Source: Gavia stellata (lineage: Eukaryota; Chordata; Aves; Gaviiformes; Gaviidae). Taken from it: a DNA stretch of 64,000 nucleotides. The stretch is from assembly GCF_030936135.1 (NCBI RefSeq), contig NC_082611.1, positions 9,377,001 through 9,441,000 on the forward strand, written 5' to 3'. Below, in pieces: positions 1-64,000 of this stretch (the first letter of the stretch is position 1; every line of letters begins with the position of its first letter). Made by a program: the position numbers and the translations under genes. The notes under the pieces were generated by a model that saw only the letters and a list, made by a program, of their open reading frames with translations, did no database searches and was not told the origin of the DNA.

Positions 1-351
1 AAGAGAAAACAAATAATTGGCAGTCATCTATCTGCTATGCCCCATTCACTACTGTATTCCTGTATTGTGGGGTTCTTTCTACATAAGAACAAGATTTTTA
101 CTGGGTCCTATTCACTCCATTTGAACTGTATAGTGTTAAACAAAAACAAATCTGAAAAAAAAAAGGTTAAACTACTCCTAAATCTTTATTCTGACTTTGC
201 TCCTAATAATTAAGATTCAAAATGTTGAGAAATACAGGATCTGAGTTACTGTTATACCATTGTAAATTTGGAATAAAATCAAGGTGAGATGAATGTTTGG
301 TCTACTGTTTTTTTTCAAATACACCAACACGGATACTTTGCTTTTGCTTAC

Positions 352-3300
352 CTGGACAGTTTATGTTGCACAAACATTCGATAGGCAGTTGGAGGAGAAC
401 AGAAGACGGTTATGGGAAATCTTGACAGACTCTAGAGAATTTAGAATAAAAAAAGTAAATTTTGCCAATATACTGCAACCTGTGAGGTCCCATGTTCATT
501 GTAAGAGATAATGTAATGATCTCTGCATGCAGCTTATGAAACACACGAACAACACGTTAATTGTCCTAAAAGCAATTAGCTCTGTGCTTGCCAACACCAA
601 CACACAGCAGTTACATTTCATCAGTTTATTCTTCAAAATAGAATCTACATAATTTTACAATTAATTCAACACACCAAAGTTTTTTGCTCTTGAAAGCTTT
701 AGTTTCTCTTGCAGAATTTCTTAATAATTGCAGTTTAAGTAGAAAACAAGTGAAACCATAAGGCTGCTTTTTTAGATGTTCTGTAGGTGTACAACTGACA
801 CGTGTTCTTCAACATATCCTAACATTAACTAGCAACTTCCAGCCATCTAATTAATATGGATATGATGATAAAGTCATTCCACGTAAAATGAATCATGGTA
901 GTCTTCTTCAAATGACAAAGATTTGTGTGTGGACGATGGAAGAGAATATAATGTTGGTGCCTTTTGTTAAGGAAATTCAACCTTGCTGCCTCTTCACTCC
1001 TTAACTTTGAATTACATAGTGCAGGCAACTGAAATTCTCATTCATCTGTTATTGTCACTTATTTTAAAAACAACACCAAAGTGCTCCACAAATCCCAGAA
1101 CAATTTCTTGTGTACTTCACTTTTAGGCCTAATAATGGATGTTTGCAGGTTTGTGCAGTCAAATCCAGAGCAGAGTATATGATGAAACTCTTGTTTTGTG
1201 GTACATATTTGCAGCACTCACTACTTAACTAATCAGTTGGTTACCAGCTGGTGAAAGTTATAACTGTGCTGCATGCTGCCCCTGTGCAGTGCCAGGGGAA
1301 ATGAAAACCCCGCCAAGACCAGCCAGAGAATAGTGCTGTTTGTTGCTGGGCTCTCAACTTACTTCAAAGACAATGCTTGGGTCAAAGTGTGGCATCTTAT
1401 GTACGAACACACATGCCCCTTGAATCCATGATGAAAAAATGCTGCTCCAAGCCGACTTTGCCCAGCCCGTGTCTGATGTATTCCAAAATATATCTGAGGA
1501 AGTCAAGTCCAGCCAGTACCTGGTAACACAAGGAAACAGTCCACAGTCTCTGTTTGGCAGGAATAAGGCAAATATTAAAATATCAACAATATATGTGCCA
1601 GTGAAGCAAATCCATCACTGGTTGTCTTAGGTAAATAGCAATTAGAAAAAGCTGAATTTCTGGGCAGGAGTAAGACACAGCATAGTGAGGACATCATCAG
1701 GATAGACTGATGTTGCATTTTTGTAAGGGAAAAATTATACTGATGGACAAACTAACATCACCTCAGAACACGGTGTTGTATGAATATGTATGAGATTGCT
1801 GGGGTTTTGTTGAATTAATTTTTAGGGATGAGGATTGTTTTTTGTTTACTTACTTCTACTTTGGTATTTTCTGATTTGTTATTCTTTGCCTGTTAGAGTG
1901 AAGTGCACTGCCATATCAATTTTATAAACAACATTGCTTTATAAATTTAAAGATTCTGAACTATCAGCATTTTTATACTGCAGGAGCTGTGTCTAATCCA
2001 GACACACATGAATTCACAAGCCGAACAGACCCACGTTTTTTCCCTTTTGTGGTACAGATTTCATAACCTTGTGCTGATGTTCAGTTCATGGGCAATCTAT
2101 TAACTATACACAATGAAGAATTTACCAAAGGTTAAAGAAAATATTAACAAGAAGTTAGTGACTGTATGACTGCTACATTCTCTTCTCTATACACTAAGGC
2201 AGCTGGACTCAAACTGCCTTGTTTTACGGGAAAAAAGCCCCACTTTTTGGCATGTAAAACAACTACTGTTGTTTAAACTATTGACACAAAAGCTTCCTGT
2301 AAAAAGATTGTGTTTCTCTTCCTTCTGCTATGTGACCAGCTACAGAAATATGTTTGATTTGAAGTGATATCTGTACCTTCCACTTACTGTGAGGCCAATA
2401 CCATAGCTGCTGTGGGAATGTTCAGCCATTTTTGGAGATCCTGTAGTTCCACTGGTAAAATAGATGGCCATTGGATCTTGACACTTTGTGGTCACACAGT
2501 GGTGATCAGAAGGAGCATTTCTTAAAATAAGCAGAATGATGAATAAAGTGATTTGAAAGTGTGACTTACACATTTTTGAAAATATTTAACCAAAATAACT
2601 GTAGCAATCAAAAGTGTCACAAACTGATATTTTTCCACTGGGCAGTCTGAAAAGGGTGAAAATATATTGGAGTCTGCCAACATTCCCTATTCTAAACAAA
2701 CCACTGTGCTTTTGTTTCGTTATTGCTCTGGTGCTCTTTCACAGCAGTATTTACTCACTTCAGGAGATCTTTAAAGTTCAGCCATCCTTCTCTGTGGCCC
2801 TCTGACACAAGCAACTTGAATTTCAGAGACTGGCATTCAGCCCCAACTGAGTCTACAGCTGGTGCCACAGAATTATCAGTGATGATACACTTTGCCTTGG
2901 ATTTCTGCAGTCGATGAAGAATGTCCTTTGCTGTCAATTGCTGTGTGCCAGGAATCAGGACAGTTCCTAAAGGGCAGGAAAGGACAGAAAAACAGTCTCA
3001 ACATTTAAGAAGAATACTTGTACCTACAAGCAGAATTCAGCTTAGTTTGATCTTTTGGTGGAACAGGGCTGTACTAAAAGCAGGACTTGGCCCTACATTT
3101 GTAAATATGCTGATTTCTTTGATGGATTAAATGCTATGTAAGGATTAGCACAAGTTAGCAAATACTATATTGATCATGGGACAGTAAAAGAAATCAACAG
3201 AATAACTTTTCTTGTTCTGAAAACACTGCCCCTGGAACATGCCATCTCTCTGGATTTGAATTCTTTACTGGCAAACATAGCCATTGCCTCACAGGGTATA

Positions 3301-5551
3301 CTGCTAGTGTTTGTGAGGCACCAAGACATTCTGGGTTGTAAATACTGGGAAGCTGAGTATTTAACAGATCCCACAGGGGAATGTGTGAAACACTTCATCA
3401 AGTGTGGGCTTATTTCACCACAAGCTAGCAAGAGGATGCATTTGTAATGTGTCACAAGTGCTGGAAAGAGAATGACAGAGGCACATGTACTCACAGGGTT
3501 TCCTTAACAGCCACAGCATGCACAGAAGTCCTAAAAGCACCACAAAGACAAAACTTGGCACAAAGAGTGTTTTTGACCAGCATGACACTAGCTTATCCTC
3601 ATTAGCATGTTGGTAGTTCTGAGTGCATTAAAGAGCAAGGATTGGTTTAAGTCACAATTTCTGTACCTATATACCACTTCTATGCTTTTACTAACCTGTT
3701 CTCATGCAAGCCACATTCACCAGCCACCACTCCGGGATCCGGGGCAAAATCAGAATAACTCTGTCTCCCTGTTGCAGACCGCAGGCATCAGAGAGTACAT
3801 TTGCCACTTTCCGGGATAGCACTCCCAGCTCCTCAAAGCTCCACCTCACCTCTTCTCCGGCACCATCTACCCACCATAATGCGGGGTTTTTAGACTTTTT
3901 TCCCTCCTATAGAACAACAGGGTACAGAACAAATGCTTCATTTTAGAAACACACTGTCTTTACCTTAAGTCTGAGGAAGAAAGGCATTCATCACTTATTC
4001 TGTGCTGGAGAAACTTGGGGACACAACAAAAACTTGCCACCGATTCCAAATGCGGCAGAGAACTCTCCCTTAGAAAGAACAGCCTATAAACGTAATTTAG
4101 GAAATAAAATTTGTATTCCTTTCCCAAGTTCTTCATCTTACACTCTGAAGAGGTTGTACAGTAATCAGCACAGAGAATCTTTTTGGTTCAGGTCAAACCA
4201 ACAAAGCAGCTGATGGATGTGGGTACCTCTGGGTTGTGCCCCAGAGTCTCCTGAGCCATCAGAGCTAATTCTCAACTTAATCTGGAATTGGGCCTGACTG
4301 GTACTTCTGAAAATTAAATCAAAGTTTCAAAAGCATAGGCCCACACAATGTGACCTTTAATCAATGTCTCACCTAACTGATGTGTGAAGTGATTTGAAAT
4401 GTATGTATACAATGTCCTTTAAAGGGGGCCAATGCATTTAGCAGTAGCAGTGTAGTAAGTCACGTCCCAAGCAAAAAATTCAATGGAGCAGCAAGAATAT
4501 GACACCTTATTATCTATTTGAAGGTACAGTAACAATAAGGTTCATTTTCAGGGGAGCAGATTTTATCTGTGGACTTCAGAGGGCAAAACCTCTTCTCCAG
4601 AGGCTGTTCCTTGCTCCATTTACAGCCTGCCAAAACCTGTTTTTCCTGCAGAAGGAACAATTGTGTCAGACAGGTGATACCTCTGCTCTGTTCTTGCTGC
4701 CAGGCAGGACATAACTGCGTTTAGCCCCTCATCATGAACAGCCCAATCCTGCAAAACCAGTCCTACATCCATAGAGACCAGACCTATGTAGTAAGAAAGG
4801 TGATAGACCTATACTCCACGGTTTCTTTCTATATTCCCTTTCCTTGCATAGACCTCATGTCTTGTTTGGGTTTCAAAGTTGTTCAGTTTCGTAGATTCCA
4901 AGTCCCTCAATGCAAAAGATTTCACATTTGAGATAGGTGGGTGAGGTTTGACATTACACGGTATTTATTATTCATTTTACAGGCAGGCAATGAAACACAG
5001 AGGTCAAGTGATTTCCCCGGTACATCCAAGTAGGGTGCATGTCACGGCTGATGGGGGAACTGATGCAAGGTTTAGAGCGGTTCAGTTCACACTCTCATTT
5101 ATGAGGCACCTATTTACTCTCGCTTAATCTCACTGGAGTTACTGATTAAAGGAAAGAACTATTTGGACTCGGGGACAGGACAGCATGTGGCTTAAGGGAT
5201 CTAACAGGTTCAAACTGCATGAGATAACCACCAGATTATAATCAGAACATAACCCCAGTGTCAGTGGATTTGTCAGATACTCAGCATTAATGACCAGCAT
5301 TAAATACTTCAGCATCAGAGAAGCCAAGTAACTGTTACCTTTTCCACTTCAGTCCATCTGTCTAGCACATCTCTTGCAAAGTTGAAGTACTCTGGCACCT
5401 CTGGTCTATACTGCTGTTTTATGGCTTCATAACTCAAAGAGGTGTGAACTGGGTAGCACCAGCTGCAAAGTTGGAGAGAACTTCTCAGGGGAGCCCGTGG
5501 CGACATAGCACTTGGGATCTTCAGTAAAAAATGCAAAGCAGCAAGAGCCAT
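352..5551 (-). CDS. ACSM3: ACSM gene A, probably ACSM3 (5' six coding exons; runs off the left edge)
   Basis: Medium-chain acyl-CoA synthetase of the adenylate-forming family, expected in the mitochondrial matrix, activating medium-chain acids to acyl-CoA. Coding exons on the minus strand are 5339-5551, 3696-3906, 2759-2966, 2377-2520, 1363-1519 and 352-431 (213, 211, 208, 144, 157 and 80 bases). They join in frame with GT-AG splice sites to give the first 337 residues with no stop. The N-terminus is rich in Leu, Ser and Arg and lacks acidic residues for about 40 residues, as in a mitochondrial targeting peptide. Family motifs seen are [14 protein letters not shown] near the end of exon 1, [16 protein letters not shown] in exon 2, and the ATP-binding loop TSGTTGSPK in exon 4. 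The ATG at 5551 is the first in-frame Met that matches paralogue exon 1. The ACSM3 label rests on the divergent neighbour THUMPD1; exons 7-13 would lie left of base 1. Confidence 0.82.
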
Positions 5552-8500
5552 AATAGTCTCTTCAAGGTTATTCCTTACTGATTATCTCTCCAAGAAATGC
5601 TACAGTGATACAGATACAAACCTGGTATTAGCCATGCTGTTTCAGAACAGCTTTTACTACTACACAGTGGAATACACTGGAACAACAATCCCAGCTGTTA
5701 ATTGGAGTAACTGCTGAGGACCGTTCCAGTTCAGCCATTGTCTGGCCCATGCTCTCCAGTGACCATCATGCAGCTGAGATCCTGACCCTGCATTCAACCA
5801 GCAGCACTCAGCCCTGTCACTGTGGCAGCTTTCCTGTAACGCACATTCCTTCCCTCCCCACAAGCCCCGCTAATCTTGTAGATCACATTTCAGTCGCGGT
5901 ATACAGCAGAGAGGCACTGAATGCTACGCAAGCACTTCAACCCTGGCTACTGACTGACTATACAGAAGTAACAGTGTGGACCAAGATATTGCACAGATAA
6001 TCCAGCAATCGTGCATTAATTACTGGCTGGCCACAGTGTCACTTGGTACAAAGATATTCACAGGTTTTCTAGTTTATCAGCACTGGGAACATACTGGTTG
6101 CCAAGAGCGAAATGAATGTAGCAAACTCCTGAAAAGATTCTAAGTATTGATGTTTTAAGCATTATTTTGATGTGCGGTCAGCAAAAAGTGACACTTTATG
6201 AGACAGAGAAACTTTAAAAGACTCCCTGAAAAAGGATCCAAAATGCGAAGCCTTACTTCTCAAAAACAGTCAATTTAGCAGGAGGTCTGAAAACTCTGTA
6301 GTCATTATTTTCATGCCTTGTCAACTGCCTTTTATTTACAAAATAATATAAACACTGCTAGTTCCTTATGGAATTAATAGCTATCCAGCTGTAAAACCAT
6401 GTGATTTTACTGATTCAGTGAAGCAAAGGGACATTTTTTGGCTCTGTAACATTCAGTATGCATATGACAAACAGGAGAGAAACCCAGCCAAATGAAAGAC
6501 AGAGAGGGACAAGAAGAGGGAATGTAGACAGAAAAGAGGCAAATCAGTACGGCTCCAGTGCTAGAAAATGTCCTTCCCAGCAGCCTGCAAGGGTGGGTGG
6601 AGGGTCAGTTACCTTGTCAAAATGCTGTCAGTCCCAATTTGCTGCCTCTCTGTGTCACAGCTTTGACTCCTCACACAGCTCTCAGACTCCTGGCCGCGTG
6701 CCCGCTCTTGCCCCGTCACTGTGTCCAGTGACCGACTCCTGGGTTCCTTACATGTACTTTGGACTCACACAAGGGGCAAACAAGTCCGGCACACCAAGAA
6801 GAGCTGATAGATTTCTGCAGAACCCAGAGTGGAGGTAGAAAATGTGAGTCCCAAATCTCTCCCATTTCCTTTTTCTCCCCTCTTCTCACCCACCAGCCCA
6901 TGGAGGAACACAGTCATAAGACCTTGCTACAGCCAAATCACATTGTTATGCCATGGCTGGGGCAACACAGGAGCAACAGCCCTGCAATTGGCTTTGTGAC
7001 TACACTGCTCAGCGGGTAGCTTGGGGCTCCTCGGGTAACCACAGAAGTTCAGCCGTGACAACAGTGAGCATCGATTCCTGGGACGCTGCAGCTGGTGCCC
7101 GGACCAGCTTTGTTAATACCTAGTGAGTGACTTCTGAGTTTTTATAAGGGTTCTGCCTCATGTTCAGAGAGCACACAGTTATGTGGTGCTCCAGCATTGC
7201 TGCCTTCTCTGCTCTGCTCCCATGGGAGAGGCAGGAGGGAACGTGTGCCATCCCCTCTGCCATCAAGGCCACAGCCCAGCATCGCTGTGGGCACGGCTGT
7301 GGCATTGGTGCGTGCCTCTACCTTCAGCCTCTCCTGCGAGGATGTCACTCACTAAGCTGTAGCTTAAATTGGGGCGTCAAGATTCCTAAGAGTTTGGCTG
7401 CCAGAGCCCTAAATCGCTCCTGCTGTACCTCTATCCTCAAATCGTGGCTCTAAGGTCAGCAGGGAGATTGCTAACACCCATCTATGTCTTTGGAGCAGAA
7501 CAGTCCTCTGGGTGCTGATCAGCGAGGGTGACGCTGTGGTCTTTCTTGGCACATAGGTCCTGTTCTTTTGCCAAAACTCCCTCCTGGGGTTCTGCCCATG
7601 TCTGTTTGTAAACAGCACACTCAAAGGAGATGTTAAACAGCTCCCTGAAATGTTCACTGCAGCATAAAGAAACTGATTCAAAACAGATTCCCCCAAACAA
7701 CAAAGCTGCTCTCTGTCTAGCAGCAAAGGGAGACCTACAGTCAGTCTGCAGTAGTGACATTTTAAACAGCTCTTTGAAATGCATGTGATGAAATCCTCCC
7801 AGAGGAAAGAAAGTCAGAGGAACAGCCTTAAAGGGATTCCCTACCCAGAAGATCACATCACCCCAGAGGAGGCACAAATGTTAAGAGAAAATGACAGGAA
7901 CGGCTTGTGGCAGGAGTCAGTGAATGTGCCAGGAATACATAGACAAGAAGGTTTCCAGTCTAGGGAGAAAACCATAACTTCCACAGTGACCTAACCTGTA
8001 ACCTATTCTTTTGGTACGGCACATAACTAATTTCCAGAGCATGGATGGGTATTTACAAGCCCCCAACGCTTTTAACCACAGAATTATCCTAGTTATGTTC
8101 TGAGTGGTTAATTGCATTTCCTCTGCACCACTCACAGCTGCCTGTAAAAATTCTTCCTTGTGTTTCAAACATGTCCTGACATGCCCACCTCCAGAGACTA
8201 CCACCGTAATTCACCAGAACTTTGAGTCTTTCACACAAGCCCAGCACTGCAAAGATATAGTGAGTTTTAATTTATGTGTGGTCAATAATCCCACCAATGT
8301 CTAACAATTGCTGTAGAACTCTATGAGCCTCAAATGCTTTGCAGTAATAGAGCTTCAGATAAGATGTAAACACCACCTCCTGTTGCAGTTGTAACTGATA
8401 AATACTTCCATCAATTCATGAAGTTTCCTTTTTCCTACTTTAGTCCAACCGGGTTCTCTGGATGCAAATAATACGATAGTCCTGCCCCTAGTGAGGCCTC

Positions 8501-9189
8501 CTTAGCTGTCTCCTCTGCTGGTTTTCACAAAATGTCAAGGAACTTAGTTTTCGCCCCCTTAATTGACCAAGAAGCGCAAGAGTTGCTGCAGGGAGAGGAG
8601 GCTTTTATGGACAGTGATGTAGGGAGACACCTTCCTTTATAAACTACACTACGGGCCACGTTTCTTCTGTCAACACACGTTCTCTAGTATCTCAGGCCTG
8701 AAATTTACCTGTATAAAGAGTTTCTGTTTCAGCTGGTCCCTCTACACCACGACACCGTCAGGAGTCAGCCAGGAAGCTGGGGAAGCGGCCGAAGGCCGGC
8801 TCTCCCTCCGCAGGGGTGCACCGGCTGCTGTTCGACGCGCCAGCGCAGAGCAGGACCGAAGCGTGCTTGCTCCCCCGCACTTCAGCGAGCGTCCGTCCTC
8901 TCCTCTCCTCTCCCCGGCCCACCGTTCCTCTCAATTCTGGAATCATTAACACAACCCCAGACTTTAATCCTGGAACTGAAGTTTGGAGGAAGAGAAAGCG
9001 CCAAGGGCTACGAGTGACTGAGTTTGGCCACAGCCAAGCGCGCCGAGCCCAGAGTACTGTGCCTGGGGACATGCTCAACCTTCCCCCTGGCACATGTAAA
9101 GCCTGAGGTGAACTGTAATTTTCAAGGGTGGGTTTTTGGGTTTTTTTTACCTCCAAGGGCACTGCACCACCCACAGCAACCCCAGCCAT
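5552..9189. other. Intergenic region between ACSM gene A and THUMPD1
   Basis: About 3.6 kb separating two head-to-head genes. It should hold the 5' untranslated exon(s) and promoter of gene A, but I could not place them. Open frames here (for example 6458-6838 and 7482-7877) have no recognisable domains and overlap each other on both strands. Base composition becomes GC-rich from about 8760 as the CpG island is approached. No repeat family was recognised. Confidence 0.5.
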
Positions 9190-9870
9190 GAGAGGAGCCT
9201 GGAAGCCGGCTGAGGCCCTCACGGGGGACCCCACCTGCTGCCGGGGCTCGGCTTCCGCGGAGCAGCACAACAACGCACGGGCCTCCGCCCCGCCACCCCG
9301 GGCCCGGCGGGAGCCGCCAGTGCCCCGGGCCCGCTGCCTCCCTCAGCGCTCCCCGGCAGAGCTGCGACGGGGCGGCCGCCGCCCGACGCCAGGCCGCGGG
9401 GCGGTGCTGTCCCCCGCTGGGCGGGCGCTAGGGCCGGGCGCGGCGGGCGGCGCGGCGCTGACGCCATCGCGGCGCGCGGCGGCAGCAGCAGCAGGTGGCG
9501 GTCGATGGCCGCGGCGGAGCCGGCGGCGCGGAAGCGGCGGCCCAAGGGGCACTTCGCGGCGGCGGCGGGGCGGGCCAAGCGGCCCCGCGGCGGCGGGCGG
9601 CAGCTGGAGGCCGGCATGCGCGGCATCCTCATCACCTGCAACATGAACGAGCGCAAGTGCGTGGGGGAGGCCTACAGCCTCCTCGGCGAGTACGGCGACC
9701 TGCTCTACGGGCCCGAGCAGGTGCGTGCGGTCGGGCCCGGCCGGTCGCTCGGTGCTGGGCGGGAGGCGGCCCTGAGGCCGGGGAGCGCGGCCTTGCGCGG
9801 TGTCGGCCGCTCCCCTCAGCTGCTGCCTCCCGCTCCCCGCAGCCTGCCAGCGCTAACGCTGGTGGGGCGG
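9190..9870. promoter_or_regulatory. CpG island at the THUMPD1 5' end
   Basis: This block is very rich in G, C and CpG compared with the AT-rich surroundings, and contains the THUMPD1 start codon (9505), exon 1 and the first splice donor (9721). No TATA box is apparent in front of the gene, as expected for a housekeeping promoter. Because ACSM gene A is transcribed away on the other strand, the island could serve both genes, but the 4 kb gap to the gene A start codon makes that only a possibility. Confidence 0.8.
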
Positions 9871-11838
9871 CGAGAGCAGCGCCGTGAGGCCTCTTCTCCC
9901 TTTCTGTATGTAAAAAAAACCTGTTTGTGTTCACCACACAAACGAAAACGCCGGTTTCTGTAAGCAAACGCCAGCGCAGCCCCACGGGTTGGCTGGAGAG
10001 AAGGCCCTTGCCCGTTACTTCCAGGCTCCTGGGCGCGGTGGTGCCTTGCTGGTTTTTTTTAGGCTGTGGGCGCTGTTGCTCGGTATTCACCAAACAAGAG
10101 ACGTGCCTTGTGTGAAGTTTTCAGATCACGAGGAGCGGCTGTCTGGAAGCGAGAAGGAGGAGGATGAGGACGACGTTGAGGTTGCCGTGAAGAAGGAGGT
10201 TGGCCAGATCCGCGCCTCAATGGAGCAGAAGCTGCGGCGGTTCCAGTCAGTGGAGAGTGGTGCCAACAACGTGGTCTTCATCAGAACGCAGGGCATAGGT
10301 GGGACGTCAGCTGATGCTGTGTAATGCTGTGGGCATAAACTGCTCTGAACAGCGTTAGTAACAGGCCACAGAGTGTGACTTTCAAGATACTCGTGTATAC
10401 CAAAAAAGTACAGGGTTTCCCTTCCCTTTGGCATTGCTACTGAATTTTGTCATTTGCAGAGTTGCTAAAGGTAGAGGGATCTGCTTTGACAAAATAATCT
10501 TTGATTATCCAGTTTTGTTATAGTAAAACAACTCCTTACAGAAAAGGATTTGAGGCTGACAGCAGTGCAGCCAAGCGTGCATTTCCCCAGCTTGTTATTT
10601 AGAGGGGGGAAGAAGGGAGAAAATGCCTTCAATTTGCTTCTCATACCTAGCTGTTTTTCTTGTAGAACCTGAGAACCTGGTGCACCATATATTAAAGGAT
10701 ATGCATGCCACTAAAAAGAAGAAAACAAGAGTCATTCTGCGCATGCTACCCATTTCTGGAACTTGCAAGGCTTTTATGGAGGATATGAAAAAATACACGG
10801 AAACGTTTTTTGAGCCTTGGTTTAAAGCCCCTAATAAGGGTTCTTTTCAGATTGTTTACAAAGCTCGTAATAACAGTCATATGAGTAGGGAAGAAGTAAT
10901 TAAGGAATTGGCAGGTATGTATGAATTTCACACAAAACTAAGAACAAGTATATAAGCAGCCCACAACTGCATGCATAACATAGGTCAGATTATTAAAAGT
11001 GGTCTTAATGGGCATACATATTTGTTGCTTAAAATCTGTATGCTGAATTACAAAAGCCTCTCTAAAACTTAAAAAAGCTTGACAACAATATTCCTTGTTG
11101 GTGTTGAAGTTTTAAGAGACAACAAGCAAAAGAGAGTACGGCATTGAATATAATTTGGAGTGTGAGTTATATGTGCTTTGAAATGAGTGCTATCAGGCTT
11201 TCTTTCTGGATGCTGTATTGAAATAATGTGTTACTATTTCCATTGAATATATGACTCATAAAATAGCTCCACCTTACTCAAGTATTATGTTTCTTGGTAA
11301 TTGCAGTGGGATAGTTTTTCAGTTACTTCAGTCCTACTGGTGGTATATTCTGAAAGTCCTCCTCTGTTCTGCTATTTTAAAGTAATTACAAAAACCAGTA
11401 ATTGCTTACAACTAAGGGGGATGCTGCCTTCTCTCTTAACTTCTATCCTTTCAGTAGGGCATGCTTACACTCGGTTTTTCCAGCATCTTTTAAACTACAT
11501 CTTGTTTTACAGGAATTGTGGGCAGCCTCAATCCAGAAAACAAAGTCGATCTTAATAACCCCCAATATACAGTTGTGGTGGAAATAATAAAAAACGTCTG
11601 TTGCTTGAGTGTGGTTAGAGACTATGTTCTGTTCAGAAAATACAATCTACAGGAGGTGGTGAAGAGCAACAAAGATGACACACAACAAAAACCATCAAGT
11701 CTGACAGAAGAACAGAACTTGAAGGTAGTAAAACCAGAAACCGAGGCGGAGAAGAGCTCAAAAGAAGTAAAACAAGAGAACAAGAATCAAAGTGAAATAG
11801 AAGCTGAGCCCAAGGGGAATGACGCACTGACAGTGTAG
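9505..11838 (+). CDS. THUMPD1: THUMPD1, THUMP-domain tRNA acetylation adaptor
   Basis: THUMPD1 (yeast Tan1 homologue) binds tRNA and acts with the acetyltransferase NAT10 to make N4-acetylcytidine in tRNA-Ser and tRNA-Leu. Coding exons are 9505-9720, 10118-10298, 10666-10914 and 11513-11838 (216, 181, 249 and 326 bases), joining in phase to 323 codons plus stop; the human protein is about 353. Exon 1 encodes a basic Ala/Arg-rich leader and then GILITCNMNERKCV, a hallmark of the family. Exon 2 has an acidic stretch and RRFQSVESGANNVVFIRT. Exons 3-4 carry the THUMP domain, including TRVILRMLPISGTCKAF, KAPNKGSFQIVYKARNNSH and NPQYTVVVEIIKNVCCLSVV. The tail after about residue 250 is charged and low-complexity. 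The exon 2 acceptor (ending at 10117) has a weak pyrimidine tract and was set by homology. The gene is head-to-head with gene A and tail-to-tail with copy B. Confidence 0.95.
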
Positions 11839-12403
11839 AAAATGTGGTAGAAGGGAAAGATCAACACAATCGAAACCTAGTTGCCCTAGAATCAAAAAAA
11901 GTTGCCCTACAGTTCTGAAAGGGTTTTTTAAAGAGGAGAGTGGGTTTTGTTTTGAAATCTTGTTTTTAAAATCCACATGTGTAAGAATTTTAATGCTTGT
12001 TGCAGGTGGAACCGACATTACAGCAGATGTAAGAGTGCTCAAGAGTGCCTCACCTTTCTGGTGAAGCTTGCTGTCATTCTTCTAAGGCTTTGTTCTGCAT
12101 TGCCTTCGCCTAGCACAAAAAGCACAGAGTATGTGCATGCGTATGTAAATGTGGCCATCCTGACATACATTGACTCTCCTTTGTTATATCTGATGGTTAC
12201 AGAAACCAAAAGGCAGTGCAGAATCAGCTCTATCAGGAAGTATTAGCAGACGTGAGAGATCTGAAAAAGACAGTGGCTTGCAGAGGGTTTTTAAGGAAGT
12301 GATCTGACAACTTGTGTGACTGCGGAACTCGGATACAACATTTTTCTGATTGAACAACAGAATGAGCTAAAACTGATAACTTCCTGTATGATGGAGAGTT
12401 TTT

Positions 12404-12466
12404 TATATATATATATATACACACACACACATCACTCTCTATATATATATACACACATATCACTCT
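12404..12466. repeat. Compound TA/CA microsatellite, two copies of one unit
   Basis: A run of TA followed by CA and then TCACTCT occurs at 12404-12438, and a shorter version of the same order, TA then CA then ATCACTCT, at 12440-12466. The shared non-repetitive end suggests a tandem duplication of a whole (TA)n(CA)n unit rather than simple slippage. Confidence 0.85.
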
Positions 12467-13318
12467 ACAAGGATATGCTAAGTCTTGAAAGTGAATGGGA
12501 AGAACTGCTATGATCAAAATACTTGAATACTACGAGACAATTTAGAGTAATAAGATTTGACTGTTCCAGAGCAGTAGAAGTACAGTGCAGGCGTTGCAGA
12601 TGGTTTTAGTGAAAACTACATGTCTGTTTACATTAGCTGTGTATACAGCAGTTGTTGGTTTATAGGAAATGCTGTAGTCACTGAACAGAATCCTTTTGAG
12701 AAATTTCTTGCAAATAGCCTTTTGCTGCTCTTTCCAAAGACTTAATCCTTGGGGGGTTTTATAAAGTCTTCTTTGTTTTTATTTTTTTCTTAGGTCTCAA
12801 AATTCGAATTTACATACTGCATGGAAACTTCTTACGAAAAAAGCTCTCCATTATACCGTACTGGATAAGGGGAATTAAGTTTAATTTTTGGTAGTTTTAG
12901 CTTTACGGTATTAATTTTGTTTCAGATTGAAAGTAATGTTAGTGAATCTTTCTGTTGTCCATTTGTTACAGCAACTCTTCCGATATCCCAGTGACTTTTA
13001 AAAAAAACAGCCAAAACCAGTGCAGCTATAACCTGCTTTCCAGCAGGGTTTTGAGTATGCTTCCTATACAACTGTCTAGCTTTAGAATTTCATTTCTAGC
13101 TTTAGTATTTCATTTCTAGCATAAAAGCCTGTGGGTTGCTAGTGGAAGAAGGCTCATCTTGAAGAACACCACTGTTACTTGTCTTGGTTTAGTGAAAAGG
13201 ATGTGTTCAAGTCTCTCAACAGTGTTTAATTTATATTTTCCTCTTCTCTCAAAATTGTTTTAGGAGTTGGAAAATTAAGATGACTTTTTTTCCCTAGTCC
13301 TGTCTCCCTTACCACTCA

Positions 13319-13327
13319 TTTATTAAA
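13319..13327. terminator. Candidate poly(A) signals on both strands
   Basis: TTTATTAAA reads as ATTAAA on the plus strand and as AATAAA on the minus strand. It lies 1.48 kb after the THUMPD1 stop and 0.87 kb after the copy B stop, so it could serve either gene. Another minus-strand AATAAA is at 13460-13465. Without transcripts the choice cannot be made. Confidence 0.28.
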
Positions 13328-13551
13328 ACTGCTTTCTTACCTCCATCGGTGTTTTCTTTAAATTTTAAAGCTTTTTGTGTGTGGATTAAAACCAGCCATG
13401 TCTAGGTCACACATAGGAAGGAACCATTTGAGACCAGACACAAAGGCCAACAGTGAATGTTTATTGGTGGCTGATGTCGGTGATCATGGTTCAAGACAGC
13501 CTACTTACATTACTAAGGACAAAGATAGACTCATGGACAGTTTGTGGGGGG

Positions 13552-13567
13552 TTTTTTTTTTTTTTTT
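13552..13567. repeat. Poly-T tract
   Basis: A run of 16 T preceded by six or more G and followed by four C. Simple sequence in the THUMPD1 and copy B 3' flank. Confidence 0.8.
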
Positions 13568-14191
13568 CCCCTTCTATCTCTCACTCGTCTGTGTGTCTAC
13601 AGGACCTACCCTCAAAAGAAATTGCTAAATAGCTACCATTCATTTGTCAAGCCTGTGTCTGACATTTAGATGCTGTCTATGCTGCAGTCTTAAAGATGTC
13701 TGCATTCTTTAACTTCTGATTTTTCATAATTTGCACTTCTGAACATTCATTGTTAACACACTAATTCCTAAATCTTGAGGCCCTCAAGATTCATACAAGC
13801 AGGGTGCTTAATTTGGATGCATGCAAGATCTATGGCCATTTCTGGGAACTTCACTGCATACTATCATGATTTCCTCATTAATAAGCCTCTTGTGAGTTAA
13901 AATACGTGGTTCTCAAAGAATGAAGACACCGCTCCTTCACCTGGTAATCACTTAATTCTACTTGTAATTCTGAAAAGCGTTAGGTGGCTGGAACATGTGT
14001 TTGCATATGCCTTGCTAAGTAGGCTTGATTTTTGTTAAGAAGACAAACATTAAAAAATGTACATTCGGAGTTTTTAAACCTTGTGCTATCAGGTGAAATA
14101 CAATCCTATGTTGGTGCTTACAGTTGTAATAGAAAAGCTCCATTATGGATGAAATTGATAGGGATAGGCTTTTTTAGATTGCTTATCAAAA

Positions 14192-17100
14192 CTAAATCTG
14201 TCCCTGCTCCTTGTTCCTCAGTTCATTCCGTCTGATTTTCCCAGCGATTGTCTTTGGCAGCTGCTGGACAAATTCAATCTGATTCAAAAGAGGAAAAAAG
14301 CAAAATGAGCAGATTGCATTTACAAATTTTTTTTCTGATCAGCATAGGTCTCTGTCCTACTTAATTTAAATAAGAATTAGGTGACTGGGGAAATAACTCC
14401 AATTTGGTTTTAGATTGTGTTGTATCTATTATTTTCCAAAATCTTCTTTAAAATAATACTTGTATTTTTTCTTGCACAGCACATATTTGGGCTTTTTCTG
14501 TTTGTTACTGAGTTTTAACTGAGTCTAATCTTTCTGTTTCTAGCCTCTCAATGGTTAAAATAGGTGTTTGAGATTTTTTTGTTTTTTAATACACTCATGT
14601 TAACTTGCTTTTCTGGGGTACTTGTATGGAGCAGTGACTTTCTTGACATGATCTTGCAATTCACAGTTTCTTTGGATCTTGAGACTTAAAGGAAGGAGAT
14701 AAGACCACAAAAGCTTTTACCACCTACAAAGGGAAAATAAATTAAAAAATACAGCATTAATTAAACTAGAGCAACCTAACAAATAAGGCAATTCATTGAG
14801 AAAAAGTGAGTATTGCCTACAGTACAGGCTTGCTGTATCACACCTCTGCGGTACAGCAAAATTCACCTTTGTGTAAGCAAATTTAAAATTCGGACGAAAG
14901 ACTGTTTCTACCTTACATTAGTAAAGGTCCTAAGCAATTAATGATAAAAGTTTCAAACTCTGCTTCCAAATTTGTAAAAGTTCTGTAAAGGACTGTTCTA
15001 AAGTTCTTAGATGCTAGGGCCTTTTCTGTAAAAACATGTTGTTAAAGTAAAGAATATAATTCTCCAGGCAGTGGGTCAAAGCGTACAGCAGTTCTTACCA
15101 GAGTCACCTTTATACTTAACGTCATGTTCTTTAGGAAACTAAGGATTGTATTTTCATTACAAAAAAGAAAGGAATATGGGATACACAAACTACTGTTTCC
15201 CTCACTTTGGGTAAATTGGTGAAAAAGTTGGTATAGCTAAATTAAGAGTCTTATGAATTCAGTGGCAGTTGAGTGTAAGCTCTGTCACACAAGGCACTTT
15301 ATGAATAGGAGAGTGACCACTAATTACCTCTCCTCTGATGGGATCTGGGCTGCTGACAACAGCTGACTCAACGACAGCTGGGTGCTGTATCAGGGCACTC
15401 TCTATTTCAAATGGTCCGATACGATACCTAGGAGAGAGACAAATTATATGCTTAGTAGGTGAAAGGTATATGGTTATTTTTTAGACATTTCTTGGCATTT
15501 TAACTGAAATCTACAAACCTGGAGGAGATGATGACATCATCAGATCTCCCCATATGTATCCATCCTCATCCATGCTCCCTCTGTCTCCAGTGAAATAGAA
15601 GTTCCCACGGATTGTGGAAGCAGTTTTCACTGGATCATCCTGTTGAACAAGCAACAATTAAATATGCTAACCATTGAGAAGCCTTAAGCTAAGAGATGAG
15701 TTTTGCCTCCTTGGACGCTACCCCTAGTATCTTTCACAGCTTGTTTTCTGTTTCAAGAATGTAAGAGCTTGTGCTTGCTTTTCCCAGAGGGAAAAACTTC
15801 CCCCAAGGGCAGATACAGAACTGAAGATCACACAGTAGGTCTGCAGAAGAATGGGGGAGAGAATGGAAGTTTCATAAGTCAGAACACAGTCAAGTCATGA
15901 AGAGCCACACCTCTTTGGTGTTGCACTTGCTCCTGTTGGTATAAATACGTACCATGCTGAGGGCCTGAACTGTCTCTCTGGAAATTCATTTGGCTTACCA
16001 GGTATCGAGTGAAAAAAGTAAACGGCCGCTTGGCATCCATTTTGATAGCAATGTCTCCTTCTCTCCCAGGAGGCAGAACACTGCCATTTTCATCTATAAT
16101 CTGCAATAGGAAAGGCAAATGGGTGATTATAACTTCCCATTTTAAGAGACCCATGATCTAAAACTAACCAGCAGCCAACAGCTCAACCAAAAAATTAAGC
16201 TTGCCCTAAATACTGCTGTATGGTACTGAAACTTGTACAGTTATGTTGTACTCTCTTGTGTTTTACTTCCTATGAAATCAACAGCAAACAGAAAAGGGGA
16301 CCACCATACCTGAACATCGTAGGGGGGAGCTGCCTTTCCCAAGGAACCTGGCTTAATTTTCATTCCTTTCGTATTTGCACATATCATTCCCTGTTGGAAA
16401 AGACAACCAACCAGCCCAGGTATTTTTCACTGTCATTCCTGAGGCTATTCCTGTTCTTGTACTATGCCCACTGTTGAGCTAGCATAAGATGTAAATCTTC
16501 CATCTGTGCGAGCCAAAACATTTGTGAACTTCACTGAGAGTCTTGGACAAAAAGTTCAAGATATTTCACAGCTTAAGTAGTCTTAGAAGCAGTATCATAA
16601 CCAAGCCATAATTCTAAGCAAAACAATAAACTTTGTAAGGCCATTACCACGTATTCTAATGCCATCTTTCTTTTTAGTCAAATATGTATGGCCAAGTTCC
16701 ATATTTACCAAGAGGAATGAGGTGACAGCTGAGTTGTAACCCTTTACAAAAACATCTGAACGTACAATTTCAGTTTGGCCGTAGCCTTCACAGATTGTCA
16801 GTCCTGTTTGGCTTTTCCACTTTGCCATCACTTCTGGGTTGAGTGGTTCCCCTCCAGTCAAACAGTGCTTCAGTGTCTTGAATGCATACCTTCATAAACA
16901 GAGGACATATTGCTGAGTATCAGAGGACAGAAAGGGACAAATTCTGCTCTCCCTGACATCCGTACGTCCAACCTCCTGACTTCAGGACACACCGGGCTCC
17001 CTCATTAGGGTTAGGGTTGAGAGAAAGCCTAGAGGTCCAGTTGGAGTGGGGCTGGAAAGGGGCTGCCAAAGTGGTGAGCTGCAAAGATGCACAGGACTGA

Positions 17101-20100
17101 TGGCAGTACAGCCACATGTGTGCCTTCAAGGGCTGAGTACCAGCCTCTGTATTTACTGTCTGTAACGCCTGAAGGCAAAATGTGCTCTGGGTTGGAGGTG
17201 CCTGAGGGGTGTATTTCATCACCTCTCTGCAGTACTAAGGAGAAGGCTCTGCCTCCTCACAGCCCCTGCCTCCAACACAGAACTTCCACCAGTCTGAGAG
17301 TTTAAGTGGCTATGAGGGCTCATAGAAATCATTGTTAAAGAGCCAGGCAATAGCTTGAACAGATACAGCATGGTCACTTGTGAACAGACACGTGGTACCT
17401 GGTGAGGTCATGCTGTACCAGCATGCGGTAGGCAGTTGGGGCGCCGCACAGAGTGGTCACTGGATATCTGCACAAGGTCTGACAAATTAAAAAAAAAAAA
17501 GAAAAGAGGGTTAAACAATACTGTTTTGGGAAAAAACTTACCGCTAACTATTCCTTTCTATTCCATACTAGGGCACAAATTAAAAGACCTGATTGTAACC
17601 TCACTTACATGGAAAGCAAAGTAATTGCCGTCACTGTCAGTGTTCAGGAAAGATGTTACAGTGCCCTGAACATCAGCTGAAGAGGCGATATACATGGACT
17701 GTGGTAAATCACTGGCGTACCTAATTTGTCCCGATGCTCACTTGAAGCACAAGGACCATCCCTTGGTATGAAACCCTGGCTCTGGAGGTGCAACATAAGT
17801 TTTGCCAAGGACTTGAGTAAAGCCTACATCTCACTCTAGGAGAAAATCAGGCACCTCAAAATGGAGGCACCTAAAATTATAGGTTTCTTTTGAACATTTT
17901 GTCTGCGTCAGTCTTTTACCCAGCCCCACACTTTCTGAAATGGACTGTTGTAAATCTTTAGTCATACTGCAATTCCCTCAGCTGTCCTGACAAAGGGCCT
18001 GACACACAGAGCCAAGTCTCCATGAGACCTGGCTGAGTTGTGAGTAATGCTGTATTAAAAGGTTGCTTTGGACTAGCAAATTTATATATCCTCCTTTACC
18101 TGGGACAGAACACAGGACATGAGTGCCTTGCTAGAAAACTAAAGAACTCAGCTGAGCCTCTGTTTTCTGATACATCTTTATTTCTCACCCGTAACACCAG
18201 CAGATGATTCACAGTCACTAAGGCAGAGCTAAGCCTTACTTTTTTTTTTTTTTTAACCTCACTTCTGCCTGCAATGAAAATTTGCTCAGAGAGGGGGACA
18301 GGTAGCGATAAATAAAAGAAAGGGGAAGACCTCTCATTCACCAGCCTTCACTCCAGCCACACCATGGGTAAAGCAGCCTCTACTATCAAACTTCATTTTG
18401 TGCAAAGATGTGAAACCCCACGCACATTGCAAGTGGATGTTTGCAAGGCCAAGAAATTTATACAAAAAAGAATACAAAACTGGCAACTACCATTTTAGAA
18501 AGGAAATGAAAATGGGATTAAAATCCCCAAAAAACCCCCACATGTTAGGAACGTACACTTTTCCACGCAGGTGCTTTGAGCCATTTCGGAACAGCACTCT
18601 TCCCTTTGTGTTAGATTAAAACTCAGATTGGATTGAGAAGCTTGAAAACAATTTCTTTTAAGAACAAGTCAATCTCACAGCTTCAGTGTTTTCCAGTACT
18701 GACTTGCCTTTCTTAAGGGTCACAGCAGCGTAATTAAAATATTAATTTACATGTAATTCAGCTCATTTATCATTTCAATAGTGAAATACAGTAGGGGAGA
18801 GGTTTAAGTAACACCAGTAACTCCTACTGATCAGAAGCAGCTGGTAATATCCTGTGCCCAAAAGAGTCATTCTGCAAAATCCTTCCTGTATTATATTCCT
18901 ATTCAAAAAACAGTCACCTTGTGGTTAATGCCATCTTAAAACAGCTAATCCCATAAACCTAAGAGGCTCAGTTTTGTGGCCTGCCTGGAAAATAACATGA
19001 AATATGAGTAACTGTGAGCATGGTGTTCTTACATTTAAGATTGCTCTTGGATCAAACTGTGGCATGGCATGTACAAAAACACACGTGCCCTGGAACCACG
19101 GACCAAAAACGCTCCCAATAGCTGCCTTTACCCAAGCAGTGTCTGACATGTTCCACATGATGTCTGAGGGAGTCAAATTCATCCAGTATCTGTTGAAGAC
19201 AAAGGTGGCCAATATAAGGGAGTCTGCAAGTGGAAATTAAGAATGTGACTTTTTTGGGGTGGTGGTTTTTTTTTGCTTAGAAAGGCATTGTAAATTTGAT
19301 CTGAAACTCAAGAGGTGAAATAAATGCCCTTTGCCTTTATACTGATGGCAAAGATAAAGAAAATCAAATGGTATCCTAACTCATTATTTAGCCTGGATTA
19401 ACAGGCAAGTAGTTTCTAAAATGGAGCCATATACCATATTGAACAAGATCCTTGCTTCCTAGATACAATTCAGCTGATGAGACCAAAAGAAATGACATGC
19501 ACAACAGTATCGAGGGAGCCTCATCATCCATCATAATTTTATCACATACAAAAACTGTTCTGTTTGCTTCACATTTCAGAGCTGTAAAGGCATAATTAGC
19601 CGAATACTTTACCTTCCACAGAGAAAAAAACCCAGACCAAAGCTTCCATAGGAATGTTCAACCATTTTGGGAGAGCCTGTGGCACCACTGGTAAAATAGA
19701 TTGCCATTGGGTCCTGGCTTTTTGTCTTCACACAGTTATGGACAGCAGGGGCAGCCCTTAAAAAAAATGAAAGGTTATATGAAACAGTGGCTGGCATTAT
19801 TCAGCATACTTAGCTTGGATCCTTTGTGCCCAGTATATGCAGGACTGGTTGTATAGTGAGATGTGAGGGATAAGAAACTACTGAGATCCCCTCACCCTTG
19901 CACTGCTAGTTCTGTATTCAAGTGTTGTTGATCTTGCTCTTTAACTATTCTCCATGTCCACCTTCTCCAGAGTAAAAACGCCAACTGGCTGTCTTTTATT
20001 TGCCTCCCCTACCAACCACCAAAAGGCCCAGCATCCTGTGTTTGACCCAAGTGCCCTCCAGAAAGTGTACCTTCCAGCCTTAGCATGATTAGCTGAGGGA

Positions 20101-23100
20101 GGACCCACCATTTCTTTTGGTCAGTGGTCCCACTGGTTGATTATCCTTGCCATGTTTGGGAATTATAGGGAGGCTCAAACTTTTGGTCATCTGGCACACG
20201 GGAGGAAAACGTTTCTCATCTCATACTAGGATGAGAAAGCAAAACAGTTTCTGTTTCTCTGGCAGGACTGATGTTCAAAAGGGTTTTTGCTTGGCATGCA
20301 AACATTGCCCATGCCTGCAAAGCTGGGCATGGGAAGTCTGTCTCCCCGGGCCAGCCGTCTCCCTGTGCTGGCTGGCAGGCAGACAGGCTGCCTGGAAGCC
20401 CTCGCTCTGGAGCCTTGCAACCTCCTTAGCAGTCAGCTAAGGCAGCCAAGGACATAGGGAGGTGGGAAGTCTGGGCAATTAGCCAGTGGCAGGCTGCCAG
20501 TGGTCTGGTGAGCCAGCAAGCCAGCAGCCCAGCACTCTGGGAAGACTGGGAGCCTGACAGCTGAGCCACCCTGGAGCCTGACAGCCAGCACTTTGCAAGG
20601 CAGCCGTCCGGGGAAACCAGACAGCCTACCTGCCTGACCGCGAGTGACAGCCTCTGCAGGACTGATGCAGTTCCAGACAATATTTAGGTTCTATCAAATC
20701 AATTTTACCCTCTGCCATAGAACTGAGCCGTGGAATATTAGCCCAGCATGAAAGAGGATTCATCAAATTGACTTGACAATGTTTTAGTAGCTCTAGGATG
20801 TTTGAGAATGCAGTGTTACTGCTTCCTCCGTCTTCCAGTTTAGTGACACTGAAGTGGGCAATTGTTGAAAGGAGCAGATGAAAATACAGTGAGACTGTAC
20901 AGCGAGCTGCACAGGTACTGCTAGTTCAGACACCTGTGGCTGTGAGAACACATGATACATCTTACAAAGCTCTTAAAGTGACTGAAGAGCTTGGATCCCA
21001 CCTTGAAAGAATGGTTTTAGCTACATAGATGCTTTTAACAAAATACCAGCTGCTAAAATCACACCTAAGGCCTTGAGCAGGTTGCAGCAGGGTATTTGCT
21101 TCTGTTCCCCACTCTGCTTCTCCACCCCTTCTACAGTGCCATGCACTGCAGTGAAGAGCTGTCTGTTGGGTGCCATTTAGTAGCTGCTTTTCAGTAGTGA
21201 GGCAGGTGGATTCCTAAACATATTAGGTTCATTTTGCAGTGTGCTTTTTTAGCCTTTTATAGTGAAAAGCTATTCACATTAGCCTTATTATCATCAAGTT
21301 TTAGGAATATGGATTGGAATAATTGGTATAGAATATTTTTCTTTGAGCTTTAAAGGGTAAATAGGGCACAGGTGTCAATAAAAGAGGCTTTCCTATCCAT
21401 TTTTCCATATTATTTCATAGTCATATGTAACAAACCTAGACATCATAAGACTGTACTTATTTTTTAATTAACAATTTGGCTATTCCCAAATATTCCCTTT
21501 CTTCATAGAAAAGAGACTAAATTGCCTTCTCTCCCACCCCCTCAAAGGTACCTAGTTCATGAACGAGACACAAGTGCACAAGTGTGTTTAAACAACATGA
21601 GAAATTTTCCACTAGAGATAACTATGATGGAGCTAAGGAAGAAGGCACTTACTTGAGCAAATCACTGAAGTTCAGCCACTCGGCCCTGCTGCTTTCAGAT
21701 ACAATTAGCTTCGTTTTCAGAAATTCGCACTTGGATGCAACTGAGTCCACCACAGGAGCAAGCTCATCAGTTGTAATAATGCACTTAGCCTTGGAAACCA
21801 GCAATCTATAGCAAATGTCCTGTGCTGTCAGTTGTGTTGTCCCTGGGATGATGATAACACCTGAAAGTGCAATAAAATGGGGAATTTATTAGGTATTTCT
21901 CATTTTCAGGCCTGATCACTTCATAGCTTCTCCTGATTTGTTGAATACCAGCACCATTCAATCCAGAAATGAGGAGAAGGTAAAACAAGTCCCAGACCCC
22001 TGAACTTGAATACAGATGTGCAGATCTGAAGTACAAAATAACTTCTATTTCTATGAGATCCTTTGCTCCAGGCACAATGTAAGTAGAAAGTATAACTCTG
22101 GGGCAGTAAAAGCTAGCAGCTTTAACTTAAGTCTGTTGAAGGTAAATCAAATTGATTTAACACAACCACATTGATTTAACACAATCAGCACAAGCCACAG
22201 AAAGTGAAAGAAAAATTATGAAGGTAATTCCATCAGTCATAAAAGACTAGCCCTGTCAGCACCTTTGATTGTCAAATGTTGAAGCTACAAAGTCAAATAA
22301 GAAATTTAAATGTTAAATGAATTGTTAACCAGCTTTTGGCATAGAAAGTAACAAACAGTCAACAGACCATTAGGAATGATAGAATTCACCTGTTCGCATA
22401 CAAGCCACGTTCAGCAGCCACCACTCTGGGATTCGGGGTAGAATCACTAAAACTCCGTCTCCTCTTTGCAGACCACATGGGCCAGTGAGCATGTTGGCCA
22501 CTTTTTGCGACAGGAAGCTCAGCTTTTCAAAGCTCCATTTCATTTCATCTCCTTTCCCATTTATCCACCAAAGAGCTGGGTTTGATGGTCCCTTTTGTTC
22601 CTATACACAACGCAAGGGTAAATATCATGCTGGTTACTTCTGAGACTCCTGTAGTTCCTTGTAGAGTGTTTGGGATGCTCCAGGCAGTGGAATCTGATGG
22701 TGTTGCTTATTCTAGGGCAGGGATATTAAGCATGTTTTGTTTAAAAGAGCTCTTTTCCAAGGCACGTATAAGTTGGTGTGTATATCTACCTGACTTGCAA
22801 TGCTCCTAAATTACTTAGAGGCTTTTATGAACCCAACACTGCCCACACTGTTGAATCAGACTCACAGAGACAAAGCACCATGTCCCTCTGTTGCTAAAGC
22901 AAATTGCCTCTCCTTTCTCTGCAATGTAAGATTACATTAAAACAGAAATAGGGGAGAAAATTCCAGTCCCACTGAAGCCAGCGATGGTTTTAGACTTGAC
23001 TTTGGGGATAGGGGCACGGTTTCACTAAAAATACTGAATCTACAGAGTCAAAAATGCTACCTTTTCTATTTGAGACCACTTGTCCAGCACATCACTTGCA

Positions 23101-23261
23101 AAATTAAAGTACTCAGGTACTTCCTGTTCACAGCGACTGATAGCTTCATAGTCTGAGAAATTCAAAGATGCAAAAGTCTTGTGATACTGATGGAATAATC
23201 TGCGCAGAGTCTGGATGCTCCATGGGGACCGCAACACTTGAAATTCAAGTAAAATCTTCAT
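14192..23261 (-). pseudogene. ACSM4: ACSM copy B, ACSM4-like, all 13 coding exons but frame lost
   Basis: Coding exons are 23061-23261, 22390-22600, 21653-21860, 19613-19756, 19033-19189, 17399-17478, 16766-16889, 16310-16390, 15999-16100, 15519-15639, 15328-15427, 14609-14723 and 14192-14278. Exons 1-9 are open (436 codons) and exon 13 ends in a normal tail with PKTIAGKI, the catalytic-lysine motif, then TAG. Exon 10 is 121 bases against 128 in copy D and exon 12 is 115 against 120. After the first loss the frame meets TAG at 15402-15404, giving about 484 residues without the C-terminal lid domain. The ATP-binding loop reads TSGATGSPK, with Ala where Thr or Ser is required. The exon 12 donor is GCAAGT. 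WNMSDTAWVKAAIGSVF in exon 5 and GMICAN in exon 8 match what I recall of mammalian ACSM4. Either a young pseudogene or, less likely, two assembly errors. Confidence 0.72.
20336..20650. repeat. GC-rich degenerate repeat tract in intron 3 of copy B
   Basis: An island of CAGCC and GGCAG-like words inside an AT-rich intron. Two clear copies of GGAGCCTGACAGC lie at about 20549-20561 and 20573-20585, and variants of CCAGCA recur around them. It looks like a decayed minisatellite. Open frames on both strands here are by-products of the repeat. Confidence 0.5.
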
Positions 23262-23623
23262 GGCACAAAAGCAGATATATGGGGGCTTTTGGAGATGATA
23301 ACCATCAGAACTATTTTTTAATGATTATTTCCCTCCTACAAGAGACAGAAAAATCAATAATAGTATTATGATGTGCACGTTCCCAGATGAGTTGTTGGCT
23401 CCAAATGGAACAGATGAATACAGAGCAGCAAATCCACCTCTTTATGACATTTTATCCCACCTCTCCTTATGGGTAACCTAGAGCTCTGGCAACCCTTTTA
23501 AGTCTCCTGCTTTTTTATCTGTCCACAGGTTTCTCAGAGAATTCCCCTTGGAGCTGACAGTTCCTATTCTGCCCAACCAAAGCAGGGGCTTGAAACTGTG
23601 AACAGCTGGGTGTTTCAAAAAAA

Positions 23624-23651
23624 CCCAACCCCCACCCCCCCAAAAACCCCC
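23624..23651 (-). other. Candidate G-quadruplex motif upstream of copy B
   Basis: Four C runs (3, 5, 7 and 5 bases) separated by 2, 1 and 5 bases on the plus strand give a canonical G-quadruplex pattern on the minus strand, the coding strand of copy B. It lies about 360 bases upstream of that gene's start codon. The pattern is seen directly; folding or any promoter role is inference. Confidence 0.5.
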
Positions 23652-25565
23652 AAGAACTTGTCAGGACTTGTACCCACTATTCCCATGTTTTAAGCACCAC
23701 AGCAGTCTCACCCAGCCCTACAGCTACTAATGGCAAACACAGATTTGGTTGCAGGACGGATGCCATCTTCTGTTCCTAGTTTTTGCCTCAGAATCCAGGA
23801 TATAACCATCACACACCACTACTCAAAGACCAGGGTAATCGCTAGCAAGTAGGGATGAGGGGTCTGTGCATTTAGCCAATATGGAAGAGATGTGATAAAC
23901 ATCCTTACTGTTGCTTTTGATGCTAAAGCAATAAACGCTAACCAGAAGTATGTTCCACATTGCTCCATTTGCTCTGCCTTCCCTTTGTCCAAAGAAAAGA
24001 TTGTGCCCCCTCTTCTCCCTGGCATTTGCCTGGTATTGGTTGGATAGCAAAGTATCATGAATAACTCAGAGGTGGTTTTCCACATTCTATTATTGATTTG
24101 TTTACTGGACTGCTTTTGCCACATCTGCATTTGTCCTTAAATACACAGAGTTGCATTTGGTTTCACAGAATACCATTTGTAGTTGTGTATTACCCTGAAA
24201 ACACTTTGCAAATGAATTAGAGCTGTATGTATAGGAACATGGTGCTCAGGATACATTCAGCTTCAGAAACTAAAAGATACAGATGAAGGGTTTTTCGTTT
24301 TTCATGTAGTCTGCTTATAACATATTGCTTGTTATCTCTATCCTTAACAGGTCATTAAAAAGCCCGATTCCAGAACTCATGGTTAATCAGTGAAATCTTT
24401 GTAGAATTGGCTGCTGTTTTATTTTTCCCTTAGATCTGAGCTAGCGATTGCAGACTCAGACCTAGAAGATGTCCTTGCAGAAAGAAGCTACTTCTTCAGT
24501 CTGCTTGATACAAAACAGAAAAGTATAACTGCTCTCTGGTAGTCCACCCTCCTTCATAAAAGTGAGAATCATGTGAAGAAAGAGGAATAGAACATGGCAT
24601 TATAGATTTATTTTTTTTACATTAGCAGATGGCATCTTTCATTTTTGAGAAGACTAAGTATTTGAACAACTACTAAATAAAACCTAATTTCTCAGGGTGT
24701 TTAAATAGGTTGTGCTTACCTGGAGATGTTATTCGTGATCAGGTGAGACTTCTTTCAACTCTTCCTCATGTATCTTGCCTAGTACTTATTGGTGAGTATT
24801 GCCTCCTCCTGGGTCACTCTAGTTCTCTGAGCAGTTGTAGCCCTTCTTTAGTATCACACACCATGTTCCGGGGTGGGGATTATTTCCTCCTGAGAGCGCA
24901 GATTTCGTTTCTCCAATTACATTCTGAAGAAAGGCACAATCACTGAAAAAGTTGAGAGAAGATGGAAAGAGCACTGAATATGAATGACTGCATTTCTGGT
25001 TCTCTGCCTTTGGAGAATGGATAATCTACTGTACGTTAATATATAACTCTATTCTATAGCACCAATGACTTTGGAAACAGTAATGGTGGGGCTTTCTTTT
25101 CAGATCCTGGAGTTAAATGTAGTGTGAGAATTGGTATGACAATAATATGGATTTTCATAAGCCTGGTGCCAACAAATATCACCTGTAATATCTGATGGAC
25201 GCTTCCATGGAGAAAATACATACAGTTCAGACATGGGCCATCAGCCCTGAGGAGGACAATGAAAACTCAAACTACAGTCATTGCTGTGAAACAGGGCGAC
25301 AAAGGGATGAGACACAAAATCCATGCTCTGGAAGGCAGCAACATGATGCAGGAACTCCAGCTATTCAATTATGAGACACTTGGTTTAGGTGAATCTACTA
25401 CAGTCACGGTACAGTCTGCTAGTATGCTACCGCAGGCAATAAGCCCTGCAAGGGAAAAATATTTTTAAACTGAGACCTAGATAAATAAAGGCTACACATA
25501 ATCGTACACATAGATTATATAATATATCTAGACTGTATATAAATATAGGTATTTAAAAGACATGT

Positions 25566-25677
25566 AGATGTGGCACTTAGGGACATGGTTTAGCGGTGGA
25601 CTTGGCACTGTTAGGCTTATGGTTGGACTCAATGATCTTAAAGGTCTTTTCCAACCTAAATGATTCTATGATTCTAT
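25566..25677 (+). mobile_element. CR1 LINE, 3' end remnant
   Basis: This matches the well-known 3' end of avian CR1 retrotransposons: GGCACTTAGGGACATGGTTT, then GGTTGGACTC, ATGATCTTAAAGGTCTTTTC and CCAACCTAAATG, ending in the direct repeat ATTCTATG. Only about 110 bases remain, a typical strongly 5'-truncated copy, with its 3' end to the right. It is the clearest lineage marker in the window and points to a bird or other sauropsid. Confidence 0.93.
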
Positions 25678-28564
25678 ATAGAGCCAATAAAGGGTATAAT
25701 TAAGGCTCAGAGTCAGGAAACAGTCAGAGATGCTGCTAGAAACAACAAGCAGAGATAGCAGCCATGGAAGTAACAGACTATGGACAGGCAGAACCAGACT
25801 GCTAGATCCCACGTGTGGAATCTCTGCAGGCATCAATGCATGGCCAATCTTCCAGAAAGAACACTGAATTGCTATGTGTTAAGGGTATCTGAAAGCTTTC
25901 AAGTCACTTTTGGAAACTGAATGTAAGCTCTGAAATTACTCAGAAGTAAACTATCCAATCTGGCATCAGTGTCTTTGCACAAGTCATGTAGAACATCTTT
26001 CCCTGTCTTCTGTGTCTCGTTGTGGACTCGGAGCTAGCTCCCCCAACTTACTGCTGTAGAGTTCATTGTTAGGAGATGACCCTCCCCAGCTTGGCAAATC
26101 ACATATGATATTCTGAAAAAGCAGATACTCAAAGCTAAAGTAATTATAGGCTACCTGTCTCTCATTTTAACACTTTTTAAAAAGGGCATACAGCAGACTG
26201 CCTGAAGTCACACTGTTTACTGATGTTAAGGTGTTCTGAAAAGAGAACTACCCCATTTTTCTGATCTGACTGCTATTTAACTGGTTCTGCTTCTCCTCTT
26301 ACTATTTTTCAATCAAGATTGGGAGCAAGGATAACTATGTCTTAAGGTGCCTGGAAGCCCATGTACTCAGTCAGAGAAATTAAAACGGACAGGGCAATGA
26401 CAACCACATGAAATTCGCAGTGAAACCTGGAGAAAAACACAGTGCAGTGCTCAGTTCTTTGAATTTACACTTCAGGAGCACACACAGTGAGATTCAGAGA
26501 AAGAACATTTGGGTTGGGGTTTGAGGAAATTCATGCCTCTGTAACAGGGCACAGTATCTTCCATCTGATCTCCCCATGTTGCAGATGATTTCTCCCATTC
26601 CTCACTTTACTGTGGCTGTTGAGTGGCTTTCAAGCTATGCAACACACACACGCACAAAGAGCCATTCTGAATACATGGTGTTTCTAGTGTATGTACATGC
26701 GAGAGCATTAAGCATGTCTTCAACCCAACATGGAGAGACTGAAATCAATGAGTGAGTTTGCTCACAAGTTTGCAAGGCAGCCAGATTTGGCCCTTTCCCC
26801 AGGGTAAAACAGGGTAAATTCCTAAGAGCACTCAGGGGTTTACAGCAACAATGCTAGTGACATCCCCCTGGCTGTCTGCGACATGTAAATACATTTATAG
26901 CTGCTACTGTTTGGAAATGCCATTAACCATTATTCAGTGCAATAATGATGGGCGATACACACACAGATGGGTCAGCCTAATGTGTCCTCAATGTACTAGA
27001 ACAAACAAATAAGAAGCATAACCCGTAAACAGTGAGCGTACTATAGCAGCCTTCTATCAGCACACATGGAAAAAAACCAGTTGACCGGTGATTTTCATGG
27101 TAGTAGCAATGAAATTCAGAGAAGTTTCTCATTTGCTCACCAAAATGTAACTACCTGCTCCCAGAAAGCAGAATTCAGAGCAGCTGGTGATGCCAACGTA
27201 GTAGAGAACCATCCAAGGCAGATGATGCAGTTCCTCTCTGGCACATATGTTGCTTACTTCAAGTAGAACACTTTGGACAGGAGGCAGCCTGAAGACTTTC
27301 TCTGTGGAATGAATCTCAAAAGGACTGATTAATAAAAATTCAAACCCACCTCCTTTCAGTCACTTTTGTAATTTCCTTAAAAAATGTAACCTCTCAGCAT
27401 GCAAATACTCCAGAGAGTGGGGTTTATTTTTCATTTGAGGTCTAATTCTGCTCCTAAAGAAATAAATTTTCAACTATCCCCTGGTTTCAGTAATGCAAGC
27501 TCAGGTCCATTTAGATTGATGTAATCTACATGGATGCAGCATTTTGGGCATTTCTTTTCTCTTTGTTTTTGACCTCAGGCAATTACGTGCTTTGTAGCTG
27601 GAAAGCAAAGCAATATCCGTTTCAGAGCTTAAGGGTATGAAAGAGGCAAGATCCACCTGCAGAACCCTCCTGGCACAGCCTCTCCTGCGACTTGTGTTTG
27701 TTTGCCAGTTAATAACTCAATTAGATGTCCTGAAAGGTCATCAACAGCTTTACTACACAGCATGTTTGCTATTTTCCCAGGGTCTTGGTACAACAGCAGA
27801 TGTGCTTATGGGTACTGCATAGTGGGTTTACCGCAGAACCAGGAAATTTTGAGATAAATAACCCTGGGGTTTTTTTTGTTCACTGATGTTTTTGTGCTCC
27901 CAGTAAATACAGCCTTGGTCATAGAGTTCAATTACTACTTATATATTCTGAAGCAAGAATAAAGAGTACACAGGCTGTGCTGTAGCAGCACTGTGTGAGG
28001 TGGAAGTGGTACAGAGGAGTAACAAGAAATGTGAGATGTGACCTAACAGGGATGATCTAAACCTCTGCTGCACCCATACCAACGTAACTGTGCTTGACTG
28101 TTATGGAAATATCTCACAGTCTGAACTGATGACTCAGTCCAGGAAATCCGTGATTATATTTAATCCTGAAACTATATGTGACCCAACACTGGCTAAAGCT
28201 GGAAGTCTGATCATCAACAATTATAAAAAAACATTCTCACAAAATAAAATTTGACACATAGTCGCATACTTTGTGGCTTTCAGTGGTAACAATGCACATA
28301 CAAAAATAAAGGCAAAAACTAAAGGCAAGTCTGATTTCCCTTCTTTTACCATTATTTTCAAAACAGTTTCTCCCACATACATTTAAAATTATAGAGAATA
28401 TATTGCTTTAGAAACACCCCAAAGCACCACAACAAAAATCAGTATCTTCTACTCCTACTCAGAAGGTTGTCCAGCACCTCTTAGGACTGATAGGGAACAG
28501 GATGCCAGAAGGCAGCAAAGCAGTTCAGGATGAGCATGTTCTGGTCAGGAGCTCAGCAGCAAAG

Positions 28565-31500
28565 CTAAGCTCTTCCCCACTCTTTGTTCTTTAGTTTCTT
28601 CCTTTGGATTTTCCCAGATATCATCTTTGGTAGTTGTTGAACAAACTCCAACTCTTCTGTAAAGAGAAATAACAACAACACTTAACAGTTTGACACAGCT
28701 TCATTCCAAGCTGTGTTCCTTTTCTGTGGCAAGCCTGCGATTTTAAAAGCTACGGGCTCTTTTGAGGACGAAGCAGGCAGGCAGCACATGAGTCCCAGTG
28801 CCCATCAAAAAGAACGAGTTACGTTTTAGTGAAACACAGCTCATCAGTTGGGTGACTCAGTAATTCCTCAAATCAGCAGTGGGGGACAATCACATGCCAC
28901 TGAATTTGAGCACAACTTGGACTTCAAAGGGAGCAACTAAGTGGCTTTATTTGGTCGCGTGAAACCCTGGCTAGTGAGGCAGAGCTAGGACTCCTGCCCA
29001 CATACCGAGCAGAAATGTTTTGATTCATCTATTTGTTTCTTCATTTTTTTCCTGGTCAGGTTCAGGTTCTGTATCATTACAAAACTGCACTAACATGTTG
29101 GTGAGTTTGACTGACTCAATGTATAAATTGAGAAGTCTGTGACGGCAGCAGAGAGGTAACCTCCTGAGCAAGACCTTCCCTGCTGTAATGAGCAATTTGC
29201 ACCACTAGAACAGGGCTCAGGGGAAAATCTAGCCACATCTGTTTAAAGCCCAACATAGGCCAGTACCAAAACTCAAGAATCTGTTCCGGGATTGTATTTT
29301 TAAGATTGCTTTAAAAACAATTACCTCCCAAGGTCATAATTATGTTAAAAAACTTACTACGTACATAGAATAAACGGATTACATGAACAAACTGATTACT
29401 TTCCTTCAGACAAAGTGGATTACTTTACCAAAAGTACTTACTCACATTTGAAATCCGAATGTGCTTAAAAAGAAACAGATTCTGAAATAGTGACCAGATT
29501 ACATTTTTCAATATGTTTTTATGATTGCCCTTAAAAATCTAACGCTATTTATAGTTATTCCACTCCAAAAATGGGATTGCGTTTAAAATATCCAACATGT
29601 TTTCACTCTGTTCTGATTGAACCAAGGAGAGAAAAATTAATCTCCCAGAACAAAGCTTGTTACTCAGGAAAAGGGAAGGGAAATTTAAAACCCTGCATCA
29701 CGGTTGTTGGAATGCTATGCAGAAACTGAGGGAAGCCAAAGACAGACAGTGAAGTCTTTTCTGAAGACTTTTGGTGGGAGCTGGTGCATCATTGCTTAGC
29801 CAGGTGGGGCTTATCCTGCTGCTCCTGATGAACTATTCATGTTTAACTCTGAATGTGGATGCCCTGGGGTTCTTTTCAACCGTTCTAGATACTCTGCTAG
29901 TGGAGTTTGATTCCTGCCTCACCTGGAAAGGCTGTAGTACTGTAGTACTGTTTACCTCTGCACAGCCCACTGATACCAGTAATGAGATGTGAAAATCATG
30001 CGGAGATTCTCCTAAACCTGCAGTACCCTTTGAGTCTGATAATCTGCGACCAGTGCAAACTGTAATAACTCTGCTGAGGAACTTGACAGGCTATTGAGTA
30101 TTGCCAGCTAAGGCTTTCACCCACGCTATAGTATTCAGACCCCCTGTAATTGTAACATCCAAGCATTATCTTTCTCTGTTCAGTTAGTCATTCAAAATGT
30201 CTAGAAATACACTTAATATTTTATAACTGTATTTAATTTGTAAATCTGATTCTTTTGTTTAAAATAATTAGGATAAATTTATGCACATAGACACAATTTG
30301 ATTAGGTGAAGGAACATTTCATTTTCCTGTACATAAGCCCAATGAAATCTAATATAGGTTCATCTGTAGTTTCAATGTAAGAAGACACGATCAGATCCTA
30401 TCAGGATAGGCCTATGATGTTCAGCTAAGCAGTATTTACTTATGTAGTTAGGATGGGGTCAGATTCAAAATGTTACATTTCAAAACTTGATTAAAAGAGG
30501 TTCCAGGAGAAAAAAAGCAAAATTCTACTATTTCAAAATATAACCTGATTGTATTTCTAATCTCATTATTAGGTTTGATTAGAGGAGTTTTAATTTTAGG
30601 GTGCATTGCCAGGAACTACTTGTATATTCAGAACTCAGTGATACTTGCCTTTCTCAGGTATTTGTAAGGTGCAGTAACTTTTTTTCACATGCTGAAAAAT
30701 TAATTTTTCAGGATCATGAGATGTAAATTCAGGAGACAGAACAATAAAAGCTTTTACCACCTAAAGGAGAGAGCTACAGTAAGGCAACACTCAGCAATCA
30801 CTAACTTGATGAATAATGTTCAATAGAAAGACTAAGATGAATAACGCAATTTTCTACAATCAAATTTCTTTCAAGCTAGTGGAAATAAAAGTTTCCGAGC
30901 CAGATGCTGGACAACTTTCTGTTTTTTATCACTTATTGAGCTCCACAAACGGGCCTTAAAACTACTCATCGCGAACATAGCGGTATTCCCAGCAGACAGG
31001 AATTCTTCACTGGTGTCTGGGCAGCCACGTCACATCCTCACAGTACTCAAGAAGAGAGGAGACTTAGGTAGGCCACATTTGCTTAATGGTCTTCCTAAGA
31101 ATAGCTAGGGGACGTTACTTGAAAGTATAGGATCTCGTTGGGATTCAGAGAAGCAATTGCCAGAGTTTCAAATTGGCCTAGGTGCCCCTAATTTTTCGGA
31201 AATCAAAAGGAAGTTAGATGCCTCTGTCTCCTCAAATGTATTTGAAAATGCCAGTTTACATCTTTACAATGTTAATACAAGCCAAGATTTCCCTCACAGA
31301 CATAGCTATTTCTCAATATGCATATACATTAGATGTTTTAGGTAGCTCCTAATATCAATGTCCTTACCTCTCCTCTAATGAGGTCTGGGCTGCTGACAGC
31401 AGCTGTTTCAGCTCCTGCTGAATGCTCTATCAGGGCACTCCCTCTCTACTTCAAGCAGCCCAATGCGATACCTAGAGAGGAAGTAAGAATTTGGTGTTAA

Positions 31501-34205
31501 GAAGCAGAGCTGGGCAAATAATTCTGAAATCTTTGGTTAAGTGGTGAATCAAACCCAGTGCTTCTGCGATCAGTTATGATGCCTTCAGAGCAGTGTAAAA
31601 AACCCAGGTTTTCGTAAACTAAGTATATGTGTTTGGAGGGAGGCACTTCAGAAGTCACCAGTGAACTGAAAATACTCCCCAAAATGTGTTTGATTCCTTA
31701 CCACATATCTAGCATAAAGACAGAAAGGCCTTGCTGGTTTGATCTGGAAGGCAAGGTTGCTGCCTTCTCTTGGAGGCAGAATGTTACCATTTTCATCTAC
31801 TACCTAAAATGAAAGAAAGCTCACTCATGAGTTAGGTGATATGCTGCTAAACAGAGACCAGTCCTGCCATGACCTTATCTTATTTCAGACTGAAATAACC
31901 AGAACGCTTTACATTCATCAAAGTACCTGAATATTGTAAGGTGGAACTGCTGTTCCTAATGCACCAGGCTTAGCTTGCATCCCCTCATGAGTTGCACATA
32001 CAATACCCTGTAAAAGAAAATTGAGTTTATGTGGTTTGTTATTCTATACAAATGGATAATTTTGCAGCTAACTAAATGATCTACAAGTCTAGAAGAAATA
32101 ATAGACGTTTGTTTAAAAACATTTTTTCCCGCTGTGATTTTAAAGTCCACTACTCGTTCATCTAATGGTGTAAATCAGCACAGCTGAGAGAAATCCATAC
32201 AACAGCACTGATCTAAGTCAGTGAAAGATTCTACTCAGTGGGAAAAATCCTGTTTTCCTTCAAAGTGGTGCTGCAGATTAAATCAACTGGGCTTGAAATG
32301 CTTCTGATTTAGATTTGCTTTACAGTAATTTGGCCCCATTTGCTTTTCAGAAATGTCCTCTGATTTATATTGGTGTGAGCGAAGCAGCAGTGTTCTTGGC
32401 TACACTGTCATTAGTGTCAGCACTCTACTGATACTTCTTGTAGGGGGACAAGCAAGTCCACAAACTTGGATTTATGGGACTTGGAGTTTTTCCTCATCTG
32501 AACCACTGAAGTGGCACCATGGAACAGTCTGGTCTGAGTTAAAAATTTTCTCCAGGGAACTTCTATCCTAGACATGGGTAATGATATTTCCACATGATAT
32601 ACACTGTATGCGAGTGACTGCAAACATACTGATTCGGTCTGGCCATAACATTCATAGATATCTAACCCCGTCTTATTTTCCTACTCTGCCACCATGGCAG
32701 GGTGGTTTGACTCCCCTCCACTCATGCACTATTGCAGGCTCTTGAATTTGTAACTTCATACGTGTTGGGAAAAAACCCCAAGAAATAAATGCATTAAAAT
32801 CACTGAAGGAAAGAATATGGTTTGAATCTAGGGTCGAGCTGCATACAAGCAGAAATGGCAATTTTGCAGGTCTCTATGAGGATCCCAGCTTCTGAAATTA
32901 TTACACTCTGACAGTGCATGACACAACCTGTGTGGGATGGGACTAGGGGGAAAAGCTCCAGCCTACAACGTGGCTCTGGTGGAATGGATACCTGGTAAGA
33001 TCGTGCTGCAACACCATGTGATAAGTAGTGGGTGATAGGAAACGCAGACAGACTCTGGGCATTAAAACAAAAGAGTTCTATTTGCTGCGAACTTGCTGAA
33101 ATGTCTCGTCGTGGGCACTCCAACAAGCAAACACCAAGCAAAAATCAAAGAGACAGTGACACCATTATTTGGTGGGAACAGAGCATGCCTCAGGACGGTT
33201 TACAGTGGAGAGGGAGATTTCATTACTCATCTTTACTAAGAAAGAATCTGTGCTATTACAAAGAGATGTGACTTGCCCTAGATCAATCCCTATGTCTGTG
33301 CGTGGTACAAAAATTTAATCTATGTTTTTGAATTTTCACTCTACTGAGAGCACTGTCTCCCCTCACGCCTTGCGTTAACAAGGCACTAATGGAACAGCTT
33401 TTGCTTTCAATGACACACAGTTTTTATTCTTACATTTAAAATAGTTGCTGCACCGTACTGTAGCTTGCCATATGAAAAGATGCATGATCCCCGAATCCAT
33501 GGAGAAAATGAGGTGGAAGAGTCAAATTTTATCCAACATGTATCAGACAGACCCCATAGGGCATCAGAGGAATTCAAATTCTTCCAAAACTTGGTAATGA
33601 CGAGAAAAAAATTATAAAGGAATCATTTAATAGGACAAAAGAATTTACAAATGGGGTTAAGTGGATATAGACATTGTGAATTTACATAATCCTCTTTCCA
33701 TTCATTAACAGGCCTGATTCCTTCAGGAATTTCTCAGGAGTGTAGCTTCATGTCACCTAGTAGAAGGGGTTTTCCTTTAGTGTAGTTTTGCTGCAGATCA
33801 TAAGCATGGTAAGGGAAAAAAGACTGTGGAAGTATTTAATCGGAAGCGCACAAAGTCCTCTCTGCTTCCTTCAAATTTCTGTTACTTCATTTACTAAGAA
33901 AAGAATGCTTTCTATCCAGAACTAGTCAGTCTGACCATAATAATAATAATAGACATTGAGGTTTAAAGAATCTAGCTGTGAATGCCTGGCCCCTCATCCA
34001 GCAAATAACCTACCTCTGCACCTGACTGCCTAGGTACCACAGGAAAACAAATACGGATCTTTTATGAAAGCATCATAAAAGGCTGAGATAAACAAAAAAT
34101 GTATCCATATGCTGTATTACCCACTGGAAGTAAGTGTAAATACCCGAATTAAAGAGGCGAAGTGTGTTACCTTCTCCAGTTGAGCCCATTTATGCAAAAT
34201 GTGTG
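28565..34205 (-). pseudogene. ACSM copy C, decayed pseudogene (ACSM5-like in part)
   Basis: Recognisable exon relics, by homology to the other copies, are exon 13 at 28565-28651, 12 at 30649-30760, 11 at 31368-31471, 9 at 31702-31803, 8 at 31927-32007, 7 at 32630-32753, 6 at 32992-33054, 5 at 33434-33590, and only the tail of exon 1 at 34171-34205. Exons 2, 3, 4 and 10 were not found. Exon 7 has two in-frame TAG codons. Exon 6 is 17 bases short, exon 11 is 4 bases long, exon 12 has internal length changes, and the exon 5 acceptor is lost. Exons 8, 9 and most of 13 remain readable: exon 13 still encodes LPKMISGKIQRKK and ends NKEWGRA, closest to copy E. The missing exons include the ATP-binding loop, so no enzyme can be made. 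Confidence 0.9.
33937..33951. repeat. Short (ATA)n microsatellite
   Basis: Five repeats of ATA near the 5' side of pseudogene C, in the stretch where exons 2-4 are missing. Confidence 0.7.
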
Positions 34206-37200
34206 ACACTCACGGAAGCCTTAAAAAGCAGAGGACCGTCGTGCCCACAGCCTCCCTCTCTCAAGGGGAATCTGCCTGGAGAGCAGGGAGCCATGCGGAG
34301 CATGGGCACCTTGCCAGAGAGACCCTGCTGCAGCCGGATTTGACCACAACAGAATTTTGTTCACTTTTCTTCTGGTAGAATCACATTAAGCAAACTTCTT
34401 GCTCTCATGGGGGATTTCATTTTCTACACTCACTAGAAGCCTGTGAGATTGTGCTTGAAGATAACTTTATTTTGGATTTTAGGACTTTAAAGGAATCCAT
34501 TAGGAAATAAGCAGCCACTGGACTCTGTTGGTCTGCCACAGCTGATAGAAGCTCAAACGCTGATGGTGAGTACTGGTCTGCATCTTAAATCTAATACTTG
34601 AATGTGATGGCCAAACTTGGCACATTATCCCTTGTCTAATTGATCTTTTCAATAATGAATCCTTCCCACACAGATATGCTTACATCCATTTAATTTATAA
34701 ATTGTGTTCTTTTTTTTCTTACAGGGGGACTATTAAGGCTTAGATCAAGTATTAGCATAATAATGGTTTTATATCAACAATCTGAAAAGCCTTATGAATA
34801 ACTAAAACCAAACTCACCTAATGGCTGCTCTGTTTTTCATTAAAGCTTTATTCCAACTTTTTGTATTGTGGGAAAGGAGATGAAGTTGTAGATCAGTTAT
34901 AAAATGCTCCTGCTCAATAGACTGGCTAAAATAACAGACACAAAGTCACAAATCTCACCATCCAGCAAATCTGCAAGACTAAGTTCCAAACATATTCTGG
35001 AAATGTATTAAGGATTTCTAGACATAAAACTAAGTATTAACTTTCTTACTAATGCAAGCAGAGCAATTTTATGTGCCAAAACACATACACACAATATATA
35101 TACACACAGAGTATATATGTATACATGCAACATTAGAGCATGTACTATGAAGTTCTACAACTTACTAGTTTCTCATAATGTATGATAGCATCATATATGA
35201 AAGGATTATTTCTTACATACTGAATATAATCTCAATTCTCGTTTCATTTACCTCAGAGGGGTTGTTAAAGCAAAAGACAGGGTCTTGTGTTCATACCTAT
35301 TTCAACATAGTCTTTACTATTTCAAAAGAGTCTTCAGTATAAATACATGATGGTTGTGCAATTTAGTAGTCGTATACTATGTATAATAACAAGTCTTACA
35401 GTTTAAAAACACGCCAAATACTCCCAACCTTGCACTGAGAATTCCACTCCTGGGTAGTGGTTGGAAGACAAGAGATACGCCATCAAAAGAAGGGGACACC
35501 TACACATGGTTCTCACGCTACCACCAAAAATGTGGATTTTGAATCTTGCTGCAATAAAACTGCTAGTGCCCCATCTGTAGCAATGCATTTTCAGGACTTG
35601 CACTGCCACCATCTCAAACCAGAAAAAAATTGTATGACCACTAACGGGAAAACATTGAAGAGGAAATATGTTCCCTGTCCCCAGCTGAAACCAAAGATTT
35701 CTCTCTACTTTATAAAACTTCAAAAGTCAGAAACAAGTTCTCTAAAAGAACTATAATTAGTTATTTTACTTGTTTGCTGTCCTTAGAACAGCTGTGTTGC
35801 CCATTCTAAACACACATAAAACGCCAAAAGAAAGGGCTAATTATCTTCTGAAGCATGAGGCTGAAGACCAGAGAGTCTCAAGAACACAACAGTTTCCTCC
35901 TTATGATCCATTTCTGTTTCCTTGTCATCCCGGAACAAGGGAGAACAGCACTATCTTTGCAGACATTAGGCAAAGCGTGCAGAGGCAGTGGCAGCATTAA
36001 CACCTGGGTGAGGTTGCTTTGCAACCTCATCATAATGTTGCACTTCTGTAATCCCTATAGAGACCATACATACCGAAGTCACCATGTCCCTTCCATAGGC
36101 TTTGGATGAGAGGCTAAACTCTCAGGAAATAATGCATCAAAATATATTTGATACAGAATACCTTTTCTGATGCAGGTATTACCTTTTCTATTGTCTCTGA
36201 GAATAACATCAAATTGAACCTGGGCTGTAAGATGGATGGAGAGGAGATCCTAAAGGGAAAGGCTAGTCTATTAAAAATTGTATTTTTCAGCCAGAATGAT
36301 ACAATCCAGCCAAGTTTCAAACTTTGTGGCTCCAAAAGAAAGGCATGTGCTAGAGAGATATATATTGCTTTCAACTGCTTGTAGCTGCAAGCCTGTGTCT
36401 CTGAAATCATTCTGCATGGATCAGAGGAGATGTATTGGTGATTCTCTGATCCTGGGCAGAGGAGAAGAATTAAACAAACCATCTACCTTGAACATGAGAC
36501 AGAAAAGTGTACTGAATATCAATGATAAGAGGTTGCTGCAGCATGGAGCAGAGCACCTCAGAGACTACAGCCACAGCACGTGGCGTGAATAACCCATCAG
36601 TCTGCCTGACTTTAATCTCATTCCATTCATGGAAAAAAACCTGCGTACTAGAGCACAACAGAAACCCAGTTTCTAAGGTCAGCTAAGCAAGGGATCACTG
36701 TAGGTGACAGTTCTAGTGTTGAAGCCTGGAGAAAATTATTCTAATGAGCCACACTAGAATTTAGAGTCAAAAGTCATGACCCCACTGAAATCAGTGGTAA
36801 AACTCTTGTCTTCAGTGTGGTAGTTTCACTCAGACCTTTTTTTTAAGGCTTTGAACTTTCCCAACTCTGAATTTAGTTCCTTTATTTTAAGTCCTTAAAT
36901 GTGTAAGGGGGGAAATCAACCTCCCAATCCTCAGACATTACTGGAGTTCAACTGCCGAAACAGCTAACTGCAGAGACAAGGACAGTTTCCAGGGGCTTTG
37001 AATTCTAGTTTGTACACTTGTTTATCATTCCACTTTTTGCAGACTTCTTGTCGTTTTGTCCACTTTTTGTTGTTTTTAAACACTTGTTTGTTTGAAACCA
37101 AGCAGAAAGATCTAGAAGATGTAGAGTCCCTGGAAGGCCCAGGAGTACGTGGCTTTTAAAGGAAACTGAACTGGGTACAGAAAAAAGCTTGAGGCAGCCA

Positions 37201-38646
37201 TGAGTGACATGCCCAAACAAGTGCATTCAGGAAACTAATGATTAGTTTTATTACCATGTAATCTAATGCTCCTAGAAACCTTAGGAGTGAAATAGAGAAA
37301 AGTGTTCTGAAATGTCTGTGAAATACTAAGGACCATTACAAAACATGAAGCTACTGTGAAAAAAGAATGAAGTAAACATTGAATTTATTGACAATTGCTT
37401 TCATTTCAGCAGTTGCTAGTACAGAAATTAAACATAAGCAAAGTGTTTACTCTCAAGAAATAAAATATTTTACTTTCTCAAAATTAGAATTCTCCAAATC
37501 TCACTTTACAGCTGCAGTAGACATAGAACTCCAGGCAGTGAGACACAGCTGTAAAAGACCTTCTTTCCTGCCTAAAGATGCTATTGTTCTCCAGCAATTT
37601 CTTCTTATTTAATAAACAGGACTCCAATGCTGGAGATGTTGTTGTCAAATGATGAAAATTCATGCCAGAAAATGAAATAATCTTTGAGTATACAAAATTA
37701 AAAAAAACCTGAGGATGAACAGCTAAGAACTGATATAGCCTTACAGTTTGGCCCACTATTGCATGTGCAACTATAAGAAATAAGGGTGTGTACACTACAG
37801 TACATGTTTCTTCATAAAGCTAAGAGCTAAATGTTAAACAGGGATGTGATCATCCAAACCAGATCAAGGGAGTTTTTTCACTGGTTTCACCTCTAAGTGG
37901 CTGCAGAAATAGACTGGTCCTGTAGCAAGTGTCTACTATGGCAAAGGACCGTGATCTGTTTTACAAATTGGGTCACCTGCCCAACAGCAAACCTCATTTT
38001 AAATACCACCAGAAGTGGTACAGGAGTTTTGTCTATTGTGCGTGAAGATCAGAACAGAGGGTGAGCACCGAAGCTACTTCTGTATGACAGAGTATTTGTG
38101 GATAAAGCATGGGAGAAGCTGGCACTGCTTGTCATCAACACATGTATTAAAACAAGAAAGGTTTATGAAGGTCATACAGTGGTATCAATAACGAGGAGTC
38201 TTTCTACCTTCAGTAAATGATAGGAGAGCCGCACTCAGTTTAAACATGCTGCATTTAAGGACAGAGCATTTGAACCACTCAAATCCATGCCTGCCTTTTC
38301 TGCAGCTTGGAGCTAGACAATTGATATCAGCAATATCTCTTCACTGATCTTGGATGCTATCTAACAGAGATGGGTCACCAGCCAAATTCTGGTGAACCTG
38401 TGGACATTCAGGACTAGAATGGAGTTTTATGGTTTGTTCCCTTTCCCAGCAGTGCTTCAGGAACTGAAACCACAGTACTGACATTAGAAGCTTTGCAAGC
38501 AGGTGCAAACATCACATCTTGGTGTTATCTATAGTTTTTGATGCCCAGCCATTTAACAAAAATAGATCAGAAGAAGGACAGTTATATCACAGAAATTTAT
38601 ATAGTGTTAATGGAATGAAAGAAGTTCTGTTAAATTCCAAACAATG
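34206..38646. other. Intergenic region between pseudogene C and gene D
   Basis: About 4.4 kb of AT-rich sequence. I looked for the missing exons 1-4 of copy C and found no match. It has a CA/TA-rich simple stretch at 35081-35127. Longer open frames (35403-35723 minus, 36114-36482 minus) show no recognisable domains. The 3' untranslated region of gene D should lie at the right end, but no convincing poly(A) signal was identified. Confidence 0.5.
35081..35127. repeat. CA/TA-rich simple sequence
   Basis: Alternating ACACATACAC, ATATATA and TACACACA words, an imperfect purine-pyrimidine dinucleotide tract. Confidence 0.65.
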
Positions 38647-41600
38647 CTACATCCGTCCCCACTCTTTGTTTCTTAATTCATTCCTCTTGATCTTCCCAGT
38701 GACTGTCTTTGGCAGCTCTTGGACAAATTCCACCTAAATAAAAAAAGACAGAAAACAATGTAGCATGTTCTACAGACTTGCTTTTCCAAGACTGGCTCTC
38801 AGCATACGTGCAAAACTAAGAGGACCCCTATCAGTAAGAACTGCTTGCCTAAAGGATCAAGTCCAAACCAAATCAAGGCAGCACACTGTGCCACTTGTGA
38901 AACAATTCCTTTGGCTGCCTACACAGCCAAACATCTGTGTAGCTTCCTCCCAGCTAACCAAACTGAGGACTGTAACATGAGTACTGTAACAGAAGGATGA
39001 GTACCTAAATGGTATCAGAGGTCTGAGATGAATGACAAAAATGATCTGAGATGAATAACAAAAAGAAATAAAAAGCGATGTTATTGGCACAAAGTCTTTA
39101 ACGGTCCTTAGTTCCTGTGAGCTCTGCACGAGTGAACTAAGGCAGCGCTAGTAGCTCTTTTCCTGTAGTGCTGGGATTACTCAGAAACACCAAGTGTATC
39201 CTTCTGGGCTTTCCTCTTATTTATTAACTGCGAGGACCAGTAGATTAAAAACTTACTCAGATTCGGTCAGGTACTACCCTAAAGTCACCAGAGAGTGCCT
39301 GCTTGAAGATTAAATACAAAATGGAGAATTATGATTGTGAGCCTGACTTAGAACATGCAGCTCTAACTAGGATATCATATGAAGCCTAGAAATTTTTGAG
39401 ACGTTTAAACAAAAATATTATTTAGGAAAGATTTTCTGGAGCCAGTGCTCTAGCTGAATCTTTACCATTGTCTCTTTCAGGTGAATCGTGAAAATCCAAA
39501 TAGTAATTCTCCTGAGATTTATGGAAGGGTGCCCTGGTTTCAAGTTTCTCCTCAGAAGCATTTACCTTTCTAGGGTATTTATATGGAGCAGTAGTTTTCT
39601 TGACATGCTCCTGCAAGTCACAGGTTAAGCTCTCCAGGTCACTGGATGAAAAGGTCGAGGACAGGACCACAAATGCTTTCACAACCTATTAAGGTAAGGT
39701 CAACAAAAGTGATCTGACACCATCCATTTTTAAGAGCTGATACACAGGTTACCAGTGAGCAGTACTGCTCAGAGTCATGACATGCAAAAGAGAAGAACAG
39801 AGAAATCAGCACAATATAAGAAATGGTTGTGCCCAGCTTCTGTACATGTATGTGCAGAAGAGAAAGTTGCAAGCACGGTTTTCCTGCCCTCATTACAAAG
39901 CAAGAGCATTTGCTCTATCCTTTCAGCGGGGGTCAAGAAGGAGTAATAAGAGGTGTCTCTGCAGAGCTCTCCCTGAAGCTGAGGGACATTTTGTTTCTCT
40001 CTGAAGTTCACACTGAGGACAGTAGGCCCATATCATCCCAGCAGAGGACTGTGCTTTCTCTATATGCGTAGCCCAAGTCTAATGCTAGGGCAGTTATACT
40101 ATACTATAACTTTGGCTACATCAAGACAGCCAGAAAAGACAATTTCAGTGTATAGACAAGTGCTTAATAACAAGGGAAAAGTAAACATCACTGTAATGTT
40201 CTCCACAAAGAAGACCTTCTTGGGATGAAAAGAAACTAAGAAGAGCAAAGGCATGTAAATGGGAAGGTATTTTGCCTGTCACCCCAAGTAGGATTATCCA
40301 CGATGACATAATGGCCTTAGAGCTGTCCATTATTCAGTAAAGTAGGAAATGCTTTATATAGTTATAGATTTAAACAAATATATTGCTTCCCCCACCACTG
40401 TTCAGCATCATTACCTCTCCTCTAAGGGGATCTGGGCTGCTGACAACAGCTGTTTCTGCTACTGCTGGGTGCTCTATCAGGGCACTCTCTACTTCAAATG
40501 GCCCAATGCGATATCTAGGTAAGGAAAGAACAATGTAGGATTTGGTTTAATAATCTGGAAAACCAGTACCAAATGTTTTTTTAATTGTCATACTGAAGAA
40601 AAAAAAAAAACAAACCAAATCAACAAACAACTATAGAAACTTCAGGCAGAATGGGAAAGCTGGCTGTGTTAGAAGGTAGGAGCATTTCCTGGTGGTCATG
40701 TGGTAGAGGACTGCTGGGCTGTGGATACATCTCCATCTCTCCCCTTTCCTTCTGGCTCCTAAGCTGGAGCTCCATTCCACCCTGCAGTACCAGCTTGATG
40801 CCATGTTATGGAACCACATCATACAATATCAAATAGTTTCATTTCAACATGTTAAAAAGAAAATGTTTCAATGCTCTTTGAGTCCGACAGAGACATCCTT
40901 CAATTTTAGTCAAAAAACAAACTAGATTAAAATCCCTCCTCTGCCAATGGAAGTCTTCACTCTTTGTTGAAACAGATGAGATGTTGCAGGGGAAACAGAT
41001 ACAGAGATGCCACTGACATCACCAAGATGATACTGCAGGTCTATGAAAAGCTAATAATAAAAGCAAGTATTCCTAAATCAAGAGGTCAATACATTCATCA
41101 CAGGACTATCATGTCAGAAGCTCACCAGGAACACAACATGTAAGATTATACCATGGCAGATTTAGAAAGGAAGCATGCAAACTGACCCTGAAGAAATGAT
41201 GATGTCATCGTCTCTGCCAATAAACTGAAAATATCCATCTTCATCCATAGTTCCTCTGTCTCCAGTGACATAAAAATCCCCACGTTCACTTTCTGCAGTT
41301 TTCGTAGGGTTATCCTCAAAGTGGTTTACAAACAGTAGTTTAGATTTTGAGCATACATTAGCTATACATTATGCTATAACACACATAATGTTAAATACAC
41401 TGGAACTTAATTTTTCAGTCAAGGATGTTCAAGAATTGTACTGACAATTGCCATAAAATACAATAAAATAGGTTTAAAAACCAAAAACATCTTGATTCTT
41501 TAAAAAAAAGATTAACTCAATCTTGAGCAAATTCTTCTTTTCCGTTTTCTAACATCCACCAATCCAAACAAACAAATTATTCTGGTAATAAATAATAAAC

Positions 41601-44600
41601 TGGTGAAAAATATTCAGCCTTTTGAACCACTATGCAATTGGAGAGATTTTGGGGAGACTGGCGATGGTGAGGAATAAAATAAAGTCCTTACTACATATTC
41701 AGAGAATAAACCAAGTGGTCTTATAGGTTTGCATCTGACAGCAATTTCCCCCTGTTGTCCTGGAGGCAGAATATTAGCATTTTTGTCTATGATCTAGAAT
41801 GAAAAATAACACGTATTTTAGTCCAATGGGAAAAAAAAACCAAACCCAAAACCAACCAACCAAAAAAAAACCCTATAAAAGAATCTAAAGAGCAGCCAAC
41901 AAACCTGAACATCATAAAGGGGAGCTGCCTTCCCCATTGATCCAGGTTTAATCTTCATTCCTTTAAAAACAGAGCAGATTATTCCCTGTAAAAATCAAAA
42001 TCAAACCAAAGTTTTGCAATAGAAAACTGCTACATTCACATTCAATGTATTAAACGTTAATTAAATGTATTTTCTAGAATAATTCCAATGTAAGGAATTA
42101 AGATTCATAGGATCTTATATATGTCAGTGCTGTATGGTACAGATAAGCAAAATCAAGAAACTCCCTGAAAGAATCCCTTTCCATTATCTGTGAAGAATTC
42201 ATGCCCTTTGCTAACCAGTCTTCTTCCTTAGATTCAAACTCTGCCCTCTTGTCTGTCACTGTCACTTGAAATTTGCCTAAGGACATTTATGGAAATATTA
42301 AGAGTACATCTCCTCCCAACAATCCATGTTTCTGGCAGGTTCTGTGAGGAGAGCCATGAAAGGCTGTTCTTTCAGAGGTTATTAGGGGAGGAGATTACTG
42401 CAACATTCACAGAAGCATGAAGGAAGAAACAAGCTGTGTTCTTTGAAAACAAACATTAAAACATCGTAAAGCAAAATGGGATTACAAAGATTTAATAGAA
42501 TATTAACCCTACAGATGTACCGTTTCAGTCTGGCCATATAGTTCATGGATGTCCAGCCCAGTCTTGCTTTTCCACTGCTCCATGACTTCTGGGTTGAGTG
42601 GCTCTCCTCCACTCATGCAGTGCTTCAGGTTCATGAATTTGTAGCTTTACAGGGAGTTAAAAAATGAGAGAAGCAGTACTTAAATCTATTGGGCAAGACA
42701 AGGAGCACGCAGCTATAGACAAATAATACTGGAGAGCTCTTTACTGGGAGAATTAGTCCCATGAAGTGGGGAAGTCAGAGGATTCCTGATGCTTTAGCTC
42801 CTGACACAGCAAGGGTATCAGTCTGTGCTCAACACTATATATATGTGCAGTAGTAGTCAGAGTTAAACACACATGAAAAATAAAGTAAAATTTTTGCTGA
42901 AGTCAGCAGGGATTTAAGGACATGCCTATAACTAACCACAAAGTGATTTGCTGAGCCAGGGCCCTGATTGCTGACCCTCTGCAACAGCCCAAGTGAGAAA
43001 GTGCAAGGGGAGGAAGGAATGGTGGCAGGCAGTGAGAACTGGAGCAGGGAATGATGTACAACTGCCACAACAAGTCACTCCCTCACAGTTACATTGACAC
43101 CTGACACCGACTTTCTAGGATGACAGTCCTTCCCAAAGCATGGACAACTAATCTGGTAATTGAAAATTATTATAAAGAATTTAACAGGCACTCAGTTTCG
43201 TACTCTCAGGGATTTGCTCACAAGTTCAGTAGTGAAAGTGTCAACTTTCTGAGGGAAAACATCAAGTTTCCCTGTTTGATCACAAAACTCAGCAAAACTC
43301 ACAAATTTTGTATGACAGTCTTTTCATGAAGGATATTTTAAACTAAATTACTACCCTATTTGGGTCAAGCAGCTAGATCTGGGAGATCACTAATGTTTAG
43401 CCAGGGTAAATTAAACATTAGTAAATAATTTCTTGACGTACTTGGAGAGATCATTTTGCACCAGCATGCGGAACAATGTTGGAGCACCAACCAGCGTGTC
43501 AATGGGGAATCTGCAGAGAGTCTAGTGAGTTAAACAAGATGGACATATCAAGCTCAGACAAAAAACTGCCTTATGGATGTACAGTTAACAGGTGATATAG
43601 GGGGCAAATGTAGCTCTCCTTTCTATGTAAAAGCACCATACGCGCTCTCTGCTGGGTAAGAAACCCTCCTACAGTTAGTGTAATATGCAGAGATTCACAG
43701 TATATTTGATCAGACAAAATCCCATGCAAACGTGTCTACATGACACCCAGACCGCACAGCCTGGAGCATGGGCAGGATAAGCCTGTCTCTGTCCACATTA
43801 TACGGAGGTTTTCACTTTCATCTTGGCCAGTGTGGGCAGAGAAATGCTTCAGTTTCAGACCACATTAATACCAGCTGATATTACTTTCACAGTCACTAGA
43901 ATGAAAGGCAAGCAATTAGTGCTATGAGCAAAATGTATGAATGAACCACAGGTTTGGCCCCTTCTGTGTACATTAAAAGTGCAAATAGGGGCTTTACACA
44001 ATGGATACAGCATCTCAAACACAACTATGGACACAACCCTCATGAAATCCACAGATGCTGTTAAGAATTTTTTTTTTTGCACCCTTTCTGCAGATTAACA
44101 CATCTCCATGAGTTTTCCCCCTTACATTTAGGATGGCTGCTGATTCAATCTGTGGTAGCTGATGTATAAAGATGCATGATCCAAAAACCCAGGGATCAAA
44201 AACAGATGCCAGTGAAGCTACTATCCATCCTGTGTCTGCTGTGCTCCATATTATATCTGAGGGAGTCAAATCCAACCAGTACCTGATAGAGCAGAAAAAA
44301 ATGAATGAAAAGATAATGAAAAATTTTTACTTAAAAAAATCACCCCAAACCACAAACAAAGAAAACAAAAAACCCAACAAGCCCAAGATTTCTGATAAGA
44401 TACATGGGCAATGGGCACTCTAAATAAGTTTATTTTATGAGCTAGCTCAAGGATAAAAGGGCACCTAACTACATGTTTGCATAAATACACACATGTAGAT
44501 CATACCTATATGATGTCAGTCATAACATAGGATAGAGTAAGGGAAAGAGGAGTCTGAATTTCAACAAAGTGACTTTCCACTAGGTAGAAAGATAGGGCTG

Positions 44601-47407
44601 AAGCAGCAGTATTCATGGATGCTGTGTTGGACACCAGGTATTTCAGTTCTAAGGCTGCTGAGGGACCATGGTGATCTGTGCAACCAACATAAACTCTGCC
44701 TCTGTTCATCTACACATCACAAAGCTTTTTGCAGCCCAAACAGCATGGTGTCTCTTGGTTCTTTGCACAGCTGATGGCTGTCCTTTGAACCACTCTAAAG
44801 AAAGGGCAAGAGATATTCATTGAAAAACGGAAACACTGGGGGTGATCCTACTCCTCTAGAAAACTGCTGGAGTTTCTAGTCTGATTTCAGAGGGAGAAGG
44901 ACTGGGGCTGTACATTGGTATTTCTTATTCAGTAATTTTTCATCAGTTCTATTATACACCTTCAATTATCCCATGTTCAACCAGGCTCAAACCTTTCATA
45001 CCTTTCACTTAAAAGGGGTCTGAAACCAAGACTACCCTGGGAATGTTCAGTCATCTTTGGAGAACCTGTGGTTCCACTGGTAAAGAAGATAATCATTGAG
45101 TCTTGAATCCTTGTTTTGACGCAGGAATGGTAGGCAGATTGGTTTCTTTAAAACAGAGAATGCAGTTGTGACTTCAATGGTTACTTTACACAGGCTTCAG
45201 AATGTAATGAAATGTCACATATTGCTGAACTCCTACCCCAAATAAGCTTCACAGAAGCTTTTCACCAAATTAGACTAAAATAACGTGGAGTTACACTTCC
45301 TCAAAGACAGACTTCCCCTTAAGAAGAACAGGATAGAAACTTCCCAGAACAAACCACTGTTAGTAAACAACTCTGATGTTTACAACCTTAATCTTGGCAT
45401 TTGATGAGTATTTGCAGTTGATGAATACTTGTAAATGAGAACTTGTGGAGAACAGGTCTGCTTTCTGCATCATGACTGCAGTGTCACTAACTTATACTCA
45501 CTTGTACAGGTCAGTGAAGTTCAGCCATCCCTCCCTACTGCCTTTGGACACGATTAGCTTGGTTTTCAGAAACTGACACTCGGATGCCACTGAGTCCACA
45601 GCAGGAGCCAGTGTGTCATCGGTAATGATGCACGTGGCCTTTGATGCCTGGAGTCGATATAATATGTCTTTGGCTGATAATTGGGATATTCCTGGAATTA
45701 AGACAATTCCTGAAAAAGCAATAAAGTTAGTTTGGGACGCCATTTTTTACATCTGATTCTTTTCTAAGAACCTCAACTATTAACTATTCCCAAACTGACC
45801 TCTCAGATGAATTTGCCCTGGCATTCCCCAGCCCAACAGTTATAGTGGAATAATGCAGCTGCTCGTGCTCTCCTGCAAGGAATGAAGCGTGGACCTGTCA
45901 GATGACTTCCATGGCTCTTCCCTGCCTTCTGTCATCTCCGTGCCTGCTGCACAGGCCACCTGTCCTACAGCACCTAGTGCAAATACTTCAGGACTGCCTG
46001 TGTAATTGGTAGCTAGGCCACTCACTAGCTTATTACATTACTTCTCCTTTATAAACCATATAAATTCTTGATCCTCTCAACCAATTTGCATTAACCAATT
46101 TTACCAGTCTCAGATATGCTCACTGACCTGCTCGCATGCAAGCCACATTCACCAGCCACCATTCTGGGATTCGTGGCAGGATCACAACAATTCTGTCCCC
46201 CTTCTGCAGTCCACATACTTTAGTCAGCACATTGGCCACTTTCCGAGACAGGAACCCCAGCTCCTCAAAGCTCCACTTCACTTCTCCTTTTCCATTTGTC
46301 CACCAAAAGGCAGGGTTCGATGGTCTCTTTCCAGCCTACAAAACATAGGGATTCAAAACCAAAACATTTTCTTCTGAAAGACCATGAAATTATAATGCAC
46401 AAATATCTGCAAATTATGCAAGATCTGAGTATTTCACAACTGGCATATAAGCTATTATTTTTCCTTTGTCCTTAATGGATCAAGATTTGCTATGGATCAA
46501 GCTCAGATATTCCCAATAAATTCTCTTCTTCTGAACCTGAAACGTTTACCAGCCCAATTGTCTCCAGACATAAGTCCTAATCTGGATCCTATTTCAGTTT
46601 AAGCCTTATGCTGAGCATTAACGCTCCTACAAAATAACAGATGAAGTAAAGTACTTCACATAATACTCCTGACATTCTGGATGGAGTTGTGGAATACTAT
46701 TAAACAGAAGCAGCACAGGCAGAAGACAATATAAAACAAGAGGACCACACAGTATCCCAGGACTTTTTCTAGTCTGATTGCTTAGGCAGAGTGGAGTTAC
46801 GTGGTCTCTAACTACAGGGCATCTGGACAAATGCAGAATCCACTTTGGAACAAGGCAATTAAACATTTGTGGGAGAATTTTCCCTAGCATACTATGTTAC
46901 TGTTACGTTTCCTGTATTTTTATGATGTAAGTATCTAATATTATAGTATGCAGAAGGAATAAGCACAGCCATTCCAAAATTAAATCGAAGTCAAAAGGGA
47001 CTTAACATTGCTTTTTCTACCTACATAGGGAGCACCAAGAATCAGAGACACTTTTAAAATAAAGCAAGGAAGAAAGAGATTTTGTATAATTTCCTAATGC
47101 AAATTGGTTTTGGCAACTGATTTTTTTGATAAAGAAAAACCCCCAACTTATTTCAAATGAAATTTCAAGTTAAAGTATCTCATCTGCACAACAAAAGATC
47201 ATCTACCTTTTCAATCTCAGACCATTTGTCCAGTACATCACTTGCAAAGTTAAAGTACTTTGGTATTTCCTGTTCACCCCGCCTGACAGACTCATACTGT
47301 GAATACACATCAGAAGCAAGCAGCCTGGGGTGTCCATGGAAAGTCCTATTAGGAGGCTTCAGAGTCCACAAGGATTTTGGAGTCTGTAATTTAAACAACA
47401 ACTTCAT
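38647..47407 (-). CDS. ACSM gene D, intact medium-chain acyl-CoA synthetase
   Basis: Thirteen coding exons: 47207-47407, 46128-46335, 45502-45709, 45002-45145, 44126-44282, 43442-43521, 42521-42644, 41905-41985, 41692-41793, 41187-41314, 40415-40514, 39566-39685 and 38647-38733. They join in frame to 579 codons plus TAG, a normal length for the family, with a GT-AG intron at every junction. Motifs in order: [15 protein letters not shown] (exon 2), ATP-binding loop TSGTTGSPK (exon 4), [11 protein letters not shown]-type loop and YGQTET (exon 7), [11 protein letters not shown] and the hinge GRDDD (exon 10), [14 protein letters not shown] (exons 10-11), APYKYPRK (exon 12) and [15 protein letters not shown] with the catalytic Lys (exon 13). 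A good acceptor (TCTACAG) 24 bases upstream of the ATG, exon start at 47431, implies an untranslated first exon further right. The N-terminus and C-terminus recall ACSM4, but the middle diverges, so I give no symbol. It is the only complete intact ACSM gene here. Confidence 0.9.
41831..41873. repeat. A/C-rich simple tract in intron 8 of gene D
   Basis: Runs of A broken by CC and CCC on the plus strand, between exons 8 and 9 of gene D. Simple sequence with no coding content. Confidence 0.6.
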
Positions 47408-47431
47408 GGCAGAAGATGATGTACATAGATG
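47408..47431 (-). other. 5' untranslated part of gene D exon with the start codon
   Basis: On the minus strand a pyrimidine-rich tract ending TCTACAG is followed by 24 bases and then the ATG at 47407. This is a plausible acceptor and implies that the start-codon exon is the second exon, as I recall for mammalian ACSM genes. The upstream non-coding exon was not located. Confidence 0.5.
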
Positions 47432-47478
47432 CTGTAGATTATATAAGAAAATTGGCAGAATAGTTCCTATGAATCCTG

Positions 47479-47496
47479 CAACAACAACAACAACAA
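47479..47496. repeat. (CAA)n microsatellite
   Basis: Six CAA units followed by A-rich sequence, about 70 bases upstream of the gene D start codon. Confidence 0.75.
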
Positions 47497-48159
47497 AAAA
47501 AGGAAAAAATCTTGAGATTATCCAAAGACAATTCAGTTATGAATTGATGAGTTATTAATTGAAGTCACTTAGGCTACTCATAGACAAACTGATGTTTTTA
47601 ACAGTTCAATTAAATATGAAGTTCCCCATCCTGCTTTCTTCTATTTTTTACCACCACCTTTTTAAGGACTTAATGTACTGTACTGATCTGGCATCTTGTC
47701 TGTGGCTCAGCTGATCCTTACAGCTTCTTGATGTGTTCTTTGGGGGTGCTAATTGCCCACAACTCTCCTTAGTCTAACACAACATCAGATGTTATTGTTT
47801 GCATTTATGAGAAGGTTACTGGTTCTTACACCAAAACATTCAGTAGCTGATTCTCTATTCCTTTTCCTTCACATGGAGCTGAAGGATGTTTCCAGACTAC
47901 TTGCATCGAGATTTTCACTGCTTTAGCTTGAATAGTTGCTGACTGATACATCTATCCATTCACCACACATACCTCAAGAATCTTCACTTCAGTAATCCCT
48001 TACGTAGGTCCCCAGATTTGACTTAAACACTTCTACATTTGCTCACTGTAAATGCCCTTTTCCATCTGTACTCACCATAATGATCCTAAAAGCTCTCAAA
48101 CCCAATTACTTTCTTCCTTTCCATTGCTACTCTTCTCTTCTTCTTTCTCTCTTTTTATC

Positions 48160-48173
48160 TTATTATTATTATT
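48160..48173. repeat. (ATT)n microsatellite
   Basis: Four to five ATT units in pyrimidine-rich surroundings between genes D and E. Confidence 0.7.
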
Positions 48174-50131
48174 TTCAGCAATCTATGAGATTGCCTCAGA
48201 ACTGTGCTCAACTCTAAATATTTTAATGATATTTGGAGGCTTCTTGTAAGTGCACATGAAGATTATCAAACATGGGAAAAAAAGCCTGGCTCAGGTCTGG
48301 AAGAGTCCACAGCAAGAGCAGGAGCCAGTGGAGTCCTGAAGGCCTATGATGATTCTAAACCTGGGTCCATCTATTGATTTTCCTTTTTCAACCACTAAAC
48401 ACAAGTTACTAAACTCAATAAAAGGTTAGGTGAGTGACTGTTGAAATACAGGTTAATTTTCTTTCCTGTTCTTACAAAGAGCTATCCACAAACTAGGAAC
48501 AAAATTATCGGTAAACTCTTAATTAAATTCTTTTCCATGTGGAATTTCTGTGGCCTGACCAAAGCTGCAAAGTTTTGCCCTTTGTCCCAGGTTTTTAAGT
48601 TCGTTTTGTGTTCATTTACCTCTTGTCCCATGTCTTCAACTGTAACCACTTATCCTTACATCTCTGATGCATGGATCTCAGTTTTGGTCAAATTTTATTC
48701 CCCAAGAAAAAGTAACTTGTTTCCTTATTCCTTAGCAGGAGCTTTTACAGTAATACTTAATCTGCCTATCAGGCAAATGAACTCAAACACCTAGAACTTG
48801 CACAACTTAATCTTTTCAGTGATACCTGACAGCATAAAAAATCTGGATGCAGACTTTCCCTCCAAAACAGATACTTCGTCAAAACCAACAGTAATTCACA
48901 GTGTTCTCCATGCTACATGGAGTCTGCGGTAGAGAAATACTGACCAGCTGATAATCCTATAGGATATTATTTGCTCCTGAGAAAGAATCATAGGACATGG
49001 ATGTAAAATTAAGTGTTATTATGTCCCTAAGTGCCACCCACTTCAGAATCAGCATTATAGAGCAAAAACTTATTTAGATGGTACTTACATTTTAAATCAA
49101 AACTCTATTAACAGGACCTGGTGGAAAAAAAATCAATCTAAAAAGGTTTTACTGGTGAAAAATGGTCTTTTAAGTATTCCCTAAATATGTCCTCTTTAAG
49201 GTTTTGACTTCCACTGTTAATGTTAACAACCAATAGATCCACTTTCATTCCTTTAACAGAAAAGCATACACAATAGACTGGAAAGGAAAGAGGAGAGAAA
49301 GAACATTCAGGAACAGTATTCAAGATTGGAAATGGTATTCAAGACTGGCAAGATGAAAAACATTTTAAATCCAGGATTCCCTAGTGGTCTACAAAAATGC
49401 CTGCAAAGTTTTGCTGCGAGAGCCTTCGACAGTTTTTAGCACTTCTTCACCTGCAAACTTAGAGGTGAAAACGAAATAAGAAAATTGAGCAGACCCAGTA
49501 ACGGCAAAGTCCTCTGAACTGCTGCGTGAATCAGAAATTATTTTTCCTTATTTAGTGCCATCTGCTTCTTCTCAATGATCAGCGACACTAGGAATTCAGA
49601 CAAACATTTTCCTGACCTGTTTGCTGTAGATAGTACAGATTGAGAGCTGGCTGGTGTAGATCCTCTTCATTCGCTTCATTTGGCTTTCAGGACATGTGTT
49701 TCCCAAACAAGGCACTGTAAAGATCAGCCTTTATCTGGAGACGTGAAACTTGGACGCTCTGTCAAAAAGGATTTGGAGTGAAACCCTCTCTACTTTATCA
49801 TTTGCTTCTTCTGAAGTAATGAGAACAGAACGTAGCACAAAACAGACCAGGCAGCACAATTTTTTCTGTGGAGTAACCTTTTTCTTGTAATCATTTACAC
49901 CGTTGTTAATTGTACACAATTTGCACCTTAACCTAAAGCACTTTGTATCTTCTGTTTTCTCTCACTTTAACCATTTAAGTAGATCACAAATTCATCAAGA
50001 TGAAGAGAAGTAGTTAAAGAGTATGTCCTTCTCCTTCCACTCAGAAAGAATTCAGGAATGTTACGGTGATAGTTTTTGATGAGAGAGTATCACTTCACTG
50101 CTGATACCCACTACAGGACAAAGATTTTTTT

Positions 50132-50152
50132 TTTATTAATTTCTCGTTTATT
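50132..50152 (-). terminator. Candidate poly(A) signals of ACSM copy E
   Basis: Two minus-strand AATAAA hexamers (50147-50152 and 50132-50137) lie about 350 bases after the copy E stop codon, with an A/T-rich stretch beyond them. Spacing and duplication are typical of a real 3' end. Confidence 0.5.
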
Positions 50153-50503
50153 TGTAATTACAAAAATGCTGTAGTTACAGGTTTTTTTCTTTAAAGGAAG
50201 CTGTTATACTAATTCCAGTAAAAAAATTAAACCTTTGTAAGCTCCCGGATCTGTCCCTTCTCTCTCCCATTCGTCATTCTTAATTACTTGCACCTTCTCT
50301 GTTCTGAAAATTTGTAGGTTGATGGCAAAAGTGGTTCTAATACCACATATCCTCAAGCCATATGAGTGTTATCTCCTTTTCTATCTGTAGCTTGTTTTTC
50401 CATATGTTCTCCGAGTGGTCTGGGTCATGACCACATGCCAAGTGTGATGTGCTGTGGCTGGTACGGATGATGGAAATTTTCTCTCCTCAGTTTCCAGATC
50501 ATG

Positions 50504-53500
50504 TTATACTCTTCCCCACTCTTTGTTCCTTAGAACCTTTCTCTGGATTTTCCCAGTAGTCATCTTTGGTAGATCCTGGACGAACTCCACCTGAAAGGCA
50601 AAAATGCTCACTTTTAGCCAAATACATTCTGATTAATCTCCCAGGTGCAAGGAAAGACACACTTCCATTATGGCTGGGGTAAAAAAATGGGAAGCTGCAC
50701 AGCTTGGGGCTGGGACGGTGAAATTCCTTATTACACACCTTTGCTGACTGCACTGGCAGTACTTGCAGGGACAAGTACCACAATCCTGAAGAGATGAGTG
50801 CTTCAGCTGTCAGGACAGGGAGTTACAGGTGTCTTTCCTGGTTGTAAGGGATGGATTCCAGCCCCTCTGATGCCAGCAGGAATTTCCCCTTTGCTTTGGC
50901 TGAGACTCTGAACAGAACTCAAGGGAGGAATTGGTAAGAGCTGAATGCCTTGCCCATTTGAGTCGCTGTGAAAACCCTAGTATTCCATGAAAGGAAGACT
51001 GGACCCTGATAAAGATAAGTTACATAACCATTTCCTCCCTTTGGGTCCTTTCTAGCACATACAGTGAACCCAAGCCTACAGCTGCAACAGACCCTGTAAT
51101 TTACTTTTATTTTATTTAACTATGGTTGGAGTATTTGTCAGAATGCAGTTCAAAAGAAGCTGGGGCAGGACAAAAACTGTTCCATTTTTGATACAATTAG
51201 AAGTCCTGTCTTTTTGTGGTGTACTTACTTTCCTCGGATACTTGTAAGGTGCAGTCACCTTCTTGACATGTTGCTGAAGCTCATGAGTTAATTCTTCTGG
51301 ATCATGTGATACAAAAGCAGGAGCTAAAACAATGAAGGCTTTGACTACCTGTGTCGCAGAAGTTAAGGGACTCCATTAACTTCCAGACGTGGGAATGAAG
51401 GGATATATTTGTTGCCAAAACTGAGTATCAAAATTCAGAAATAAAAAAATTTGATTTTTTTCTTTAATTTCCCTTTTCATTGGCTGTTTATTACAGAATG
51501 CAATGTTATGAAGGGCATATTCTGCAGCATAGGATTTTTTGCCATTTTTCCAATTTTTTTTTCTTAACTTTATACACTACTAAAATATCAAAAAGTTGTA
51601 AAACAGAAAAAAAGACAGCTGAAAAACTCACCCTGGGGCTCAAAGAAAGGTTGCAAAGTTGAAAAATATCAAAAGAAAAATTAAACACTCTGGATATCAT
51701 TGCCACCATGTGCTTAGTGACAAAAAGAAAAATAATCCAAATTCTGTTTCTTAGACAAAAAGATGCCACAGCAAGTGTGAAGAGCCAAACTTTTTTTCCA
51801 CCTCAAACCCCGCAAATAGGGAAATAATTCTGAAATTCTAAGATCTGTCAAGATATGGCTCTAAAATTTTTTAAACCCATTTTAATTTCAAAAATCAGCA
51901 ACATTTAATTCGAAGGAAGCCTAGTACATATAGGGAACTTGATGCTTAGAATAAAGTGCATTTCTTTCTATATCTTTGTTTTTTCTTTTTACCTCCCCTC
52001 GAATTGGATCAGGACTGCTGACAACAGCTGACTCTGAGACTGCAGGGTGTTGTATTAATGCACTTTCGACTTCAAATGGGCCAATACGATACCTAGGAGA
52101 AAATGCGTATACGACAGCCATAGCAAGCTAGCCATTCAATTGGTGTTTCCAGATTGAATTTTAACAGGCAAATGAGCAAATCTAAAAGCAACTGACTTAC
52201 CCAGAATTAATTATATCATCAACTCTTCCAACAAACCAGACATATCCTTCTTCATCCATAATCCCTCTGTCCCCAGTGACATAAAAATTTCCACACACAG
52301 AGGCAGCAGTTTTCTCTGCATTATCCTGACAACAATCGAACATTTAAAACAATGTATCTCATTGTTAGTGAAATGTAATGGATTTACTTTGCAGTGGTGC
52401 TAAAAATGATCAAGACAGTTTTTCAAGTTGTTCTAAAAATAAGTACGTTCAATACTATTTTATGTTTTCAATTTAAAAAAAACAGAGCCACATTAATTAG
52501 CAGGTTTGTGGTGGAAATATGTGAGAGGTGGAAAAGAGCATTTGTGTATATATGGACTCATGTTCTAGGGAAAAAAGGCTATGCTCTATCAAAATGCCCA
52601 TCCATCAGAGCAAATTACTAAAATGTATAACCCACTCTCTTCAGAGACATCACTTATCATTGCAGGGGGTTGCCACAATAACCTCCTGTCAATGGAAACT
52701 TTTTACCCCTAACCTTCAAGACCAAAACACAAGTGAGGTGACCTACAGGGAAAACTTCATTATCTGCATTGATCTAGTGGGTCTAGATTATACAGGAAAA
52801 ACACACTGACAACAGAAGACATAATGAAAAATTGAAGTAATAGTACTGAACCAAAAGTAGTTTTTTATCACATAATGAGCAATCGCTTTGTGCAAGTTGT
52901 TGTTTGAGGATACTACAAATATCCAAATATTATGGGGGTTCAGAAGAGGATTAAACACATAGATAGGTTCCCCAAAGCTTATTCAACATCATAGTTCAAA
53001 TGCAGTGGAGAATATCTTTGTATTTGCCTGATTCTAGTGTTTTCTTAAGTATGTACTACAACTCAGCACCACCACAGATGGAATACTAGCTTAGATGGAC
53101 CTTTGACCCGAACCAAGATGGCCATTCTTCTGACACGTTTTTTAAGCCTGTTCTGCCTTCAGTGGGTAGAGCATTCCCATTCGACTAGTAATGTTAGATT
53201 ACGTATGCCATTTGCACAAGCCATATGATCATCTACACTTGAGGGTTTTGTGCTGGAGCTCGCCTTTGTGCTGTTGATCTTCTGCACACTGTCTGTGTGA
53301 CAGGCAACTGTACAAAGACTTTCTCTGACACCAGAGATACATGCATGCTGGAATGTGTAACTTTTAAAGATTTAAAAGATCAATCTGTGGGTACCTCTGA
53401 CAGCGGTATAAGGGAATGAGATACCTGTGCTCTTCGGAAAGCCTCCCTGAGCTTCCGACGTATTAGAGTAGCCTTTACGGGCTTCCTTCATGAATCCCTA

Positions 53501-56500
53501 ACCAAAGATAGGAGTGGAATGGAAGGGAAAGGAGTGATGCACTGAACGTGAAGCCCATGCCAACTGCCAGGTACAGGTCTGGAATGAGGTACCCACTGGT
53601 TCATGTTGCATCTTGAAGTTATACTCTGCCAGTCAGTCTGTTCCAGGAGTAGCAGAACAATATACTGATCAGGCTTAAAGCCCTCAAGCAACCTAGTGAG
53701 ACCTAGTGAAGATCCTGGCTGAAATGCTGCTCCTTGGATAAGTCAACAGAACTTTGCCCTGGGTCTCTCTTGAGCTTCCTAGCAGGCAACAGCCAGACCA
53801 ACTCAGACTTACCAAGTACTCAGAGAACAGACAGAATGGTCGCTTCGGTTGAACTCGGACAGCAATGTTGCCGCCTTCTCCTGCAGGCAGAACAGCCCCA
53901 TGATCATCTATGATCTGCAGAAAGGACATATCATTATTGCTTGGATTAGCTCAGTGAAATATCTGTTATAGCACAGCGCAGGACAGAGAAGGGACACAGA
54001 CAGCATTCCCTTACTCTTTTACCCACAACTGCAGCTGAGCTCAGATGTGACATATCAACATACCTGCACATCATAAGGGGGAACAGCTTTTCCCAAAGAG
54101 CCAGGTTTAATTCCCATTCCTTTCATATTGGCACATATTGTCACCTGCATAACAGATTTTTTTTTTTTAAATTTGTGCAACGTCTTGTAGACTTTATTAT
54201 TGTTTGCATTAGGCATGACACCTCTTCATGACTTGTGACAAGAGCTGAATCAGGACTAAAGCACTGTGGTTCTCCAGCACATCAGAGTGGCATTTCAGGT
54301 CAGCCCTGTGGAATGAGGCTGCTTGTGCTCAGTCTTGAGCCAGTGACTTCTTCTGCAAACACTTGAATTTGCAAGACAGCAGATGTGAAATTATTACAGA
54401 TCTTATTTCAATAATGGGACAATTAATTTGGGACCGTATCAAGGGGAAGAGGAGAGAATGCCTGAAATCTGACTCTTAATAACTTCGTTAACGTTCACTT
54501 ACAGAGAAGTCTGGGATGTGAACTGATTTAATATTTTTCATTAAAACGTCGGACAGGCCAAATTGATACCCAGAGCAAATTATTTTTTCTTAGTTTTACC
54601 TTTTAAGTAAAGATGATGAAGGGTTCTACTAAAAGTTATTTGATCTGAGGTAATCTTTGGCATGGTTTTTGTGGGGGGCTGAACTCTGTAGTCATAGTAT
54701 TTCCTATAAACATTAAAATATGCAGCTAGTTGATTTTGGAACTATATAATCACAATTAGATACAGCCTCTTTTCAAAAAAGTTCATTTAAATGATCCTTA
54801 CTTTTTCCATTGATTTATCAAGCACATTGTGACTCTGGTATTGTTACCTTTGAAAGGGCATACTGCAAGAATTAATGCAAATGTACTGTTTCAGTCTGGC
54901 CATAACCCTCATAGATATCCAGCCCTGTCTGGATTTTCCACTTTGCCATCACTTCAGGATTGAGCGGTTCCCCTCCAGATAGACAGTGTTTCAGAGTCAT
55001 GAACTTGTAACTTGGGAGGAATAGGAAATGAAATAATTTTCTTAACTTCTGAAAAGAGCGGTGAATGGTCTTAACTGAGCAGCCTCCCTCAACTTTCAAA
55101 GTAAGTACACATAAAACTTCACAAGTTACTTGGGAAATTACAATAATAATCCTGCTACAGTCCTGGATTGGACTCTTAGATTGCTCGTGTTACCACTGAG
55201 GATAATGTGGTTTACCTCTGTGTCACTGGAAGCAGGGGTTTTTTTCTGGAAAAAGAGTGAGCAAAGGTGTTTTCTTGGAAGAGCTGACAAGAAAGGAGAA
55301 ATCTGAACAAGCACATCAGATATTCCTGGAAAGCTGAGTTATGTGCCCACATTCAAGATCAAATAAGACATTGAGAATTTTCTAGAGCAAAAGGAAGGCT
55401 GAATAGGAGGCTGAGGTCTCTGCTAAATCAGGGATGGCTTTTGTCAGGATGAAAGACCTGTGTGAGAAGAATAAGTACCTTACTGAAGGTGTGAAAACTC
55501 CTTACAAATCACACTAACTACTTCTCATAAGCTGATTATTTCACAGTGTAACAAACTGGTGGGAACAGCTGACAAATAACTCTTAGCATGTGAAAGTCCT
55601 CTAACTGTTCACTTCATTCTCAAGTATATAGGAACAACTCCACTGTAGTCCAGTAATTCCCTGATCCAGTGCTGCATGAAACCTTGACTTAAATTTAAGT
55701 CTGAACCGTAAGTTCAGATGAAGTGACAACTCAAAAAAATCTCACTTGTTTCCTCTGTGCTGCCGGAATGGCCTAAGGTGTGACTAGTTATTGTCATATT
55801 TCAGAACATAGCTTTCTCTTCTGAGAGCAAATTTTGCTAATTAGATTTCCTTTAATTGAAAAAAATTGAGCAACATAAGGAACTAAACAGCCAGAGCTGT
55901 CACAACATTACATCCCAGACTCTCTCTGCTAACCCTGCAACAGACAGATGTGCAGTACCTGCTCAAATCATGTTGGACCAGCATGCAGTAGGCAGTGGGA
56001 GCAGTGCAAAAGGCAGTGATGGGGTATCTTGAGAGAGTCTAGAAAAACAGAAAGTTATTTTGTTGAGAAGAAAACGTAATGGTGGGTCTGAACTTGTAAA
56101 TGTGCAGGTGATTAACAAAACTTACGTGCTCAAATGTCTGCAAAATGAAAACCATAGAAATGCAACATACATTTAACACAGAGAATGACTATGGCTTAGA
56201 GACTATGAATCCTGACTGCGGAGTGGCTGTACCAGTCAGTCCCACTGCTGTAGAAAATATAGCACTTTCTGTCCAACAAAAATCATTTATGTAAATAAAC
56301 AATCACCGAGAGTAGTAGTTCCAGTTAAGATTGTTTTCTGCTTCCCAAGGCGACCGTGTCCCAGGCTCGAGACTAAGTGACAACAGTGAACTAGACCAAA
56401 ACTTTTCCAATTTTATTCTTGGGAAAGTCTGGGTCTCCTCTCCACACAAGAGGTCAATGTTGAGAAGAACAGGCCAGCTGCCTGGTTTTGCAAAATGGCA

Positions 56501-59500
56501 GAGAGGAGGAATAGTCATTCTGGCAACTCATTGAAAATTCAGGATAGCAGGGCCCTGATTCAGGTCTACGGCATACTCTGATTACTGGCCCATGCTCACC
56601 CTGAGCCCAAAGCAGCTGGAAGACCATACCTAAAGTGAGCTTTAGGCTAAGCATTGGACAAGACAGCAGCGATCCTAAGTTATTTTTATCCTGCATCTTT
56701 CACCACATCTCCTCTACACTGTAGCCATGTCACATGGCCTACCCAGGAGGGAAAACACTTGCTCCTCTAGCTTACTAGGCACCAATGGGAGCGATGATTG
56801 CTTGGGATGTGGGAAGTACTATGCCTGCTGCTACAGAGCAGTGGGTACCCTGGCACTGGAGCCCAGCTTGTATGCTTCATTTATGCAAAATGAAAATAAA
56901 ACTCACAGTATAAAATGTTAACGCTTACCTCTGCAATAACTGCTGGTTTAAATTTTGGCATATTGTGTACAAAGACGCATGATCCACAGATCCATGGTCC
57001 AAAGACACTGCTCCAAGCTGATTTTACCCAGCCAGTATCAGAGGTATTCCACATTATATCTGAAGGAGTCAAGTTCATCCAGTACCTGATGATAAAGCAG
57101 AGACAAAAAAAATGCTTCATAGAGTGAGAGAGACGCAGGCATAGGTCACAGCATAATTAAAGGAAAGGGCAGGAGGCATCCATTAGAACATGTCGTATCA
57201 GCAAGTGGGGCTCTTTGGAAAGTCTGTAAGAGTTGAAGAGAATCTTAAACATTCTCTTATTTCCCTTCATTCCCTCCTGTTTAACATTTCCAGCATTTGC
57301 TTTTCTCCTGAACAGTGCAAAACATCCTTGGCTTGAGTTGCAGAATCTGGATCTAAATCAAAAACCAAACAGATTGTTTGGAGCAGGCTTTCCCCACCTT
57401 GCGGATTAGAGACATCAACTAAATCACATCTTATTTCCCTAGGAAACTAATCAAATTACTTCTACGGACTCTATACCACCAACTTCCAATTCAGAATGCC
57501 TTGGGAAATGTATTCTTTGATTTTCATTAAATTTCTCACTCCTGGGGAAACATAAATAAAAGATGTTCAATGAAAGCAAATCAGACCAAGCCCCAGATTC
57601 AAACTGAACTGTAACTTCCAAGGTATAATGCTATGGTCCAAGGTTGCTTTGGTTCTCAAGGAAGGTTTACATAATACTAAAGCACTAAACTTTATCTGGT
57701 TTTGCTATAAGGAGGCTATCCTTACTGCCACTCCATAGTCAGCCCTCTGAGCGACAGAACACTGTGTTTGATGATCTCAACTGAGTCTTCAAGAAGCTTT
57801 TAATAATGAGGGTTTCACCGTGAGAGGGGAAAGGTGAGGAAGAAGCAAGATCCTACAACTCATGAAATGCATACATTTACTGGAGTTTTTATGGTCACTT
57901 TTTCAATTTAATTGTGATCATGTCACTTAATCAGGACACTGGGAGCAACTGTGAGGTATACCTGCCACTGGTTGCAAATCCGATGCCATAACTGCTGTGG
58001 GACTGCACCACCATTTTTGGAGAGCCTGTACTTCCACTACTAAAATAGATCAGCATTGGGTCTTGACTCCTTGTCTTGACACATTTATGGTCAGCAGATG
58101 TCACCCTTCAGAAGAAACAGTGTATGACGGTTACCACACGTAGTTCTTCATGAAAGAAGCAGTATTTTTTAATGTTTAGGCGATAAACAGGAAAAAGGCT
58201 CAAAGCTATACGATCTCACTAAATAAATAGTTGCATCAGATACCACAGGTAAGAGATAGAGATCACATTTTGCTAGTCACAAGTGTGCTCTGTATGCCAT
58301 AACTTTCAAGATGTGAGCACCTACAGCATATTCCAGTGACTTTGTCTACCACTACTTGACAAGGGCACTCAAGGTGCTTGTTACGGAACGGCAGGTAGAT
58401 ACAAAACCAACTTCTGCCTCAACACATACCATCTCCCAGCCTGAAGTCAATGGGTGCCATATTCAGGCCATAACGCCAAGTAAGGTGGTCTTAGACATGT
58501 ATTGTGCCATTTATGTCAAGAGACTGATGAATAATTCAGAATGTCTGGGCTAACAAGATAGTCAAGGGAAGAAATAACTGATGCCATGTTAGCTGAGCAC
58601 CGAGAACTGGCAATGGGTATCTTCTTATTGAATTCCAAGAGGTGTTAAGCTGGGCTCTAGAAGACAAGCACAAAACAACTGCAAAATTAGTACTCTGTGT
58701 GCTTGTCTTGTGATGACAGTAGAAGTAGAGAGCTTTTAAAAGCTGGGAGGCTGCTGAGTAAGGAGAAGCTGAAATACCTGAATACAGCTCCCAAAAAATG
58801 TGTTGGAGGGATTTGTACTTAATGCAGTGATTACAGCGAGTTGGCAGAGGGATGCAAAAATGTAACTCATTTGTATTTTGGAAATTAGTACGAAAATTCA
58901 GCAATGTCACCTGACTGATACAGCTTCCTTCACCTCACAGGGATGATGGTAAAACATCTGGATACTCACACAAAGAGTTCTTTGAGGTTCAGCCACCCAT
59001 CTCTGCTCCCTTTGGCTACAATAAGTTTGCTTTTCAGAAACTGGCAGTCAGGCATGACAGATTCCACTGCAGGTGCCAGTGTATCATCGGTAATGATGCA
59101 CTTGGCCTTCGAAGCCTGGAGTCGGTATAAAATGTCTTTGGCTGTTAATTGGGATGTTCCTGGAATAAAGACAATTCCTGGAAAAAAGCAACAAGCAATT
59201 TAGAAAATTGACCATTTTTCTTTATTATGTTCACAGCACATGACCCCGGCCATAGAAAAGCTGAGCTACTTGCCAAAAACTTATTCTTTGAGAAACAAGA
59301 GTCAAGTACAACTCATGTTTGAAGGCACAGCTTGGGTGAATTTGTGGCCTAGGAATGACCTGGGATCATCTGGCTCTGAAAGACCTCCAAACCCTGCAAC
59401 ACTGATGTTGAGTTTTGTGTCACCCATATTAAAGGTACCTTGATCATGAATAAGATCTAGATTTCGAGTGTTTTTTGAGCACTTCCTTCACAATTCGTAA

Positions 59501-61199
59501 CTCAGGAAGGAAGTAGTGAGATTATCATCCCCTTAATTTGGATCCCCAAATATAATTTGGATTATATTTACATCTGGAATAAAGCCATTATTCATTTCAA
59601 TAAGGAATTAATACCTCTGATATCAGATAAATAGATTGAGGTCAGGTAGCTCACATACATTGCTCAGTCAACATATCCCTCAAGCTTGGATTCATTTTGT
59701 AATGTGAACAAACGTAAGTTTGGATACTGAGTACAATGTGACTGAAATCACATTTTTTTTGGGGGGTGGAGGGATGAGGGGGTTGTGGGAATCAATTTAG
59801 TGCATTTCTATACCTCTTTTTCCCCGAGGATTTCAATAGACTTGACCTACAGATTGATTTCAGTCTTCTTGCACCTTCAGAGGTGTCTACCGAGTTTTAC
59901 AATTGGGAAACTGAGGCATTGAGATACTGAATGATATTCTCACATCATAGTCCAGAAAATCTTGGGTACGTTAGAATTGGATTCCCTGAGTCTTAGCCCC
60001 ATTTACAACATGCAAGAATCACAGAGCTTAAAAGTGGGACAAAAATACTTGATCACATCCCTCTTGATGCTGAATTGTTCCATCATGGATGTTTAGCAGT
60101 CTAAAAATGCAATCAGTCAAATTCTTCCTAAGAATTTGCAAAACTGTTAACAGCAGAGCAAAAAAATATTGTATTGAATTATTAACCAGTGTCGTCATAT
60201 AACTTACTGCGCTAAACCTGTCCACACTGATAATGTATCTGGTCAAATCTGGCCTTAGATTGTAACCATTCAACCTTCACTGGCTTCAACTGACGATGCT
60301 GTTTAACTGGACCATATCTGTTCAGCACCTAGTACAATGTTGCTTTGGTTCCTCTGTGGATGCTGCCAATTCTCCTTCTGTGCAAAAGCTGAATTGTACA
60401 AGGCACAGCAGCATATTCCTGTTTACATTTTTTTCAAATTAATTTAGAGTATTTTTCGTACCTTCTATTTATTCTCTTTCTGCATCCAAGAGATCAGTAA
60501 GGTTACTCACCTGTTCACATACAGGCTACATTCAGTAGCCACCATTCTGGAACACGAGGCAGAACTGCCATAACCCTGTCTCCTCTCTGCAAACCACATG
60601 CCTCAGAAAGTATATTAGCTGCTTTCCTAGACAGAAATCCCAACTCTTCAAAGCTCCACTTCACCTCCTCTCCCTCATCATTAACCCACCAAAAAGCTGG
60701 ATTTGCTGGTTGTCTTCCATCCTACAATGCAACAGAAGATAGTAAAATAAGATGACAATCCTTAAAAGGTTTAATTTCAATCTAAACTCCACACTAAGAA
60801 AATCATCCCCGGCAACTAGTCTCTTAAAGTGACACCTATATTTTTGACAAAGAAAATAAAATAGTGCATTCTACTCCGCAGCTAATATTATTCAGTATTC
60901 ATCAGGAAAACTGATTTCTATCATCTGAATTTCTATCATCTGAATTTCTATCATCTGAGATTTGTTCCAATGCCTATGAAATAAAAGGAAAATACTACCT
61001 TTTCCAGTTGCGACCACTCATCTAAGACATCACTTGCAAAGTTGAAATATTCTGGCAGTTCCTTTTTACACTGGTTTATAGAGTCATAATACGAAATAAT
61101 CTGAGATGTAAGAAGCCTTTTGCATCCATGGAATAATCTGCAAGGCGACCTGAGAATCCGCAAACACTGAGGAATCCATGACTTAATAAATGTTCTCAT
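50504..61199 (-). pseudogene. ACSM copy E, ACSM5-like, 13 exons with one nonsense codon
   Basis: Coding exons: 60999-61199, 60511-60721, 58970-59177, 57962-58105, 56929-57085, 55959-56038, 54887-55010, 54064-54144, 53813-53914, 52201-52325, 51993-52092, 51229-51348 and 50504-50590. They join in phase to 580 codons including the final TAA, but exon 2 has TGA at 60515-60517 (codon 136), where copies B and D have CGA and gene A has AGA. A CpG-type C-to-T change explains it. Everything downstream stays open: ATP loop SSGSTGSPK (altered but inside the signature), [30 protein letters not shown] and LPKMTTGKIQRK. The start ATG at 61199 gives 67 codons in exon 1, as in B and D; an in-frame ATG at 61244 is also open. 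The PFC and FIVL.PAF.SHDPE stretches resemble ACSM5. This may be a recent pseudogene, a null allele of the sampled individual, or a base error. Confidence 0.75.
59761..59789 (+). other. Candidate G-quadruplex motif in intron 2 of copy E
   Basis: G runs of 6, 3, 5 and 3 bases are separated by three four-base loops (TGGA, ATGA, TTGT), a canonical quadruplex pattern on the plus strand, which is the template strand of copy E. It directly follows a run of T. Folding is inferred from the pattern only. Confidence 0.55.
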
Positions 61200-64000
61200 G
61201 ATAAATGATGTTTTATCAGACAGTGGGGAAAAAATCAGATGCACACCTACTGGAATCAGTCATCTGAAATGAAAGAAAATACATTTAAAACCAGCCAGGT
61301 ATTGGATGCTGTCTAGTTTGTGATGTTGGATAAATTAATGCAAACCAGCTTGAATAAATAGGTTGTTTGTGTGCCTCCCCATTTTTCCCATTATTTTATG
61401 TGATTGTTAAAGTAAGTGTTCCTCCTTTTCTGGCAAAGAGATTGTGCACTGTTTTTTCGTTATAATCTTTGACTTCTACTTTGTCAGCTGACAAATGAAT
61501 CTCATACCTCCTCTCTAAACTTTCACTTGCCAGTCCTCTTCTAAATATCTATCCCTTGATTCCTGTAAATTTTATATTTTACTTTGCCTGCTTACAGAAA
61601 TAAATTGCCACTAGTTAGAAAGTGGTTTTGAGGACACTTTGCTTATCCCCTTGATTTAAAACAGTCTCTGTAATTATGCTATGTCTTAAATATACACTAG
61701 ATGGCGATTCACACTGAACTTACGCACCAATAAAAATTATGAACCTCTGATTAATTTCCTTGTGAGTTCTATTTTCACTGGGGGCATGGAATAAACACAA
61801 AATAAACACTAGGCAAACGAAGGTGAAATGCCAAAGATTTCCATTTGCTTTGCACTTCAGCTGAAGCATGTAACTTTGAAAAACATACATGTTGTAAAAC
61901 AAACTTGCAAAGAAAACTCCAGCACTTCCAGTTTCTCCTAGTCTTTCCAACACAACATACAGGTAGATGTGGAAGAGACAGAATGGATGATACTGCAGTT
62001 ATTTAAAGCCCAGCCCTAGAAGTCAAGAAAACTGGATCTTTACTCATAGATGCAGAATCGTCTGATAAACTTGTTTTGAGTGTAATCAAGGTCTTAAGAA
62101 TCTACCCACCACATTAAATCTAAGGGAATTTTTCCTTCAATTCAATGAAGCCATCTTTGCTTTTAAATCTTTCTGTGCCACGACCTTCTCCTTGTTTAAT
62201 AGCCAACAGTACGTACCTATCTCACAGGGATACTATGCAGTTACTTTCACCTTTGCATTACGTACTGCAACTGTAGATGTAGCAACAGCTTAAAGTGATC
62301 AATGCCAATAAATAACAGTAACTGACATCACTCTAAAATCACTGTATTTGTGAGGCAAAAGAGAGAAGTGCAAACAGAAGGCGCTCACGTGTGAGGCACG
62401 TGTCAATAGCTCTCAACCACAAAACGATTTCCAGGGTGTGAGTGGTAACAGAGCAGAAGGCCCAAGAATTGTATTTATCCTGCATCCAACATTTCCTGCT
62501 GACTGGCCTGTGACTTCTGCAGAAGGCAGATTTTCCATAGATCTCAAACTGTAAAGCACAAAATGAAAGAGCCAGAACTAGTTAGCACTGACGAAAAAAC
62601 GCGCAGAAACGTGACCTAATTGGCTGTATGCCTAAGAGAAAACACTGTACTGGCATCAGTTTCACTTTTCTGTTCAGTTCTGCTAAATCCCACTTCATTC
62701 CTCATTGCAAATCTGTCCTGGCAGGACTGACTGCTGTATGATCCTCCTCTTACTCCAGTTTTCTTCCAGGACATAGAGGTTAGAAACCCTTTCCAAAATG
62801 GTGCCTATTCCCTGGTAGGAGGTTTCCAGGAGGCATCTGAGTTGACTGCTATTTGTTTCAGTGGCAGACAGGGGAAAACCAGCTCTCTAAGCAAATGGTT
62901 TGTCATCCTGCCTGTGCTCTGGGAGCCTTAGGCTGTGTTCTGAGCTTACAACACGGCCTGTGCCGATCAAACAGGCCTTGTTAGTTTTTCCCTGTTCTTC
63001 TGAAAGATGCTTTTTAAGTTTCCTAGGATGTTACTTGAAAGACATCTTTGGAAAAGAGCCTGTTATGAAGGGAAAAAGACCACAAAGTCAAACAGGAGAC
63101 TCTTATCTTTCTGCCTTTTTTTTTCCTCAGTACCTGATTGCTGCATCTGTCTTTACGTGTGATCTTATCTTGCAAGCAGCCTGAACACACAGCTCCCTCT
63201 GATTTCATTAGGCACCCTGTACAAGTGCTAACAGAACATATCTCAAGGTGCATTACAACCCAAAGCCTTTGAGATTGATAGGAAAGAGTTCACTTGAAAC
63301 CCAGCCCCACTCACACCAGGCATGAAAACAACCTAAATTGAAGCCATGTGCCACCCAAGATCCTTCACCCCCAAGAAAATGGAGGCTACCACATCAACCA
63401 CCATTATGAACACTCCTTCCTTTTAGCAGTACCCTCCTGATACCAGATTTTTCATGCTTTAGTCTAAGGGCGTGAAAGAATGAAGCAGCACTTAGCGCTC
63501 CTCAAGAGGAAGAATCATTATTGGAGGCAATTTCTTTAACTATCAGTTTGGTTCTACTAATATGGACCCATCTGTCCTCAAGTCAGCTCTGTCCTTGCCT
63601 GTGCCAACGAAACAACCACCAGAACACCCAGTCCCCCCTAGAGAAGCCAAAGGTTTGGATGTACAGTTCACAAATTTCAGCACAGTTTATGGGTCAAAGA
63701 TGTTTCTGCTACAATTACGGACTGGCAGATATTTACAGAAATAAACATTCCTTAGTAAATAACACCACCTTAATTTTTTTGTAAGGTATTTCTCAACATG
63801 TTCTGAAAAGACTAGCTAGGGAAGCCTCATAGTTCACAGACACACAGTTGATAGCTATCCTAAGGATGAAATAGTACATTTGGTACCTTCAGTTTACTGT
63901 ACAGCTATTAGCTGCACAAAATTGTGCCACCACTGAAAATCAATGGCAAAATCTTCTGATTTAACCCACAAAGCAGTATCTTACTTGAGCTACAACTTGG
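61200..64000. other. Upstream flank of ACSM copy E
   Basis: About 2.8 kb with no gene I can support. The promoter and any 5' untranslated exon of copy E should lie here. A frame open from about 63496 to 63744 shows no recognised domain and is not called. No interspersed repeat was recognised. Confidence 0.5.

Follow-up and report, generated by a model that had tools for sequence, protein, structure and literature searches.

Probable recent loss of a tandem ACSM paralogue in Gavia stellata

Copy E, a 13-exon medium-chain acyl-CoA synthetase (ACSM) gene at 50504–61199 on the minus strand, is probably a tandem paralogue that spent most of its history as a working enzyme before being disabled recently, and is now either a fixed pseudogene or a segregating null allele. 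Its reading frame is interrupted at codon 136 by a TGA in exon 2, and motif A8, in exon 10, is one codon short. Positions are given within the window, the 64,000-nucleotide stretch of Gavia stellata DNA analysed here (C18:9377001–9441000 of an assembly of 1.32 Gb in 1185 contigs).

A cluster of five ACSM-like copies

The window holds five ACSM-like copies, labelled A–E, all on the minus strand. Copies A (352–5506, running on into the left flank to -3796) and D (38647–47407) read as intact, copy B (14192–23261) is a pseudogene and copy C (28565–33590) is a decayed remnant. B has lost 7 bp from exon 10 and 5 bp from exon 12. In C, exons 1–4 and 10 are unrecognisable (exon 2 specifically was not recovered by an ACSM exon search), two in-frame stops both fall in exon 7, exons 6, 11 and 12 have lengths that shift the frame, and the AG before exon 5 is missing. 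With the D protein as query, no further ACSM exons were found in the 30 kb flanking the window on the left or the 20 kb flanking it on the right. The same protein gave at least 50 matches in the genome; among those listed, 48 lie on C18, with one weak match each on C20 and C37.

Two observations concern the surroundings of the cluster. Between 8600 and 10500, long stop-free frames overlap densely on both strands, the longest of 249 amino acids (9214–9963), perhaps reflecting a GC-rich stretch. A globin search of the assembly returned 10 matches, including three on C18, of which two read as alpha-type, and four on C1, which read as beta-type. The alpha-type genes, L120 and L121 (C18:16611130–16614672), share a contig with the ACSM cluster, in agreement with the human arrangement on 16p. 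When one alpha and one beta exon were compared with the PDB, the six highest-ranking alpha entries were fused double alpha chains, which score twice; 3a59 was the best single alpha chain, and 3eok and 3a59 were the best beta entries. Both are bird hemoglobins (3a59 from ostrich, 3eok from duck), in good support of an avian source.

Gene structure of copy E

The rebuilt coding sequence of E is 1740 nt long, or 580 codons including the terminal stop, with 12 GT-AG introns; the only in-frame stops are the premature TGA and then the terminal TAA. This model reproduces the sequence-only reading, which had described 13 exons in frame over 580 codons save for one TGA. On the minus strand, the coding part of exon 1 occupies 60999–61199, with the ATG at 61197–61199, followed by exon 2 (60511–60721, 211 nt, donor CAG/gtgagt), exon 3 (58970–59177), exon 4 (57962–58105), which encodes the P-loop FSSGSTGSPK, exon 5 (56929–57085) and exon 6 (55959–56038). 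Exon 7 (54887–55010) encodes GYGQTET and ends at a weak donor, ACA/gtacat. The remaining exons are exon 8 (54064–54144), exon 9 (53813–53914), exon 10 (52201–52325), exon 11 (51993–52092), exon 12 (51229–51348) and exon 13 (50504–50590), which carries the terminal TAA. A rough ranking of the splice sites in copies A, B, D and E by consensus frequencies puts the exon 7 donor of E last among the donors and the exon 8 acceptor of E last in pyrimidine content. In the same ranking the exon 10 acceptor of copy D (41315–41317), a GAG, has the lowest score at position -3 of any acceptor.

The identification of E as an ACSM gene holds. Pfam places AMP-binding (PF00501) in both pieces on either side of the stop, residues 1–135 and 137 onward, and AMP-binding_C (PF13193) in the second piece, from residue 137 onward. 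Comparison with solved structures gives ACSM2A as the closest relative, and exons 9–13 match the human protein with an E-value of 2.6e-77. Human ACSM2A, a member of the ANL superfamily (PDB 2vze/2wd9), shares both Pfam domains with E; the differences are the stop at codon 136, an A8 motif shorter by one codon, R325C and T561M. Copy D, which serves as the intact yardstick, matches residues 31–577 of human ACSM2A with an E-value of 4.3e-227.

A nonsense codon in exon 2

The premature TGA lies at 60515–60517 on the minus strand, where the plus strand reads TCA, with 4 nt between it and the exon 2 donor. The 68 residues directly upstream, in the same frame, match human ACSM2A with an E-value of 8.5e-25. 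Because of this match, and because exon 3 continues in phase, the frame of exon 2 is the one given here; a different frame, on which the sequence-only reading had made its claim depend, is ruled out. At the homologous position B and D have CGA and A has AGA, so that a single C-to-T change at a CpG accounts for the TGA, as had been proposed. Among 79 prokaryotic relatives with a full frame (the best 80 of 555, less one partial sequence), the residue at this position is lysine in 49 and arginine in 30.

In the sequenced haplotype, Arg136 would thus have passed from CGA to TGA by CpG transition. The predicted product is a fragment of 135 residues without the later adenylation motifs, and the mRNA would be subject to nonsense-mediated decay, which is expected since 11 exon junctions lie downstream of the TGA, 10 of them beyond the one 4 nt away.

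By its structure E resembles a duplicated pseudogene: the introns are kept, paralogues stand in tandem with it and it carries a disabling lesion relative to them. It resembles recently disabled duplicated (non-processed) pseudogenes in particular in its introns, its CpG nonsense codon, its low dN/dS and its pseudogene neighbours, and we see no categorical difference from that class.

Loss of a codon in motif A8

Exon 10 of E measures 125 nt, as against 128 nt in A and D. The missing codon falls at 52201–52208 (minus strand), within motif A8, where E reads DDIINS-GYRIG, A reads DDIINSAGYRIG and human ACSM2A reads DDIINSSGYRIG. The core of the motif is INSAG in A, IISSG in D and INSSG in human ACSM2A. 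Between the second aspartate and the glycine there are 4 residues in E and 5 in all 79 relatives; the length of A8 is constant in copies A, B and D and in human ACSM2A too, and the one-residue gap of E also appears against five solved chains, which represent four proteins, human ACSM2A being present twice. E therefore departs from the DD-x5-G spacing of ACSM and medium-chain acyl-CoA synthetases and, by that spacing, would be a gene derived from the ACSM family rather than a working member of it. As a separate observation, A8 of copy B carries a Gly-to-Arg change, although this pseudogene retains a low dN/dS.

In Methanosarcina Macs, a Gly459-Tyr460 pair is part of the CoA pocket; a Tyr460Ala protein was insoluble, and Gly459Ala had little effect (PMC10455477). 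By our own alignment, the glycine beside the A8 gap of E is the predicted equivalent of Gly459.

The claim of a single lesion in an otherwise complete gene therefore needs dividing. There is indeed one premature stop, but the gene is not quite complete otherwise, as the A8 codon is missing and R325 and T561 are changed. A codon lost in frame slips past a check for an open frame, and one stop codon is not the whole story in E.

Other conserved residues and CpG sites

Four further codons of E, all read on the minus strand, differ from conserved or shared residues. Codon 325 (55985–55987) is TGC, for cysteine, where A, B and D have a CGN arginine codon and all 79 relatives have arginine. Codon 447 (52293–52295) is TGT, also cysteine, in place of the CGT arginine of A, B and D, at a position that is variable in the prokaryotic relatives. 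Codon 561 (50561–50563) encodes methionine where 79 of 79 relatives have threonine, in the PKT of the A10 motif, and codon 241 (58003–58005) encodes glutamine (H241Q) where histidine is found in 78 of the 79, a count that carries a bias, since this histidine was present in one of the two search seeds.

E does not stand out by the number of such changes. Private departures at universal columns number 0/48 in A, 3/51 in B, 0/48 in D, 2/50 in E and 2/50 in human ACSM2A, and with one exception among the relatives allowed they become 0/63, 4/67, 1/64, 3/66 and 5/68, respectively. At the 89 columns that are near-invariant in the 79 relatives, E departs 10 times, A 5, B 14, D 13 and the human protein 16. 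In an alignment of the five sequences A, B, D, E and human, positions at which one departs from a residue shared by the remaining four number 18 for E, 19 for A, 19 for B, 13 for D and 54 for human; the E row of this alignment was one residue short, at the split codon. Private gaps at otherwise fully occupied columns also occur once in D and once in human ACSM2A, in both cases outside A8. Given the similar scores of human ACSM2A and D, we did not accept a tally of altered conserved positions as proving that E is damaged; substitutions of this kind, or a gap of one residue, are not in themselves proof of loss. Since D and human ACSM2A each have a private gap of their own, the additional changes in E (the A8 codon, R325C and T561M) are suspicious rather than proven damage. 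What marks E out is the position of its gap, in A8.

We also followed, for each copy, the CpG sites shared by two or more of the other three, restricting the count to sites that were kept or had turned to TpG or CpA. E has kept 3 of 7 and lost 4. Three of these losses are CGN-to-TGN changes at codons that encode arginine in A, B and D, namely stop 136, Cys 325 and Cys 447. Elsewhere the losses are 2/7 in A, 1/5 in B and 0/5 in D, all of them small numbers.

Selection and the age of the loss

Codon models were fitted to an alignment of A, B, D and E that comprised 537 codon columns once the first 44 and the terminal stop had been set aside. Any codon interrupted by a gap or a stop counted as missing data (0 in A, 6 in B, 1 in D and 3 in E). 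Across the six fits in which the E branch was free, on three topologies, its omega lies between 0.135 and 0.149, and fixing it at 1 worsens the fit by 41 to 47 lnL units (41 on the best topology). When the branches were freed singly on that topology, omega was 0.144 for E, below the rest (2 delta lnL 4.9), 0.205 for A, 0.187 for B and 0.351 for D (2 delta lnL 9.1). Among the four comparable copies, dN/dS is thus lowest in E. Relaxed selection, with dN/dS moving towards 1 as in a pseudogene, is not what E displays (omega 0.14, neutral tail 0).

Copy D presents a pattern of its own. Its dN/dS is raised, at 0.30–0.35 compared with roughly 0.18 elsewhere (2 delta lnL 7.6–9.1), and the neutral tail that suits it best lies near 0.067 per site (+5.2 lnL), which could reflect either relaxed or adaptive change.

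The neutral tail comes from a model in which a copy evolves at the common omega and then neutrally. For E the best tail is 0, and lnL falls by 0.94 at 0.010, by 2.03 at 0.020 and by 3.74 at 0.033 substitutions per site. The control, copy B, is a clear pseudogene and also fits best at 0, with a drop of 1.39 lnL at 0.020; the test therefore bounds the age of a loss and neither proves function nor excludes loss. Counting lesions, with one disabling lesion, gives E a tail of 0.0034–0.0042 per site with an upper bound of 0.016–0.020, assuming a nonsense fraction of 4.5%, indel-to-substitution ratios of 0.08 and 0.12, and 48 splice bases.

Birds accumulate 2–3 substitutions per thousand sites per million years. 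At this rate both bounds place the loss of E less than roughly 10 million years ago, and the point estimate is about 1–2 million years, figures that are limited by the use of four saturated paralogues and a shared omega. If the constraint on E was above average, the tail could by our own estimate be about twice as long. The best-fitting tail of 0 and the upper bound from the lesion count support a recent loss of E and agree with the earlier suggestion that it is very recent.

Discussion

The preferred reading is that E is a tandem paralogue that was long functional and was then disabled by the nonsense codon, with the A8 codon loss and the changes at other conserved sites as further damage that may already have been there or may have accumulated afterwards. 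Whether the TGA is fixed divides this reading. That the sequenced bird carries TGA while others carry CGA, with a working allele still common, is a sub-case to which we give a substantial but minority share. The zero neutral tail of E fits it, and the assembly offers no second haplotype for comparison: a 301-base query over exon 2 of E recovered itself and, at 73%, D, with no other match. The A8 codon loss and the other changes suggest damage beyond one fresh allele. A stepwise order of events, in which the A8 deletion came first and removed the CoA-ligating half-reaction, another selected role was kept and the nonsense codon arrived late, seems quite improbable; the role retained by E might in that case have been acyl-adenylate formation or partnership with its neighbours.

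Two further explanations would leave E a working gene. A base error in the assembly at 60515–60517 would make the real codon arginine and E a functional gene with an unusual A8 loop. The strongest purifying signal among the comparable copies would also fit such a gene, as would the best fit at zero tail and the single premature stop in 580 codons, and private one-residue gaps elsewhere are tolerated in copy D and human ACSM2A. Yet C-to-T at a CpG is the commonest natural change, a type that a random error need not be; two more arginine codons shared by A, B and D carry the same change in E; A8 is short by a codon; and at an assumed Q40–Q50 only 0.17–0.017 errors are expected per 1740-nt coding sequence, about 4–5% of which would give nonsense. 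We regard an error as unlikely, if somewhat less so than the stepwise order. Least probable of all is that the protein is still made by bypassing the TGA through alternative splicing, stop read-through or recoding, although the low omega of E fits a protein under selection. Enumerated in silico, four internal GT sites of exon 2 are in phase; two of them, GTG/GTTTGC and CTC/GTGTTC, skip the TGA and leave the frame open, and two give stops, as at the cryptic donor CCT/GTATGT, where the stop is recreated at the junction. The two open sites would delete 28 or 15 codons and by eye, unscored, lie far from the donor consensus, whereas the normal CAG/gtgagt is the best-scoring donor of our ranking. 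Joining exon 1 to a later exon stays in frame only for exons 6, 8, 9, 10, 12 and 13, at a cost of at least 240 codons. The enumeration of splice bypass and exon skipping thus yielded nothing credible, and selenocysteine at the TGA was likewise rejected, as nothing in the window scores as high as the gathering threshold of any Rfam family.

Among the papers listed by literature searches, titles and the opening lines of abstracts contained no report of ACSM pseudogenes in birds. We read the event in E as gene loss of an ordinary kind, recent in geological terms, with nothing exotic about it. The ACSM cluster is shrinking: B and C are broken, E is freshly disabled, D has a raised dN/dS and A reads as intact. 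Copy E is thereby a bounded example of ongoing gene loss in a tandem family of fatty-acid-activating enzymes.
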